Assembly (NCBI RefSeq): GCF_000296465.1
Contig: NZ_JH815205.1
Span: 62,001 to 126,000 of the forward strand
Length of the DNA: 64,000 nt
Source: Barnesiella intestinihominis YIT 11860
GTDB lineage: Bacteria > Bacteroidota > Bacteroidia > Bacteroidales > Barnesiellaceae
Direction of reading: 5' to 3'
The notes under the pieces are model-generated. The model made no database searches. It saw nothing but the letters and a program-made list of their open reading frames with translations, and had not been told where the DNA came from. Shown piece by piece: positions 1-64,000 of the stretch. The position numbers were made by a program, and so were the translations under genes. Numbering within the stretch: position 1 is the first letter of the stretch; each line of letters begins with the position of its first letter.

Positions 1-46
1 CGCTGTGTTTAGACAGACTGTTTAACACATTCTTTGGATTTCTCAT
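1..46 (-). CDS. Group II intron-encoded reverse transcriptase/maturase, N-terminal fragment (partial)
   Basis: An ATG at 46-44 opens a frame reading MRNPKNVLNSLSKHS up to the window edge. This resembles the N terminus of Bacteroidales group II intron reverse transcriptases (MRNPxxVLNSL...). It sits at the place expected for an ORF in intron domain IV. Only 15 codons are visible, so no catalytic motif can be checked; the call rests on the N-terminal resemblance and on the intron 5' end at 607. If intact it would splice the intron out of traG mRNA and support retrohoming. Confidence 0.65.
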   Translation of the reverse strand, partial: MRNPKNVLNSLSKHS

Positions 47-607
47 GTCTCACACATTTTCCGTTAAATTGTTAAACTTAATTAGCTGCTTCCCTTCGCC
101 ATGTACAGGGCGTTACCCTGCTCAGACTACTATGGAAGCTCCGTTGCCATGCCGGATATTCATAGGTCTACACCTAATAGCCTTGCGGCGTTCCGGTTTA
201 GGCAATCCCCGTTTAGGAACTTGACAACTGTTTGGCGCGATAGATTGTCGGATACGACTTTCGTCCTTTACTGCTTATGGCAGTTGCCCTGCGGTCAGTT
301 TATGCTACATCCGCTATCTGTCATCGGTGTAGTACCGCAGTGTGACGTATATAACTATCTTCCGTCACCGCCCAAGGATACGACTGCTCGGACTATCGTT
401 CAACCAATGCAGGCTTTATCCTTATATCTATCTTTTTAACTTGCCATTCAGTCGCAGCCTGATAGTTGGCTGACTTATGGCTTTACCAACGTGCTGTGTT
501 CCCTTATGGGGTTTCCCCCTCCGGTAAGCGGTTGTTAATGGGCATTTTAAACACTTGCCCAGTCGCTTGCCAAAGCGACATTCGTCAAATTCCCTTTACG
601 GGCGCAC
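1..607 (-). mobile_element. Group II intron, 5' part, inserted in traG (continues past the left edge)
   Basis: On the minus strand the traG reading frame is interrupted right after ...GAGTATCTG (last exon base 608) by GTGCG (607-603), the 5' consensus of group II introns. The next 550 bases have no sensible coding frame on the minus strand and are rich in short complementary segments, as expected for the intron RNA domains before the ORF. An intron-encoded protein then starts at 46. A 7-nt intron segment, TAGATAT (430-424), can pair with the last seven exon bases GTATCTG with two G-U wobbles, a plausible EBS1-IBS1 contact. The 3' part of the intron and the 3' traG exon lie outside the window. 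Confidence 0.8.
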
Positions 608-2995
608 CAGATACTCTTCCGCGCTGACCTCCGTGGCATAGACCGCCGACTGCGTGCCGCCCAAGCCTATCCACACCTCCTTGTAGAGCCGTGAAGGGTT
701 GTTCGCCATGTTGATGGAGAGTATCTGCGACTTCTCCTTTTCCGTCAGTCCGAGCAACGCCTGTATCTGGTCGAACTTGTTCATATATTTCCTTTGGTCA
801 AGCAGGATTTTACAATCCGAGTTGTTGATAATGCTCTCTTTGACCACCGGAGAACTGATAATGTCGTCCACCTCCTGCGTCACCACGATTGCCTCGCCGT
901 AATATTTTCTGACCGTCTTATACATATAGCGCAGATATTCAGCCATGTTCGCCGATGAGAGGGCCTTCCAAGCCTCTTCCACGATAAGCTGTTTCCGCAC
1001 GCCTTTCAGCCGCCGCATCTTGTTGATGAAGGCTTCCATGATGATGATGGTCACGACGGGGAACAGTTCGCGGTTTTCTTTAATCGAATCTATCTCGAAG
1101 ACGATGAACCGCTTGCCGAGCAGGTCGATGTTCTCCGTGGAGTTGAGCAGGAAATCGTAACGCCCGCCCCGGTAATACTGCCGCATGGTGGTGAGCATGT
1201 TGTCGATGTTGAAGTCGGACTTCTCCACCTTGATGTCACGCTGTGCCAGTTCCTTGCGGTAGTCGTCACGCATATACTCGTAGAAGGTGTTGAACGACGG
1301 CACGATGCTACGGTCGGATTGGATGCGCTCAATATAGGCACTCACGGCACTGCCCAGCTCGCCGCTCTCCGTCTTTGTCACCTTGTCGTCCTCCGACTTC
1401 CAGAGCGTCAGCAACAGGGTCTTGATGCTGTCCTTCTTCTCCACGTCGAAGATGTAATCGTCGGTGTAGAACGGGTTGAAGCTGATGGGCTTATCTTCCG
1501 TGTAGGTGAAATACACACCGTCCGCTCCGCCTGTCTTGCGTCGGATCATGCCGCACAAGCCCTGATAGGAGTTTCCCGTGTCCACCAATACCACATGTGC
1601 GCCTTGCTCATAATATTGGCGCACGAGGTGGTTCATGAAGAAAGACTTGCCGCTGCCCGAAGGACCCAGCACGAACTTGTTGCGGTTGGTCGTGATACCT
1701 CGCTTCATGGGCAGGTCGGAGATGTCAAGGTGCAGCGGTTTTCCCGTGAGCCTGTCCACCATCTTGATGCCGAAGGGCGAGAGCGAGCTGCGGTAGTTGG
1801 TTTCCTCTGTGAACAGGCACACCGCCTGTTCGATGAAGGTGTGGAAACTCTCTTCCGCCGGGAAGTCCGCCGCATTGCCGGGTATCGCCGCCCAGTAGAG
1901 TGTCGGGCAGTCGATGGTGTTGTGGCGCGGCACGCATTCCATGCTTGCCAACTGGCTGCCCACGTCGTTCTTGATATGCTTCAGTTCCTCCGCATCGTCG
2001 CTCCACGCCATGACGTTGAAGTGTGCCCGTACCGAGGTCAGTCCGTAGGAATGGGCTTCGTTCAGGTATTGGTCTATCCACTCGCGGTTGATGCTGTTGC
2101 TCCTTGAATAGCGAGATAGCGACTGCATGTTACGGGCGGACTTCTCGAACTTCTGCAAGGTTTCCTCACTGTTGTCTATCAGCACATACTGGTTGTAGAT
2201 ATGGTTGCAGGAGAGCAGAAGCCCCACCGGGGAGGCGAATGACAGTCGGCAGTCACTCCGGTCGGTGGAGAGCTTCTCGTAACGGGTGTCGGTAGCCACC
2301 TTGCCCGGCAGGTCTTCCGCGTCGGAGAGGGTGTGCAGACACAGGCGGTTGTCGCCGATGCGCATCTCCCTTGCCGAAAGCTCGATGTCCTGCAAGGTGG
2401 TGTCACCTTCCGGCATGAGCGAGAAGTAGCGTTCAATAAGTCCCGTCTTTCCCTCAGTACCCACAATCTCATCGGTGGAGAGGCGGCGCAGCCTGACAAG
2501 CCCGCTGTCGTTCATGATGCGCTCGAACTGTTCGCAGGCTTCCAAGAACTTGGTCGTGGTTTCCCTGTCCAGCTCCTTCGGGATGATATGTCCCCGGCAC
2601 AGCGTGCTGAAATTGCTCTGCATCCGGTTACGCTCCTTTGTTGTCTTGGTCAGGTAGAGGTAGCAGGTGTGTTTCAGGTACGGACGCTCGTTGAAGTGAC
2701 GCTCGAAAGAGCGGCTTAAAAAGCTCATGTCGTCCTTCTGAAGCTCCGGTTTGTAGCGTTCCTTGATGAACCAGTCCTGTTTGTGGACGACGGAGTAGTC
2801 CGGCAGCACCTTGATAGCCTTGCACCAGCAACTGTGTATCGCCTCGTACTCCGCACCCGTCACGGTGTAAAGTTCCGGTAGTTCCACCTCGAAAGCCACC
2901 GTGATGTCGGCGTCCTTTGAGATGATGCAGCCATGCTCCACCGCTAAAAGTGGGAACCTGTTTTCCAGTGTTGTCATTTTCGATGTATTCCTCAT
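596..2995 (-). CDS. traG: TraG, conjugation ATPase (VirB4-like), 3' end interrupted by a group II intron
   Basis: Large ATPase of the Bacteroidetes conjugative-transposon secretion apparatus, VirB4-like, expected to energise assembly of the mating channel at the inner membrane. Walker A is FVLGPSGSGKSFFMNHL near residues 442-458 and a Walker B segment, KQLIVEEAW, lies near residue 665. The true exon ends at 608 after ...SAEEYL. The last codons before the stop at 596 (VRP) come from the intron's first bases, so the unspliced protein of 799 aa is slightly truncated. TraG relatives carry some 30 more residues here. Splicing should restore the normal C terminus. The start ATG at 2995 overlaps the traF stop, indicating translational coupling. 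Confidence 0.9.
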   Translation of the reverse strand: MRNTSKMTTLENRFPLLAVEHGCIISKDADITVAFEVELPELYTVTGAEYEAIHSCWCKAIKVLPDYSVVHKQDWFIKERYKPELQKDDMSFLSRSFERHFNERPYLKHTCYLYLTKTTKERNRMQSNFSTLCRGHIIPKELDRETTTKFLEACEQFERIMNDSGLVRLRRLSTDEIVGTEGKTGLIERYFSLMPEGDTTLQDIELSAREMRIGDNRLCLHTLSDAEDLPGKVATDTRYEKLSTDRSDCRLSFASPVGLLLSCNHIYNQYVLIDNSEETLQKFEKSARNMQSLSRYSRSNSINREWIDQYLNEAHSYGLTSVRAHFNVMAWSDDAEELKHIKNDVGSQLASMECVPRHNTIDCPTLYWAAIPGNAADFPAEESFHTFIEQAVCLFTEETNYRSSLSPFGIKMVDRLTGKPLHLDISDLPMKRGITTNRNKFVLGPSGSGKSFFMNHLVRQYYEQGAHVVLVDTGNSYQGLCGMIRRKTGGADGVYFTYTEDKPISFNPFYTDDYIFDVEKKDSIKTLLLTLWKSEDDKVTKTESGELGSAVSAYIERIQSDRSIVPSFNTFYEYMRDDYRKELAQRDIKVEKSDFNIDNMLTTMRQYYRGGRYDFLLNSTENIDLLGKRFIVFEIDSIKENRELFPVVTIIIMEAFINKMRRLKGVRKQLIVEEAWKALSSANMAEYLRYMYKTVRKYYGEAIVVTQEVDDIISSPVVKESIINNSDCKILLDQRKYMNKFDQIQALLGLTEKEKSQILSINMANNPSRLYKEVWIGLGGTQSAVYATEVSAEEYLVRP

Positions 2996-3324
2996 TGTCT
3001 TTCTTCCTTTCGTTGTCGTTTGAACAGACGGGTTATCCGCCGCCGGTTGATAAGGTATCGGGGATGGCTCCGTGCCGCTCCTAATTTCATCAGCCCGTGT
3101 TCACCGTACCGGGCGTTCAGCGCGAAGGTCTGCCATACAAGGAGGGAGGACGATGCCGCGCCGAAGCCGATACATATCCACTGGTCGATACCGACCATGT
3201 AGAGGATGACGAACAGGACGAAGAGAGCCAGCAGACCTCCGCAGAAGATGAAGAGGTACTGTGCCTTCAAGCCCTTGAACTCTACCGGACGGCCGATACC
3301 CTTGTTGATTGGGTATTCAGCCAT
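2992..3324 (-). CDS. traF: TraF, DUF4133 conjugative-transposon membrane protein
   Basis: 110 aa. The N-terminal MAEYPINKGIGRPVEFKGLK is typical of the DUF4133/TraF family. Two adjacent hydrophobic segments follow (about residues 24-44 and 49-68), then a basic C-terminal tail. In the VirB scheme it occupies the VirB3-like position, directly before the VirB4-like ATPase. It lies between traE (10-nt gap) and traG (overlapping start). Confidence 0.85.
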   Translation of the reverse strand: MAEYPINKGIGRPVEFKGLKAQYLFIFCGGLLALFVLFVILYMVGIDQWICIGFGAASSSLLVWQTFALNARYGEHGLMKLGAARSHPRYLINRRRITRLFKRQRKEERQ

Positions 3325-3334
3325 ACATTATTTA

Positions 3335-3652
3335 TTAAAGGAAGAATGAGCGCAGGATGGTGGCGGCAACAATCAGGAAGATGCACGCGCCGAACCACGA
3401 GGCGGCTGTCTTGCTGGTGTCGGGGTCGCCCGATGAAAACTTGCCGTACACTTTTACGCCCCCGATAAGCCCGACGACTGCACCGATGGCGTATATCAGT
3501 TTAGTTCCGGGGTCGAAATAAGAACTCACCATAGAGGTGGCTTCGTTGATGCCCGCGATGCCGTTTCCCTGCGCGAAAGCGGAGGCGGTTGCGGCGATGA
3601 CAAGTGCCGCGGAGAGGATTGCTTTTCTGTTTTTCAAGATGTTCTTGTTCAT
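3335..3652 (-). CDS. traE: TraE, DUF4134 pilin-like conjugation protein
   Basis: 105 aa. It has an N-terminal signal-like segment (AILSAALVIAATASAFAQ) followed by a short soluble stretch and two hydrophobic helices (AIGAVVGLIGGVKVYG and FGACIFLIVAATILRSFF). This is the DUF4134 layout, considered VirB2-like (pilin subunit). It precedes traF. The 200-nt gap upstream is the only sizeable gap in the operon and carries a copy of the ICE leader motif (3723-3739), so it may hold a processing site or internal promoter. Confidence 0.85.
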   Translation of the reverse strand: MNKNILKNRKAILSAALVIAATASAFAQGNGIAGINEATSMVSSYFDPGTKLIYAIGAVVGLIGGVKVYGKFSSGDPDTSKTAASWFGACIFLIVAATILRSFFL

Positions 3653-3722
3653 AAACTGTTCTTGTTTTTTGCCGTCAAAAGGGTGGATGGTCCTTTGTCG
3701 GGCGGTTGATACTTTGTTTCTT

Positions 3723-3739
3723 TACTTTGGTTTTAGTGG
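3723..3739 (-). repeat. ICE leader motif, copy upstream of traE
   Basis: On the minus strand this reads CCACTAAAACCAAAGTA, about 70 nt before the traE start. It matches the 17-nt CCRCTRAATCCAAAGTA motif found before several other genes of this element, with one change (AA for AT in the middle). The 200-bp traE-traD gap otherwise shows no gene. Confidence 0.5.
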
Positions 3740-3853
3740 ATGCCCGTTTGTTTCCACGGACGTGGGCGTGTCCGTTGCGGATGGGGATGCGCCTTGCGTT
3801 TCCTCGCCGCGTGGGTTGATGTCATTCTTTCATGTTCATTTCTTTTATTGTTG

Positions 3854-4582
3854 TCATACATAGTTGCGAATGTCGAACTCCTCGATGTTGTCCGGCACGA
3901 CGAACTCCTTTTCAGATTTCTTCAGCCGAATCTCGATAAGCCCCTTGATGCGGATGCCTATCTCCGAAGAGCCTTCCATCATTTTCTCGTACAACTCCGT
4001 GCCCTCCATGTCGGTGAACACCTTAGCCGCCTTTTCACGTTCCGCCTGTGTCGCGTCCGGGTTTTTGGCGGTCTTGCAGGCGTCGTCAATCTCGTCAAAG
4101 CTGCTGCCCGAAGCCCGTGGCGTGTCCGAGGCGTCCTCTTCCGGTTCGTCGTCCCCGTATCCCAGTTCCTCCGGCGGTATGCTCGTGAAGGTCTCATCGA
4201 GTTTTTCCTCCGGGACTTGTGCCGGGCGGGATGCGTTTCCCGTTTTTCCGTCGTCAAAAGTAGCCTCTTCCTCCGACAGCTCAATGCCTTTTTCAATAGT
4301 GGCGGCTTCTTGCGTCGGTATGGCAGCGGTTGTCCGGGTGGATGCCATCCTGAAACGGCTCTTGCCGATGATGTCCGCCTTTTCCGCAGGGACTTCCTCG
4401 TGTGCCGCTATGCGTTTAGCCTCATTCCCGTCCAGTGACCGCCATAATCCGACAATGCCCTTGAAGAAGCGGACAATCCGCGTGTCCATGATGCGCTCGT
4501 AAAGGAGCAGGAACAGGAACCAGAGGTTGCAGCCGACCGATACCGCCAGCAGAATGTCTGTCATGCTGATTGTGTAATTCAT
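3854..4582 (-). CDS. traD: TraD-like conjugative-transposon protein
   Basis: 242 aa from the ATG at 4582 (the frame extends upstream to 4627 but would overlap traC). One N-terminal transmembrane helix (about residues 6-26, ILLAVSVGCNLWFLFLLL) is followed by a long acidic, low-complexity middle and a C-terminal domain ending FDIRNYV. It belongs to the TraD position of the traA-traG cluster, where the function is not established. It is expected to be membrane-anchored with a cytoplasmic C-terminal part. Confidence 0.7.
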   Translation of the reverse strand: MNYTISMTDILLAVSVGCNLWFLFLLLYERIMDTRIVRFFKGIVGLWRSLDGNEAKRIAAHEEVPAEKADIIGKSRFRMASTRTTAAIPTQEAATIEKGIELSEEEATFDDGKTGNASRPAQVPEEKLDETFTSIPPEELGYGDDEPEEDASDTPRASGSSFDEIDDACKTAKNPDATQAEREKAAKVFTDMEGTELYEKMMEGSSEIGIRIKGLIEIRLKKSEKEFVVPDNIEEFDIRNYV

Positions 4583-4598
4583 ATCCTTCCGTTTTTGG

Positions 4599-4952
4599 TT
4601 AGAATACTGAATTGTAATTTCGGGCATAAAGGCTCTTTATCGCATCTTCGCACTGGTTGAAGTGGTGCGTCAGCACATGGTCGATGTAAGCGGACAGCGT
4701 AAGCCGGTCATGCCCGATTACACGGGTGATACGCATGATACGCTCGTGGTACTCCGGGCGCACATACGCCATCTTCCCCTCACGTGCCTTTACTTCCGGG
4801 TCGCGGATGAACAGGCGTTCATAGTCCTTCTCACTGCATTTGCCGCTTACCGGGACAGGCGACAGTATTTCCACACTCGCCTGCACTTGGGTAAACATAC
4901 CTCCGCAGTCTTGCTGTGGTCTTTTTTCATTCGGTGTCATTTCTTTTTCCAT
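4599..4952 (-). CDS. traC: TraC-like DUF3408 protein
   Basis: 117 aa from the ATG at 4952; a TTG at 4958 is the alternative. The C-terminal half (RPEYHERIMRITRVIGHDRL...YIDHVLTHHF) matches that of the neighbouring TraB in layout, the DUF3408 family, which looks like a ribbon-helix-helix DNA-binding fold. It follows traB within a few bases. The two paralogues beside the ParA-like TraA suggest a role in DNA processing or partition during transfer. Confidence 0.75.
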   Translation of the reverse strand: MEKEMTPNEKRPQQDCGGMFTQVQASVEILSPVPVSGKCSEKDYERLFIRDPEVKAREGKMAYVRPEYHERIMRITRVIGHDRLTLSAYIDHVLTHHFNQCEDAIKSLYARNYNSVF

Positions 4953-4954
4953 TT

Positions 4955-5395
4955 TCAAATCAGATCTTCACGTTGTTTCTTGTACAGTTCGTTGATTCTC
5001 TCCTTGTGCTGTTCCAGATGCTGGCGCAGCACGGTATCCACATATCCGCCTACTGAGATTTCCCCTCCGGCGATGTCGTTCACGATTCTGAGGATCTTGC
5101 CGTGGACGTCACGGCTGATATAGACACATTGGCGGGTCTTTATCTCGTTGCGGCGCAGGAATAGCTCGTTGTAGTCCTCGTCCTGCCTTTTCCGGCGTCC
5201 ACTTTCCCTCTGCGCTTTTTCCCGTGTTACGGGTTGCACAGGAGATGGTTCCGGTGCGGCGGTGTCCTCTTCGGTCGGTGCAGCTGCGGGTACTTCCTGT
5301 GCGGGGCGCAGTGTCCCGTCCTGTGTGCGCCGCCCGATGGAGGCTAACAGCAGTTCCTCGTCGATGCCTTCCGTGTTCACTTTCCTGCTGCCCAT
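4955..5395 (-). CDS. traB: TraB-like DUF3408 protein
   Basis: 146 aa from the ATG at 5395; a GTG at 5401 overlapping the traA stop is an alternative start. The N-terminal half is Pro/Ala/Glu-rich and likely disordered. The C-terminal half (CVYISRDVHGKILRIV...GGYVDTVLRQHLEQH) is the DUF3408 domain. It is translationally coupled to traA. ParA-type ATPases normally work with a small DNA-binding partner, and this is the natural candidate, by inference. Confidence 0.75.
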   Translation of the reverse strand: MGSRKVNTEGIDEELLLASIGRRTQDGTLRPAQEVPAAAPTEEDTAAPEPSPVQPVTREKAQRESGRRKRQDEDYNELFLRRNEIKTRQCVYISRDVHGKILRIVNDIAGGEISVGGYVDTVLRQHLEQHKERINELYKKQREDLI

Positions 5396-5397
5396 GC

Positions 5398-6159
5398 TCA
5401 CTGCGGTCTGATGATGTCGCTTATCTCTTCGGAAAACTCCCGGATGCCACTCCCTTTCAGCAGTGCCGTGTCCATCGGGAAGATGGTGGAGCGGAAAACG
5501 CTCTTGCGCTCTTCCGAAAGGTCACGGCGGAACTTCTTGCTGTCGGGCAAGCGGGTGGAAAGTACCGGAAAGCCCATTTCGGCTATCACTTCCTCGTAGA
5601 TGCCGTACAAGTCGTTCCTCTCCCTGCCGTCCACCATCGTCCAGAACAGATGCAGCCCCTTTGTTTTCGCCTGTCCGGTAGTCATCAGCCTGTCGCGGAA
5701 CATCGTGACGAATTTCAGGGTACTCTCCACGACAAAGCGGTCGGCACTCAGCGGAGTGAAAATGTAGTCCATCTGCGAGAGCGTCTTTATCACGCCGTTG
5801 CTTCGGAGTGTGCCGGGCATGTCGAAGAACACCACGTCGGGTTTCACGTCCTCAGTGGCAATCATCCTCTCGGCATCGTCGAGGGCGTTCACCGCATTGC
5901 TTTTGACGATGGTGTAGGCGTTCTTTTTGATCCGGCGGAAATGGTCGCAAGCGAGAGCCTTGAAGTAGGTGCTGCTGTCGATAAGCCCCATTTCGTGTTC
6001 GCGCAGCCCGTGGATGCTGTGCTGCGGGTCGTCGCAGTCCACGACGGCGACATTGTAGCCTTTCACGTTGTGCAGGTAGCTGGCGGCAAGTGCCGTGACA
6101 GTGGATTTGCCGATGCCACCTTTCTGTGTTGCGAATGCAACGAAGATTTCCTTACTCAT
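5398..6159 (-). CDS. traA: TraA, ParA/MinD-family ATPase
   Basis: 253 aa from the ATG at 6159. The deviant Walker A FATQKGGIGKSTVTALAA is at residues 9-26, a Walker A' DCDDPQ follows, and the Walker B VVFFDMPG is further on. This is the ParA family. The frame stays open upstream to 6483, but that part is unlike the family and includes an inverted repeat. First gene of the leftward tra operon. The usual role in these elements is partition-like positioning or licensing of transfer. Confidence 0.88.
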   Translation of the reverse strand: MSKEIFVAFATQKGGIGKSTVTALAASYLHNVKGYNVAVVDCDDPQHSIHGLREHEMGLIDSSTYFKALACDHFRRIKKNAYTIVKSNAVNALDDAERMIATEDVKPDVVFFDMPGTLRSNGVIKTLSQMDYIFTPLSADRFVVESTLKFVTMFRDRLMTTGQAKTKGLHLFWTMVDGRERNDLYGIYEEVIAEMGFPVLSTRLPDSKKFRRDLSEERKSVFRSTIFPMDTALLKGSGIREFSEEISDIIRPQ

Positions 6160-6347
6160 AGTTCCATTTATTTTAATTGTTGATGATTTGTTTTTCTGTT
6201 TCCATACGGATTTGGCTGTCGCACCATCCGCTTCCGTGACTACACACGCAGGCGGGTCGTCGCGTATCCGGTTCTGTGGTGAAGCGGTGCGTCGGACAAA
6301 TGGTGATTGACGACATTGCGTCATGAAGTCATTGAATCCATACGTCA

Positions 6348-6383
6348 CCGAATTGTCGGAGAACCGGGTTTCCGACGGTTCGG
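6348..6383. repeat. Inverted repeat in the tra operon leader
   Basis: CCGAATTGTCGGA (6348-6360) and TCCGACGGTTCGG (6371-6383) pair as two stems, CCGAA/TTCGG and GTCGGA/TCCGAC, around a 10-nt loop, with a 2-nt mismatch between the stems. It lies about 190 nt upstream of traA on the transcribed side, so it could be an operator or a leader hairpin for the tra operon. Confidence 0.5.
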
Positions 6384-6483
6384 GTATCCGTTTCGGCAAG
6401 TATCCGAAGAAGCGGATTTCCGGGTATTTGAATGTTCCGTTTATCATATCTTCAAATCGTTCGTTTCTTGAATCATGCTGCAA

Positions 6484-6868
6484 ATAAACAAGTATATTTT
6501 GGAACCTGTATCACTTCTCCGGCAAGTGGCGGCACGTTGCGCCGGTTGGCAGTCATTGACCGGGTCAAGCATCTGTCCGATACCGCTTTAAGGGCGTAAC
6601 TTTGCACCCGGACAGCAGGGTTCGCCGATGACGCGCGGCCCGGAGTCCTGAAAGGTATTTTCCCAATCCGTCCCCTGACGGATTTTTATGTTCACCTGAA
6701 CATAGCAAGATGTCTTTTCAGCCGCTCAAAATATTTTGAGCAGCCACGAAAAGCACTTGCCCTTGCAGGGGGCGGGCTTTCCCTCCGAAGTCGGGAAGCC
6801 TTTCAGAACTGCGGTGCTGTAATCCGAAGCGGCGGCTTATGCCGTCAATCCGCTAAATCCAAAGTAAT
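6484..6868. other. tra-mob intergenic region, probable oriT
   Basis: 385 bp without a gene between the divergent tra and mob operons. In CTnDOT-type elements oriT lies just upstream of mobA, so the nick site is probably here; I cannot pinpoint it. Visible structure: a perfect 18-bp palindrome GCTCAAAATATTTTGAGC (6724-6741), G/C-rich stem-forming segments around 6755-6810, and the ICE leader motif just before mobA. Confidence 0.5.
6850..6866 (+). repeat. ICE leader motif, copy upstream of mobA
   Basis: CCGCTAAATCCAAAGTA ends two bases before the mobA ATG. It is identical to the copy before the DUF1896 gene, where it abuts the ATG. Confidence 0.6.
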
Positions 6869-7297
6869 ATGAAAGAGAAAAGGAAAAGCAAATCAGGGAG
6901 AAATCCCAAACTTGATCCGGCGGTGTACCGGTACACCGTCCGTTTCAACGAGGAGGAACACAACCGTTTCCTCGCCATGTTCGGAAAATCGGGTGTCTAT
7001 GCACGGTCTGTTTTCCTCAAAGCGCACTTCTTCGGGCAACCGTTCAAGGTGCTGAAGGTGGACAAGACGTTGGTGGACTATTACACCAAACTGTCGGATT
7101 TTCATGCACAATTCCGTGCCGTGGGTACGAATTACAACCAAGTCGTGAAGGAACTGAGGCTGCATTTTTCAGAGAAAAAGGCGATGGCGTTGCTCTACAA
7201 ATTAGAGCAACACACCGTCGAACTCGTGAAACTGAGCCGCCGGATTGTGGAACTTTCAAGGGAAATGGAGGCAAAATGGTCGCAAAAATCAGTGTAG
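6869..7297 (+). CDS. mobA: MobA, relaxosome accessory protein
   Basis: 142 aa, basic N terminus followed by a segment resembling ribbon-helix-helix relaxosome proteins (YRYTVRFNEEEHNRFLAMF, about residues 20-38) and a helical C-terminal half. First gene of mobABC. It overlaps mobB by 22 nt. By analogy with CTnDOT it binds oriT with the MobB relaxase. The region coding for residues 18-23 contains a perfect palindrome (6921-6938). Confidence 0.85.
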   Translation: MKEKRKSKSGRNPKLDPAVYRYTVRFNEEEHNRFLAMFGKSGVYARSVFLKAHFFGQPFKVLKVDKTLVDYYTKLSDFHAQFRAVGTNYNQVVKELRLHFSEKKAMALLYKLEQHTVELVKLSRRIVELSREMEAKWSQKSV

Positions 7298-8523
7298 GAA
7301 GTTCGTTGTACGGCGCGATTGCCTACAACGGGGAGAAGATTAACGAGGCGCAGGGGCGGCTTCTCACCACCAACCGCATCTACAATGACGGTTCGGGAAC
7401 GGTGGACATAGGCAAGGCGATGGAGGGTTTTCTCACCTTCCTGCCACCGCAGATGAAGATCGAGAAGCCGGTGGTGCATATCTCTCTCAACCCGCACCCG
7501 GAGGATGTGCTGACCGATATTGAGTTGCAGAATATCGCCCGCGAGTATCTGGAAAAACTCGGTTTCGGAAACCAGCCTTATCTTGTATTCAAGCACGAGG
7601 ACATCGACCGCCACCACCTGCACATCGTGACGGTCAACGTGGACGAGAACGGGAAAAGGCTCAACCGGGATTTTCTCTACCGCCGCAGCGACCGTATCCG
7701 CAGGGAACTGGAACAGAAGTACGGATTGCATCCGGCAGAACGTAAAAATCAGAGATTGGATAATCCGTTGCGCAAGGTGGCCGCATCGGCAGGTGATGTG
7801 AAGAAGCAGGTAGGCAACACCGTGAAGGCTCTGAATGGGCAGTACCGTTTCCAGACGATGGGCGAATACCGTGCGCTCCTTTCCTTATATAATATGACGG
7901 TGGAGGAAGCGAGGGGCAACGTGCGCGGACGGGAGTATCACGGGCTGGTCTATTCCGTCACGGACGACAAGGGTAACAAGGTGGGCAACCCGTTCAAATC
8001 CTCGCTTTTCGGGAAGTCCGCAGGCTATGAAGCCGTACAGAAGAAGTTTGTCCGTTCCAAATCGGAAATCAAGGATAGGAAACTGGCAGACATGACGAAA
8101 CGCACCGTCCTTTCCGTGCTGCAAGGCACTTATGACAAGGACAAATTTGTATCCCAACTCAAAGAGAAGGGCATCGACACCGTACTGCGCTACACAGAGG
8201 AAGGGCGCATCTATGGGGCTACCTTCATCGACCACCGCACGGGATGCGTGCTGAACGGTTCGCGCATGGGTAAGGAGCTTTCGGCGAATGCCTTGCAGGA
8301 ACACTTCACCCTGCCATACGCCGGACAACCGCCGATACCGCTATCCATCCCTGTGGATGCTGCGGACAAGGCACACGGGCAGACCGCCTACGACAGTGAA
8401 GATATATCGGGCGGTATGGGCTTGCTCACTCCCGAAGGTCCGGCGGTAGATGCCGAGGAAGAGGCTTTCATCCGGGCGATGAAGCGCAAAAAGAAGAAAA
8501 AACGCAAGGGCTTGGGTATGTAA
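7276..8523 (+). CDS. mobB: MobB, relaxase/mobilization nuclease
   Basis: 415 aa. It begins MVAKISVGSSLYGAIAYN, which includes the Tyr candidates for DNA nicking. The metal-binding signature DIDRHHLHIV lies at about residues 108-117, typical of MobA/VirD2-type (MOBP) relaxases. The C terminus is very basic (KRKKKKKRKG). It should nick oriT, stay bound to the 5' end and pilot the strand. It is read immediately after mobA and is followed by the coupling protein. Confidence 0.9.
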   Translation: MVAKISVGSSLYGAIAYNGEKINEAQGRLLTTNRIYNDGSGTVDIGKAMEGFLTFLPPQMKIEKPVVHISLNPHPEDVLTDIELQNIAREYLEKLGFGNQPYLVFKHEDIDRHHLHIVTVNVDENGKRLNRDFLYRRSDRIRRELEQKYGLHPAERKNQRLDNPLRKVAASAGDVKKQVGNTVKALNGQYRFQTMGEYRALLSLYNMTVEEARGNVRGREYHGLVYSVTDDKGNKVGNPFKSSLFGKSAGYEAVQKKFVRSKSEIKDRKLADMTKRTVLSVLQGTYDKDKFVSQLKEKGIDTVLRYTEEGRIYGATFIDHRTGCVLNGSRMGKELSANALQEHFTLPYAGQPPIPLSIPVDAADKAHGQTAYDSEDISGGMGLLTPEGPAVDAEEEAFIRAMKRKKKKKRKGLGM

Positions 8524-8553
8524 TCAGAGTATCAACAATTAAAAAATCAATGT

Positions 8554-10572
8554 ATGTCACAACAAGAAGACGATTTGAGGGCATTGGCGAAAATCATGGA
8601 TTTTCTGCGTGCCGTGAGTATCATTTTAGTGGTCATGAACGTGTACTGGTTCTGCTACGAAGCCATCCGGCTGTGGGGCGTGAACATCGGCGTGGTGGAC
8701 AAAATCCTTCTGAACTTCGACCGCACGGCGGGGCTGTTCCATTCCATTCTCTACACGAAGCTGTTTTCCGTCCTTTTGCTTGCCTTGTCCTGTCTGGGTA
8801 CGAAGGGTGTCAAGGGTGAGAAAATCACTTGGGGGAGAATCTGGACAGCATTTGCCGTCGGGTTCGTGCTGTTTTTCCTGAACTGGTGGTTGCTGCCCCT
8901 GCCGCTGCCGCTTGAAGCGGTGACGGGACTGTATGTCCTTACCATTGGAACGGGCTATGTCTGCCTGTTGATGGGTGGTCTGTGGATGAGCCGCCTGTTG
9001 AAACACAATTTGATGGAGGATGTTTTCAACAACGAGAACGAGAGTTTCATGCAGGAAACGAGGCTTATCGAAAGCGAGTATTCGGTCAATCTGCCGACAC
9101 GTTTCTATTACAGGAAACGCTGGAACAACGGTTGGATCAATGTAGTTAATCCCTTCCGTGCGTCCATCGTGTTGGGTACGCCGGGCAGCGGCAAGTCCTA
9201 TGCCGTGGTAAACAATTTTATCAAGCAACAGATTGAAAAGGGCTTTAGTCAATACATCTACGATTTCAAGTATCCCGACCTATCTACTATTGCCTACAAC
9301 CATTTGCTGAACCACCCGGACGGCTACAAGGTAAAGCCGAAGTTCTATGTGATCAACTTCGACGACCCGCGACGCTCTCATCGGTGCAATCCCATTCACC
9401 CGGATTTTATGGAAGATATTACGGATGCCTATGAGAGTGCCTACACAATAATGCTCAACCTCAATAAAACGTGGGTGCAAAAGCAGGGCGACTTCTTCGT
9501 GGAGTCACCTATCATTCTGTTTGCCAGTATTATCTGGTATCTCAAAATCTATCAGAACGGGAAGTTTTGCACGTTTCCCCATGCTATCGAGTTTCTGAAC
9601 CGCCGTTACGAGGATATATTTCCGATACTGACCTCTTATCCGGAGCTGGAGAACTACCTTTCGCCGTTCATGGATGCGTGGCTTGGAGGGGCTGCGGAGC
9701 AGCTCATGGGTCAGATAGCGTCGGCAAAAATCCCGCTTTCGAGGATGATTTCACCGCAGCTCTACTGGGTGATGTCAGACAGCGAGTTTACGCTGGACAT
9801 CAACAATCCCGAAGAGCCGAAAATCCTCTGCGTGGGTAACAATCCCGACCGTCAGAATATCTACGGTGCGGCACTCGGTCTGTATAATTCCCGTATCGTG
9901 AAGCTCATCAACAAGAAGGGGATGCTGAAGTCATCGGTCATCATCGACGAGTTGCCCACAATATACTTCAAAGGGTTGGACAATCTTATAGCTACCGCCC
10001 GAAGCAACAAGGTTGCCGTGTGTCTGGGCTTTCAGGATTTCAGCCAGTTAGTGCGTGACTACGGGGACAAAGAGGCGAAAGTGGTGATGAACACTGTCGG
10101 CAATATTTTCTCCGGTCAGGTGGTGGGGGAAACAGCCAAGACGCTCTCCGAGCGGTTCGGTAAGGTGTTGCAGAAACGGCAGTCCATCTCCATCAACCGG
10201 CAGGATGTTTCCACCTCCATCAACACGCAGATGGACGCGCTCATTCCACCGAGTAAGATTTCCGGGCTTACGCAGGGAATGTTTGTCGGTTCTGTATCCG
10301 ACAACTTCAACGAGCGTATCGAGCAGAAGATTTTTCATTGCGAGATTGTGGTGGATGCCGAAAAGGTGAAACGGGAAGAAAGTGCCTACAAGAAAATTCC
10401 CGTCATTACAAACTTCACGGACGAGGACGGCAACGACCGCATGAAGGAAACGGTGCAGGCGAACTACCGGCGCATCAAGGAAGAGGTGAAGCAGATTGTG
10501 CAGGAGGAACTGGAGCGTATCAAAAACGATCCGGTGCTGTGTAAACTGCTACCAGATAATGAGACTGTCTAA
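8554..10572 (+). CDS. mobC: MobC, VirD4/TraG-type coupling protein
   Basis: 672 aa. Four hydrophobic segments fill the first about 150 residues. The ATPase domain carries Walker A LGTPGSGKSYAVV near residue 209 and Walker B SVIIDELPTI near 463. It is the type IV coupling protein that should link the relaxosome to the tra channel at the inner membrane. The last codons and stop (10566-10572) overlap the left end of the nested inverted-repeat element, so the natural C terminus may have been altered by that insertion. Confidence 0.9.
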   Translation: MSQQEDDLRALAKIMDFLRAVSIILVVMNVYWFCYEAIRLWGVNIGVVDKILLNFDRTAGLFHSILYTKLFSVLLLALSCLGTKGVKGEKITWGRIWTAFAVGFVLFFLNWWLLPLPLPLEAVTGLYVLTIGTGYVCLLMGGLWMSRLLKHNLMEDVFNNENESFMQETRLIESEYSVNLPTRFYYRKRWNNGWINVVNPFRASIVLGTPGSGKSYAVVNNFIKQQIEKGFSQYIYDFKYPDLSTIAYNHLLNHPDGYKVKPKFYVINFDDPRRSHRCNPIHPDFMEDITDAYESAYTIMLNLNKTWVQKQGDFFVESPIILFASIIWYLKIYQNGKFCTFPHAIEFLNRRYEDIFPILTSYPELENYLSPFMDAWLGGAAEQLMGQIASAKIPLSRMISPQLYWVMSDSEFTLDINNPEEPKILCVGNNPDRQNIYGAALGLYNSRIVKLINKKGMLKSSVIIDELPTIYFKGLDNLIATARSNKVAVCLGFQDFSQLVRDYGDKEAKVVMNTVGNIFSGQVVGETAKTLSERFGKVLQKRQSISINRQDVSTSINTQMDALIPPSKISGLTQGMFVGSVSDNFNERIEQKIFHCEIVVDAEKVKREESAYKKIPVITNFTDEDGNDRMKETVQANYRRIKEEVKQIVQEELERIKNDPVLCKLLPDNETV

Positions 10573-10698
10573 CAAGTCCCCAAAATTGAAAATTATCCCT
10601 ATCGAAGTTTGAAGTGACCCCCAAAAGTTGGATACAATTTTTTGGGGGGGCACTTCAGTTCTGACGGGTAAAATCGTAAAATTCGGACTTGTTAGACA
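10566..10698. mobile_element. Nested inverted-repeat element (MITE/IS remnant-like)
   Basis: Outer 14-bp perfect inverted repeats TGTCTAACAAGTCC (10566-10579) and its complement (10685-10698) enclose a second inverted repeat starting TGAAGTGACCCCCAAAA (10610) and ending TTTGGGGGGGCACTTCA (10657). The inner ends look like the termini of IS3-type elements. There is no coding capacity. It separates mobC from the cargo genes and may mark how the cargo arrived. No clear target duplication is visible. Confidence 0.55.
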
Positions 10699-10703
10699 AA
10701 TAC

Positions 10704-13700
10704 TTACGCGGTTTCAACCTCAGGTACTGAATCTATCGAATTGACAAATTTAACCAATTGCGGATCTGAATCTTTTTGTATGAGGTTTCGGAGACTCTTT
10801 TTCAATTCATAAGCATCATCCCCTGCTGTATTTATTAAATCCATATAAAAATCTTTGTTTTGCAGAATCAATGAACGGCATGCCCCATCGGAAATTACAG
10901 GTTTCACTATTTTATCAATAACGTCTCCAGCTTGACTTTTCAAATTACCATGCGATCTAAGCCATGTTTCGAAAAATTGAAACTTTATTGCATTGATAGT
11001 CTTTTTACCGATGCAGAAATCATTTCTTATATCGGTAACTGTCGATTTAATTTTTCGTTTATCCAATCTTTCAACTATATTCTTGAAACAATTAGGGAAA
11101 GGATTCAAACTTTGAGTTCCAGAAGCAATATCCATCAGAATCTTTTTGCCAAATTCAGTCAAGTTATCTGGCAAGGATTTGATTTTAGCCAGTAAATGTT
11201 TTATTGCGACAAACCAATAATATGATGTATGTGCTGTTCTTTGGGCGTATAATGTATCAACACTTATTTCAGACAACGCTTCGAACGCTATTTTATTGAT
11301 ATGATCGGTCAGGACATTGCTTATTTTAGTGGTCAAATCGTAAAAAGATGCGTCAGGAATTACATCTTTAATATTGTTCTTAGTGATATACTTATCCAAA
11401 TCGGTATTCCACTCTGCTAAATGCTCGATAAATACCTCATCCGTTACACCTATTCTGTTCTTAATATCTTCAAATTGGGGCAATATGTCTGAGAGCAATA
11501 ATTTATAGCCAAGTTTATGATTTACCATGTATTGTAGTGTTTCATTTAATAGCGGTATATTCCATCCCACACTATTTACTAATAAGTCTCCATGATCCAC
11601 ATAATAGTCCATGAGTTCTGCAACATATTTTATATCTCCACCCTCTATTAAGGAAACGGAATGACCATGTGCCAATTGCATGGCGACTAAATCGTAATAT
11701 CCAGACTCTTTAATGTTTCGGCCATCAGTTTCTAATTCAGAATGCAACTGATTTATGTAGGTTGAATCTAACGTTACAGGTAAAGGTCTTTCTTCGTCAG
11801 ATGCCAATAAACGATAGGTTGTAAATATAGCCCCTATATTATCTTTATTTACATTCTGTTCATCAATGCAATTCGTGATCGCTTGCAAAAGCGTTGGAAA
11901 CGTATAGGTAGAATTATCTTTTAACGTTTTTACAATATCTGCATGGTCGAAATTATCGGGTAGTAAGTTTGCCAAATAATTATCGAGCGCCTCCGAATTT
12001 GTTGCTACTTGATAATATTTATATGCTTTAGTTGTCGCGTTATCCCGATAGGCAGCATCTGTTGCATTTGCAGCTTGAATATAATCGATAAATGTATTTG
12101 GCTTGACTGTTTTTGCTTCAATCAATGACGTAAAATCGCACGCCAACTTATTTTGCGCAATAAACCTGTCTATTGCATCTAACGTTTTGAAATAGTCGCC
12201 GCCATTGAAGTCATTGAACCGAACTATCTTCTTATATAATTGAGCAATCACATGGTTTTGGCTTTCCGTGTCTAAATGCAACAGCAGTTCTTGGTATTCG
12301 ACAGGGAACACCTGCTTCTCTATGGATTCTTTTAATTTCAATTGTGCTATTCTTTGCCATACACGCAGAATAACATCGCTCTTTCGAGTTAATTTATGCA
12401 AACAATGTATAATCTTATCGATAAGCGCATTGTCCATACATTGTATAACTTCTTCTAATACAGTGTCAAATTGTTTATTAGTCTCTGCATATTGATTTAT
12501 GTCGTGGTCTTCTTCTCCGTTGATGCAGCCTTCAATATATTTTTTCAATGGAATTTGTCGAGCATCTTCAACATCGACACCATATACCAAAGCTGCAATT
12601 TCGCGTTGTGTTTGCAGATCATTGTTAATTATTGTTTGAATGCCATTCAGATAGTCGCCGGACAATATTTGTTCTACTGGATTTGCCAGAATATCCGTCT
12701 TCTTCAAACAGAACAATGCTATGTTTATCATCAAAATTTCGTTACACCACTCTTGTTTAAGAGCGACCATCTCATTGATATATGATATAATTTCCCTAAC
12801 ATTGGCATTAGGATTTACCAATCTGAATATCCGATTTATAGTTTCTTTCGCTTCATTTTCTGTTTCTCCAAATGCTTCAACAAACAGTTTGTTGAATATA
12901 CTTCGATAGTCGGTAATAACAGGAGGAGCAACACGATAAACAATAGGGAAAGTTTTATTGATAAAATACTTGGTCAGTTGTTTCGTTTGTTCGTCGGTCT
13001 CATCTCCGAATGCACAAGCTAAATGTGTTTCATCGAAAGGAATAACAGCCCAAACATTTTCAAAACCGCTATCGGCGAAGAACGTATGGATAGAAGACCA
13101 TAATTCTTTTACTTTTTCAGCGGGGAGACGATCCATGTTGTCAAAAACAAGGACTAATTTACGTTGTCCTTTTTCCTTGATAAAATCAGAAATGTCTTGC
13201 ATCCATGTTTTGAACTCGTAAACCGTTGGTTCGTCTTCGCTCAAAGTCTCATAGCAAACGTCCTTTTCGACTTTATCTTGATAAATAGCTAACATATAAC
13301 TCCATCCATATTTATGATCTTTGCTATATGCCCATTTCCAAACGCACAATGCAATAAGAACTGGCAGTGCAGCTATGATAATAGACAATAAAGAAAACCA
13401 CCATGTTGTGGGTGTAGGTTTTACTGCATACGCAATAAATGTAAATATCGGAGTTAAAACTGCAACCAAAAATGCCGCAACCATACCATTACTGATAAGG
13501 GGATATTTTTCGGTTACGGTCTCCGTTTTACGGGCTAATAAATATTTCAGCTTTTCAGACCATGATACGGTTTTCGTACCTCCACCTTTGACTTTTATTG
13601 TTGCATTTCCAGATAGGATACCATCATCAATAAGTTTGCTTGTAAGCAATTCCAATATAGAGCGGCGTTGCAAGTCCTCTTGATGTCCCCATGCGTCATA

Positions 13701-13958
13701 CTCAAAAAAGTAATAGTCGTCTGATAATTCACGTTCCAACATTTTAACCACGTTGGATTTTCCAGATCCCCAAATACCTTCGATGCCGATAATTCGAGGT
13801 AAAGTACATTCCTCATCCAATGAATCATTCTGACAAAAATGGCGAGCAATAGTTTTTGCCAACCTTTCTTGCGAACCTCCATCGAATTTGTCAATACCAC
13901 ACGGTTTATTTTGGATAAACCGCGGATATTGCTGTTTGGATTGTAGTTTTGTTTCCAT
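10704..13958 (-). CDS. KAP-family P-loop NTPase, large (possible defence gene)
   Basis: 1084 aa. Walker A GIEGIWGSGKS is at residues 58-68 and Walker B LVLVFDNMDRL at 268-278. Between them lie two transmembrane helices (about 157-179 and 187-210). Membrane helices inserted between the two Walker motifs are the hallmark of the KAP family. The C-terminal 600 residues are helical and unrecognised. The gene is clearly more AT-rich than the ICE backbone, so it is transferred cargo. KAP ATPases occur in several mobile-element and anti-phage contexts, but no function can be read from this sequence alone. It shares direction with the DUF4143 gene upstream (16-nt gap), so the two are probably cotranscribed. 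Confidence 0.8.
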   Translation of the reverse strand: METKLQSKQQYPRFIQNKPCGIDKFDGGSQERLAKTIARHFCQNDSLDEECTLPRIIGIEGIWGSGKSNVVKMLERELSDDYYFFEYDAWGHQEDLQRRSILELLTSKLIDDGILSGNATIKVKGGGTKTVSWSEKLKYLLARKTETVTEKYPLISNGMVAAFLVAVLTPIFTFIAYAVKPTPTTWWFSLLSIIIAALPVLIALCVWKWAYSKDHKYGWSYMLAIYQDKVEKDVCYETLSEDEPTVYEFKTWMQDISDFIKEKGQRKLVLVFDNMDRLPAEKVKELWSSIHTFFADSGFENVWAVIPFDETHLACAFGDETDEQTKQLTKYFINKTFPIVYRVAPPVITDYRSIFNKLFVEAFGETENEAKETINRIFRLVNPNANVREIISYINEMVALKQEWCNEILMINIALFCLKKTDILANPVEQILSGDYLNGIQTIINNDLQTQREIAALVYGVDVEDARQIPLKKYIEGCINGEEDHDINQYAETNKQFDTVLEEVIQCMDNALIDKIIHCLHKLTRKSDVILRVWQRIAQLKLKESIEKQVFPVEYQELLLHLDTESQNHVIAQLYKKIVRFNDFNGGDYFKTLDAIDRFIAQNKLACDFTSLIEAKTVKPNTFIDYIQAANATDAAYRDNATTKAYKYYQVATNSEALDNYLANLLPDNFDHADIVKTLKDNSTYTFPTLLQAITNCIDEQNVNKDNIGAIFTTYRLLASDEERPLPVTLDSTYINQLHSELETDGRNIKESGYYDLVAMQLAHGHSVSLIEGGDIKYVAELMDYYVDHGDLLVNSVGWNIPLLNETLQYMVNHKLGYKLLLSDILPQFEDIKNRIGVTDEVFIEHLAEWNTDLDKYITKNNIKDVIPDASFYDLTTKISNVLTDHINKIAFEALSEISVDTLYAQRTAHTSYYWFVAIKHLLAKIKSLPDNLTEFGKKILMDIASGTQSLNPFPNCFKNIVERLDKRKIKSTVTDIRNDFCIGKKTINAIKFQFFETWLRSHGNLKSQAGDVIDKIVKPVISDGACRSLILQNKDFYMDLINTAGDDAYELKKSLRNLIQKDSDPQLVKFVNSIDSVPEVETA

Positions 13959-13974
13959 ATACGTAATTTATTGA

Positions 13975-15105
13975 TTATACGAACTCCAAATAATTCTCCC
14001 GATTTACCACATGAAACTCGGCATAGGGATAGGCTTCTTGGAAGGCTTTCGGTGCGGCCGGCATTTTATTTCCCCACTTGAACTCCAAGGCGGTAAGACT
14101 GTCGGCACTCTCCTCAATCAGGTCGATTTCCTGTTTGTCGTAGGTGCGCCAGAAATAGAACTCCCTGTGCAGTCCCTCATTGAAGTTCGCTTTGCGCCGC
14201 TCTCCGATGATGTAGTTCTCCCACAGCGCACCGACATCCTGCCGAATGGCCAGCGGTGAGAAAGCCCCGATAATGGCATTGCGAATGCCGTTGTCGTAGA
14301 AGTACCACTTGCCAGCTTTTGTAACCTCCTTGCGTAGGTTACGCGAATAAGCCCCCAGACGATAGATAACGAAGACCTTTTCCAATAGGTCGAGGTATTT
14401 TTCAACGGTCGTCTTGCTCATGCCGAGTTGTTTACCTAACTCTTCGTAAGAAACTTCGCTGCCCAACTGAAAAGCTATCAATCGCAGTAGATCGCGCATC
14501 TTGCTCGAATTTTTTAAGCCGTCAATTGCTAAGATATCTTTAAGCAGGTATGCACCGACAATATCACGTAGGTAGTCTGTTTTACGTTCATAGTTCTCCA
14601 TCATTACTACTTCGGGATAGGAACCGTAAATCAAGCGCGCTTCGAGGTTCTGGCGGGTTTCAAGTGCCGTTTCCGTCTGTGCGATTTCCCGTTGCGAGAA
14701 TGGTGTAAGGAGAAATTGCGTACTGCGGCCGACCAACGGTTCACCAGTCTTATTCAGCAAATCGAATGACGAAGAACCACTTGCCAAGACACTTATTCCC
14801 GGTATTTCATCAACTATCAACTTCAGAATACTACCGATTTGTGGTATGTTCTGTGCCTCATCAATAGCCAGCAAATCAATACCATCCAATAAATGCCGAT
14901 AATTGGCTATTGAGCGATTCTCCAATAGTGCTAATGTGTCGTAGTCTTCGCCGTTGAGCATCATCGTCCTACCTGAATAGTTGTCCACAATTTTACGCAT
15001 CATTACCGTTTTACCAACACGGCGAGCACCAAAAATCAGTACTGCTTTATTGGGCGCGATTCGTGCTGTAATCTTCTCTTGAAGTATTCTATTTACTGTT
15101 TCCAT
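13975..15105 (-). CDS. AAA ATPase with DUF4143 domain
   Basis: 376 aa. Walker A FGARRVGKTVMM is at residues 25-36 and Walker B LLAIDEAQ at about 78-85 (AAA_14). The C-terminal DUF4143 region has a winged-helix stretch (SYEELGKQLGMSKTTVEKYLDLLEK) and ends in a PD-(D/E)XK-like half (YDKQEIDLIEE...ALEFKWG). Members of this family are widespread and lack a settled role. It has its own promoter (TATCTTTG at 15131-15124) and direct-repeat operators. It heads the cargo operon with the KAP ATPase. Confidence 0.82.
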   Translation of the reverse strand: METVNRILQEKITARIAPNKAVLIFGARRVGKTVMMRKIVDNYSGRTMMLNGEDYDTLALLENRSIANYRHLLDGIDLLAIDEAQNIPQIGSILKLIVDEIPGISVLASGSSSFDLLNKTGEPLVGRSTQFLLTPFSQREIAQTETALETRQNLEARLIYGSYPEVVMMENYERKTDYLRDIVGAYLLKDILAIDGLKNSSKMRDLLRLIAFQLGSEVSYEELGKQLGMSKTTVEKYLDLLEKVFVIYRLGAYSRNLRKEVTKAGKWYFYDNGIRNAIIGAFSPLAIRQDVGALWENYIIGERRKANFNEGLHREFYFWRTYDKQEIDLIEESADSLTALEFKWGNKMPAAPKAFQEAYPYAEFHVVNRENYLEFV

Positions 15106-15123
15106 ACCTTATAAAATATAATG

Positions 15124-15195
15124 CAAAGATAATCATATTTTTTTAATTGGCGAATTTTACAAAAAAAACGGGCTATTAAATGGCGATTTTTACAA
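15124..15195 (-). promoter_or_regulatory. Promoter and direct-repeat operator of the DUF4143-KAP operon
   Basis: A -7 box TATCTTTG lies on the minus strand at 15131-15124, 18 nt before the ATG. Upstream are two near-identical 15-mers on the plus strand, TGGCGAATTTTACAA (15148-15162) and TGGCGATTTTTACAA (15181-15195), spaced 33 bp, about three helical turns. That arrangement suggests a bound regulator. The rest of the gap to 15358 is AT-rich with no gene. Confidence 0.5.
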
Positions 15196-15358
15196 CCACA
15201 ATCTTATGGAAGTTGTTTCATTGTTTTTAGTAATGATATATGTTCATACTATGATGACTCAATAATTTACCAGACATACGTTTCTGAAATTTGTCCTTAT
15301 AGGAATGAAAAACTCACATATATTGTGCTAATTAATATATAATTAAATGAAAATAAAA

Positions 15359-15383
15359 AGACAGGATACGAGTATTCCTGTCT
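15359..15383 (-). terminator. Terminator downstream of rteC
   Basis: The minus strand reads AGACAGGA, a short loop, then TCCTGTCT followed by TTTTTATTTT. It lies 24 nt past the rteC stop. Confidence 0.75.
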
Positions 15384-15406
15384 TCTCATATGTAATGGAT
15401 ATTTTT

Positions 15407-16012
15407 TTATTTTCTCATCCGCTCCAACTCCTCATCACGCAACATTCTCTCGTTCAGTTTTTCCTGCATCCTGTCAATGAAATAGGTGCGGCTTTCGTTC
15501 TTCCGGCGTTTGATATCAGTGTAGAAGCGGTAGCAGTCTTTAGAATCAACCCCGAATATCTTATAGAGAAGTGGGGCGAGCTGTTTGAGCGGCATATTGC
15601 CGTTGTTGATGCAGCCCATCACGTCTATGCCGTAGATAAGTTCCACGAGGTCGATGGCATTGCCCGTCCATTGAAGAAGGCTGGCGGTGGTTTCTGTTGC
15701 GTTGTTGGCGGATATTAGTGGTGGCACTTGGGGCGTGGCAAGGAATTTCTGCATCTTTCTTACGAAAGACAGAGCCTTGCTGACGTAGGCGGCAATCTCT
15801 CTTTTTTCTTCTGACAGATTACGTACGGGATGGTGCTGCAACTCGATTTCGATGTAGGCAAGCGCGATGACGGTAAGGTTCATGTCCATGCCGCCGTTGC
15901 ACAGTTCGATCACTTGGGTGGCGAAAGCCGTGTATGCCGTTTCCATATTGCAGTCGCCGGCTTCGTTTATCAGGCGGAAAAAGTCGGTTTCCGCCAGCAA
16001 GAAATAATTCAT
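15407..16012 (-). CDS. rteC: RteC, activator of the excision operon
   Basis: 201 aa from the ATG at 16012 (MNYFLLAETDFFRLINEAG). It matches the RteC protein of CTnDOT-type elements. RteC has a helix-turn-helix-like C-terminal half (PLKQLAPLLYKIFGVDSKDCYRFYTDIKRRK) and in CTnDOT binds DNA upstream of the excision genes to activate them. RteC itself is activated by RteB. It stands alone between two terminators, consistent with its own regulated promoter in 16013-16095. Confidence 0.88.
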   Translation of the reverse strand: MNYFLLAETDFFRLINEAGDCNMETAYTAFATQVIELCNGGMDMNLTVIALAYIEIELQHHPVRNLSEEKREIAAYVSKALSFVRKMQKFLATPQVPPLISANNATETTASLLQWTGNAIDLVELIYGIDVMGCINNGNMPLKQLAPLLYKIFGVDSKDCYRFYTDIKRRKNESRTYFIDRMQEKLNERMLRDEELERMRK

Positions 16013-16095
16013 GGTTCTGTCAATTTTGAAAATTACACTTTGTTTTCTGCGTGCGCACATGAATATAATTGGCAAAAAACGCGGCAGAAAATAAA

Positions 16096-16130
16096 AAATC
16101 CAACACTCAATTTTACAAAGTGCTGGATTT
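16096..16130 (-). terminator. Terminator between the RibD-like gene and rteC
   Basis: The stem AAATCCAGCACT/AGTGTTGGATTT on the minus strand is followed by TTTATTTT. It separates the upstream transcript from rteC. The stretch 16131-16250 shows nothing further. Confidence 0.7.
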
Positions 16131-16250
16131 CAGAGGTATAAAATTCAGTATTTTTTCACAAGGACAAATTATCTCCGACTTAAATTGTTTGTAATCGGAA
16201 CATTTATTCTATTCCTGAAAATAGAAATGTATGCTTGCCGCACATTTTGG

Positions 16251-16673
16251 CTATCTTGCTTTTTTATCAAGGATATAGATAATGCGACATACACCGTTGG
16301 GATAGCTTTTCAAAGAGGAAAGCGTCCAGTGTTGCTCTGGCAGAGCCGACTTAAAAAAATGTCGTCCGCTTCCGGATATGAAAGGAACGGTGTATAGTAT
16401 GATTTCATCCACAGCGTGCATCCGCAGCAGTCCGTTTATATAGTCTGCCGTGTCCGGTGTGGCTTCCGCGAGGTAACGGATGTTTGTGCAGTCTTTTCTC
16501 CATTCGTGCAGCATTGAAATGGAATAGTCCGGTGTCACACGGTAAAAGGCTTTCTTCCTGATTTCATCAAGACCGCAACGGTCAAGGCACAAATCCTGAT
16601 GTGCTTTATCATATAACTCTGAAGAAAGACATCCGTCCATCGTCAGTACGGCGAGAATCTGAACTTTACCCAT
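16251..16673 (-). CDS. RibD C-terminal/dihydrofolate-reductase-like protein
   Basis: 140 aa. The start (VQILAVLTMDGCLS) and the end (GVCRIIYILDKKAR) resemble the RibD_C/dihydrofolate-reductase-like fold, with IILYTVPFISGSGRHFF as the central strand-loop. It is shorter than full RibD and lacks a deaminase domain. It lies downstream of rteB in the same direction. Similar genes are seen beside rte genes in related elements, but no role in transfer or resistance is known to me. Confidence 0.65.
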   Translation of the reverse strand: MGKVQILAVLTMDGCLSSELYDKAHQDLCLDRCGLDEIRKKAFYRVTPDYSISMLHEWRKDCTNIRYLAEATPDTADYINGLLRMHAVDEIILYTVPFISGSGRHFFKSALPEQHWTLSSLKSYPNGVCRIIYILDKKAR

Positions 16674-16708
16674 AATCGTTTCCTTTCGTTAGGCAAGGGT
16701 AAAAAAGT

Positions 16709-16795
16709 AGCGTGCAATTCACACTACCTTCAAGCGATGGCTCTGGTAAAGCCTTTACGGAGAGTACGTGAATGCACGCTATGCGTAAGCATAGC
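16709..16795. repeat. Hairpins downstream of rteB
   Basis: The 280-bp gap between rteB and the RibD-like gene has no convincing gene. It holds an inverted repeat AGCGTGCAATTCAC (16709-16722) / GTGAATGCACGCT (16768-16780) and, abutting it, a hairpin GCTATGC-GTAA-GCATAGC (16778-16795). These could end the tetQ-rteA-rteB transcript or regulate the gene below. Confidence 0.55.
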
Positions 16796-16952
16796 ATAAG
16801 CATCACGCAATCGTCTCCGTAGTTCCAATTTACCAGATTTTCGCTTGAAACGCCTTGCGGTCTTATCCTATATGTTGGCGGCGAAAAGCTCCTGCCAATC
16901 GCCGTTTTTCTCAAATGTTATGCAAAGATAGCCAAATTCAGTGAATTACGGG

Positions 16953-18275
16953 CTATGATTGCTTGAATTTATATTTAAGTCCATACTCTTCAAGTTTGCT
17001 GTATAGTGTTGTCCTGCCTATGCCGAGCAGTTCTGCGGCGACACTCCGGTTGCCGTTTGCCTGTTTCAACGCACGCAATATCCGCTCCTTATCCTCCGCG
17101 TCATTGCGCAAGGCGAAGCTGACAGTAGAGGTCGGTTTCGTCACGGCAAGTTCCAGATGCTCTTTCATGACAACACCTTCCTGCGCCTGCAATACAGCAC
17201 CCATAACTTTCTGCCGAAGTTCCCGCACGTTGCCCGGCCATGCGTGTGTCAGCAACGCTTTACGTGCTTCGGAACTGAACCCGCTCACGCTACACTCCAG
17301 CTCTCTGTTTGCCATATCACGGAAGAACTCTGCCAGCGGCATAATGTCTTCTTGACAGTCACGCAACGGAGGAACGGTTATCCCGAAGTCGTGCAGGCGG
17401 TACAGAAGATCCTGCCGAAAACGCTTTTCATTCACCGATACCTCCAAATCTTCATTGGTAGCAGCGATGATGCGGACATTGAAATTCCGGTCTGCCTTGT
17501 CTCCGACCGGGCGATACCGCCTCTCCTGTATGGCACGGAGCAACATCTGTTGGGTTTCCAACGCGAGGTTTCCTACCTCGTCCAGAAACAACGTGCCGCC
17601 TTCCGCCTCATGGAAATATCCTTTCTTGGCATTGTCCGCACCTGTAAATGCACCTTTGACGTGTCCGAAGAAAGCCGACGGTGCAAGCTCTTTGGAGAGT
17701 GAACCGCAGTCCACCGCCACAAATGGCTTGCCTGCACGTTTGCTCTTGTCATGCAACAGGTGGGCAATATGCTCCTTGCCCGTGCCGTTCTCACCAAATA
17801 TCATCACGCTCATATCGGTGGCGGCTACCAGCCTTATGCGGTGCATGATTTTCTGAAAGGCGGAACCTTCACGGGCGAATATAGGCATACGGCGTTGTCC
17901 TGCCTGACGTTCTTTCAGTATGGAACGGATCAGGGGGACAAGTTTATCCTCCACAAGCTGTTTGGGAATATAGTCTATCGAGCCGAGTTTCATGCTTTCC
18001 ACGGCGGTATTAACTTCGGCGTAGTCGGTCATAATGATGAAGGGCTGCATCTTTCCCTCCTTTCGCATCCAGCACAAAAGGTCTATGCCACTGCCGTCAG
18101 GCAGACGCAGGTCGGCAACCACGATATCATTATCTGTTGCCTGTTGCAGATGTTTCTTCGCGGTTGAGAGGTGGTAAGCCTTCATATTGCGGTAGCCCTC
18201 CCGTGACAGCATATTGCAGACATATTCGCAATACACGATGTTGTCTTCCACCACAATTATTTTTGTCTTATTCAT
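16953..18275 (-). CDS. rteB: RteB, sigma-54-type response regulator
   Basis: 440 aa NtrC-class regulator. The receiver domain has phospho-acceptor Asp55 (VVADLRLPDG). The AAA+ domain has Walker A GENGTGKE (161-168) and GAFTGA (208-213), the sigma-54 contact. A Fis-type helix-turn-helix is at the C terminus (NRSVAAELLGIGRTTLYSKLEEYGL). It overlaps rteA by 8 nt. In CTnDOT it is phosphorylated by RteA and activates rteC. Confidence 0.95.
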   Translation of the reverse strand: MNKTKIIVVEDNIVYCEYVCNMLSREGYRNMKAYHLSTAKKHLQQATDNDIVVADLRLPDGSGIDLLCWMRKEGKMQPFIIMTDYAEVNTAVESMKLGSIDYIPKQLVEDKLVPLIRSILKERQAGQRRMPIFAREGSAFQKIMHRIRLVAATDMSVMIFGENGTGKEHIAHLLHDKSKRAGKPFVAVDCGSLSKELAPSAFFGHVKGAFTGADNAKKGYFHEAEGGTLFLDEVGNLALETQQMLLRAIQERRYRPVGDKADRNFNVRIIAATNEDLEVSVNEKRFRQDLLYRLHDFGITVPPLRDCQEDIMPLAEFFRDMANRELECSVSGFSSEARKALLTHAWPGNVRELRQKVMGAVLQAQEGVVMKEHLELAVTKPTSTVSFALRNDAEDKERILRALKQANGNRSVAAELLGIGRTTLYSKLEEYGLKYKFKQS

Positions 18276-20586
18276 CTTCGTATTTTCTCCTTTCCTCTTC
18301 TGCCAACCGTATTATTTCCACTCCCTTATCCAGCACGGCAGTCACGGCATGGCTTAACGCTTCACCATCCGGGAGAGCATCGCCACGAAGCAATCCGTAA
18401 AGTACATTCAGCGGTTGGTCGGCACGGAGCACCTCCCACGAACTGCGCAGGTGGTGGATCAGGGAATCCAGCTTTTGCAGGTCTTTTTCTTTTGCTGCAT
18501 CCCGTACCGCCTGCATTTCCTTTTCTGTTTCAGTTATCAACTTTTCCAGCATGACGGCTTCATTGCCATAGGACAATAAGGCGGAAAAGTCCGGTTTCCC
18601 GTCCGGTGTCGCTTTTATGGCACACCTGTCGGAAACCTCCATCAGTTCCGATATGGAGAACGGTTTGAACAGGCATCCGGCAAAGCCTTTTGCCAATAGT
18701 TCCCCTTTGTTACAACTGCCCGAAGCGGTTGCCACAACCACCGGGATTGTTGGTGAATTGCCCACGTTGGACGAACGCAACAGTTCCAGCAATTCGAAAC
18801 CGTTTATATCGGGCATATTCAAGTCTGTCAGCAACAGGCTGTATTCTTTCTGGCGTATCATTTCCATCAGTGCCGCAGCATCGGTGCAAGTGTCGCAGTG
18901 TATTCCTTCTTGGGAATACATCTCTTTCAGCATCAGAAGTAATACCTCATCATTGTCAATGGCGACAACATCATGGAATTTATTGTTATGATAAACAGGT
19001 GTATTGCTTGTATATCCAAGCTGTTCTTCAGCTTCCTGCATAGAAATTTCAACTGTGAAACGACTGCCTTTCCCTTTCTTGCTGTCTAAACGGATTGTTC
19101 CGCCAAGCATCGACACAATATTACGCATTATGGCAAGCCCAAGCCCGAAACCCTCCTTTGCGGCGGCATTTGATAGACGTTCAAACGCACCGAACGCTTG
19201 TTTCTGTTCCTCTTCTGTCATGCCTGTACCTGTATCTTCAACGACCAGTGTCAGAACTCCATTATCATATTCAGTAATCAAAGAAACACCGCCTTCTTCT
19301 GTGAACTTGACAGCGTTTGACAGCAGGTTATTCCCGATTTGTATTATTCGCTCTTTGTCGGTCAATACAATGGCATCGTGTCCAGTCTTCACGGACAAGG
19401 ACAGCCCTTTGTTCACGGCAACAGGCATGAACTCCGTTTCAAGTGTGTGCGTGATTGCTGAAATCCGGCAGGGTGACAGACGGGGCTGTTCCTTGCCGTT
19501 GTCCAGGCGGAAGAAGTCAAGCAAAGTGTTAAGCATATCCCGCATACGGTCGGAGGATTGCAGTATGTTTTGGATATACTGCCCGGACTTATCCTCACAC
19601 TGTTCTTTCCGTATCAGTCCGGCATAGCCTGTTATTGCTGTCAGCGGTGTGCGCAGTTCATGGGTGATAGTATGTACCGCCTTCTTCCTTGACGTTATCA
19701 GTGCCTCGTTCCGTTGTACGGATTGTTCCAGTTGCCTTATCAAATCAGTTGTCTTGTGCTTGTATTGTTTAATGCTTTTTGCATCACGATGTATGATGAT
19801 GTAGGAAATTAACAACAATAGAAGAACGAATCCCATTAAACCGCCTACTTGCATAAATGACTTTTCACGCATGGCAACTATTTCGTTTTCCCGGCTTTGC
19901 AGTTCGGTTTGTACCTTTTCTTCTATTTGGCAAATCAATTCTTGCAGTTGTCTGTTAAGTTCTGCATTACGAGCTGCAAGGCTGTCGGCTTGTTCCGACA
20001 ATTGGCGATCCTGCACTTTCTGTTCGCTGATTACGTTTCTATTGACCGAATGAAGGATAGTGGTTGATACTGCTGGAGTTACTTCCTTTTTTTTGCCGAA
20101 TATGCCTAAGAAACCTTTTCGTTTTGGCTTTTTGGACTGTTCCTGCACACTTTTCTGTACAATAACCGGAATTTGATTGGCTATCTTCTTGTTAATAGAT
20201 TGTTGTTCATCCATTAACCGGACTATCTGGAACATCTGTCGTTCCTTATCCTCTAAAAGACTGCGCACACTATCGATGCGCTCTGCTGGATAGGTGGCCT
20301 TGAAACGGCAGAGCATACTGTCCATTGCCATACGCCGTGCATGGTAATGCTCGATATCTTTATCGTTCCATTCCAGTATTGTTTCACCCAATAGAGAAAA
20401 TTTTATCATTTGAATATTGATATTGTTTATTTCTTTTCGGAGCTCGTCTATTTTTTTATTGCCAAGTTCTAATGCTTCTATCTCCTGCCATTCATAGAGG
20501 CTATTATATGCCATACATCCGATAAGAATGGAGATAAGTATATATCCCAACCGTATTGCCTTATAGAAATTTCCTGACCGCTCCAT
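18268..20586 (-). CDS. rteA: RteA, hybrid sensor histidine kinase
   Basis: 772 aa. Two transmembrane helices (about residues 11-27 and 246-264) flank a coiled-coil-rich sensor region. The HisKA box is HTITHELRTPLTAI (His near 309). The ATPase domain has NLLSNAVKF and GFGLGLAI. A receiver domain has LLLTDLNMPD (Asp near 585). A C-terminal HPt-like segment carries LIHHLRSSWEVL (about 712). Start and tetQ stop share bases (TAATG), so translation is coupled to tetQ. Confidence 0.95.
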   Translation of the reverse strand: MERSGNFYKAIRLGYILISILIGCMAYNSLYEWQEIEALELGNKKIDELRKEINNINIQMIKFSLLGETILEWNDKDIEHYHARRMAMDSMLCRFKATYPAERIDSVRSLLEDKERQMFQIVRLMDEQQSINKKIANQIPVIVQKSVQEQSKKPKRKGFLGIFGKKKEVTPAVSTTILHSVNRNVISEQKVQDRQLSEQADSLAARNAELNRQLQELICQIEEKVQTELQSRENEIVAMREKSFMQVGGLMGFVLLLLLISYIIIHRDAKSIKQYKHKTTDLIRQLEQSVQRNEALITSRKKAVHTITHELRTPLTAITGYAGLIRKEQCEDKSGQYIQNILQSSDRMRDMLNTLLDFFRLDNGKEQPRLSPCRISAITHTLETEFMPVAVNKGLSLSVKTGHDAIVLTDKERIIQIGNNLLSNAVKFTEEGGVSLITEYDNGVLTLVVEDTGTGMTEEEQKQAFGAFERLSNAAAKEGFGLGLAIMRNIVSMLGGTIRLDSKKGKGSRFTVEISMQEAEEQLGYTSNTPVYHNNKFHDVVAIDNDEVLLLMLKEMYSQEGIHCDTCTDAAALMEMIRQKEYSLLLTDLNMPDINGFELLELLRSSNVGNSPTIPVVVATASGSCNKGELLAKGFAGCLFKPFSISELMEVSDRCAIKATPDGKPDFSALLSYGNEAVMLEKLITETEKEMQAVRDAAKEKDLQKLDSLIHHLRSSWEVLRADQPLNVLYGLLRGDALPDGEALSHAVTAVLDKGVEIIRLAEEERRKYEDE

Positions 20587-22511
20587 TATTTTAATGACAT
20601 TGATTTTTGGAACATGAATAAAAGTTTATCTTTTTCGTTCATGCGGATATTATCAGAATAACCGTCTTTTGTTATTTGATACCCACATGGCTTAACCATA
20701 AAAATGCCTAAGCCCTTAGTGTACGAACTTACTTCTGAGGCATAGTCTTTACTTGTATTTAATGGAACTTTCCCTTTAATATGACACCACTCATTATTAC
20801 AACTGATGTCTTCAATCTCAGACATCAGTTTTTGCAAATCTGTAATAGCTTTGGAACTCGCTACTTGGGGTATCTGCAACTCAAAACAGAGCATCGGTTC
20901 GAGAATGTCCACACCTGACTGTTGCAAAGCCAGCCTGAAGACATAAGGGGTCAGCTGTCTGAAATCAGCAGGTGTACTTACCGGGCTATAATACTCGGCT
21001 TGAGTAAAAGTTACTTTCAGATCTGTCACTTCCCATCCATGTAAACCAGATTGGCAAGACATACGAATCCCTTCAAAAACGGCATTTTGAAAAGAATGGT
21101 TCAGATAACCATAGGAGATGTCACTTTCGATTTGCAACCCTGCCCCTAACGGTAAGGGTTCAAGAGTCAGCCCTATTGTGGCCCAGTAAGGGTTGGGTGG
21201 TACTTCGATCTGAATAATCTTATTGACCTTTTTTATAGGTCGTTCTTTGTAGATAGTCTTGATCTCATCAAAATGGACCTTTACGGAAAATCGTTCTTCC
21301 AGCAATGTCTGTATGATTTCCTTTTGGGTCAAACCATATAACGAGATTTCCAATTCATCACTATATGAGTTTATGGAAAAGGACAAAGACGGGTCTTCAA
21401 TCCACAATGTATTCAGAGCGGATATCACCTTGCTTCTCTCTTCGGGCTTATTTGGCCGGACGGAGGATTTGAGAGCGGGATGCTGATGAGATAATCCTTG
21501 AATCAAACAAGGTTTAGCACCTAAATAATCTCCGATTCGAAAATCTTCTATATCTTCTACAATCGCGATATCATTGGCACCCACTTCATCAACATTTATC
21601 TCTCTGCCCTGATAAATAGTCTTTAGATTTTTAATCTTGATGAATTTTTCCGAATCGTTGATTCTTACAACGTCTCGAAGTCTCAGACTTCCGTCAATTA
21701 TTTTAAGAAAACTTCTTTTATGCCCTTTGGGGTCATGCTCTATCTTATAGAGATAAGCTGAAAGTCTGTTTGAGACTGATGCCGGAGGAAGTATAAAAGA
21801 AGAAATGGCGTCCAACAACTCATTGATACCGATATTGAACATTGCTGATCCATGTAGCACCGGATAGACTTTGGCTTTTGCCACAAGAGCGATTATCGTA
21901 TTCCAATAATCAGCCGGTGAAATTTCGCTATCCGCCAAATATCGTTCTAATATATCGTCGTCATGGTTGCATACAAATTCTTTGTATTCTTCCTTTATAT
22001 ATGTTTGGGAGCAAACCGGATAAACCGATCCATCGACAACAGTTTGCATAAACAGGACATCTTGCGACAGATTTGTTTTTATATCCATATACAAACGCTC
22101 CAAATTCACACCGGCACGGTCAATCTTATTGATAAATATAATTGTCGGGATTTGCAGCTTTTGTAAAGTACTGAACAGCAACTTTGTCTGCGCTTGTATG
22201 CCTTCCTTTGCGGATAAGATGAGGACTGCTCCATCAAGCATTTTGAATGTCCGCTCCACTTCCGCAATAAAATCCATGTGTCCCGGAGTGTCAATGATAT
22301 TGCATTTCACTCCATTCCAGATAATAGATGTCGTAGAAGCCCGGACAGTAATTCCTCTACGTTTCTCTATATCCATAGAGTCCGTTATGGTGTCACCATT
22401 ATCCACACGGCCGCACTTTTCCGTTGCTCCACTGGCAAACAGCAGATTCTCGGTTACGGAAGTTTTTCCTGCATCAATGTGAGCAAGAATTCCTAAATTT
22501 ATAATATTCAT
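20586..22511 (-). CDS. tetQ: TetQ, ribosomal protection tetracycline resistance protein
   Basis: 641 aa from the ATG at 22511, the known TetQ length. An in-frame GTG at 22559 would add 16 residues but lies inside the leader-peptide region. It is an EF-G-like GTPase: G1 AHIDAGKT (10-17), G3 DTPGH (74-78), G4 NKID (128-131). It releases tetracycline from the ribosome. First gene of the tetQ-rteA-rteB operon, so induction also drives the two-component regulators and hence transfer. Confidence 0.98.
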
Positions 22512-22531
22512 TTGGATTAAGCAATAATATA

Positions 22532-22582
22532 CTACAGTAGATGCATTGTCGAAACGCACCTTTTAATACCTCCTCGTAGCAT
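22532..22582 (-). CDS. tetQ leader peptide (translational attenuation)
   Basis: A 16-codon [19 protein letters not shown], ends 20 nt before the tetQ ATG. CTnDOT tetQ is controlled by a short leader peptide whose translation, slowed by tetracycline, changes mRNA folding to expose the tetQ start. The size and place here fit that scheme. Confidence 0.8.
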
Positions 22583-22645
22583 ATGAGAACTACAGGATTA
22601 CTAACTCGTATTAATATGTATATTATTACTGCCGCATAACGATTA

Positions 22646-22676
22646 CAAAATTACACAAAAAAATATATCTAACAAA
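22646..22676 (-). promoter_or_regulatory. tetQ: tetQ operon promoter
   Basis: On the minus strand TTTG (22676-22673), a 19-nt spacer and TAATTTTG (22653-22646) form a full Bacteroidota promoter. It predicts a leader of about 60 nt before the leader peptide. Confidence 0.75.
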
Positions 22677-22682
22677 AGTGGG

Positions 22683-23168
22683 AGGATTTTTTAACTTTTT
22701 ACCATAGACATTTTATTAGGGAAGCGTAGGTTCAACTGGCAAGTACAAATAAGTAGAAATGTTTGAACAACACCGTTTTAGGAAGTTGAAAAATCAAGTT
22801 TCTCTCTCGGTATAGCGTTTATTTTGGCCAATATCTTCTTTAGTTTAGCATTTGTGTATTTCCCATTCGTGTTCTATTTAGCTCCTTATTATGAGTATGT
22901 AGCAAGTTACTTATCAAATTCAGCCTCTTTGAGGGTCAAATATGGTTTTGCAAATGGTGACTGACAAGACATAAACAAGGTCAGCAGGAATTTTTTACAT
23001 AAATGGACATGAATGTATATAACCTAAAATAAGAATAAATTTTAATAAGGGCTGCCCAAAAAGAAAAAAATGCAGTTGCCATCCTATAGATACTTGCAGA
23101 AAGGATAAAATTTACTTTTAGACCTTTTGGGATAGCCCTTATTAATACTTCAGATAAAATTCCTTAGG
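22683..23168. other. Gene-free stretch upstream of tetQ
   Basis: AT-rich, about 490 bp. Beyond the tetQ promoter and the inverted repeat at 23045-23147 I see no gene or recognisable site. Confidence 0.5.
23045..23147. repeat. Long inverted repeat (terminator or MITE-like)
   Basis: AATAAGGGCTGCCCAAAAAG (23045-23064) pairs with CTTTTGGGATAGCCCTTATT (23125-23144) around 60 nt, with few mismatches. It lies just downstream of the methyltransferase-helicase stop on the minus strand. It could be a terminator or a small non-coding insertion. Confidence 0.5.
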
Positions 23169-26100
23169 TTATATTTTCAATCCTTTGGACCGGGTTTCCT
23201 CCTTGGCATACAGTCCCGGACGCCCGATTATGACATGGTTGGCAACGATACTATCCGCCGGACTGCGTATCTGCGGCGGTGCATTTTCGGGATATTGCGC
23301 CTGCCTGTTCCTCACATCTTCCGCTTCCGGCTTGAGCTGTTGCCCTTCATTCTCCTTTTCTGCGACTTCGGGCGTGGGTGGCGCAAGCTCCAGCTGAATT
23401 TTTCGGTCAAGGGCGGCAAGTTCGGACTTCAACTGCTTCAGCTCGTCCTCCTTCTTCCACACCTTACCCGCTATCTCCTGTAACTGCGGTATCTCCATCT
23501 CCAGCACCTCGTTCTTCGCCTTGTACTGGTCGATGATGGAGGGTATCCTCTCCATCGCGTTGAGGAAGTTGCGGGCGGCGGCCAACGGGTCAGCCATCGC
23601 CAGATGCCCGTTGTTGTAGGTGTACTTGTAGTTCCCCTCGACCACGAAGCGGTTGTCGGTGAACTCCAATCCCTCTTTGAGTATCCTTTCGCTCACCACC
23701 TTTATCGGAAAACCGTAAAGTTCACCGACCTGCGTGTACAACCCTCCGGTCGTGGCATTCTTGGCTATCTCCTGCAAACGCTTTCCGATGACCTTCTCAT
23801 CGGCGGAATCCACTCCGTCCACCTTTATTATATTAAGGCGGTTGCCCTCCTTGTCGGTCTGCACCACCGACAGGAAGCGGTTCCAGTCCTCCGTCATGGC
23901 ATCTATGAAAGCCGTGTTGTTGCGCAACTCGCCGGTCTTTGACTCCAGCTTGAACTCCGAATCACGCTTGCCCTTGTTGAACGACTTGCGTTCCCCTTCG
24001 AGCGATGCGATCCGCTTTTCCAGTTTCGCCTTGTCCAACAGGTCGGTATTGCCGGAGAGCAACGCCATGTATTCCGAGAAATTCATGCCCGATTTTTCGT
24101 CCATTGCCCCCTCGTCGATGGTACGCGCACCCATCGCACCGCTTTTGAGCTGGCTTATGAAAGTCTGCTTGCAGTGCAGGAGGTTGAACTTGTAGCTGTC
24201 CAGTGACTTCTCCACCGCGTAGATGATTACATCCACGTTGTTCCCGGCGAAATGTTTGGCAATCTCATTACCTGCCCTAACTCCGCGTCCGTCACGCTGT
24301 TGCAAGTCGGACGGTCGCCACGGCGTATCGAGATGATGGATAGCCACACACCGTTTCTGGGCGTTCACACCCGTTCCGAGCATAGAGGTAGAGCCGAACA
24401 GCACACGCACCGTCCCGGCGTTCATGGCGTCTATCACCGCCTTCCGCGCCTTGTCGGTCTTGCACTCCTGAATGAAGCGCACCTCGCTTGGCGGTATACC
24501 GTAGTCCTCCGTCAGTTTGCGCTTGATTTCCGAATAGACGTTCCACCCGTCGCCCGGCTGGTATGTCCCCAAATCAGAGAAAACGAACTGCGTGCCTTTC
24601 TGGGCGTCGTATTTTTGATAATACTCCGCGATCATCTTGGCACAGTGACTCGCTTTGTTGTCGGGATGATCTTCGTAATTCGGGTCTATCATGCGCATGT
24701 CGAGTGCCATTTTCCGGGCATAGTCCGTGGCGATGAGCATCTTCGCCTTTTCTTCCGTTTCCGAAAGCGGCAGCCTGCCCAACAAGGTGGCATCGCCCGT
24801 CTTGGCGAACTGCATCAGTTTCTGTATGAAGTCCTCCTGTTCCGGCGTGGGCGGTATATGGTGCAGTATCTCGTTCTTGGCAGGACGGTCAACGCCCACA
24901 TCCTCCGCCGTGCGGTAGTCCGTGATTTCATTATAGAAGGCGGCAAGCTCCGGCACTTTGATGAAGTAGCGGAAACGCTCCTTCTGGACCACATTGTTCG
25001 TCACGTTAAATTCAAAATCCGTCGTCTTCTTGGCAAATATCGCCGCCCAAGCGTCGAAACACCTTATGTCCTGCCGTTCCAGCTCCTTCGGGCGCAGGTA
25101 CTTGAACAGCAGGTACAATTCAGTCAGTGAGTTGCTGATAGTCGTGCCGGAGAGGAAGGTCGCACCCAAGTCTTTTCCTGTGCGCTCCTGTATGGTGCGT
25201 ATGGCAAAGAGCATGTTAAGTGCCTTCTGGCTTCCCTCGCTGTTTCCCAATCCCGCCACACGGTCGTGGCGCGTGTTGAAAGTCAGATTCTTGAACTGGT
25301 GGCTCTCATCTATGAAGATGTGGTCGATGCCCATCTGCTTGAAATCCACCACGTCGTCCGTGCGTGACTTTATGGCGTGTTCCACCTTCTCCAGCTTCGC
25401 TTCAAGGTTGTGCTTGCGCTTCTCCAATCCTTTCAGCATCGCCCGCGACACGTTCTTTCCCTGCTGCCGTAGCACTTCGAGGTTTTCCTCCACCGTGTCA
25501 AGCTCTGCTTGCAGGATGCGCTGCTGCAATTCCGGCGACTGCGGTATCTTGCCGAACTGGTCGTGCGACATGATGACGCAATCGTAGTCGTTGTTCTTTA
25601 TATTATTGAAGAAGCGCACACGGTTGGCGGTCGAAAAGTCCTTCTCCGAAGCGTACAGAATACGTGCGTTGGGATATGCCGCCTGATAGGTGGCTGCAAT
25701 CTCCGCAACGTTGGCTTTCAGCCCGATAATCATCGGCTTGTGTGCCAAATTCAGACGCTTCATCTCATGCGCGGCGATGCACATTATCAGCGTCTTACCG
25801 GTTCCCACCTCGTGGTCGCAAATTCCGCCGCCGTTCTGTTTCAACATCCAGACGCAATCCATCTGTGAGGGATAGACGCTCTTGATACCCCGGCTTGCCA
25901 GCCCTTTCAGGTTGAGGTCGGGAAAGGTCTGATGGGAGCCGTCGTAGCGCGGGCGCACGAAACAGTTGAACTTGCGGTTATACATCGTCACAAGCCGCTC
26001 CTTGAACTGCGGCGACTGCTCTTCGAGCCATTCGGAGAAGCCGTTTCGTATCTCGTCAATCTTGGCGTTGGCGAGTTGTATTCCCTCGCTGTCGCGCATC

Positions 26101-28985
26101 TTGATGTCGTTGCCATGCTCGTCCTTGCCGATGGACTTCATCATGTCAGGGCAGGTGTTGTGCAGGGCGTGTTTTAGGAGGTGCATACCGTCATAGTTCC
26201 GGTAATACCCCTTCACCAGAAACTCGTCCGTGATTTTCATGGTGCGGTAGCCGCACACCACCGAAAACTCGTCCATGCTTGCGGAATAGGCGATTTTCAC
26301 CTCCGTGTCGAACAGCCGGCTCATGTAGGCGGCATAGACACCCGTCGGAATCCAGCGTTCCCCGAAATTGAAGTCCAGATCCTCGAAGGCGATGCGCTGC
26401 GGCTCGGCATCTTTCAGAGCCTCCAACGCCTGCTTCACCTCCGGCATACGCTCATTTTCGGGATTGTCACCCATCCATGCCTCTATGCGTTCCGCTTTCT
26501 CTATGACATTTCCGGCGATGAAACGGTCTTTGATTTCGTAACCGGTCACGAGCGGATTGTAGTAGATGCGCCCTTGCAGGGCAGTGAGCAAATCCTCCGC
26601 CGTGCTGTCGGTTATCTCCCGCATATAGTCGAGATTGACCGTACCATATTTGTTGAGCGACGCAGACAGGGCTTCTTCGGGAGAGCCTACGTTGGCATGG
26701 CTCTCCACCGCGAAGGAAACAGGATGCTCGAAGATGTCCGCCTTGACGAACTTTCCGTTTTCCATCCGTTCCAGCGAAAGGATGTCGCGCCCGCCCGCAT
26801 CCATCATCACTAACTTCACGTTCTGCTTGGCGTTGAGGTTGCCGTAGCGCATGACAAACTCATCGTAACAGGTATTCAGATGCTCTCGCCACGGAACATT
26901 TGCCTCGCGCCGGAGCGATTCATAACGGTACAGACGCTCGTAGGCGTCACGCAGCGACACATACAACAACGCCTTTTCCTTCTGGTATCCTTTCAGGTCG
27001 AGCGGCTGGAATGTCGCCCCGTATGGCGTGATGTCTTTCAGGTAGCCGATGTTATGACGCCCCCGGTCAGCCACCAGCGACCCTTCGCGCAGGTGCATCT
27101 CCGGCGTGCGGTGGTAGGCACGCGGAGAAAGGTCCACGACTTCCTCCTTCGGCTTTTCCGCTTCGATGTCGGGGAAAAGGAAAGTCCCCACCGCTTCCGA
27201 TGGGGTATCTGTAACGGCAGGTGCGGCGACTGCCTCCGGCTGTGTTTCCTCCTGTCGTGGCTGCTCACGGGAAGTTTCCGGCACGGCTTTCACTTCCGTC
27301 TTTTCCGCCACTTGTTTCTCGTTATGCTGCCTTGCCAGTTCCCGAAGTTCTTTCCTACGCTCCGGCGTCAAACCCATCATCATTTCATAGAAACCGTTGA
27401 TGGGAGGATTGGTATCCCAGTCCAGTGTGGCATAGATGTCGTCCGGGTCGGCAGGCTTGGCGGTGTTCTCCGCTTTCACCTCCTTATTCTCCATTGCGGG
27501 TTTTGCAGTTGGAGCTGTCGGTGTAACCGTGACTTTCGGTTTGGGCGGAGTGGACTTTGCCGTAACTGCCTTTTTCACCGTCTTTTTCTTTTTGGAGGTT
27601 TTCGGTTGGCTGACCTCTTCCGTCATCCCCCAGAGGTCAAGCAGGGTGAGCTGCACGCCTGCGGAATATTGCGGGCGCGGTTCTATCTCCGGCTTTTCAT
27701 CTGCGGGTTGCGGCTTTTCTGTCGGAGTTTCCACCGTCTGCGCCGAGGATACTGTTTCCAATTTTATGGCAGGACGCTCTACTTTATTTTGAACGGCAAC
27801 TTTTTCTTCCGTTCCTGCCTGCCGGATTGAACCCGAATACAAGCGCATGGCAAGCCTGTAATGGAAATCCTCGTCGAGCATACGGCGCAAATCCCCGGCG
27901 ATGCCTGCTGCCTTGCCCTCGTGCAGATAAACCATAGCGGGCTTCCCGTAGGGGTCTGTGTCAAGTTTCGCCATCGTATGCACGATGCGTTCCGGGTGGT
28001 GGATGAAATAGGCGTTGTCGGTCAGGGCGGTTTTCGTGTCCGTCTGTATCACGGTCATCAGCCGCTCGTCCTGCGACATTTCCTTCTTGCTGAGGTTCTT
28101 TTGCAGGACAATCAGGTCACTGCCCACCTCCGTGCCCGCGTTGTCCGTGAACAGGTTGTTGGGCAGGCGTATCGCGGATACCAGATTGGCCTGACTGAAC
28201 AGCTCGTTACGCACGGAGGTCTTGGTGCTATTCAATACCCCTTGCGAGGTGATGAACGCCACGATACCGCCGTCACGCACGGCATCCAGTCCTTTGAGAA
28301 AGAAATAGTTGTGGATGGTTTTCTGGGCGGAGCGTCTGCCGAAAGAGTCGCTCCGCTGAAACTCCGCGTCGAACACGGCAATGTCACCGAACGGAATGTT
28401 GGACACCGCCAAGTCGAAATAATTGTTGAACGGTCTTTCGATTTTCTCAAAACCGCAGGTGCGCATTTTCTGGTCGGGATAGAGATGCCTCAAGATTGTA
28501 CCCGTGAGCAGATCCTTCTCGAAAGCCATCACATCCGCATTGGGGCTGTGCCGCAGCATGGAATCCACGAACACGCCGACACCTGCCGACGGTTCGAGCA
28601 TACGGGCGGGGCGGACGCTGTAATCTGCCAGCACGTCCGCGATGGTGTCGGTTATCTCTTTGGGGGTGTAGAAAGCGGTCAGCACGGACGCTTTCAGCGA
28701 ATCCACAAACCGCTTGTACTCTGTTTCGTCCTTGCTGTTCTCACGGATAAGCCTGTGCAGCTCCACCGTCGGGGCGAACAGTTCGAGGTCGGATTTCGCC
28801 CACCGGACGGCATCCGTCAGTTCCTTTGCAGGGTTGAGGATACATTTCAGACCGCCGAAACCGCAGTACCTTTGAAGTATGGCACGCTCTTCGGTTGTCG
28901 CTGTCCTATTTTCCCTGTCAAGGATGAATGCCGTCCGTATCGCCTCGATGTTGTCCCGCAGTTTCTGTTTGCGGTTAAACGCCAT
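23169..28985 (-). CDS. Giant N6-adenine methyltransferase / SNF2-type helicase fusion
   Basis: 1938 aa. An N-terminal methyltransferase domain has motif [12 protein letters not shown] (129-139) and a motif IV variant NIPF (196-199) instead of NPPY/F. A Pro/Lys/Glu-rich linker (about 390-620) follows. The C-terminal superfamily 2 helicase has Walker A HEVGTGKT near 1060, a DEAH-like IFIDESHQF near 1227 and later motif VI ([12 protein letters not shown]). Such methylase-helicase fusions are common on ICEs and phages (for example DarB-like proteins) and are thought to protect incoming DNA from restriction; that role is inferred here. It overlaps the DUF1896 gene by 11 nt. Confidence 0.85.
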
Positions 28986-29427
28986 ATTCGTCTAAGTAAA
29001 GGACGGTTGCTCCCGTCAGCTCCGTGTAGAGCAGGTCGTAATCGGAAGACAGGGCGAAATTGTCATCCGAGAGGTCATAGACGGAGAACACGTTGCCGAC
29101 AAGCGGCAGCAGTTTCAGGACAAAGGCTTCACGCTTCTCTTCCGGCACTTCATCGGCAAACTCGTTTTCCACGACTTCGCGGAGGATGGCGTAACGGGAA
29201 TAATGCAGCCCGCGCAGCAGCGTGTCCATCGCCAGTTCCTGCGCACCATCGGCGGGATAGCCTTCAAGCCGTGCCCTCTCATACGTTTCGGCGGCACGGT
29301 CGGCCCGTTCCCGTATGAAAGCGGTGTCGTCAGCCTGTTCAAACTTGTTCGTGCGGAGATAGTCCAGCAGGTACAGACCGTAATAGGAAAAGTCGGTCTG
29401 ACCCTCGTTTTTCTTCTTGTTGTTCAT
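28975..29427 (-). CDS. DUF1896 family protein
   Basis: 150 aa from the ATG at 29427, immediately preceded by the ICE leader motif. Small acidic, mostly helical protein matching the DUF1896 family that regularly accompanies the large methylase-helicase in these elements. The stop overlaps the helicase start, so they are cotranslated. Function unknown; an accessory subunit is an inference. Confidence 0.78.
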
Positions 29428-29444
29428 TACTTTGGATTTAGCGG
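29428..29444 (-). repeat. ICE leader motif, copy upstream of the DUF1896 gene
   Basis: The minus strand reads CCGCTAAATCCAAAGTA directly before the ATG. Confidence 0.6.
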
Positions 29445-29487
29445 ATTGATAATTAACGGGATAATCGGTTGGAAAAAGGAAGAAAAA

Positions 29488-29512
29488 GGCACTCGGTATC
29501 CCTCCGAGTGCC
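29488..29512 (-). terminator. Terminator downstream of topB; candidate RteR-like region
   Basis: A perfect 9-bp stem GGCACTCGG/CCGAGTGCC with a 7-nt loop is followed on the minus strand by TTTTTCTTCC. It lies 78 nt past the topoisomerase stop and 60 nt before the DUF1896 start. In CTnDOT a small RNA (RteR) is encoded just downstream of exc, so a short transcript ending here is possible but not shown. Confidence 0.7.
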
Positions 29513-29513
29513 A

Positions 29514-29530
29514 CCACTAAATCCAAAGTA
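29514..29530 (+). repeat. ICE leader motif, copy in the topB-DUF1896 gap (opposite strand)
   Basis: CCACTAAATCCAAAGTA on the plus strand, followed by TGAG, which forms an ATG with the motif's last A. Only a 25-codon ORF follows. Together with the copy at 29428-29444 it makes an inverted pair around the terminator hairpin. Confidence 0.5.
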
Positions 29531-29589
29531 TGAGTGTAATCCGGTATCGAAGAACAATTCATTACTCTGAACAAGTGGCAAAGTTAATA

Positions 29590-31677
29590 CTATTTCTTCC
29601 GTCCTGAAAATTTCTTGTCCTTTTTAGCCTCCGGGAACACAAAAGTCGTGTTATATTCCCCGTCAAAGGCGACAACAGCATCGAAACTCTTGCCCTGTTT
29701 GCTCTTGAACCCTTTGAGCAGCTTGGTATGCCCTTCGGTGAGCAGGTCTTTGATTTCATCGTCGGACAGGGTGCGTCCCGCTTTCAGCCGGAACACGGGC
29801 AGTCCGCACTCCGTGTTGTCGCAGCGTACCACCTTGCCGTAGAACCGCATCCTGCCCGTGCCACACTTGGGACACGCGCAGCCGGAGTCACGGCTGCCGA
29901 AGAGCTTGTCGCACGAGATCAGTTCGGAGGTTATCTCACGTGTGTACGCCTCTATCTCCTTGCGGAAGGTGTCGTCGGACAGTTCCCCGCGCTCGATACG
30001 CGCCAGCTCCTTTTCCCATTCGCCCGTCATGGCAACATCGGCGATGCGCATCGTCTTGACGACGGAATTGAGGGCAAGTCCTTTTTCGGTGGGAACAAGC
30101 GACTTCTTGCAGCGTTCCATGTAACCGCGCTTGAAAAGCGTTTCGATGATGGAGGCGCGTGTGGCGGGAGTACCGATGCCACAGTCCTTCATCGCCTGCC
30201 GCAGTGCGTCGTCCTCAATTTCCTTGCCCGCCGTTTCCATTGCCGAGAGCAGGGTGGCTTCGGTATGCAGCGGCTTGGGTTTGGTCTTTCCTTCGGTAAT
30301 GGACGAGCCTTTCGGTGTCAGCGTGTCGCCTTCCTGCCAGCCGGGGATGGTAATTTCCTCTTTTTCCTCGCCATAGACGGCACGCCATCCGGTTTGCTTC
30401 ACGACGCTGCCTTTTACGGTAAACTCCACTCCGGCACATTCCGCCGTGACAGTGGTCACATCCTTGACGCATTTCTCAGAGAATGCCTCGACCATGCGCC
30501 CGGCAATCATCTGATAGATGGTATTGTCCTCTTTGGAGAGGAAGAGCGGTTTCTCACCCGTGACGAGCAGGGCATGGTGGTCTGTCACCTTGCCGTCGTC
30601 CACGCTGCGGCGTGTCGGGGCGGCTTTTGCCCGCACCTTGTCTTTCCATTCGGGCTGTGTGCCGATGAAAGCGAGCAGTTTGGGAATTTCGGCAAACACG
30701 TCTTCGGGGATGTAGCGGCTTCCCGTTCTCGGATAGGTTATCAACTTCTTTTCGTAGAGTTTCTGCGCGATTTCAAGCGTCTGTTCCGCCGTGAAGCCGT
30801 GCTTGGCGTTGGCTTCTTTCTGGAGCGTGGTCAGGTCGTAGAGCAAGGGAGTTTCCTCCGTCTTCTCCTTGCGCTCGGCTTTCGTGACAGTGGCGCAACC
30901 TGCCGCCTTTACCTTATTATATAGTTCCATCGCCGGTTCTTTCTCTTTCCATTTCTCGGAGGATGAGAATTTCACGACTTCGCCGTCGCAACCGTCCGTT
31001 GCGATATGGAGCTGCCAGAATGCTTCGGACGTAAAGCGGCGGTTCTCCCAGTAGCGTTCACATACCATAGCCAACGTTGGTGTCTGCACCCGCCCCACGG
31101 AATACGTGCCGTGTCCGGCGGCGATGGATAACGCCTGTGTGCCGTTGATGCCCACGAGCCAGTCGGATTCGCTCCGCGCTTTGGCGGCGAGGTAGAGGTT
31201 GTCGTATTTGCTGCCGTCTTCGAGTTTCCGCAGTCCCTCGCGGATAGCTTTGTCGGTGAGAGAGCTGATCCACAGGCGCACGAAAGGAGTGGTGCAACCC
31301 GTATAGTGGTAGAGGTAGCGGAAGATAAGCTCTCCCTCGCGTCCGGCATCGGTCGCCACGATGATATGTTCGCTTGTGTCGAACAGTCTTTTGATGACTT
31401 TTATCTGCGACACCACGCCGCTGTCGGGCTTGTAACCTTTCTCCGTCCTGACCTGACGGGGGACGAGCGTGAATGTGTCGGGAATAATCGGGAGGTTGTC
31501 ACGGACAAATCCGCGCACGCCGTAGCCGTCGGGCATGGCAAGCTGAACGAGGTGTCCGAATGCCCATGTCACGGCATAACCGCCTCCCTCGAAATATCCT
31601 TCCTCTCTCTTTGTCGCGCCCACGATGCGGGCGATTTCACGTGCCACGGAGGGCTTTTCTGCAATGATTGTCTTCAT
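29590..31677 (-). CDS. topB: DNA topoisomerase III (Exc-like)
   Basis: 695 aa type IA topoisomerase. The TOPRIM domain starts MKTIIAEKPSVAREIARIVG and includes TDAGREGELIFRYL. The active-site Tyr is in ITYPRTGSRYIP (near residue 316). A C-terminal zinc-ribbon-like segment (CACPKCGTGRMRF...CDNTECG) follows. It is the last gene of the excision operon and corresponds to Exc of CTnDOT, needed for excision there although its topoisomerase activity was reported as dispensable. Confidence 0.93.
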   Translation of the reverse strand: MKTIIAEKPSVAREIARIVGATKREEGYFEGGGYAVTWAFGHLVQLAMPDGYGVRGFVRDNLPIIPDTFTLVPRQVRTEKGYKPDSGVVSQIKVIKRLFDTSEHIIVATDAGREGELIFRYLYHYTGCTTPFVRLWISSLTDKAIREGLRKLEDGSKYDNLYLAAKARSESDWLVGINGTQALSIAAGHGTYSVGRVQTPTLAMVCERYWENRRFTSEAFWQLHIATDGCDGEVVKFSSSEKWKEKEPAMELYNKVKAAGCATVTKAERKEKTEETPLLYDLTTLQKEANAKHGFTAEQTLEIAQKLYEKKLITYPRTGSRYIPEDVFAEIPKLLAFIGTQPEWKDKVRAKAAPTRRSVDDGKVTDHHALLVTGEKPLFLSKEDNTIYQMIAGRMVEAFSEKCVKDVTTVTAECAGVEFTVKGSVVKQTGWRAVYGEEKEEITIPGWQEGDTLTPKGSSITEGKTKPKPLHTEATLLSAMETAGKEIEDDALRQAMKDCGIGTPATRASIIETLFKRGYMERCKKSLVPTEKGLALNSVVKTMRIADVAMTGEWEKELARIERGELSDDTFRKEIEAYTREITSELISCDKLFGSRDSGCACPKCGTGRMRFYGKVVRCDNTECGLPVFRLKAGRTLSDDEIKDLLTEGHTKLLKGFKSKQGKSFDAVVAFDGEYNTTFVFPEAKKDKKFSGRKK

Positions 31678-31697
31678 GTCTTCTTCTTTTTTGTTGA

Positions 31698-31725
31698 TAC
31701 TTTGGATTTTATTTTGGATTCAGTG
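31698..31725 (-). repeat. ICE leader motif, duplicated half, upstream of topB
   Basis: On the minus strand CCACTGAATCCAAA (31725-31712) is followed at once by AATCCAAAGTA (31708-31698), so the second half of the motif occurs twice. It lies 21 nt before the topB ATG. Confidence 0.5.
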
Positions 31726-31737
31726 GCGGACACGGGA

Positions 31738-33309
31738 TTACATTTTCATGCCCTTGCCCGTTTTCTTCTGCGGCTTCTCCTGCTGCTGTTGCTGGCGGGC
31801 GTCCTTCGGGTTGGTCTGACCTTTCTGCAACGGCTCTCTCAGATTCTTTGTAGCCTCGTTGGTCTTGCCATCGTTGTTCACCGCCACCTGCGTGCGGCTC
31901 TCGTTGGACGGAGCAACCTGCTGTGCATTGTCAGGGTTCGTGTCGTAGCGGTACGGGCGTCCCTTCTCCGGGTTGAACTTGATATACATCGTGGCATGGA
32001 AGCCCTGCTTGTCGGTCACGTTCTCCAGCTTCACGGCTTTACCCGCCACATAGTCGGCTTTCTGCTGGTCGGTGAAGCTCACGCCGCTCCATTTGCTGAT
32101 GGGGCGGATGCTGCCGTCCTCGTTCGTCCACGTGTTGCGGCGTTGCTCCTTCTTGGTCTGTGCGGCATTTTCCCCGCCCTGCGCCTGACTTTTCGATGTG
32201 TCGCCTTTGGTTTCCTGTGTCTGTGCGGTACGGGGCGACTTGCCGGTTCCCGGCACGAACTCCACGCCGCGCTGCTCCACGTTCACTTGCAGGGTGGTGA
32301 CGAACTTTCTGCCGTCGTTGCGCTCGATGAGCTTGTCGCGTACGGGCAGTCCGGCGCGGAGCATGTCCCGCTCCTGCGTGGTGATTTCCGTCTTGCCGAT
32401 GCGCTCCGGGATGCGCACCCTGCTTGCCGGAATGTCCGTGATTTCATTCGTCTTGCGGTCGATGCTGATGTAGGAGGGGATGATCTCGCCCGTTTCCCTG
32501 TCCACAATGTCCACGACCCTACCGAGATTGCCCGTTTCGCGGAGGTTCTTCCGGTCATTGTCGGAGAATTTGTGTTCCTTGTACTCATCCAGCTTCTGCT
32601 CCTTGCGGATGAAGTGCGGCACGAGGCTGATGTTTCCCTCACCGTCCTTCTTGAAGGAGAGGCGGGCGTCCAGCTCGAATGATTCGCCGCCGAAGGTCGG
32701 TTTGACCTTTACCAAGTCGGACTTGCCATAGTTGAGCATCTTCGTAAGGTCGCCGGACTTTTCAAGGTTGTCCCGCTTTACGCCCCATCTGTCCTCCAGC
32801 TCCTGCCAGTTGATTTTACTCTCGTCGATGGGCTGGTAGCCACGTTTGCCCTGCATCTGTTCGGATTTGTCCTGTTGCTGTTCTTTCCGTTGTTCCATGT
32901 TCTCCTGTTTTTGAGGTTCTTGTTTCTCTGTCTGTTGTGCTGCCATCTCTTCCTGCACCTTCTTCTCATAGTCGGAGGTGTCCACCTTGTGAGGGGCGAG
33001 CAGCTCCTTGTTCGCTTCGGGGTCTTTCAGCAGTTGCTTCATCACCTCTAAGAGATTTTCAGCTTGGTCTGCCGCAATGCGGTAGAAACCGAAGCGGCTG
33101 GGTTCCTTGCACTGCCGGAAGAAGTTCTTGAAGAAGTTGTCCAGCACGTCGCCATGTCGGTCGAATTGCAGGAAACTCTGCGCGTTCTCCGCTTTTGCGG
33201 GGGTGCGCTTGGGTGTGCCGTCCGCGTTCAGCCCGGCTACCACGCTGATCTCGCCTGTCTTCTCGTCACGGACTACCAGCACGTCCTTTTCGTCTTTTTT
33301 CTTTGCCAT
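31738..33309 (-). CDS. Orf3-like DUF3945 protein of the excision operon
   Basis: 523 aa. The N-terminal half is charged and Gln/Glu-rich (residues about 115-160). The C-terminal half contains repeated DUF3945-type modules (DKLIERNDGRKFVTTLQVNV, ADYVAGKAVKLENVTDKQG). The C-terminal tail is Gln/Lys-rich. The position matches orf3 between the xis genes and exc of CTnDOT, where it was not essential for excision. Cytoplasmic. Confidence 0.78.
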   Translation of the reverse strand: MAKKKDEKDVLVVRDEKTGEISVVAGLNADGTPKRTPAKAENAQSFLQFDRHGDVLDNFFKNFFRQCKEPSRFGFYRIAADQAENLLEVMKQLLKDPEANKELLAPHKVDTSDYEKKVQEEMAAQQTEKQEPQKQENMEQRKEQQQDKSEQMQGKRGYQPIDESKINWQELEDRWGVKRDNLEKSGDLTKMLNYGKSDLVKVKPTFGGESFELDARLSFKKDGEGNISLVPHFIRKEQKLDEYKEHKFSDNDRKNLRETGNLGRVVDIVDRETGEIIPSYISIDRKTNEITDIPASRVRIPERIGKTEITTQERDMLRAGLPVRDKLIERNDGRKFVTTLQVNVEQRGVEFVPGTGKSPRTAQTQETKGDTSKSQAQGGENAAQTKKEQRRNTWTNEDGSIRPISKWSGVSFTDQQKADYVAGKAVKLENVTDKQGFHATMYIKFNPEKGRPYRYDTNPDNAQQVAPSNESRTQVAVNNDGKTNEATKNLREPLQKGQTNPKDARQQQQQEKPQKKTGKGMKM

Positions 33310-33329
33310 CTGAAAAATGTTTTAATGGG

Positions 33330-33680
33330 TTATTTATGAAAGAAATTATGGATACGAGCCTTGTAGAAGGCTATATCTTCCTTTTTGAAGTCCTTGATAT
33401 GGTTGGAAAGGAATGTCAGCACGTCCTCCTCGCTGTAATAGGTCTTCTTGCCCAGCGTCTTGTAGGGCAATGCGCCTACGCTGCGGTAGCGTTGGAGGGT
33501 GCGTTTGCTTATCTGGAGCAACATGCACAAATCCTGATTGTCGAAAAGGCGGATGCTTTCCGTGATAGTGGGCTGTTTCCCCTCAGCCTTCATCGCCAGC
33601 AGCAGTTCGTCCTGACGGTCGAGCCGTTCCATCAGCTTCTGCATCCAGCCCTCGAAGTTGTTTCGTGTGAGCAGTTCCAT
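33330..33680 (-). CDS. Excision-operon helix-turn-helix protein (Xis2d-like)
   Basis: 116 aa. A MerR/excisionase-type helix-turn-helix occupies the C-terminal half (DLCMLLQISKRTLQRYRSVGALPYKTLGKKTYYSEEDV). It follows the preceding gene by three bases. The location matches xis2d of CTnDOT, a recombination directionality factor that helps IntDOT excise the element and also activates mob/tra transcription. Confidence 0.8.
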   Translation of the reverse strand: MELLTRNNFEGWMQKLMERLDRQDELLLAMKAEGKQPTITESIRLFDNQDLCMLLQISKRTLQRYRSVGALPYKTLGKKTYYSEEDVLTFLSNHIKDFKKEDIAFYKARIHNFFHK

Positions 33681-33683
33681 GAC

Positions 33684-34046
33684 CTATGTCCTCCTTCCTT
33701 TTGGTTTGCCGCCCGTGCGCAGCGTGTGGTTGTGGAACAGGGTGTCTATTGTCCCTTCCTCGTTCCTTACTGTGTTGTCCTCCAATAGCCGCAGTATCTC
33801 GGAAAGGCGGTAGCGGCAGCTTCCGCGTACCACCACATACTCGATACGGTGGTCGGTGCGCATACGCTGCATGGTGCGCTTGCTCACGTTGAGCATCTTC
33901 GCCGCCTGTGCCGTGTCAAGCAGCTTGTCTTCGGTTTCCCGCTTCCGTTTCTTCTCGTCCCTTGCCTCGCGGATGTACCCTGCGATGTTCGCAATCTGCG
34001 CCATCATCTCCTTGTAGGCGGAACTTTCCATTGTTATCACTTTCAT
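33684..34046 (-). CDS. Excision-operon helix-turn-helix protein (Xis2c-like)
   Basis: 120 aa from the ATG at 34046. Central excisionase-type helix-turn-helix (LDTAQAAKMLNVSKRTMQRMRTD, then YRLSEILRLLEDN). First gene of the excision operon, matching xis2c of CTnDOT. The divergent intergenic region upstream contains a palindrome placed where RteC is expected to bind. Confidence 0.8.
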   Translation of the reverse strand: MKVITMESSAYKEMMAQIANIAGYIREARDEKKRKRETEDKLLDTAQAAKMLNVSKRTMQRMRTDHRIEYVVVRGSCRYRLSEILRLLEDNTVRNEEGTIDTLFHNHTLRTGGKPKGRRT

Positions 34047-34114
34047 GTTCAGTCCTTTCTTTTTGTTTCTGCGACAAAATTCGGCAATAAACAAAAGGGG
34101 CTTTAACAACTCAC

Positions 34115-34129
34115 TACGTGACTCACGTA
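34115..34129. promoter_or_regulatory. Palindrome in the divergent excision-operon control region, candidate RteC site
   Basis: TACGTGACTCACGTA is a perfect 7-bp inverted repeat around one base. It is about 70-80 bp upstream of the xis2c-like start and between two divergent genes. RteC of CTnDOT binds inverted half sites upstream of the excision promoter. Assigning this palindrome to RteC is an inference from position. Confidence 0.5.
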
Positions 34130-34221
34130 AGATTTTTGCGGAAGATGGCTCCGTAACCCGGTCAAACGGCGCAACAGGCAGCCTTTCAGCGGAAAACGAT
34201 ACGTCTTGTATGCCGTTTCGT

Positions 34222-34229
34222 TACCTTTG
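34222..34229 (+). promoter_or_regulatory. -7 box of the rightward helix-turn-helix gene
   Basis: TACCTTTG lies 19 nt before the ATG at 34248. A good -33 TTTG is not seen at the right distance, so activation may be needed. Confidence 0.5.
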
Positions 34230-34247
34230 CGGCAAACTCTAAATGAC

Positions 34248-34547
34248 ATGAATATGGAAATAGTATCTATCGAGAAAAAGACTTTCGAGATGATGGTGGC
34301 GGCATTCGGCGCACTCTCGGAGAAGGTCGCCGCCCTGAGGCGCAAAAGCGACACGGGGCGCATGGAAAGATGGCTCACGGGCGAGGAGGTCTGCGGGCAG
34401 TTGAGAATAAGCCCGCGCACGTTGCAGACGCTGCGTGACAGGCGGCTTATCGGCTACTCGCAGATAAACCGCAGGTTCTATTACAAGCCAGAGGAGGTGA
34501 AGCGGCTGATACCGCTTGTCGGCACGCTCTATCCGCACGGCAGATGA
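34248..34547 (+). CDS. Helix-turn-helix domain protein
   Basis: 99 aa from the ATG at 34248. The C-terminal half is an excisionase/MerR-type winged helix (WLTGEEVCGQLRISPRTLQTLRD, then YYKPEEVKRLIP). It is divergent from the excision operon. Small DNA-binding proteins of this class serve as excision factors or local regulators on Bacteroidetes ICEs. Confidence 0.78.
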   Translation: MNMEIVSIEKKTFEMMVAAFGALSEKVAALRRKSDTGRMERWLTGEEVCGQLRISPRTLQTLRDRRLIGYSQINRRFYYKPEEVKRLIPLVGTLYPHGR

Positions 34548-34561
34548 TTTGATTTATTCAC

Positions 34562-34578
34562 CCACTGAATCCGAAGTT
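34562..34578 (+). repeat. ICE leader motif, copy upstream of the second helix-turn-helix gene
   Basis: CCACTGAATCCGAAGTT directly precedes the ATG. Two bases differ from the other copies. Confidence 0.5.
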
Positions 34579-34884
34579 ATGATGAACGAGAACAACGATG
34601 TTTTTACGATGGAAGACGAGCCGATAGCCTCTGTGGTGCAGGATATGCGCAAAGGCTCGAAATGGCTGTCCGCATTTCTGGAAAGCTACCGTCCTCCGCT
34701 GGACGGGGAACGTTACCTGACGGACGGCGAGGTGTCGGAACTGCTCCGTGTGAGCCGGCGCACCTTGCAGGAATACCGCAACAACCGCGTGTTGCCCTTC
34801 ATACTTTTGGGAGGGAAGGTGCTTTACCCGGAAACGGGGCTGCGCGGGGTACTGGAAGCGAACTACCGCAAGCCGCTGGAGTGA
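34579..34884 (+). CDS. Helix-turn-helix domain protein
   Basis: 101 aa from the first of two adjacent ATGs. The N terminus is acidic and the C-terminal winged helix is the same type as its neighbour (YLTDGEVSELLRVSRRTLQEYR, then KVLYPETGLRGVLE). It is read in the same direction 31 nt downstream, so the two likely form one operon of paralogues ending at the terminator at 34900. Confidence 0.78.
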   Translation: MMNENNDVFTMEDEPIASVVQDMRKGSKWLSAFLESYRPPLDGERYLTDGEVSELLRVSRRTLQEYRNNRVLPFILLGGKVLYPETGLRGVLEANYRKPLE

Positions 34885-34899
34885 GGCGGTTTCATGAAA

Positions 34900-34941
34900 A
34901 AGTAAACGGGTGACACCTTTTGTGGTGCTACCCGTTTACTT
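34900..34941. terminator. Bidirectional terminator
   Basis: A long hairpin: AAGTAAACGGGT and ACACC pair with GGTG(C)TACCCGTTTACTT around TTTTG. It sits between convergent genes (34884 plus and 34962 minus). Confidence 0.75.
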
Positions 34942-34961
34942 GTCTTATGGGGTATGTGCAA

Positions 34962-35324
34962 TCAGCAATACCCGGCTTTTCCGTTCTGTATGAACATCAC
35001 GTATGTCTGCCGTTTCTCTTGTGAGAGTGCCTTTCCCACCAGCCATGTGCGGAACAGGTGGGTGTTGTAGGTATTCACCCTGAAAGCGACCGGGATGATG
35101 ATTTCAAGGGCGTACACGTCCGCGTGCAGCCCGTTTTCAAGCTGCATGTAGCGGCACACCTCGTAGTCGTTCAGCACGTCCGACTTGCGGACGGCTCTGA
35201 TGGCGGCGTTCACTGCCGGGACGGTCGTATGGAACAATCCGGCTATTTCGGTGGCGGTCATCCACACGTCGTTACCGGTTACGCTGACTGCCTTGTCCTC
35301 GATGATGATTGTGTCACGTTTCAT
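34962..35324 (-). CDS. Small protein cotranscribed with int
   Basis: 120 aa from the ATG at 35324, 11 nt after int. It contains DVWMTATEIAGLFHTTVPAV, a helix-turn-helix-like segment, followed by a region recalling RhuM/virulence-protein DNA-binding domains (IIPVAFRVNTYNTHLFRTW). I recognise it only as a conserved companion of ICE integrases. A DNA-binding role is inferred. Confidence 0.65.
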   Translation of the reverse strand: MKRDTIIIEDKAVSVTGNDVWMTATEIAGLFHTTVPAVNAAIRAVRKSDVLNDYEVCRYMQLENGLHADVYALEIIIPVAFRVNTYNTHLFRTWLVGKALSQEKRQTYVMFIQNGKAGYC

Positions 35325-35335
35325 GGCTTTTCTTT

Positions 35336-36571
35336 TTAGATGGTGCAACCTGCAAATTCCTCGACGCCGTTCAATCTTGCGGCAAGGTTCTCCATGTCCT
35401 GATTGAGCTTCTCTTTGGTTATCTTTGCGTAAATCTGCGTCGTCTTTATGCTCTTGTGTCCGAGCATGGAGCTGACCGTTTCGATGGGAACACCGTTGGA
35501 GAGGAATATCGTCGTGGCTGCCGTGTGGCGGCTCTGATGCCACGTGATATGCTTGGTGATGCCGCAACGCTTGGCGACGGCACGGATACCGGCAAGGCAC
35601 GTGTTATAATGCGGAACGGGAAATATCCTGCCGTCCCCGCACAGTCCCCGGTATTTGCCGATTATGCGGTTGGCGATGTCGAGCAGGCGGATGTTGGACA
35701 CCACGCCCGTTTTCTGGCGGTTGATGTTTATCCACTCGTGTTCGTCGAAGTAGGTGCGGATATTCTCTTCCGTAAGGTTGCGCATATCCGCGAACGACAG
35801 CCCCGTGAAGGCGCAGAACAGGTAGAGGTCGCGGTACAATTCCTGTTTGGCGTTTTTCAGTTTCCCCTCCATCAGCAGGCGGATCTCATCTTTGGTCAGG
35901 AAACTGCGTGTTGTTTCCTCCTTCTTGATTTCATACTCGCGGAACGGGTCGCGCGTCAGCCACTCGTTGTTGATGGCGATGAATACCATCGTCCGTAACG
36001 GGCAGACGTACAGCCACACGGTATTGGTGCAGCAGTGCTTGTCCGTGCGCAGGAACATCTCGAAGTCGGAGATGAAAGCCGGGGTAAGCTCTTTTAGGGC
36101 GATGTCCTTCACATGGTAGCGGATGTCGAGGAACTCTTGCATGTGCTTGTAAACGGTGCGGTACTTCAGCAGCGTGCCTTTGGCTTTCATGCCTGCCTCC
36201 ACCTGCTTCTCGTAGTCCTCGTTGTGCTGGCGGAACACCTGCATCAGCGTGTGGTAGCGGTGTTCCAGTCCGAGAAAGGCGTTCTTCACCTTCTCCGCCG
36301 TGACGAAGTTGTCACGCTCCATGATTTCCTGATAATGCCTGTTGATGCGTACCCGCATCTTGTCAAGCATACGGTTCGTTTCGAGTGCCGCCGTGCTTCT
36401 GCCCGTGACACGTCCACCTTTGGTGTCCCACAGTTTCGGATCGACAGTCAGTTTGCAGCTGAACTGTGTCTGGCTGCCGTCCACCGTGATGCGTCCCATG
36501 ACGGGAACTGTCCCGTCCTTTTTCACTACCTGACGCTTGAGGTAGTAGATTACTGAAAATGTACTCTTCAT
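35336..36571 (-). CDS. int: IntDOT-type tyrosine recombinase (integrase)
   Basis: 411 aa from the ATG at 36571, exactly the IntDOT length. Catalytic positions: Lys287, His345 and Arg348 (HQSRH), His372, nucleophile Tyr381 (TTQIYAKI). The first Arg of the usual R-K-H-R-H-Y set is replaced by Ser259 (TGLSFADM), the known peculiarity of IntDOT. The N-terminal arm-binding and core-binding domains fill residues 1-220. It integrates and excises the element at GTANNTTTGC sites. It lies about 320 bp from the right attachment core. Confidence 0.95.
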   Translation of the reverse strand: MKSTFSVIYYLKRQVVKKDGTVPVMGRITVDGSQTQFSCKLTVDPKLWDTKGGRVTGRSTAALETNRMLDKMRVRINRHYQEIMERDNFVTAEKVKNAFLGLEHRYHTLMQVFRQHNEDYEKQVEAGMKAKGTLLKYRTVYKHMQEFLDIRYHVKDIALKELTPAFISDFEMFLRTDKHCCTNTVWLYVCPLRTMVFIAINNEWLTRDPFREYEIKKEETTRSFLTKDEIRLLMEGKLKNAKQELYRDLYLFCAFTGLSFADMRNLTEENIRTYFDEHEWININRQKTGVVSNIRLLDIANRIIGKYRGLCGDGRIFPVPHYNTCLAGIRAVAKRCGITKHITWHQSRHTAATTIFLSNGVPIETVSSMLGHKSIKTTQIYAKITKEKLNQDMENLAARLNGVEEFAGCTI

Positions 36572-36890
36572 TGTCCTTAATTTTTGGGTTTCAAAATTAG
36601 TTGGTGAAGAGTCCGGTGTTGGTACGCAAAACGGGGAGGAACGGCGCAATCTTTTTCCGTAACCTGATTTTTCGCATGAGTTATGGATAACTCACTATTC
36701 CTTAGAGCCTTGTTTCGCTATTCGTACCCGTTTGTCGCATTTTCGGGCATGGTTACGAACAAGTAACGTAGCGGCGTCAGGATTTGGCTTCGGCAGGGAT
36801 TGTAATGGCTTCACGGATTATCGCCACTTCAACCAAAACCCTTGTAACTCAATTCTATCACTATATCTTTCCGCATTTCACTTTTTTGTA
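36572..36890. other. ICE right-end region between int and the attachment core
   Basis: No gene. It holds a candidate int -7 box TAATTTTG (minus strand, 36599-36592), a palindrome TGAGTTAT-GG-ATAACTCA (36677-36694), and an imperfect inverted pair TTCGTACCC/GGTTACGAA near 36720-36760. These are candidates for integrase arm sites or for binding of excision factors. Confidence 0.55.
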
Positions 36891-36900
36891 GTAACTTTGC
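36891..36900 (+). other. ICE right attachment site core (GTANNTTTGC)
   Basis: GTAACTTTGC matches the conserved 10-bp core recognised by IntDOT. It sits between int and the first clearly chromosomal gene. It contains TAACTTTG, a Bacteroidota -7 box, so the integration junction falls in the promoter of the nitroreductase gene. The left junction is outside the window. Confidence 0.75.
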
Positions 36901-36998
36901 TATGTAAAGATGATTTGTATGGTGACAAAAAGGGTCTTTACTCTTTCAGACAAATCAAAATGGATAAATTTCATAACAAACTTAGAACCTCTATCCTT

Positions 36999-37526
36999 AT
37001 GAAAAGCCTGCACGACTTGTTAATTCATCGGCGGAGTATCCGCAAATACACCCAAGAGGCGCTATCGCCCGAAGCCGTAAAAACCATTCTCGAAGCGGGA
37101 TTGCTCGCTCCTTCGTCCAAACGCTGCACTCCGTGGGAGTTCATTGCGGTGGAAGACAAAGAAACGCTCGCCCGTTTGTCCGAATGCAAGACTTCGGGAG
37201 CCAAACCCATTGCCGGAGCAGCGCTCGCTATCGTCGTCACCGCCGACATGACCCTTACCGATACGTGGATCGAGGATGCCTCTATCGCTGCCATTCTCAT
37301 GCAGTTGCAAGCCGCCGACCTCGGTTTGGGAAGCTGCTGGATACAGGTGCGGGGACGGTTCGGAGCTATGGACGAACCTGCCGAAGATTTTGTGCGGGAG
37401 ACATTGGGAATCCCCGAAGAGATGGGAGTGCTCTGCATTCTCTCCATTGGACATAAAGACGAAGAGCGCAAGCCTTTCGACGAAGAAAAAATGATGTGGG
37501 AAAAAGTTCATATCGGCAAATGGTAA
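36999..37526 (+). CDS. Nitroreductase family protein
   Basis: 175 aa from the ATG at 36999; an in-frame ATG at 36960 would add 13 residues. Typical FMN-binding nitroreductase features: [18 protein letters not shown] near the N terminus, [19 protein letters not shown], and the glycine-rich [11 protein letters not shown]. It is a flavin-dependent NAD(P)H oxidoreductase of unknown substrate. First chromosomal gene after the ICE. Its -7 box is the attachment core, and the -33 region comes from ICE DNA (only TTTC is visible there), so expression may differ from the uninserted allele. Confidence 0.85.
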
Positions 37527-37540
37527 TCCCCTGCATCGAC

Positions 37541-38308
37541 ATGAAGATTATTCTCATCGGAGCCGGCAATTTAGCCACGCAATTAGCGGTCGCTTTACAA
37601 AAAAAGGGAATGACTCCGGCTTATATATACAGTCGTACCCGAGAATCGGCCGAACAGCTGAGCGAACGATTGCGCGATGTGCCCTATTCCACCGACATCA
37701 GCCAAGTCCCCACCGACGGCGATCTCTATATCTTCGCCGTGAAAGACTCCGCTCTGCTCGATTTGGTTTCCCGCATGCCCTCCAATCGAGGCCTTTGGGT
37801 ACACACGGCGGGAAGCATGGACATGGAAGTGTTCGCCCCGTATACCGCACGGTACGGTGTATTCTACCCCATGCAGACATTCAGCAAAGAACGGGAAACC
37901 GACTTCGACGATATTCCTATTTTTGTCGAAACGAACCATACGGACGATACCGAACGTTTGCAAAAATTGGCAGGTCGGTTATCGACAAAGGTTTACGAAG
38001 CGACCTCCGAACAGCGCAAGTACCTGCATTTGGCTGCCGTGTTCGCCTGCAACTTCTCCAATCACCTCTACGCCTTGTGCGACCGCATTCTGTCGGAACA
38101 CGGGCTGCCGTTCGAGACCATGCTGCCGCTCATACGGGAGACTGCCGCGAAAGTAGCCGACATGCCGCCGGCACAAGCTCAGACCGGACCGGCAATCCGA
38201 TACGACAAAAACGTCATAGACAAGCAAATGGCTCTGCTTTCAGACCCGACCATGCGGCAGATTTACGACCTGATGAGCCGGAGTATTCACGAAACCAACA
38301 AACATTAA
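37541..38308 (+). CDS. Rossmann-fold protein with DUF2520 domain
   Basis: 255 aa from the ATG at 37541. The N-terminal NAD(P)-binding fold has [21 protein letters not shown]. The C-terminal helical domain ([18 protein letters not shown]...) is DUF2520, as in F420-dependent-oxidoreductase/ProC-like proteins. It is 14 nt after the nitroreductase and 11 nt before the HAD phosphatase gene, forming an apparent four-gene operon to maf. Substrate unknown. Confidence 0.8.
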
Positions 38309-38319
38309 AAACAACGACT

Positions 38320-38844
38320 ATGAGCCGAACCGATTTCGACCTCTCACGAATAAAGGCTTTCGCCTTCGATGTGGACGGTGTCCTTTCTCCCGATACGATC
38401 CCCCTGCATCCATCGGGCGAACCCATGCGGATCGTCAACATCAAAGACGGGTACGCCTTGCAGTTCGCCGCCAAAATGGGCTACCCCATCGCCATTATTA
38501 CCGGCGGACGCACCGAGGCTGTCCGCAAACGTTTTGAAGGATTAGGATTAAACCATGTCTATATGGGAGCCGCCGTAAAAATCGAAATTTTCAAAAAATG
38601 GCTGGACGAGTGCGGGCTGCGTCCCGACGAAGTCATGTATATGGGCGACGACATTCCCGACTACGAGGTCATGCAGATAGCCGGTCTGCCGGCTTGTCCC
38701 GCCGATGCCGCCCCCGAAATTAAACAGATAGCCCGCTACATCTCGCCGTTCGGCGGCGGACAAGGTTGTGGGCGGGACATCATCGAACAAATCCTGAGGG
38801 CACAAGGCAAATGGATGTCCGATAAAACAGCCTTCGGCTGGTAA
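38320..38844 (+). CDS. HAD-family phosphatase, KdsC-like
   Basis: 174 aa. Motif I FDVDGVLS (Asp17/Asp19), motif II IITGGRT and motif [13 protein letters not shown] match the compact C0-type HAD enzymes such as 3-deoxy-D-manno-octulosonate-8-phosphate phosphatase, which acts in lipopolysaccharide core synthesis. No cap domain is present, as in KdsC, which works as a tetramer. The specific substrate is inferred. Confidence 0.85.
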
Positions 38845-38866
38845 CCACACAAAACAACGAAACACC

Positions 38867-39448
38867 ATGCTATCGCATCTCAAAAAATACGAAATTCTGT
38901 TGGCGAGCAATTCACCCCGCCGCCGGGAACTTCTCGCCGGATTAGACATCGACTATCGGGTAACAGCCCTTCCCGAAGTGGACGAATCCTACCCCGACAC
39001 CCTTTCGGGCGAAGAGATTCCCCTCTACATCTCGCAAGAAAAAGCAGCCGCCTACCGCCGCTTTATGAAGGATAATACGCTCCTTATTACTGCCGACACC
39101 ATCGTCTGGCTCGATGGGAAAGTATACGGCAAGCCTCGCGATATAGCCGATGCTAAAGCCATGTTGCAAGCCCTGTCGGGAAAAACCCACACCGTCATCA
39201 CCGGTGTCACGCTCACCTCTCTGCAAAAACAGATTTCCTTCGCCGTCTCCACCGAAGTCACTTTCGCCGCCCTCGGTGACGATGAAATCGATTACTACGT
39301 GGAGACGTACCGCCCCCTCGACAAAGCCGGAGCATACGGCGTACAGGAATGGATAGGCTACATCGGCGTGACCGGACTCAAAGGCAGCTATTACAACGTG
39401 ATGGGATTGCCTATACAACGACTGTACACCGAATTAAAAAAATTTTAG
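38867..39448 (+). CDS. maf: Maf-like nucleoside triphosphate pyrophosphatase
   Basis: 193 aa. N-terminal LLASNSPRRRELLAGLDIDY is the Maf signature. The active-site segment ITADTIVWLDGKVYGKP and KTHTVITGV are also typical. It hydrolyses non-canonical or methylated nucleoside triphosphates in the cytoplasm. Last gene of the nitroreductase-to-maf operon. Confidence 0.92.
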   Translation: MLSHLKKYEILLASNSPRRRELLAGLDIDYRVTALPEVDESYPDTLSGEEIPLYISQEKAAAYRRFMKDNTLLITADTIVWLDGKVYGKPRDIADAKAMLQALSGKTHTVITGVTLTSLQKQISFAVSTEVTFAALGDDEIDYYVETYRPLDKAGAYGVQEWIGYIGVTGLKGSYYNVMGLPIQRLYTELKKF

Positions 39449-39450
39449 AC

Positions 39451-39567
39451 GCTGTTTTAAATTTATTCCGAGACAGATTGAGACCAATCTGCGAGACAGG
39501 GGCTCAATATGGCCGGAACATACCTACTTGCAATGATAATATTATTTCTCAATAAATTTAAAACAGC
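39451..39567. repeat. 17-bp perfect inverted repeat between maf and the transglutaminase-like gene
   Basis: GCTGTTTTAAATTTATT (39451-39467) and its exact complement (39551-39567) flank 83 bp. The genes on both sides are convergent, so it could act as a bidirectional terminator, but the long loop looks more like a small non-coding insertion. Confidence 0.6.
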
Positions 39568-39588
39568 ATCCAATATCTCCCGTCGATA

Positions 39589-40785
39589 TCATTTATATGG
39601 AGAAGCCCAGAACCACGACTCATTCGAAGTACTCCACCGTTTATCGTAAGGCTCGCCCGTCGGAGACAGCGTGATGTACACAGGACGCCGTTTCCCCTCG
39701 ACATAAGTTTCATTGTTAAAGCCACTGCAATCGGAACATTGCAGATAATAAAGATTTTTGCTCATGTAATAATCCAAATAATAATCGTTGGTACACGGAG
39801 TTTTATGATTCCAGTTAGCGTCCTCGTTAACCGTCACGAACTCACTTTTTTTCAATCGGTCTCGAACCTCCGATATACTCAACAAATTACCTTTATCGTC
39901 CATGACATAGGCATTCCATGTGGGGTCTACCCACAACCACTTGTCGAGAGTGTTGGAATAAACGACGTTGATCACATGGCAATCGTTTATATAGCTTTTC
40001 GGAAGACAAGTCACGTAGCGGGACTTGAATCCCATAGCCAGATAACACTCGTTCAACATCTGCGCCATCATACGGCAATTAACGCCCCTATCCTCCTTCT
40101 TGCAAATTTCATATAGAGCTATCGCATTTTTCTCTTCGGGATTATAAGACGAACCGTCGTGACGAATCGTATTGTGTACCCACGCCAACAGATTTTTTAT
40201 CTTGGATATTTCGTCACCGGCTCCCGCAATACTGTCCAAGTTGAAATATCGGCGCACCCGTACCAAATCGCGGTCGTTGGGGTCCATATATGTGAATGCA
40301 GGCAAAGAGTCGATAGATGCAGCATCGTCATACCCCGGTGATTTTCGGAGTATATATCCGAAGTCGCCTACCTCACGCAAACGCTCCATCGCCTTCTGAA
40401 AACGTTTGTCGTCCCTCACGTTATCCAAATCGGTATCTTTTTGGGCATGGGCATAATCGTAATAACCGTATTGAATAGCTTTCTCAAAGGCATCGACCGC
40501 CGCTTTTTTCCGTTTCATCATGGATTCGCAACAAGCCATATTGTAATATGTGTCGATAAAACACCACGAACACTGTTTCAAGACAGAATCTGGCACAGAT
40601 TCACAAGTTTTGAGGAACTGTCGATATGTTTTCAATATCAACTTATGATCCTTCCAATTTTTCTGAACGACAGGAGTCACACTCCGGCTAAAATAGACTT
40701 GCACACTATCGGCATTCCAATCGGATTCCGCAGCCACACCACTGAAACAGAATGACAAAAACGCTATCCATAAAAACTTTTTCAT
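39589..40785 (-). CDS. Secreted transglutaminase-like protein with TPR-like region
   Basis: 398 aa from the ATG at 40785 (alternative 40791). Signal peptide MKKFLWIAFLSFCFSGVAA. The first half has a helical TPR-like part (YYNMACCESMMKRKKAAVDAF...). The second half has a transglutaminase-type triad: Cys in RGVNCRMMAQML, His in DCHVINVVY, Asp in WVDPTWN. Probably periplasmic or surface-exposed; the substrate is unknown (peptidase or cross-linking activity are both possible in this fold). Confidence 0.75.
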   Translation of the reverse strand: MKKFLWIAFLSFCFSGVAAESDWNADSVQVYFSRSVTPVVQKNWKDHKLILKTYRQFLKTCESVPDSVLKQCSWCFIDTYYNMACCESMMKRKKAAVDAFEKAIQYGYYDYAHAQKDTDLDNVRDDKRFQKAMERLREVGDFGYILRKSPGYDDAASIDSLPAFTYMDPNDRDLVRVRRYFNLDSIAGAGDEISKIKNLLAWVHNTIRHDGSSYNPEEKNAIALYEICKKEDRGVNCRMMAQMLNECYLAMGFKSRYVTCLPKSYINDCHVINVVYSNTLDKWLWVDPTWNAYVMDDKGNLLSISEVRDRLKKSEFVTVNEDANWNHKTPCTNDYYLDYYMSKNLYYLQCSDCSGFNNETYVEGKRRPVYITLSPTGEPYDKRWSTSNESWFWASPYK

Positions 40786-40962
40786 AAACATTAATTTTAA
40801 GTATATTAAAGAGACGGGGAAAATACTAAAAACATAACACAGACTCTTAATAAATTAAGAAAGGATAACATTATAATAATATTATAAAAATATCGAAAGA
40901 AGGTATGCCAAAACTCAATTTTACCCAAAATTTTTAAGTTGAAATTCGAGTTGTCCAAAAAG

Positions 40963-41005
40963 AAGAGCCGTATCAAACTCTGTTTCGAGTAATGATACGG
41001 CTCTT
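40963..41005 (-). terminator. Terminator downstream of the T9SS gene pair
   Basis: A 13-bp stem AAGAGCCGTATCA/TGATACGGCTCTT with a 17-nt loop, followed on the minus strand by a T-rich run (CTTTTTGG). It lies about 255 nt past the stop of the gene ending at 41260, with a structured repeat in between. Confidence 0.7.
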
Positions 41006-41150
41006 TCAGATTCAGTAATTACAATCTGTAACTTTCCACCCTCCCCTTAGGAACCACCGTCAAACCTCCTCAACCTGTATTCTGAAAAATAAAAAAGTCA
41101 ACCATTAGGCCACCAAGAGATTTATGTTCCGTTATCAGGTGTAGCTTTTT

Positions 41151-41240
41151 CACCCTCCTCCCCTGCCGTGTCCCGTAGCATTGCGGGGTGTTTTGTACGC
41201 AAAATATAGGGGAGGTGGCACGTAGTGACGGAGGGGTTAA
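41151..41240 (+). repeat. Structured repeat family 1, copy A
   Basis: Full-length copy: CTCCCCTGCCGTGTCCCGTAG..., hairpin TTTTG-TAC-GCAAAA, AGGGGAG, tail hairpin CAC-GTA-GTG, then GGAGGGGTTAA. The surrounding gap 40786-41259 has no gene. Confidence 0.75.
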
Positions 41241-41259
41241 ACCATACAATGTTACCCAA

Positions 41260-43614
41260 CTATCTCTTCACACCCTTAACGACTGTGATTTCATGTTTCC
41301 CGACGACCCGAATAAAATACGTTCCCGGAGCCCACGCCGAAGCATCTACGGTCACAAGACGAGCTTGCGAATCGACATGCTGTCGATACACCTCCCGACC
41401 GCCTTCGTCCAGCACGGAAATACTTCGGGTATTCTCAGGAACACGTACAATAAATTCAGAGTTGAAAACAGACGGATAAATAGAAGCCTTCTCTTCCGTA
41501 ACTTTCTCTATTGAACTAACTCCGTTCACATTCTGAGTGACTTTGATGTCATAAGTCGAAATACTATCCGAGACCGTGAGCGTAGCGACACGTTCCTCAA
41601 TACCGTCCGGCAAACGGTCATAGGAAATTTGCAAGGTGTCCAATGTCAAGCCATTCGGCTTACCTACGACCCGACACCACTCGGCATCACTCCGAATAGG
41701 AGTTTCATAACCGTATATCGAATAGAACGGATATTTAACCGTACCGGCTGCCTTACCCACCACCAGCGGTTCACGGTCTACCGGCATAGGCGACATAACC
41801 GAATGAACGATCGAAGGCATAATCATATAAGAAGTATGATTCGCTCCTGCGGGGAAATAAGTGCTCACGTCTCGCCACTCTCCATCTTTCAACATATAAG
41901 CCGTGTTACCGTGGTCCCGGAAATCGGCCATAGCGAACGACACATCTACACTGTCGTTCTTCTCGGGAATACCGTCCACCACAATGAAAAACTCGTCGTC
42001 GATCACCGTCGGGTCAAATTCAAATTCCGTAGCGGTCAATGAACTGCCCGAAGGGGTTTCCAATTCGAATACCCTCCACCACATCGAGTCGAGTTTCTTG
42101 CCTGGCAATCCGTTCTCGCTGGTATACAGATGCACGCCCACATCGGCAATCTGGTCGGTTATACTCGCAGCCGAAGCACTCACAAAATAAACATAAGCTC
42201 CGAATACCAATATCGGACGGGACGGTTTGGAAAACTTCTCAGCATAAGCAGTAATATTCAATTTATTCGTCCCGGGGAAAGTTCCTCTATCTTCCAAATC
42301 GAACGTCGCAGCCCTATCTCCCGGCTCTAAATTCGTAATTAACCCACTGTACTCGACCGACACCTCTACGGTATCGTTCGATTCGCCATGTTCGTTCTCC
42401 ACACGCAGACTCACCCCTTGTTTATGCATATAACTATACCCTACGATAGGGTTTTCCTCGTGCGACGTCACCCGGGCATACGGTTCGGGATCGACACCGT
42501 CGAAAGTCCACTCCCACGAAGTAGGATAATTGGTCGAATTGTCCCGATACTGCACCCCCACCAGCGGAGCTACCATCGGCAAACGCGTTTCGCTGAACCG
42601 GAATGTAGCCGGTGGTAATATCTGCGCAAGCGGTGCGGATCCGGTAACCTTCACGAATCCCGTGCGGGTCTTCGTATCGCTCCCATCGGCATTACTTACC
42701 GTCAACGTCACATCGTAAACGCCGTCTCGCGTATAGAACACTCGGGGATTCTGGTCGGTCGATGTCGACGGCGTTCCGCCCGGGAACGACCATTGCCATG
42801 CCGTAGGCGAACCCGAGGACATATCGGCGAAAGCAATCACCTCGCCCGTGGCTGCCTCGACTTGTTCTACGGTCGATACTCCGGTAATTTTTAAACCGTC
42901 GATAGCGAAATCGCCCATATAACCACCGGTTCCGAACGAATCGTTTTTTCCGGGACCATACGTAAAACGAATCTGAATCTTCTGACCGGAATATTTCTCC
43001 AAAGAAACCGAAAACTCATGCCAACGCCACGGCTTCTCTCCGTCCTCGTCGACGCTATTCCAAAGAATTTCCGAAGTCTCAAAAGCATCTGCCGAAACAG
43101 AAATCTGCAAGCGACAGTAATCGTCCATATTTTGGGTAAACCCTATATATCCTTTCAACATAGCATTTGCAGGAACATCGATCTGCCCACTTGTCGCCAT
43201 AGCGATTCCTCGTTTGAAAGACTGATAAGGGCCCTCTATATACAACGATTGAACATCGTCTGGATCATAAGTAGAAAAATCTCTACTGGGGTCAGTCGTA
43301 CTCGTGATTTTTTTCACAGTCCACGAAAAATCCTCGGCATTGGTAAATGTCCAGCCATCTGTTCCGTCGTCAAAATCCTCTTCCCATACAGTTACAGCAC
43401 TGCCGGCACTCTGACAACTAAAATCGGCAGTCACACTCGCCGCAGCCGATTGAAACAAATTCGGTCCCTGTTTTTTCCCCACGAATTGAATACGGGGAGC
43501 TTCTTTCGTAGCGACCTTATCGTGAACTCTCTCGTTCATCGGCCGCTGAGCGCTCATCGGTATACTCACCCAAAGAGCAGCTGTTAAGATTAGGCTTGAA
43601 ATAAAACTTTTCAT
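41260..43614 (-). CDS. T9SS-secreted protein with PKD and jelly-roll domains
   Basis: 784 aa. Signal peptide MKSFISSLILTAALWVSIPMSAQ. A choice-of-anchor-J type domain (about 75-250, EEDFDDGTDGWTF) is followed by a PKD domain (about 265-330, FYTRDGVYDVTLTVSNADG), a second PKD-like domain (about 345-420) and a large beta-rich part. A type IX secretion sorting tail of about 75 residues (SIYPSVFNSEFIVRVPEN...GTYFIRVVGKH) ends the protein. Likely surface-attached. No catalytic motif is visible. Confidence 0.82.
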   Translation of the reverse strand: MKSFISSLILTAALWVSIPMSAQRPMNERVHDKVATKEAPRIQFVGKKQGPNLFQSAAASVTADFSCQSAGSAVTVWEEDFDDGTDGWTFTNAEDFSWTVKKITSTTDPSRDFSTYDPDDVQSLYIEGPYQSFKRGIAMATSGQIDVPANAMLKGYIGFTQNMDDYCRLQISVSADAFETSEILWNSVDEDGEKPWRWHEFSVSLEKYSGQKIQIRFTYGPGKNDSFGTGGYMGDFAIDGLKITGVSTVEQVEAATGEVIAFADMSSGSPTAWQWSFPGGTPSTSTDQNPRVFYTRDGVYDVTLTVSNADGSDTKTRTGFVKVTGSAPLAQILPPATFRFSETRLPMVAPLVGVQYRDNSTNYPTSWEWTFDGVDPEPYARVTSHEENPIVGYSYMHKQGVSLRVENEHGESNDTVEVSVEYSGLITNLEPGDRAATFDLEDRGTFPGTNKLNITAYAEKFSKPSRPILVFGAYVYFVSASAASITDQIADVGVHLYTSENGLPGKKLDSMWWRVFELETPSGSSLTATEFEFDPTVIDDEFFIVVDGIPEKNDSVDVSFAMADFRDHGNTAYMLKDGEWRDVSTYFPAGANHTSYMIMPSIVHSVMSPMPVDREPLVVGKAAGTVKYPFYSIYGYETPIRSDAEWCRVVGKPNGLTLDTLQISYDRLPDGIEERVATLTVSDSISTYDIKVTQNVNGVSSIEKVTEEKASIYPSVFNSEFIVRVPENTRSISVLDEGGREVYRQHVDSQARLVTVDASAWAPGTYFIRVVGKHEITVVKGVKR

Positions 43615-43628
43615 ACACTTCCTATTTA

Positions 43629-46493
43629 TTATTTGATAAATTTTATCTGTATCGTTTTCCCTTCTTCGGTCACGACATGAGCGATATAAAGTCCGGCCGG
43701 AAGTTGGGACAGATCCATTCGTCCGCTTTCCGATTCACAAGACACTACCGTTACCCCTGCCGCATTGATAATTTGAATATCGCCACCCTTGTCAAAAACT
43801 AACGAATGGTTACTACGATCGAAATAAACTTCATTCATACACTCCAAACCATCGATACCGGAAATGACATTACTGATAATCGAACATGAACTTATATACA
43901 ATCCCCACGGATCCCGGGTAGTAGCATGTAAACCGATATACCAGATCCCGTCTGACGGAACACTGAAATCTACTGTATAAAGTTCCGACAAAGTCGAATT
44001 GATTTCCGGGTACGAAGCGATCACCGTTTGGCTTTCACCGGGTAGAACATCACTGCCCAATGTCACTTCAATGGACTCAGGATAACGATATTTCTCTGCC
44101 CGGGCCCTAAATTCAAGCGTATACGAACCCTTCTTAGCTTCGAACGGCGGCGTAAACAACCAGTCGTCGGCAGCCGAATAGGCCGTATATTTCATCTCCT
44201 TCTCAGTAGCATCATATACCCAACTTTTCGTATCGTTATTGGCATCGACGATAGTCCATAAAGCCATCTCATCGGCGCTATCCATACTCGTCTCGTACGG
44301 AAGTCCCAATGCACTGCCGAATACCAACGCATTCGAGGTTACCGACTCGCTTTCCATATCGCCCGACAGCGTCGTTACCGTATAGCGATACAAAGCCAAA
44401 GAAAGGTCATCGCTATCGACATAAACCGTATCGGTCAAACTTTCCGTCAACATCTCGCTCCCGGGATCACGGACGATTCTGTATCTCAAATTCTCCACAT
44501 CGATATATCCGCCATTCACACCCTCTGCGGGAGCTCTAAAAGTAACTTGCGGTTTACCTTCCACATCGGTCAATTCCACATCAGTTACCGATTTCGGAGT
44601 ATCTGCACCTATCCAAGCCGATTCCACCACGGCGGCCTCACCGGCATTCTCCTCGACATAACCGATGACTCTATATTCATATTTGCCCGGAGCAGGCACA
44701 TCTTCATCGATCACCTGTTCCGAACCTCCTTTTATCGGATCTTCTTGTGTATAAATAAGAGTTTCGCCCCGATACAACTCCATTTTCGTCAACATCGGCA
44801 GTTGCGTACCGGCAGCCGAAAGAGAAGGATTGGTCCATGCAACCGTGGCAGACATAGCGCCCTGTTCACCGGGAGCAACGGTCAAATCGGAAACGACGGC
44901 CGGGACAACCACTGTTTCGTCCACCGACAGGTCATCGATGAATATAGCATACCAATTGGTCTGTCCGTAACAATGGAAACCTATATGGTATCCACCCGAC
45001 TCGGAAACAGAAAAGACAACCTCTTTCTCTTCCATCAAAGCAGACTGAATTGTATCCCGGAACAATCGGGTAGATTGAGCTTCCGCCGTGGCGGCCCGAC
45101 CAATCGTCACGCTCAAATCCTTATAACTTTCCTCAGAAGCCGCATTTTCAAGCCCAGTTTTGAAAAGTAGTTTATAATTCTTCCCGGCCACCAAATTCAA
45201 TTTAGGCGTAATAAGCCACTCATCGGCATCACTACCGCCCCAATACTGAACCATTTTTTTCGAGCTATCATATTTCCAAGTCGAATTATCCCCGTTGGCA
45301 CTCAGTATAGTAAACAAATCGAGCGATGATTCGGTATCGAAACTCTCGCTATACGGTAATTCTTTCGCTCCTCCGGCCACAACCTTATTGGAAGAAACCG
45401 ATACGCTCGCTTTACCATCGAACATTGCGACGACCGTATAAACATAACTGCCCAATTCCAGGACTTCATCGATATAAGGGAAGGGGCCCGAAAAACTTTT
45501 GGACAAGACACCACCCGGGGTACGGCCGATTTCATACGTAAGCGCCTCGGTATCGATATATCCACCGTTCTTTCCGACTGTCGGTGGCATAAACGAAAGG
45601 CTCACAGTCGCATCCTCTGCCGAAGCTACCAAATCGGTAACTGCCATAGGAGTATCATTCCCTATCCACGGGGAAGTAACGGTCGTTGCTGAGCCCTGAG
45701 AATCCCCGAACGTATTATAAGCGACCACTTTATATGTATAATTTCCGGCGGTCTCGATAGAAGAATCTATCCAACCAGCTTTTCCTCCCACAGTAGCCGT
45801 ATCGAGAGTAGCGACCAAATCTGTCCCCCGATATATTTTAGCGCCCAAGAGGTTCGAAAGCGCACCGCCCAAATGGTCGGACGAAGGCCATGTCCATGAA
45901 AGAGTCGCCGACATCGCTCCCCTCTCCCCCGCAACGATGGAAAGGTCTGTAATTTGTGCCGGATAAACGGGAGCCTCTTCGATAACGATCTTCTGGAAAT
46001 AGAGATCGCCATTATACGATTCGCTGTAACAACGCAATCCCACATAAAAAACACCGCTCTCCGCCGGTGAAAACGTCCCCGATTTTTCCACGAACAATCT
46101 ACTTTGAAAAGATTCGTCATAAACCAACCGGGTCGTCAGCCCTTCTACCGTAGGCGCCGTCCCTATTTTCAATTCTATTTTTTGTTTATCCGAACCAAAT
46201 GTAGAAGAATGCTTCACATAAGCCGACACCTTATAGGCTTTCCCGGCTTCGAGGGTCACCGCCGGAGCGATTAGCCAATCATCGGCGGCATTACTCTTAT
46301 CTTGCGTATACATCGCATTGCCATCGTTATAGGCCCACGTATTGGCACTTACGTCGCTATTGACATCGATCACTGTCCAATCACGAGCAAAAGTCTCGGC
46401 ATCGGTTATTTCCAACGTACAAGGAGGAACAGTCTGAGCCCACCCTACCGAAAAACAATAGAAAAGAAAAAGAACAGAAGTAATTTTTTTCAT
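43629..46493 (-). CDS. T9SS-secreted modular protein: three jelly-roll and four Fn3-like domains
   Basis: 954 aa. Signal peptide MKKITSVLFLFYCFSVGWAQ. Three repeats of a cleaved-adhesin/choice-of-anchor-J module (about 30-170, 375-520, 730-875; shared pattern W-Y-D...A-DDWLI-P) are separated by pairs of fibronectin type III-like domains (VSDLTVAPGEQGAMSATVAW and similar). A C-terminal sorting tail (about 880-954, QIINAAGVTVVSC...LPAGLYIAHV) follows. It is 14 nt upstream of the PKD gene, so they form an operon. Likely an adhesin or scaffold on the surface. Confidence 0.82.
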   Translation of the reverse strand: MKKITSVLFLFYCFSVGWAQTVPPCTLEITDAETFARDWTVIDVNSDVSANTWAYNDGNAMYTQDKSNAADDWLIAPAVTLEAGKAYKVSAYVKHSSTFGSDKQKIELKIGTAPTVEGLTTRLVYDESFQSRLFVEKSGTFSPAESGVFYVGLRCYSESYNGDLYFQKIVIEEAPVYPAQITDLSIVAGERGAMSATLSWTWPSSDHLGGALSNLLGAKIYRGTDLVATLDTATVGGKAGWIDSSIETAGNYTYKVVAYNTFGDSQGSATTVTSPWIGNDTPMAVTDLVASAEDATVSLSFMPPTVGKNGGYIDTEALTYEIGRTPGGVLSKSFSGPFPYIDEVLELGSYVYTVVAMFDGKASVSVSSNKVVAGGAKELPYSESFDTESSLDLFTILSANGDNSTWKYDSSKKMVQYWGGSDADEWLITPKLNLVAGKNYKLLFKTGLENAASEESYKDLSVTIGRAATAEAQSTRLFRDTIQSALMEEKEVVFSVSESGGYHIGFHCYGQTNWYAIFIDDLSVDETVVVPAVVSDLTVAPGEQGAMSATVAWTNPSLSAAGTQLPMLTKMELYRGETLIYTQEDPIKGGSEQVIDEDVPAPGKYEYRVIGYVEENAGEAAVVESAWIGADTPKSVTDVELTDVEGKPQVTFRAPAEGVNGGYIDVENLRYRIVRDPGSEMLTESLTDTVYVDSDDLSLALYRYTVTTLSGDMESESVTSNALVFGSALGLPYETSMDSADEMALWTIVDANNDTKSWVYDATEKEMKYTAYSAADDWLFTPPFEAKKGSYTLEFRARAEKYRYPESIEVTLGSDVLPGESQTVIASYPEINSTLSELYTVDFSVPSDGIWYIGLHATTRDPWGLYISSCSIISNVISGIDGLECMNEVYFDRSNHSLVFDKGGDIQIINAAGVTVVSCESESGRMDLSQLPAGLYIAHVVTEEGKTIQIKFIK

Positions 46494-46903
46494 AGCTATT
46501 CTATTTTAATTAATATGAAGAAAAAGCATCTTTTATTCAAAAACTATCGAAATGCCATCTCGAATGCAAAGTCTCTCTATTCTCCCACTCCTAAAAACAG
46601 ACAACCGAAAACAACGAAAATTGAGTTTTACATAGTCGAATTTAATCTTATCTATATGCAAATATAATATTATTATTTTACAATCTGCAATCATTCTTTG
46701 ATTATTTTTTTTAAAAAATATAACAATCATCTCCTTTTAAAAAAATATGACAACATTCATCGGCATTTTGCGACAAATGGGAAAAGCCCGATATTCGTAT
46801 AAATCGAGGGCGTAAGCAATCCGACAGGGAAAACAAATACATTTGTTCGATAAAGTCTCTTCCCTTTTTCCGTATCTTTGCCCCATAAAAAAAACGGCAT
46901 ATC
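46494..46903. promoter_or_regulatory. Divergent intergenic region with a -7 box for the rightward gene
   Basis: AT-rich 410 bp between divergent genes. TATCTTTG at 46873-46880 lies 23 nt before the ATG at 46904. No other site is recognised. Confidence 0.5.
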
Positions 46904-48073
46904 ATGAACCTCTATCTGTTCAATCCCGAAAATGACTTGGCCATAGCCTTCGGTGGAGAAAATTACACCCCTCCACCGGCAGCGCAACTCATCGGGAAAG
47001 AACTCTCCGCCCTTCCCCTTTGGTATGCCGACGACGACACCACGATATACATACCCGATAAATTACCGTCCGATTTTCTTCACACATTAGCCCCGCTCAA
47101 TTTAAAGATTTCTACGGTAACACCCGACCGGCTCGATGGAGCACAAGTAAAACAGATACATGTTTGGGGGTGGAACCGCGATTTGATAAAACGTTTGAGA
47201 TTAGCGGGAATCGATAAAACCCTATTACCGTCCGCACGACAATGCGATACCATTCGGGAACTATCCCACCGAAAATTTTCCGCCGAAATCGGGAAATACC
47301 TTCGTAACCGCATCGATTACCCTTTTCCCGAACTTCCGGTAGAACTACACACAGCCGACGAGATTCGATCCTTCACAGAACAATCCGATCGTAAAATCCT
47401 GAAAGCCCCGTGGTCGGGTAGCGGGCGCGGACTCTATTGGAATCTTTACGGATATGACACGGCATTGGCTCAATGGAGCAACGGAGTATTGCAGAAACAA
47501 GGTATGCTTATGGGCGAACCGGTCTATGACAAAATCAGCGACTGGGCTATGGAGTTTCACAGCGACGGATTCGAAGTAAAATTCGCTGGATATTCCTCGT
47601 TCCTCACCGACCGTCACGGAGCATATAAAGAAAACCGGTTGGCAAGCGATGCCGTTTTAGAACTCGAACTGACCTATGCCGTCGGCTTCGAAATCATTAC
47701 TGCCGTCAAAGAATCGCTTATCGACTTTTTCACCGAACGCATAGCCCCGTACTACACCGGATATTTCGGGGTAGATATGATGACCTATCGCGACAAACGA
47801 GGAAACACACTCTTGCACCCGTTCGTCGAACTCAATCTACGCATGAATATGGGTATGGTCGCACGCAAACTCGCCGACCGCTTTTTGCCGCCGGAGACGG
47901 AAGGGCGATACCGTGTAGACTATTATCCCAAACCGGGAGAACTCCACAACGACCACGTCGCCCGACTAAAAACAAATCCACCCCGCATAACCGACGGGAA
48001 GCTCCTGCGCGGATACCTCGCACTCACTCCGGTTTCCCCCCACAGCCGATACAGGGCAAGTATAGAAATCTAA
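46904..48073 (+). CDS. Conserved protein, ATP-grasp-like
   Basis: 389 aa. The start MNLYLFNPENDLAIAFGGEN is conserved in uncharacterised Bacteroidota proteins. The segments ILKAPWSGSGRGL (about 165-177) and HPFVELNLRMNMGMVA (about 305-320) recall the nucleotide-binding and metal-binding stretches of ATP-grasp ligases. No signal peptide, so cytoplasmic. It has its own promoter and stands alone. The reaction and substrate are unknown. Confidence 0.6.
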   Translation: MNLYLFNPENDLAIAFGGENYTPPPAAQLIGKELSALPLWYADDDTTIYIPDKLPSDFLHTLAPLNLKISTVTPDRLDGAQVKQIHVWGWNRDLIKRLRLAGIDKTLLPSARQCDTIRELSHRKFSAEIGKYLRNRIDYPFPELPVELHTADEIRSFTEQSDRKILKAPWSGSGRGLYWNLYGYDTALAQWSNGVLQKQGMLMGEPVYDKISDWAMEFHSDGFEVKFAGYSSFLTDRHGAYKENRLASDAVLELELTYAVGFEIITAVKESLIDFFTERIAPYYTGYFGVDMMTYRDKRGNTLLHPFVELNLRMNMGMVARKLADRFLPPETEGRYRVDYYPKPGELHNDHVARLKTNPPRITDGKLLRGYLALTPVSPHSRYRASIEI

Positions 48074-48239
48074 ATCCCCATATGTCCCTCTGCGTCAAAA
48101 TGAACTACTGTAATTAAAATAAGAGAAGGAAAACACACTTTAAATAAAACCGGTTGAATATACTGCCCACATAAGCCATCTAAAAAAATAAACGAGCTGC
48201 AAATTCAAAAACATATACGATTGAAATATAATATTTTCC

Positions 48240-48300
48240 ACCCCCTCCGGCTTTCGGACACCTCCCCTATGTTTTGCAATGCAAAACATAGGGGAGGTGT
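48240..48300 (-). repeat. Structured repeat family 1, copy B (perfect hairpin)
   Basis: Copy in minus orientation. Its core is a perfect 20-bp stem (48258-48277 with 48281-48300, inner part CCCCTATGTTTTGC) with loop AAT. The tail TCCG-AAAGC-CGGA hairpin is followed by GGGGG. Confidence 0.75.
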
Positions 48301-48342
48301 GCACAATGTATCCTTATACCGAAACTGAAACGCCACTTCCAA

Positions 48343-48403
48343 TCCTCTCCCCCTGTGTCTCCGTTAGGGAATATAGGGGGAGTGCCCGCAGGGCGAGGGG
48401 GTT
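48343..48403 (+). repeat. Structured repeat family 1, copy C (short)
   Basis: CTCTCCCCCTGTG..., a small TCC-GTTA-GGGA hairpin, AGGGGGAG, then tail hairpin GCCC-GCA-GGGC and GAGGGGGTT. It lacks the first internal hairpin. Confidence 0.7.
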
Positions 48404-48450
48404 GAAACGACGGAAAGGTTAAAAAAACAGCAACAATCGGGTATCATACT

Positions 48451-48534
48451 CTCCCCCTGCCGTGTCCCGTAGCCTTACAGGGTGTTTTGTCGTACAAAAT
48501 ATAGGGGAGGTGGCACGTAGTGACGGAGGGGTTA
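48451..48534 (+). repeat. Structured repeat family 1, copy D
   Basis: Full-length copy: CTCCCCCTGCCGTGTCCCGTAG..., hairpin TTTTGT-CGT-ACAAAA, AGGGGAGG, tail hairpin CAC-GTA-GTG, GGAGGGGTTAG. Three copies lie within 300 bp in the gene-free stretch 48074-48942. Confidence 0.75.
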
Positions 48535-48607
48535 GAAAATAGTTAGGAGTATTTATTACCGTTGTAAAATAAAGGGGCTATCAAACAATATGAAATAATG
48601 AATAGGC

Positions 48608-48680
48608 AAAAAAAAAATTGATTGTCTCACGACAACCAATCTTTGTTAACCTTAATCTTAATCTAATACTATGAAAAACA
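48608..48680 (-). ncRNA. Candidate small RNA (about 75 nt) on the minus strand
   Basis: A -7 box TACATTTG (48693-48686, minus) is followed 70 nt later by a hairpin ATTGGTTGTC-GTGA-GACAATCAAT (48640-48617, one mismatch in the stem) and a run of about ten T, a strong intrinsic terminator. There is no open frame of note between them and no minus-strand gene nearby. The sequence between is AT-rich (AGATTAAGATTAAGG). I infer a short stand-alone transcript; a correctly spaced -33 TTTG is not evident. Confidence 0.5.
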
Positions 48681-48905
48681 CATTGCAAATGTATGAATTT
48701 TCTGTTATACAACATAATTTTCAAACACAATTCTAACACATTTAACATTATTTCAAATATAAATATACTTGTACTTTATTGGATCGTCATTTTTTTCAAA
48801 TTATTTTTCAATCCGATTCTCCATTGTAAAAGCAAATCGATGCGCTTTATTTTTCTCGTTCTTTGTACAACACCAAAAGTCAGAATTCCGACATAAACAA
48901 ATAAA

Positions 48906-48937
48906 TTTGCTTCGACCCTCGGCTTACATTATCTTTG
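48906..48937 (+). promoter_or_regulatory. Promoter of the DEAD-box helicase gene (near-leaderless)
   Basis: TTTG (48906-48909), a 20-nt spacer and TATCTTTG (48930-48937) form a near-ideal Bacteroidota promoter. The chosen ATG is only 5 nt further on, so transcription should begin at or very near the start codon. Confidence 0.7.
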
Positions 48938-48942
48938 CAGAC

Positions 48943-50280
48943 ATGAAAGAAACATCGGCCCTTATCGACAAAGCGTGTCGCAACTTGAATATCGACTCAC
49001 TGAACGGCATGCAGAAGCAAATGCTCGAAACGGCTACACGGCCAAACGACATTATACTGCTCTCACCCACAGGCTCGGGAAAAACATTAGCATTCCTTCT
49101 GCCCGTACTGTCTCGAATCTCCCCCAAAATTGCCGGAGTGCAAGCGCTCGTCATCGTTCCCTCCCGCGAGCTCGCTTTACAAATCGACAACGTATTGCGT
49201 AAAATCGCCGCAGGTATAAAAATAGTTTGCTGTTACGGCGGCCACTCCGTACGGGAAGAAAGTAAATCGCTCGCCGTAGCTCCCGCTCTTATCGTGGGAA
49301 CTCCCGGAAGAATCGCCGACCATATACGCCGGGGACGAATCGTACTCGAAACGCTCGATACCCTCGTCCTCGATGAATTCGACAAATGCCTCGCCTTAGG
49401 CTTTCAGGACGAAATGCAAGAAATCATCGCTCCCTTGAAAAACGTAAAGAAAAAGATTCTCACCTCGGCAACCGACAGTGAATCTCTACCGGCCTTCACT
49501 GATTTGAAAAAACCGGTAAAGCTCAATTTCCTCGGTTCACGGAAAGACAACGAGACTACGCCGACCGACAGACTATCGCTCTACCGAATCGACTCGCCGA
49601 TAAAAGACAAATTGGAAACGCTGCTTGCCCTATTACACAACCTCAAACCGGGACTCACCCTCATCTTTTGCAACCAACGTGAAAGCGTAGACCGTGTACG
49701 GCAGTTCCTCACCGACCGGGGCATTATCGCCGAAGCCTTCCACGGCGGCATGGAACAAGCCGACCGAGAGAGGGCGCTTTGCAAATTCCGCAACCACAGC
49801 AGTTACATCTGTATCTCTACCGATCTGGCCGCACGGGGGCTCGACATTCCCGAAGTCAAATACATCGTACATTACCACCTGCCCGTCGACTTCGAAAGTT
49901 TCACGCACCGCAACGGACGTACCGCCCGCATGCATGCCGAAGGAGAAGCATTTATCATTCTCGGCCCCACAGAACAAATGCCCGAATACGCAACCGAGGC
50001 GACCGACTTCCGAATCGACCCGAAAGCCAACTTCCTGCAAACTCCGCCAATGGCCACATTCCATTTCGCAGCCGGGAAAAAAGAAAAAATAAGCAAAGGA
50101 GACATCGTGGGATTCCTCACTCAGAAAGGAAAGCTCGCAGCCGACGAGATAGGGCTCATCGAGATTAAAGACCATTACAGCTATGTCGCTGTAACTCGCG
50201 ACAAAGCGCACGAAACACTCGCCCGCCTCAAAAACGAAAAGATAAAAAGGAAAAAAGTAAAGATTTCTTTCGGGTACTGA
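48943..50280 (+). CDS. DEAD-box RNA helicase (DEFD variant)
   Basis: 445 aa from the ATG at 48943; this start keeps the Q-motif region (NIDSLNGMQKQML). Motif I SPTGSGKT (41-48), Ia PSRELALQ, motif II VLDEFDKC with DEFD in place of DEAD (144-147), motif III SAT, then the second RecA domain with FCNQRESVDRVRQF, DLAARGLDIP and HRNGRTAR. The C-terminal about 70 residues resemble the RNA-binding DbpA-type domain (KGDIVGFLTQKGKL). Probably acts in ribosome assembly or RNA remodelling. Convergent with the pseudouridine synthase gene. Confidence 0.92.
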   Translation: MKETSALIDKACRNLNIDSLNGMQKQMLETATRPNDIILLSPTGSGKTLAFLLPVLSRISPKIAGVQALVIVPSRELALQIDNVLRKIAAGIKIVCCYGGHSVREESKSLAVAPALIVGTPGRIADHIRRGRIVLETLDTLVLDEFDKCLALGFQDEMQEIIAPLKNVKKKILTSATDSESLPAFTDLKKPVKLNFLGSRKDNETTPTDRLSLYRIDSPIKDKLETLLALLHNLKPGLTLIFCNQRESVDRVRQFLTDRGIIAEAFHGGMEQADRERALCKFRNHSSYICISTDLAARGLDIPEVKYIVHYHLPVDFESFTHRNGRTARMHAEGEAFIILGPTEQMPEYATEATDFRIDPKANFLQTPPMATFHFAAGKKEKISKGDIVGFLTQKGKLAADEIGLIEIKDHYSYVAVTRDKAHETLARLKNEKIKRKKVKISFGY

Positions 50281-50290
50281 AAAGCACGTT

Positions 50291-50974
50291 CTATTTTCCT
50301 TCCACCATTTTTTCGAATGCCTGCCACAAATTATCGGACGGGACAGGAGCCGTCACGCTCACAAGCTCCTTCGAAACCGGGTGGACAAACTCGATATGAC
50401 GGGCATGTAACGAAATCCCCCCATCGGGATTGGAACGCTCCGCTCCGTACTTCAAATCCCCCTTGATAGGCGAGCCTATCTTGGCAAGCTGACAGCGGAT
50501 CTGATGATGCCGGCCTGTTTTCAAATCCACTTCCAACAAGGTATAACGATCGCCCCGAGCCAAAATCTTATAATCCAATACAGCACGTTTCGCACCCGGT
50601 TTCTCCCGGTCGTACGCTACCGACTTGTTACTCTTCTCGTTTCTGACCAAATAATGTACGAGTTCGTCGCTCTCCTTTTCAGGAGCTCGTTTCACGATAG
50701 CCCAATAACTTTTCTTTACCTCGCCGTTACGAAACATATCGTTCAATCTCGCCAGTGCCTTGCTCGTCTTGGCAAACACTACCAACCCACTCACCGGACG
50801 GTCGAGCCGATGAGTTACTCCCACAAAGACATTACCCGGCTTATTATATTTCTCTTTCAACCACGCCTTCAACATCTCGCTCAACGGAGTATCTCCCGTC
50901 TTATCGCCTTGCACGATCTCAGAGCAATTCTTATTGACAATAATCAGATGATTGTCTTCGTAAAGGACTTCCAT
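50291..50974 (-). CDS. RluA-family pseudouridine synthase
   Basis: 227 aa. The catalytic signature GVTHRLDRPVSGLVVFAKT has Asp58. VDLKTGRHHQIRCQLAKIG and LHARHIEFVHPV are the usual later motifs. No S4 domain, as in the shorter RluA/RluC-type members. It converts uridine to pseudouridine in rRNA or tRNA; the exact target is unknown. Confidence 0.9.
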   Translation of the reverse strand: MEVLYEDNHLIIVNKNCSEIVQGDKTGDTPLSEMLKAWLKEKYNKPGNVFVGVTHRLDRPVSGLVVFAKTSKALARLNDMFRNGEVKKSYWAIVKRAPEKESDELVHYLVRNEKSNKSVAYDREKPGAKRAVLDYKILARGDRYTLLEVDLKTGRHHQIRCQLAKIGSPIKGDLKYGAERSNPDGGISLHARHIEFVHPVSKELVSVTAPVPSDNLWQAFEKMVEGK

Positions 50975-51300
50975 AATCTACACAAATTTCAATCTTGTGC
51001 AAAAATAGCACAAACCGAGCGCAGAAACAAATGTGCTTGGATATATCAAGACCCCGCCTATTTTTTCGCAAGCCTTGCAAAATAGCGCAAGCCCAAAAAA
51101 GACAAAACGAACTTTTCGTTTTTCCTATCGAATCGTAGCTTACCTTACCTTCACTTCTCTTGCCCCGACCGAGCCCCCTATTAAAATATATAGAAAAACT
51201 TATAACCAAAGACTGGACGATAAAAAAAATTTATTTTTGCACAGTTTTTTTGCAACCGAATGTAGAGAAATTACGTCTCTATTAGAAAACGACACATACA
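50975..51300. promoter_or_regulatory. Divergent promoter region
   Basis: 326 bp between divergent genes. A -7 box TATTTTTG on the minus strand (51007-51000) lies within TTGTGC-TATTTTT-GCACAA, so the box itself is in a palindrome. Another TATTTTTG (51232-51239, plus) precedes the outer-membrane protein gene. No gene is seen. Confidence 0.5.
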
Positions 51301-53454
51301 ATGATAAAAAAAGTACTCCTCCTTGCAGGTATATTAGCGGTCTTTTCCACGACAAAAGCGCATCCCGCAACCGACAACGATACGATAGAAGTAGTTTATG
51401 CCGACACAACGGGAATCGACATCGACTCCATAGAAGCCTCGATAGATCACATAGAACTCGACGAAGTAACCGTAGAAGCCTCCGCTTGGGTACGTAAAGC
51501 CGATCGCAATCTGCTTTTCCCCAATGCCCAACAGATAAAACAATCGAAAAACGGATTGCAATTACTGCAAAAACTGCAAATACCGGGTATCGTCATCAAC
51601 CCCACCGACAATAGTATATCGTTGACCGATAAAAGCGAATTAAGCCTGCGTATCAACGGACGTCCGGTCACGGAAAAAGAAATACAAGGCATTTCTCCCG
51701 AGCAAATCATACGGGTAGAATACATCGATAATCCGGGAATACGTTATGGCGAGGCAGGAGCCGTACTCGACTTCATCATTAAAACGCCCACTTCGGGTGG
51801 TAGTTTCATGGGGAATTTTACACCTTCGCTAAACCGAGGGTGGGGACAATATTGGACTTCGGTCAAAGTCAACACCGGCAAATCAGAATTCTCCTATTCC
51901 GGGTGGTTCGCACCACGCTGGAATCTGGAAATGGGTCGTAGCAATACAGAAAGATACGAACTTGCCGATGGTTCCCGGTATGTCCGCACCGAGCAAAGCC
52001 AAAAAGGAAGCGGGTTCGAGGCTTGGCACAACGGACACACACTGAACTACAACTTCCTCGACCCTCAAAAACAAATGTTCAATGCCTCGCTCAATTTCAA
52101 TAATAACAATTATAAAAACAAATACAAAGGCATTTTGACCGACGAGCGTCCCGGAGGAATCGAAAACAACATGTACGACCGCACGGAATACATATCTTTA
52201 CATCCTTCGCTCAACCTCTACTACCAAAATAATTTGAAAAAAGACCAACTCATCATGGCAAATCTCGTGACCAGCTATGAAACATCGCACAGTCACAGAC
52301 TTTACAATGAAAACGATTTAGCCACGGACGCCCCTATGGTAAACATCGATAACCTCATCAAAGGGAAAACATTCTCGGTACTCGGCGAAGTCGATTACGA
52401 AAAAACTTGGAAAAACAGCCGGCTTACCGCCGGAATACGGCACACGCAGTCATGGATACAAAACAAGTATGTCGAACAAAATACCATCGATCGCATGAAT
52501 CAAGGCAACAGCTATATTTTCGGCGAATACTGGTTACGCCTCGGGAACCATTTCGATGGGTCGGTCGGACTCGGATACAGCCTCTATCACTATGCGCCAC
52601 AAAACAGGCAGTCCCACACCTACTCCATTTGGCGTCCCCGGTTCACGGCCCGATATACCATCGACGACTATTCCTCCCTACGATTCAACTTTGTCCGCAT
52701 GGGCAGCGTAATCACCCTCGACATGCTCAGCCCGGTCGTTCAAGACATAGACGGGATTCAACAATCGACCGGTAACCCCGATGTAAAACCCTATGCTACC
52801 TATAAATACGAACTGCAATACCAATACAACCGAGGAATATTTTACGGAAAACTCGGCGCATTCTATACCCATGCTCCCGGTGCGATCATGCCCGAAAAAT
52901 ACTGGGTCGGGGACAAAATACTCAGCCGGGTAGACAATCAAAAGAATGCCGAAGAATTACGATTCTACCTCAACACACGCATCAATGTCATTCCCGGCTG
53001 GCTCACCCTCAGTGCTGCCCCGGGTTGGCATAGATACTGGATGCGAGGAAATACCTACACACATACCTACAACAATTTTTTCATCGATGCCAGTATCGAT
53101 ATTTCCCATTGGGGATTTACGCTCAACGGCATACTCCAAACCAATTTCAATCGATTTTGGGGAGAAACCCTCACAGGAGGTGAAAATGTACACGGAATTA
53201 AACTATCCTATGCCTACAAAGACTGGAACTTCGGGATCATGGTTCTCGATCCCTTCATCAACAATTACAAAGTAAAATCCGAAAACTGGAACCGCTATGC
53301 GGGATATTACAGAGAAACGACAACCAATATGATTAAACAACTCCTAACTCTCGACATAAGTTGGAATATCAATTGGGGACGGAAACACGAAGCCGGACAA
53401 CAACGAATCAACAACTCGATCAACAGCGGCTCGGTAAACGCCGCCGGGAAATAA
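51301..53454 (+). CDS. TonB-dependent-receptor-like outer-membrane beta-barrel protein
   Basis: 717 aa. Signal peptide MIKKVLLLAGILAVFSTTKA. A plug-like domain (about 55-165: KLQIPGIVINPTDNSISLTD, LRINGRPVTEKEIQGISPEQI, RVEYIDNPGIRYGE) is followed by a barrel of alternating strands. The N-terminal carboxypeptidase-like extension usual in SusC-type proteins is absent, and no SusD partner lies next to it. It fits the outer membrane beta-barrel family of TonB-receptor relatives. Ligand unknown. Transcribed alone, ending at the hairpin at 53467. Confidence 0.8.
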   Translation: MIKKVLLLAGILAVFSTTKAHPATDNDTIEVVYADTTGIDIDSIEASIDHIELDEVTVEASAWVRKADRNLLFPNAQQIKQSKNGLQLLQKLQIPGIVINPTDNSISLTDKSELSLRINGRPVTEKEIQGISPEQIIRVEYIDNPGIRYGEAGAVLDFIIKTPTSGGSFMGNFTPSLNRGWGQYWTSVKVNTGKSEFSYSGWFAPRWNLEMGRSNTERYELADGSRYVRTEQSQKGSGFEAWHNGHTLNYNFLDPQKQMFNASLNFNNNNYKNKYKGILTDERPGGIENNMYDRTEYISLHPSLNLYYQNNLKKDQLIMANLVTSYETSHSHRLYNENDLATDAPMVNIDNLIKGKTFSVLGEVDYEKTWKNSRLTAGIRHTQSWIQNKYVEQNTIDRMNQGNSYIFGEYWLRLGNHFDGSVGLGYSLYHYAPQNRQSHTYSIWRPRFTARYTIDDYSSLRFNFVRMGSVITLDMLSPVVQDIDGIQQSTGNPDVKPYATYKYELQYQYNRGIFYGKLGAFYTHAPGAIMPEKYWVGDKILSRVDNQKNAEELRFYLNTRINVIPGWLTLSAAPGWHRYWMRGNTYTHTYNNFFIDASIDISHWGFTLNGILQTNFNRFWGETLTGGENVHGIKLSYAYKDWNFGIMVLDPFINNYKVKSENWNRYAGYYRETTTNMIKQLLTLDISWNINWGRKHEAGQQRINNSINSGSVNAAGK

Positions 53455-53466
53455 ATATAGGAACAA

Positions 53467-53501
53467 TACAGGGGCTATATCATTCAGATATAGCCCCTGT
53501 A
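53467..53501. terminator. Bidirectional terminator
   Basis: A perfect 15-bp stem TACAGGGGCTATATC and its complement with loop ATTCA, between convergent genes. Confidence 0.8.
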
Positions 53502-53529
53502 CTATATATATCTTGTCGTGCAGACCCGA

Positions 53530-54276
53530 TTACATATTCATACCGCCGCAGCAGTGGATAACCTGTCCCGTTACATACGACGACAAATCCGAGGCAAGGA
53601 AAGTAGCTACATTAGCCACATCTTCGGGCGTACCGCCTCGACGCAAAGGAATTTGTTTAGCCCATTCGGCTTTCACTTCGTCCGAAAGAGCCGCTGTCAT
53701 ATCGGTAATGATAAAACCCGGAGCGATAGCATTGGCACGCACGCCGCGAGAGCCCAGCTCTTTGGCGATGGACTTCGCCAAACCTATCATACCGGCTTTC
53801 GAAGCCGAGTAATTACACTGTCCGGCATTACCCGATACACCGACGACCGAAGCCATATTTATAATACTCCCGCATTTCTGTTTCATCATAATAGGAGTTA
53901 CGGCATGGATAAAATTAAATGCCGATTTCAAGTTCACGGTAAGAACCATATCCCATTGCTGCTCCGTCATGCGCATCATCAAACCGTCACGAGTGATACC
54001 TGCGTTATTCACCAAAACATCGATACGGCCGAAATCCTTTACAATTTCTTCCACCACCTTGTGAGCCTCTTCGAAATTAGCTGCGTTCGAAGCATACCCT
54101 TTGGCTCTCACGCCAAAAGCGGCAATCTCTTTTTCGGTAGCTTTACCGTTCTCGTCGATAACAAGATCCGTAAATGCGATATCAGCTCCTTCCGAAGCGA
54201 ATTTCAGGGCGATAGCCTTTCCTATGCCCCGTGCTGCGCCGGTAATCACAGCGACTTTTCCTTCAAGTAATTTCAT
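53530..54276 (-). CDS. fabG: 3-oxoacyl-[acyl-carrier-protein] reductase
   Basis: 248 aa from the ATG at 54276. Cofactor motif TGAARGIGKAIA, NNAG at about 90-93, catalytic Ser143, Tyr156 and Lys160 (CNYSASKAG). C-terminal end VIHCCGGMNM. Reduces 3-oxoacyl-ACP in fatty-acid elongation. Downstream of a TetR regulator gene (59-nt gap), which may control it. Confidence 0.93.
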   Translation of the reverse strand: MKLLEGKVAVITGAARGIGKAIALKFASEGADIAFTDLVIDENGKATEKEIAAFGVRAKGYASNAANFEEAHKVVEEIVKDFGRIDVLVNNAGITRDGLMMRMTEQQWDMVLTVNLKSAFNFIHAVTPIMMKQKCGSIINMASVVGVSGNAGQCNYSASKAGMIGLAKSIAKELGSRGVRANAIAPGFIITDMTAALSDEVKAEWAKQIPLRRGGTPEDVANVATFLASDLSSYVTGQVIHCCGGMNM

Positions 54277-54335
54277 AACTCTTTTTTTCATAATACAGGG
54301 ACAAGACATGCGCCTCGTCCCTTTGGTTCATATTT

Positions 54336-54914
54336 CTATCGTTTTATTCCGTATAAAATAAAATCCAATATATAATCCTTCAATCTCGATCGGTCTATTC
54401 CCGATTCCGAAAAATTATTGCGGATATAAGGGACGTCCAGCCCCCGAAGCGCATAATGAAGCACCGAAGCGGTAGCCGTCACATTAGGAATATGAAATAC
54501 ACCTTGCTCCACGCCCTCGCTCAATATGCTCCGCAACAAGGCCACTTCTCGCAAGTCTATACTCCTCCGGGCCTTCTCCACTTTCCAAATATCCCTGAAA
54601 AACTCCGCTCGCAATGTCCCGTTACGCACGACAGCTTCTTTCACAGCCTCCAAACGGATATTGATATAGTTGAGCAACTTCTCTTCGGGAGGCAAATCCC
54701 GGTTTGTAAGCCCCTCCAACCGAGCGTATAAATGCTTCGATTCGGCTTCCACGACGGCCCAATAAATCTCATTCTTATTCTTGAAATAGGTATAAATCGT
54801 ACGGCGACCCTTTCCCGACGCCTCGGCTATATCGTTCATCGTCGTAGCGGCCACACCCTGACGGGCAAACAACTGACGGGCAACATCGATAAGCAATTCT
54901 CGTGTACGAACCAT
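54336..54914 (-). CDS. TetR/AcrR-family transcriptional regulator
   Basis: 192 aa. N-terminal helix-turn-helix LFARQGVAATTMNDIAEASGKGRRTIYTYFKNKNE (about 16-50). The C-terminal ligand domain is helical and unassigned. Upstream of fabG in the same direction, so it may sense acyl chains, but no evidence for the ligand is visible. Confidence 0.9.
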   Translation of the reverse strand: MVRTRELLIDVARQLFARQGVAATTMNDIAEASGKGRRTIYTYFKNKNEIYWAVVEAESKHLYARLEGLTNRDLPPEEKLLNYINIRLEAVKEAVVRNGTLRAEFFRDIWKVEKARRSIDLREVALLRSILSEGVEQGVFHIPNVTATASVLHYALRGLDVPYIRNNFSESGIDRSRLKDYILDFILYGIKR

Positions 54915-54932
54915 AATCCTAATTCATCTATC

Positions 54933-54946
54933 TGCACATCTGTACA
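54933..54946. promoter_or_regulatory. Candidate TetR-regulator operator
   Basis: TGCACATCTGTACA, an inverted repeat with one mismatch, 19 nt upstream of the regulator's start. Typical place for autoregulation. Confidence 0.4.
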
Positions 54947-55110
54947 AAACTTGTGCGAAATTACACATTTTTATCATGAAATACCAAAGTATGCACCCCG
55001 TTTTTCCTTCATACCACGGTATTTACATTTTTAACAATAAAATAATTTTCTGTCATTCAATAACTTAAATAAACTCCAAGAACAAACTATATATATTTCT
55101 CTTCAAAATA

Positions 55111-55141
55111 TTTGCTATTTAAAAAATTATCCATACCTTTG
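55111..55141 (+). promoter_or_regulatory. tRNA-fMet promoter
   Basis: TTTG (55111-55114), exactly 19 nt, then TACCTTTG (55134-55141), 13 nt before the tRNA. A textbook Bacteroidota promoter. Confidence 0.8.
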
Positions 55142-55154
55142 CACTCACAAACAT

Positions 55155-55226
<72 letters not shown>

Positions 55227-55232
55227 CTACAC

Positions 55233-55255
55233 AAGGACTGTATATTACAGTCCTT
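55233..55255 (+). terminator. tRNA-fMet terminator
   Basis: AAGGACTGTA-TAT-TACAGTCCTT followed by TTTTTATTTT. Confidence 0.85.
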
Positions 55256-55347
55256 TTTTATTTTCCCCCTTTCAAATCTAACACCTCGTCGAGTTCAATA
55301 ATAAGAATATTATACCCCTCCTTTGCTTAGACTGCAAAAGAACCGCT

Positions 55348-55431
55348 TTAACCTCTCCCCTGCCCCATAGCATTGCGGGGTGTTTCCATAAGGGAATATA
55401 GGGGAGGTGTCCGCAAGGACGGAGGGGTTAA
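55348..55431 (+). repeat. Structured repeat family 1, copy E
   Basis: Full-length: TTAACCTCTCCCCTGCC, hairpin CCCC...GGGG, hairpin TTTCC-ATA-AGGGAA, AGGGGAGG, tail hairpin GTCC-GCAA-GGAC, GGAGGGGTTAA. The two ends (TTAACCTCTCC and GGAGGGGTTAA) are complementary. Confidence 0.75.
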
Positions 55432-55458
55432 TAAAAAAAGTACATGGATAACTAAGAC

Positions 55459-55510
55459 AGCCCTTCCGGGTTCATTCTTCTCGCTGTTGAGAAAAATAAA
55501 CGAATAAAAG
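55459..55510 (+). repeat. Repeat family 2, copy 1
   Basis: AGCCCTTCCGGGTTCATTC followed by TTCTCGCTGTTGAGAA, a hairpin TTCTC-GCTGTT-GAGAA. It follows family-1 copy E by 27 nt. Confidence 0.6.
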
Positions 55511-55572
55511 TATAATCATGCCATAATTCCACTATCCCCCTATCCTACCTTCGCAAAAAAATCAAACGAGCG

Positions 55573-56202
55573 ATGATAGATACAAGATTCGAAACAACCA
55601 TAGACCTGAGAGGTGAAATCGAGAACTACCGACAAGTAGCGCTCATCAAATACTACAAGATTCTCCTCGAACTCGACCCCCGTCGGGACAGACTGACCAT
55701 GCTCGCCGTCATTCGTTGTATCGACAAGCTCGAAAGACATTCCCAAGAACGAAAACGACCCCGAAACGACAAGAAGAAAATGCTGGCCGAAGGAACTCTC
55801 GCTTGGCACTACCAGAAACGCAACCAACTCTTCCGAAAAGCCGGACTATACGACATCGAGTCCACCCAGTTCCTCGTCGACCACGAAGAAATCTTCGACA
55901 CACACGAGGAACGGGAAGAGCGCGAACGTTTCGAAGCCTGCCGTCGGGAAGCTCTCAGAAGGAAAACCGAAACGCACGAGGCCGAAGAAAAAGAATCCGT
56001 GCAACCGGCCTCCGCTCACGAAGCCGATAAGGACCTGCAAGAAGACTACACGACAGCCGGGTCCGAAATCTCCGCGCACACCCCGCAGCCCTTATCGCCC
56101 CTATCCGGGAGCATCTGGTGCGGCACTCCTGCCGGTAATCCCATTGGAGAACCTGCACCCGGATTCCATCGATCCTCCTTCGATTGCAACAGAAGAGAAT
56201 AA
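55573..56202 (+). CDS. Highly charged hypothetical protein
   Basis: 209 aa. I do not recognise a family. Residues 1-110 are basic and helical (IENYRQVALIKYYKILLELD, ERKRPRNDKKKMLAEGTLAW). About 110-155 is a Glu/Arg-rich helix likely to form a coiled coil (HEEREERERFEACRREALRR). The last 55 residues are Pro/Ser/Gly-rich and probably disordered. A possible -7 box TACCTTCG is at 55546-55553. No signal peptide. It sits alone between two clusters of intergenic repeats. Confidence 0.6.
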   Translation: MIDTRFETTIDLRGEIENYRQVALIKYYKILLELDPRRDRLTMLAVIRCIDKLERHSQERKRPRNDKKKMLAEGTLAWHYQKRNQLFRKAGLYDIESTQFLVDHEEIFDTHEEREERERFEACRREALRRKTETHEAEEKESVQPASAHEADKDLQEDYTTAGSEISAHTPQPLSPLSGSIWCGTPAGNPIGEPAPGFHRSSFDCNRRE

Positions 56203-56318
56203 ATCCGACAGGTGGAGGGTGAACCTAATCCCCTCTTTTTCCCTCTCGATTTCGATGAGCAGAAACTGGAAGTCTCCCTTCTCCCCTACCATACCTCATA
56301 ACATAACGAGCCATTTTC

Positions 56319-56355
56319 TCGTCTCCTCTGTGTTTTGCTAATGCAAAATATGGAG
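56319..56355 (+). repeat. Structured repeat family 1, degenerate copy G
   Basis: TCTCCTCTGTGTTTTGC-TAAT-GCAAAATATGGAG: only the TTTTGC/GCAAAA hairpin and its flanks remain. Confidence 0.5.
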
Positions 56356-56551
56356 CGAAACGTCATGTCGTATCAACAAAAAGATTCAAGACCGTCAAAA
56401 GCACGAATTAAATCCCCGCCTTTATCGGGCGGTGAAGTCGCAAGGAAGACGGAGGAAAAAGGGCGAGGACTGTCCGAGCGGAGCGAGTTCCGCAGACCCC
56501 GACGGCGACCATAGCGACGAACCCAAAAGCCCGATAACAGCGGCGGCGCTT

Positions 56552-56598
56552 CTTGGTTCGTTCTTCTCGCTGTTGAGAAGAATGAACAAATAAAGCGA
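56552..56598 (+). repeat. Repeat family 2, copy 2
   Basis: GGTTCGTTCTTCTC-GCTGTT-GAGAAGAATGAAC: an almost perfect 13-bp hairpin. Confidence 0.6.
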
Positions 56599-56647
56599 AT
56601 TAATGTAACAAGGACTTTCTTTGACTGGGAAAGAAAATCATTAGTAT

Positions 56648-56711
56648 TCAACCTTCTCCCCTTGCCGTGCCCCGTATGCGGGGGTATCGCACTGCAATGA
56701 GCGGAGGGTTA
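56648..56711 (+). repeat. Structured repeat family 1, copy F1 (short)
   Basis: TCTCCCCTTGCCGTGCCCCG-TATG-CGGGG, then GCGGAGGGTTA. It keeps the first internal hairpin and loses the others. Confidence 0.6.
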
Positions 56712-56716
56712 CTCTC

Positions 56717-56782
56717 AATCTCCTCCTCTGTGTTTTGCACCGCAAAATATAGGGGAGGTGTCCGCAAGGACGAAGGGGTTAA
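56717..56782 (+). repeat. Structured repeat family 1, copy F2
   Basis: CTCCTCTGTGTTTTGC-ACC-GCAAAATATAGGGGAGG, tail hairpin GTCC-GCAA-GGAC, then GAAGGGGTTAA. It lacks the first internal hairpin. Confidence 0.7.
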
Positions 56783-56790
56783 TAAAAACA

Positions 56791-56838
56791 GCAGCCCGAA
56801 CGGTTCGTTCTTCTCGCCACTAAAAAGAATAAGCGAAT
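56791..56838 (+). repeat. Repeat family 2, copy 3
   Basis: AGCCCGAACGGTTCGTTC followed by TTCTCGCCACTAAAAAGAA. The 3' half of the hairpin is degenerate. It follows family-1 copy F2 by 8 nt, the same order as copies E and 1. Confidence 0.55.
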
Positions 56839-56938
56839 CCCCCCTCACGAAAAGATTGAAATATGGCAAAAAATTTCATTCCATATAAAAAATAGATTAT
56901 TTTTGTTTTAATATTTTTATAATAACATATCGATAATT

Positions 56939-58522
56939 ATGAAGATCCAGAAAAACCGAGCCATTTATATAGGGTTGTTGATCATCGTATGGGCATGTGC
57001 CTACGTTTACATTTTTAATGAAAAAATAGATATAAACGGGGACAACTGCCGGTACTATACATTTGCCTCGTCTCTCGCTTCTGGACAAGGTTATGCCGAT
57101 ATATCGGCTCCCACCCCTCACCCCACCAATGCCTTTCCCCCGGGATATCCTTTATTGATGACCCCGCTAAGATTTTTTACCGACAGCATCATAGCTCAAA
57201 AAATACTCAACGGGCTTTTCCTTTTAGGCGGAGCTTTGTTACTGTTCTTTTTTATGATCAAACGCAAAATACCCGAAAGCCTTGCACTAGTAGGAGCCTG
57301 CGCCGCCATTCTGAGCGATCGGGTACTTCACTTCTCCACGATGATGATGAGCGAGATGTCTTGCTTTTTCGTTTCAACCGCGGCCATTTTCCTCTTAGCG
57401 AATATGAAGAAAGAAAAGCCATTCTATAAAGACCTTTCTTTCTACGGCATGTTAGTCATGGTCATACTCTGCTACCACATTCGTACACAAGGAGTTGCTC
57501 TATTCGCCGCCGTCGTGCTCTTTTTTCTCTGTACGAAAAAGTGGAAAGAAGCGGCAAGCACAGTCGCCGGATTCATCATCGGTTGTCTCCCGTGGATATG
57601 GAGAAATAAATCGTTAGGTATCGGGCAAAGCCGTTATTTCGAGTCCATTGCACAAGTAAATCCGTGGAGACCCGAAGACGGATCGCTCGATCTGAGCGGT
57701 ATTATCGACCGCTTTTTCGAAACGCTCGGTATGCTGGTTTCCAAAGCCCTGCCCAACTCGGTAATCCCCTATTTTAAAGTCAATTACTCCGCCGAAGTTT
57801 CCGCCGGATTTTTCATGTGGATCATAGCGATACTGCTCATTTTTCTCATCATACGCGGTTTTTGGGCTTTCGGGAAGTACCGTTGGGTACTCATCGGTTA
57901 CACCGTTTTCACTTTCGGACTCGTTTCCATTTTCAGTACCCCCAGTGAAAACCGCTACATTACCACACTTATTCCCTTCATGAATATGGGATTACTCGTA
58001 GGCATCTACGCCGTGGCGACGGATACGATCCATCGTTTCAAATTAAAATATACTTTCTCCCCGTGGGTACTCTCCCTTTTATTGCTCACCGGCATAGGAA
58101 ACATACAGGAGTTACACGCCATGAACAAAATGCCGTTCCCGCCGGCCTATCAAAACTTTTTTCGATTGGGTCTCGTGTTAAAAGAACATGTTTCGCCCGA
58201 AACCGTAGTAGCCTCCCGAAAAGGAGAATTACTCTACATGTTTTCAGGGACACGAGTCGCCGGCTACGCCTATTCACAAGACGACCGCGCTGTAATACAG
58301 AAAATGCTCGACGACGGGGTGGAATATGTCATTCTCGACCAGCTCGGATACAGCTCTACCCCCCGATACCTTTACCCGGCGATACAAAAGAACGACGACC
58401 TTTTCTTCGTCGCTTCCCATGTACCCAACCCGGATACCTATCTATTAAAATTCGACAGAGAGGCCGCCAAGAAAAAACTTTCTCAATCCCAACGGCAAGA
58501 TGGAAAAAATACGCTACCTTAG
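56939..58522 (+). CDS. GT-C type membrane glycosyltransferase
   Basis: 527 aa with about ten transmembrane helices. The first periplasmic loop has [16 protein letters not shown], placing an acidic residue where GT-C enzymes (GT39/ArnT-like) have their catalytic Asp. The C-terminal about 130 residues are soluble ([19 protein letters not shown]). It would transfer a sugar from a polyprenyl-phosphate donor to an acceptor outside the inner membrane. First gene of an operon with an FAD oxidoreductase and GtrA, whose partners fit such a donor pathway. Confidence 0.72.
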
Positions 58523-58559
58523 AGCCGGGAAGCGATCCTTTCAATTTCAATCGACAGAT

Positions 58560-60140
58560 ATGAATACAATCGATAAAAATAAAAAGCAAGCCGTCATCGC
58601 CGGAGCCGGTCCCGCAGGGCTCACCGGAGCCTACGAGCTACTCAAACATACAGACATTCACCCTGTCGTATTCGAGGAGTCCGGTGACATAGGCGGTATT
58701 TCCAAAACAGTTCGATATCAAGGTAACCGCATGGATATAGGAGGACATCGTTTCTTCTCCAAAAGCCAACGAGTTACCAAGTGGTGGAACGAAATCATGC
58801 CGTTACAAGGCGCCCCCTCTCTCGATGACAGGTTGCTGGGAACCACCGGCAAAGAATTTGCCCCAAAAGGTCCCGATCCTGAAAAGACCGACCGCGTGAT
58901 GCTCGTAAGAAACCGCATATCCCGCATATTCTACCTGCATAAGTTTTTCGACTATCCCATATCGCTCAAACTGAAAACGTTCACCAACATGGGCCTTTTC
59001 CGCACCATCGAAGCCGGTTGCGGATACGTATGGTCGGTATTCTTTAAAAAGCCCGAAACATCGTTGGAAAACTTCTACATCAACCGGTTCGGCAAACCGC
59101 TTTACAGAATGTTCTTCGAGGACTACACCGAAAAAGTCTGGGGCGTACACCCCTCGAAACTGGGAGCCGACTGGGGTGCACAGCGAGTAAAAGGACTGTC
59201 GGTATTCGCCATACTCAAAGACATGCTCAAAAAAAGTTTCTCCAAAAAGGAAAACCTCAAAGAGGTGGAAACCTCGCTCATCGAGCAATTCGTCTATCCC
59301 AAACTCGGTCCCGGACAACTTTGGGAAACTGTGGCCGGCGAAGTATCTGAAAAAGGAGGCGAGGTCATCACGGAAACCCCGGTCAAAGAGATTCACATCG
59401 AAGGAAATCGGGTAACGAGCGTCACAGTCGATACACCTTCGGGCGAACGGAGGGAAGTACCCTGCGACTATTTCCTTTCGTCCCTCCCGTTAAAAGACCT
59501 CATACAATCTATCCGGGGAATCGATGTACCCGACGATGTGAAACGCATTGCCGAAGAACTGCCTTACCGCGATTTTATCACGGTGGGACTATTGATGAAA
59601 AAACTATCCATAAAAAATCGAACAAAAATAAAAACTTTCGCCGATCGCATCCCCGACACATGGATTTACATACAGGAACGCGATGTGCGAATAGGCCGTC
59701 TGCAAATATTCAACAACTGGTCGCCCTATTTGGTAAAAGACTACGAAAATACGATATGGATAGGGTTAGAATACTTCTGTACCGAGGGCGACGACTTTTG
59801 GAAAATGTCCGATAAGGACTTCACGCAAATGGCTATCGGTGAGCTGACCCAAATAGGGATCATCGATCCCGACGATGTCTTGGATTCGGTACGCATAAAA
59901 GTCAAAAAAGCCTACCCCTCTTATTTCGGCAGCTATTACGAACTCGATAAGGTAAAAGATTTCTTGAACAAAATAGAAAACCTTTGGTGCATAGGCCGCA
60001 ACGGGCAACATCGGTACAACAACATGGATCATTCCATGATGACCGCTATGGTCGCCGTCGATCACATCGCCACCGGGAATAACGATAAAAGCGAGGTATG
60101 GTCGGTAAATACAGAAGAAGAATATCACGAAAGCAAATGA
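58560..60140 (+). CDS. NAD(P)/FAD-dependent oxidoreductase, UDP-galactopyranose-mutase-like
   Basis: 526 aa from the ATG at 58560; an ATG at 58500 overlapping the previous gene is possible. Dinucleotide-binding motif [17 protein letters not shown], then [13 protein letters not shown] and [12 protein letters not shown]. The C-terminal FAD segment has [18 protein letters not shown]. The fold matches amine-oxidase/protoporphyrinogen-oxidase-like enzymes, with sequence features shared with UDP-galactopyranose mutase. It probably modifies a sugar or a lipid-linked precursor, inferred from its neighbours. Confidence 0.75.
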
Positions 60141-60562
60141 ACCCGACCCATAAATTCAAAAAAATCTTCTACGGAGCATCCGATAATCTCCTTATCCAAT
60201 TCGTGCGATACTTCTTTGTCGGAGGATTCGCCTTTATCGTAGACTTCGGACTATTGTATATCCTCACCGAATACGCCGGACTGCATTATCTCCTCTCGGC
60301 GACCCTCTCGTTCATAGCCGGGTTGGTCATCAACTACATCATCAGTTGCATTTGGGTATTCAACAATTCGAAATTTAGAAACCGCATTGTCGAGTTCCTT
60401 TTCTTTGCCGCAATAGGAGTCGTGGGGTTAGGGTTCAACGACCTTCTCATCTGGCTCTTCACCGACTGTATCGGCACACACTACATGTTCTCCAAAATCG
60501 TTGCTGCCGCTATGGTCTACTTATGGAACTTCTTCGCCCGCAAATACTTGGTATTTAAATAA
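60137..60562 (+). CDS. GtrA family membrane protein
   Basis: 141 aa from the ATG at 60137, overlapping the previous stop by 4 nt (ATGA). Four transmembrane helices ([39 protein letters not shown] and two more). GtrA proteins are proposed flippases for polyprenyl-phosphate-linked sugars. Together with the GT-C enzyme it suggests decoration of a surface glycan. Confidence 0.85.
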
Positions 60563-60619
60563 ACGGAAGAGCAGACGAGCCACAGAAGTCTCTTACCAGT
60601 CTGTCCAGAACATAAAAAA

Positions 60620-60645
60620 GGCTGTCCCAACCGCTTGGAACAGCC
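60620..60645 (-). terminator. Terminator of the SPOR lipoprotein gene
   Basis: GGCTGTTCCAAGCGG...GGACAGCC on the minus strand (one mismatch in the stem) is followed by TTTTTTATG. It also lies past the gtrA-like gene on the other strand. Confidence 0.75.
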
Positions 60646-60670
60646 CCGTATAAACTACTTGAACAATTTT

Positions 60671-61165
60671 CTACTTGTTAATCAAGAACCAAGCATCGGT
60701 AAACTGAGGGTACTTAGCCTGCAATCCTTCGCGGGCTTGTACGGCAGTAGCCCTGTCGTCGAACGAACAAGCTACGACACGATACATACCTTGTGCATTC
60801 TGAGCCAATACGGCAGGATAGCCGTCGGCACGCAAACGCTCGCAAAGGCTCTGTGCATTGAGTCGCTGACGGAAGCTCCCCACGATTACATTATAACTCT
60901 TCAACAAAGCATCGTTCCCGTCGACAGCGTTTATTTTCTCACTCTGTTCCCGAATAGGAGCCGTATTCGTTGTCGTCGTTGTTGTCGTCGTTGTTGTCGT
61001 CGAAGGGGTTGTCACCACGGGTGTAGTTCCGGTTGTAACAGGCTCTTCTATCTTCTTCTCTTGGGCCTTCTCATAAGCAGCCTTATAGGCACTTTGGCTC
61101 GACTTACACGATGCCATACCACCGATTAACAAAAGGGATAATCCCCAAATCCAATTCTTTCTCAT
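60671..61165 (-). CDS. SPOR-domain lipoprotein
   Basis: 164 aa from the ATG at 61165 (frame open to 61186). Lipoprotein signal with lipobox LLIGGMASC. A Thr-rich linker with a run of 11 Thr (about residues 60-70) follows. The C-terminal SPOR domain (YNVIVGSFRQRLNAQSLCERL...YRVVACSFDDRATAVQA) binds denuded septal peptidoglycan. Probably anchored in the outer or inner membrane at division sites. The ACR/ACA codon run is a simple-sequence tract that could vary in length. Confidence 0.85.
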   Translation of the reverse strand: MRKNWIWGLSLLLIGGMASCKSSQSAYKAAYEKAQEKKIEEPVTTGTTPVVTTPSTTTTTTTTTTTNTAPIREQSEKINAVDGNDALLKSYNVIVGSFRQRLNAQSLCERLRADGYPAVLAQNAQGMYRVVACSFDDRATAVQAREGLQAKYPQFTDAWFLINK

Positions 61166-61342
61166 AGGGTTATAATTTTTAGACATTTACTCGATTCCTT
61201 ATTTCTATTCGCCTTTACGAATACAATGCAAAAGTAACAAATAAACTTTATTACAAAAATCAATCTTACAAAAATACAAGGATCACCTATCATTTTGTTT
61301 AACCCTGCCCCCATTTCAAAATCTCAGGATTTGCTCCCCGAT

Positions 61343-62470
61343 TCACAAAACACCTTTTGTCGAAGGCAATTCACGGTCGGTAATATCCCGTTTCACTGCC
61401 ATTCGTAAAGCTCGCGCCAATGCTTTGAAAATCCCTTCTATTTTATGATGTTCATTCGTACCTTCCGCTTGAATATTCAAATTCATACGAGCCGCATCAC
61501 TGAACGACTTAAAAAAATGGTAGAACATCTCGGTAGGCATATCGCCGATCTTCTCACGGTGGAAAGTTGCATTCCACACCAACCACGGCCGTCCCCCGAA
61601 ATCGAGGGCGACCCTGCATAAGCAGTCGTCCATAGGCAAAGAAAAGCCATACCGACCTATACCCCGTTTGTCTCCCAACGCCCGAGCAAAGGCCTCACCC
61701 AAAGCTATCGCCGTATCCTCTATCGTATGATGTTCGTCCACCTGCAAATCCCCAGTCACGAACACAGACAAATCGACTCCGGCATGCCGTCCTAACTGGT
61801 CCAGCATGTGATCGAAGAATCCCAACCCGGTATGCACCTCGGTTCGCCCCGTCCCATCGAGATTCAGCGTAACGCAAATATCGGTCTCGGAGGTACGCCG
61901 GTCGATAATAACCCGACGAGTTCCGGCACATAAAATCTCGGCGATTTTCCACCAGTCATCGGTCACCGCTTCGCAGACCGATGAAAGTCCCTCAGCGTCC
62001 AATTCAGCCACACCCCGCTCAGGCAAAGCGAAATAAATCGCTTTACAACCGAGATTGGCGGCCAGTTGTACATCGGTCATTCGATCGCCTATAACATAGG
62101 AATGTTCCAAATCATACTCTCCCGACTGGTATCGAGAAAGCATAGCCGTACCCGGTTTACGGGTCGGAAGGTTCTCTTCGGGAAACGAGGAGTCTATGCA
62201 AACCTCGTCGAAGCGAATACCCTCGTTGGCGAAAGCCTGTATAATTTTACGCTGCACCGTCCAAAAATTCTCTGCCGGAAACGAAGACGTGCCCATACCA
62301 TCTTGATTGGTCACCATCACCCACTCGAAATCGAGACGAGTAGCCACATAAGCAAGACTCTGAAACACTTTGGGCACAAATTCCAATTTTTCAAGCGAAT
62401 CGACTTGTTTATCCACAGGAGGTTCTACTACCAATGTTCCGTCCCGGTCGATAAAAAGAACTCTTTTCAT
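61343..62470 (-). CDS. hisB: HisB, histidinol-phosphatase / imidazoleglycerol-phosphate dehydratase fusion
   Basis: 375 aa from the ATG at 62470. The N-terminal HAD phosphatase starts [14 protein letters not shown] (Asp8/Asp10) and holds [13 protein letters not shown]. The C-terminal dehydratase (from about 190) has [33 protein letters not shown] and [16 protein letters not shown]. Catalyses steps 6 and 8 of histidine synthesis. It follows hisC by 11 nt. Confidence 0.95.
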
Positions 62471-62481
62471 AACTCTCGAAT

Positions 62482-63516
62482 TTAGCTGTAACTTTTCAAT
62501 GTTTCCAATAAAACATTCATTTCCCGATCTGTCCCGATAGTGATACGCAGACAATCGCCGCATAAAGCAACTTTTGAGCGATTACGAACGACGATTCCAT
62601 CGGTAACCAGTCGTAAATATATCTTCTCGGACTCCACCATCTTCACCAATACAAAATTGGCATCACTCGGATAAACCGTTTTTACCATCGGTATGTCGGA
62701 CAGGCGCTCGACAAACCGCGACCGAACCGATAATATCTCATCAACCCACCGCCGGACTTCGTTCTCTCGGTCGAGCATTTCCATCGCATAACGCTGAACC
62801 AAATCACTGATGTTATACGGATATTTCACTTGATTATAATAGCCGATGATATCAGGCGAAGCAAATGCCATTCCCAGACGGACTCCGGCACTACCCCATG
62901 CCTTCGAAAAGGTTTGCAGCACAACCAAATTATGAAATTCGTTCAACCGGCGAATCCACGAAGGCCGGGACGAGAAATCTATATAGGCTTCGTCCACGAC
63001 CACAATCCCGTCAAAAGCAGTTATCAATCGCTCGATCTCGATGGCAGGAAAGACGTTGCCGGTAGGATTATTCGGCGAACATAAAAACAACAATCTGCTA
63101 TGAGTGTCGATAGTTTGCAATATAGCATCGCAATCCAACGAAAAGTCTTTCTTCAAAGGGACTTCGCGATACTCCACGCCGTTAATGTCGGCACATACTC
63201 TATACATACCGTAGGTAGGAGTTATCGAAACCGCATTATCCCGTCCGGGTTCACAAAAGATACGATACAGTAAATCTATCGCTTCGTCACTTCCCACACC
63301 GAGAAAAATGTTTTCGGGCATTACACCCCGTTGTTTTGCCAACTTCTCTTTCAAATCGTTTTGCAACGGATCGGGATAACGATTATACGGAAGATTAAAC
63401 GGGCTTTCATTGGCATCAAGCCATACCGAAGCCTCTCCCGAAAATTCATTCCGAGCCGAAGAATAGGGTTTTAATTGTCGAATATTGGGACGCACCCATT
63501 GTTCTATTTTTTTCAT
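62482..63516 (-). CDS. hisC: HisC, histidinol-phosphate aminotransferase
   Basis: 344 aa fold-type I PLP enzyme. [19 protein letters not shown] near the N terminus, [18 protein letters not shown] and the PLP-binding Lys205 in [14 protein letters not shown]. Converts imidazole-acetol phosphate to histidinol phosphate. In operon between hisD (11 nt) and hisB. Confidence 0.95.
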
Positions 63517-63527
63517 AACTGCACTTT

Positions 63528-64000
63528 TTAAGAATGAATAGACTGCAAACGCACCGTCACAGCTTCTTTATGCGCCTCCAATCGTTCGGCCTCCGCCATT
63601 TTCTCGATCACCGGACCAAGATTTTTCAACCCTTCGGACGAAATCTGCTGGAAAGTAATTTTACGGGTGAAGCTATCGAGATTTACCCCGCTATACGATT
63701 TGGCATACCCACTGGTCGGAAGCGTGTGATTCGTCCCCGAAGCATAATCGCCGGCACTTTCAGGGGTATAATATCCTAAGAATACCGACCCAGCATTAAC
63801 GATTGCCGAAGCCCACTCCTCGGCGTCTGTACGATGCACGATGAGGTGTTCGGGAGCATACGCATTGACAAAGTCGGCCAAATCGGTCTCTCGCTCCAAC
63901 AAGACGACCGAGCTGTGAGAAAGAGACTTCTCCACCCATTCACGCCGAGGCAATCGGTCCAGTTGTCGTTCGATCTCAGCCGGGAACAAATCGGCTATTC
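63528..64000 (-). CDS. hisD: HisD, histidinol dehydrogenase, C-terminal part (runs off the right edge)
   Basis: About 157 C-terminal residues are visible. NAYAPEHLIVHR, GSVFLGYYTPESAGDYASGTNH and HTLPTSGYAKSYSGV are characteristic; the conserved residues in PESAGDYASGTNH take part in zinc and substrate binding. It oxidises histidinol to histidine. The frame is open to the window edge, so the N-terminal two-thirds lie beyond. Confidence 0.93.
   Translation of the reverse strand, partial: IADLFPAEIERQLDRLPRREWVEKSLSHSSVVLLERETDLADFVNAYAPEHLIVHRTDAEEWASAIVNAGSVFLGYYTPESAGDYASGTNHTLPTSGYAKSYSGVNLDSFTRKITFQQISSEGLKNLGPVIEKMAEAERLEAHKEAVTVRLQSIHS

What the first reader, a model, noticed from the sequence alone, without database searches (positions are those of the whole stretch)
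41151..56782. Family of 60-90 nt multi-hairpin intergenic repeats with compensatory base changes
Eight copies (A 41151, B 48240 inverted, C 48343, D 48451, E 55348, G 56319, F1 56648, F2 56717) share CTCCCC...AGGGGAGG and end in GGAGGGGTTAA. Pairing is kept while bases change: TTTTGC/GCAAAA, TTTTGT/ACAAAA or TTCC/GGAA in one hairpin; GTCC-GCAA-GGAC, GCCC-GCA-GGGC, CAC-GTA-GTG or TCCG-AAAGC-CGGA in the tail hairpin; CCCCG/CGGGG or CCCC/GGGG in the first. Covariation argues for selection on folded RNA or DNA. Full copies and copies missing single hairpins coexist, so it is modular. All are chromosomal; none occurs in the 36.9 kb of ICE. Possible roles: REP-like sites, transcript-end stabilisers, or non-autonomous mobile units.
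Basis: seen in the sequence. Interest (0 to 1): 0.75.

Follow-up and report, generated by a model that had tools for sequence, protein, structure and literature searches.

The report
Hairpin repeats linked to DUF559 nuclease
These short folded repeats look like the multiplying ends of a tiny selfish DNA unit built around a small DNA-cutting enzyme (DUF559); similar repeats occur in many bacterial phyla, so the link would give a large class of bacterial repeats a likely driving enzyme.

Summary
The repeats are real. Six of the eight listed copies match a covariance model in full and two are fragments; the genome holds at least 150. Covariation exceeds shuffles (59 double-change cells against 18.8). 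Copy number is patchy within the genus: at least 128 in one sister, 42 and 3 in two, none in five. They are not RAYT-driven REPs: the sister with at least 128 copies has no RAYT match. That sister's DUF559 (Vsr-like endonuclease) gene has a copy 83 bp on one side and an inverted copy 4 bp on the other. Across phyla, similar elements lie within 300 bp of 15 of 29 DUF559 loci and 0 of 29 control loci. In genomes not chosen for repeats, 11 of 15 small DUF559 genes have inverted flanks. In one genus, one coding site is empty or holds a solo element, an inverted pair or a full DUF559 cassette. Best reading: non-autonomous hairpin DNA of DUF559 cassettes. Association and presence/absence at one site are shown; cutting and copying are inferred. 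The window's genome has no DUF559 match, so its copies look orphaned.

The parts
41152..41240 (+). copy A, long type I element
   Evidence: R1 51.5 bits, E 8.9e-12
48238..48302 (-). copy B, inverted short element, nearly palindromic
   Evidence: R1 59.7 bits, E 4.3e-14
48342..48405 (+). copy C, short type II element
   Evidence: R1 62.9 bits, E 5.5e-15; used to build the model
48446..48535 (+). copy D, long type I element
   Evidence: R1 42.2 bits, E 3.7e-9
55349..55431 (+). copy E, long element with TTCC/GGAA-type apical hairpin
   Evidence: R1 44 bits, E 1.2e-9
56326..56355 (+). copy G, fragment: apical hairpin only
   Evidence: R1 18.6 bits, E 0.017, model positions 10-38
56648..56714 (+). 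F1, degenerate 5' module
   Evidence: read in the sequence; only a weak minus-strand match over 56648-56761, E 0.0012
56717..56782 (+). copy F2, short type I element
   Evidence: R1 82.4 bits, E 1.9e-20; used to build the model
55573..56202 (+). 209-aa ORF of unknown family inside the repeat cluster, multi-copy in the genome
   Evidence: 97-98% identical copies in L011/L066 and L030/L063, 64% copy in L027/L061, each beside repeats; no Pfam or NCBIfam match at E <= 1

Best explanation
The repeats are non-autonomous mobile DNA elements: G-rich hairpins ending in a purine tail. They are the same kind of sequence that flanks, often as an inverted pair, small cassettes carrying a DUF559 gene (Vsr-like endonuclease). 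Shown: the window's own element family flanks a DUF559 gene in a sister Barnesiella; elements of the same plan flank DUF559 genes across phyla; at one coding site of another genus, empty, solo, paired and full states occur. Inferred: the enzyme recognises the folded single strand, perhaps at conserved G.T wobble pairs, nicks it or a target, and repair or replication copies the element to a new place. In the window's genome no DUF559 gene is found, so its 150 or more copies are probably orphans of earlier spread.
For: DUF559 gene of G002 between an R1 copy and an inverted copy, then three tandem 213-bp units. Structural scanner: element within 300 bp of 15 of 29 DUF559 loci, on both sides in 11, against 0 of 29 GIY-YIG loci of the same genomes. 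Family-free inverted flanks: 22 of 28 DUF559 loci against 16 of 288 cross-locus pairs; 11 of 15 small DUF559 genes in an unselected Bacteroidota sample against 4 of 158 pairs. One helicase site: 8 full cassettes, 3 of about 100 bp, 19 short or empty, of 30 loci; a DUF559 domain in exactly those 8. Patchiness in the genus. Structural difference of about 290 bp at one element site between the window's genome and a 97-99% identical contig. Invariant G.U pair in 44 of 44 copies and neutral orientation to genes favour DNA-level recognition of one strand.
Against: No DUF559 match in the window's own genome or in G004 with 42 copies, so the gene is not needed for persistence. The scanner missed 14 of 29 DUF559 loci, the Barnesiella one (L337) among them. 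GIY-YIG control loci also show inverted flanks in 8 of 29 and direct ones in 13 of 29, as many direct as DUF559 with 13 of 28. DUF559 in large frames shows inverted flanks in 5 of 13, not significantly fewer than small genes (p 0.12). No target-site duplication was fixed and no new insertion was seen. Flank families follow the DUF559 tree only loosely (22 changes against 26.9 shuffled). Nothing here tests cutting.
Confidence: 0.65

Rival explanations
1. The repeats are targets, not ends: a homing-type DUF559 nuclease cuts pre-existing hairpin repeats and its gene is copied into them, while the repeats spread by other means.
For: The DUF559 profile matches a homing endonuclease structure, 3r3p 'mobile intron protein', E 2.8e-6. 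Solo elements exist at the helicase site where others have the gene (L420, L431). Many copies exist in genomes without the gene.
Against: The flanks are usually an inverted pair (8 of the 11 two-sided loci have a plus copy left and a minus copy right), and gene plus flanks lie together inside a coding sequence whose relatives are empty. No other candidate driver of the repeats was found here.
Confidence: 0.2
2. RNA elements: transcript-end stabilisers, terminators or regulators, kept by selection on the folded RNA.
For: Covariation and an invariant G.U pair; 79 of 83 classified copies lie outside ORFs of 150 aa or more.
Against: Orientation is about neutral: sense to both neighbours 16, antisense to both 23, convergent 25, divergent 15, against gaps of 47 co-directional, 23 convergent and 19 divergent (simple ORF caller). 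No Rfam family at gathering score; over 48230-48545 only sub-threshold microRNA matches. Folding of window copies is only modestly better than shuffles, z -0.6 to -2.3, and similar on the other strand.
Confidence: 0.08
3. REP/BIME elements driven by a RAYT, or a MITE of an ordinary insertion sequence.
For: One RAYT match in the window's genome, E 7.1e-15; clustered copies in both orientations, as in BIMEs.
Against: No copy within 1.5 kb of that gene; 1 of 9 genomes of the genus has a RAYT match and it is not G002 with at least 128 copies. Other transposase families were not searched.
Confidence: 0.05

Closest known systems
GTAG REP / REPIN / BIME elements with RAYT (PMC3733652: abstract, outline and passages)
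   Same: Short palindromic, mostly intergenic, high copy number, clusters in both orientations, patchy between related genomes, gene-less copies with a gene-bearing form.
   Different: The enzyme is a Vsr-like PD-(D/E)XK-type nuclease instead of a tyrosine HUH transposase; the unit has two or three hairpins and a purine tail, with no terminal GTAG tag in the sense of that paper.
CGTC REPs (same paper)
   Same: Widespread REP class which that paper says apparently lacks a dedicated transposase.
   Different: Stems of 8-9 bp with CGTC at one end and tails fitting CCA; the sequences here differ. CGTC-like repeats are seen in sister Barnesiella species instead.
EDxHD / Vsr-like homing endonucleases (PMC9403480 and PMC3943268: passages)
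   Same: A DUF559 gene has been assigned to the EDxHD homing family (PMC9403480); the profile of 16 DUF559 proteins matches 3r3p 'mobile intron protein', which I recall to be I-Bth0305I.
   Different: Those genes are described in introns and inteins or as phage genes; here the gene sits between hairpin repeats, and the repeats alone reach high copy number.
Caulobacter VsrA, CCNA_02930 (PMC12907096: summary and passages)
   Same: DUF559 domain, Vsr-like; reported as responsible for an SOS response in cells lacking a cytosine methyltransferase, with T:G mismatch repair proposed.
   Different: The passages I saw do not link it to repeats; I did not test the flanks of that gene.
CIR elements of Caulobacter (PMC2229807: passages)
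   Same: Intergenic alpha-proteobacterial repeats of about 110 bp with two inverted-repeat arms.
   Different: Defined by a GANTC site. I could not read the original paper and did not compare sequences.

Membership tests
REP/RAYT system (GTAG REPs) | RAYT gene in the genome flanked by the repeats | tested here: not met
   Own RAYT locus L009 has no copy; 1 of 9 genus genomes has a RAYT match, not G002
REP/RAYT system (GTAG REPs) | high-copy intergenic palindromes in clusters and both orientations | tested here: met
REP/RAYT system (GTAG REPs) | single stem-loop of 20-40 bp with unpaired GTAG at one end | tested here: not met
   65-90 nt units with two or three hairpins and a GGAGGGGTT-type end
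CGTC REPs | terminal CGTC and 8-9 bp stem, CCA-like tail | tested here: not met
   copies read by eye against the description in PMC3733652
Rfam RNA family | match above the gathering score | tested here: not met
   window gives only RF04319 and a tRNA, neither at an element
Mobile element bounded by a DUF559 gene | same repeat family on both sides of the gene | tested here: met
   G002: L337:1324-1390+ and 1877-1938- around the ORF at 1474-1872
Mobile element bounded by a DUF559 gene | occupied and empty versions of one site | tested here: met
   helicase site in 30 loci of one genus; that site carries a related repeat family, not the Barnesiella letters
Mobile element bounded by a DUF559 gene | DUF559 gene in the window's own genome | tested here: not met
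Mobile element bounded by a DUF559 gene | enzyme acts on the repeat | not testable with these tools
   needs biochemistry
Homing endonuclease, Vsr/EDxHD-like fold | homology to characterised members | tested here: met
   3r3p E 2.8e-6 and 3hrl E 3.7e-35 with the profile of 16 proteins; fold prediction not available

The most novel reading that the evidence does not exclude
DUF559/Vsr-like nucleases are the dedicated enzymes of a cross-phylum superfamily of RAYT-independent hairpin repeats. The conserved G.T wobble pairs in the folded strand imitate the T:G mismatch that Vsr enzymes cut, so each element marks itself for nicking and is copied as single-stranded DNA with a replication-strand preference.
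Probability: 0.3. Interest if true: 0.92.

Novelty: new variant of a known kind. Interest (0 to 1): 0.8.

Why it matters
Many bacterial palindromic repeats have no known driving enzyme; PMC3733652 says so for CGTC REPs (abstract and passages). A DUF559 link gives a testable candidate for one wide class, offers an explanation for low-complexity inserts in proteins such as LeuRS and MetH, and suggests a role for a domain that Pfam lists as unknown. Literature seen: 'DUF559' gives 14 papers (listing) and 'DUF559' with 'repeat' gives 9 (listing); no title or abstract start makes this link, and passages of two of them (PMC12907096, PMC9403480) do not. That library lacks most subscription papers and bioRxiv, so prior description elsewhere is possible.

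Tried and rejected
RAYT linkage rejected. Rfam identity rejected. DUF559 in the own genome sought by family and by protein: none. G003 has only a weak partial DUF559 match inside a 422-aa open frame (E 2.2e-4), not recovered by the protein search. General transcript-end function disfavoured. GIY-YIG proved an unclean control in the family-free test (8 of 29 inverted, 13 of 29 direct), so cross-locus pairs were used as well. Calling 'large-frame' DUF559 an internal negative control failed: 5 of 13 have inverted flanks, and the seven frames given to Pfam are host proteins with DUF559 in or beside known domains. No exact target-site duplication could be fixed. GC skew against element orientation: rho -0.40, p 0.010 over 40 stretches; Fisher p 0.025 on 36; exploratory, uncorrected, and tandem arrays weigh on it. 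Flank family on a quick DUF559 tree of 57 domains: 22 changes against 26.9 shuffled, as low in 1 of 200; weak. The 5' arms of cross-phylum copies did not align well, so no second covariance model was built. R-scape was not available.

Full report
What is there. The window lies in a 3.44-Mb genome of 5 contigs. The species, B. intestinihominis, is my recollection from genome size and contig number, not a tool result. Six of the eight reported copies match covariance model R1 in full; G and F1 are fragments. From 39 fetched stretches, loci L001-L009 and the window I collected 118 end matches and parsed 90 of them, 85 distinct; 28 were not parsed.

Architecture. Type I copies have outer CCTCC/GGAGG and inner TCCCCT/AGGGGA arms, an apical hairpin, then a tail hairpin before CGGAGGGGTT. 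Type II copies shift the boundary by one base on both strands (CCTC/GAGG, TCCCCCT/AGGGGGA). Apical hairpins are swapped whole: TTTTGC..GCAAAA, TTCC..GGAA, GCGCAC..GTGCG, GCTCATC..GATGAG. On 44 short copies chosen for diversity (63 distinct ones were at most 69 nt; those of 60-69 nt were eligible), 90.1% of pair cells are standard (shuffled 83.6), 12 of 25 pairs change on both sides (shuffled 8.0), and 59 cells have double changes, against 18.8 in shuffles and at most 25 in slid controls. I drew the structure from these sequences, which favours it over slid versions, and the copies are related, so this is strong but not formal proof. One pair is G.U in 44 of 44 copies, a second in 38 of 44. Such a wobble is G.T in folded single-stranded DNA; the other strand would have A.C. 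So one strand is the recognised one. Folding energies of three window copies are only modestly better than shuffles.

Copy number and spread. At least 150 copies in the own genome (150 of 1492 candidates scored). Of 41 genomes searched with stricter filters, 6 have matches: own and G002 (128 each, the scoring limit), G004 42, G003 3 and, outside the genus, G012 2 and G017 1; five genomes of the genus have 0. In 20-kb regions around the orthologous DEAD-box helicase gene of seven sister genomes, R1 matches (E <= 1) occur only in G002. At the E-F2 cluster, DNA homology to G001, G003 and G008 stops near window 55227 and resumes near 56869. Within the species: contig L161, 97-99% identical to the own genome around C3:214.8-220.3 kb, has one long element where the own genome has about 290 bp more, comprising a 5' half, a further element and a short element. 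Which state is older cannot be told.

Link to DUF559. The tail pattern, searched without its 5' arm, hit 86 stretches of the viral collection and at least 119 genome stretches in many phyla. Of these 205, 151 also carry the C-rich 5' arm; a few of the rest look like coding sequence by eye. Of 41 genomes (33 chosen for the pattern and 8 of the genus), 28 have DUF559. In G002 the only DUF559 match sits between an R1 copy (83 bp away) and an inverted copy (4 bp from the stop), followed by three tandem units of 213 bp. A scanner that fixes structure but not letters found elements within 300 bp of 15 of 29 DUF559 loci (11 on both sides, 8 of these with a plus copy left and a minus copy right) and of 0 of 29 GIY-YIG loci from the same genomes; 35 against 3 elements in 91 and 92 kb, Fisher p 5e-6 (one duplicate dropped in each set; the scanner missed L337). 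By eye, of 12 loci without a scanner hit most show flanks of the same plan in other letters. A letter-free test agrees: inverted flank match in 22 of 28 DUF559 loci (one duplicate and one short locus dropped), 8 of 29 GIY-YIG loci and 16 of 288 cross-locus pairs; direct matches do not differ, 13 of 28 and 13 of 29. In a Bacteroidota sample not chosen for repeats, 137 of 247 genomes have DUF559. Of the 30 fetched loci, small genes have inverted flanks in 11 of 15 (two short loci dropped), DUF559 in frames over 300 aa in 5 of 13, cross-locus pairs in 4 of 158. The DUF559 gene of G017, 43% identical, also has direct and inverted flank matches.

Insertion evidence. Seven large frames were given to Pfam. 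DUF559 lies inside the UvrD_C span of a helicase (L410), before the LeuRS editing domain (L384), between the two B12-binding domains of MetH (L407), between HsdR domains (L388), beside Type ISP specificity segments (L382), and after a DNA methylase (L383) and a GATase domain (L395). Only for L410 did I compare relatives. The host part matches 139 of 150 genomes of its genus (genus unnamed in the data, Flavobacterium is my guess). In the 30 best loci, two fixed host points lie 454-622 bp apart in 8 (reference included), 101-109 bp in 3 and 31-58 bp in 19. A DUF559 domain at E <= 1e-6, without stops, is in those 8 and no other. L437 and L439 are inverted element pairs without a gene; L423 looks decayed; L420 and L431 look like single elements; most other short ones look empty. 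This series ties solo repeats, inverted pairs and gene cassettes into one system. It may reflect decay of an old insertion as well as new ones.

Enzyme. The Barnesiella protein is DUF559 at E 9.8e-27. In 16 aligned proteins R18, T22, E25, W29, F42, R44, Q45, D54, F55, E65, G68, H71, D80, R83 and R96 are invariant. The profile matches PDB 3hrl (E 3.7e-35) and 3r3p 'mobile intron protein' (E 2.8e-6). PMC12907096 reports that Caulobacter VsrA, with a DUF559 domain, is responsible for an SOS response in cells lacking a cytosine methyltransferase and proposes T:G mismatch cutting (summary and passages).

How it may work (inferred). In single-stranded DNA the element folds; the nuclease recognises the hairpin and cuts it or a target; copying or template switching places the element, alone or with the gene, at a new site. 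Gene-less copies spread in trans and persist after gene loss, as in the window's genome. A G.T wobble inside the tail hairpin is also seen in the unrelated flank family of L316, L319, L321 and L343 (read by eye), which is why I keep the mismatch idea open. Neutral orientation to genes fits DNA-level selection; a weak link of orientation with GC skew would fit a strand preference.

Noticed in passing
window 55573-56202 +: 209-aa ORF with no Pfam or NCBIfam match, present in 97-98% identical copies at two other repeat clusters of the genome and a 64% copy at a third; the homologous DNA reaches from about 55395 to 56510 in one pair.
   Followed up: partly
window 48608-48681 -: Rfam FopS paralogous sRNA (RF04319) just beyond copy D, 70.1 bits; the DNA there is conserved in sister species, in contrast to the repeats.
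   Followed up: no
orthologues of window 55230-56868 in G001 and G008; dbpA upstream region of G003: Other repeats of CGTC-REP look (..GTCATTCCGCA..TGCGGAATCCAG) lie in intergenic places where the window's genome has the present elements.
   Followed up: no
GIY-YIG loci L345-L374: 8 of 29 control GIY-YIG loci have inverted flanking matches and two have a CGTC-REP-like repeat near (L352, L362). GIY-YIG genes may have repeats of their own.
   Followed up: no
   Followed up: no
L003 (C1:604.8-605.2 kb) and L337:1940-2540: Element plus spacer is repeated in tandem with periods of about 174 bp (own genome) and 213 bp (G002), pointing to local amplification.
   Followed up: no
tail of the elements, e.g. 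window 41218-41230: The core GGAGGTG equals the complement of the 16S rRNA 3' end (recalled, no call); whether this matters was not tested.
   Followed up: no
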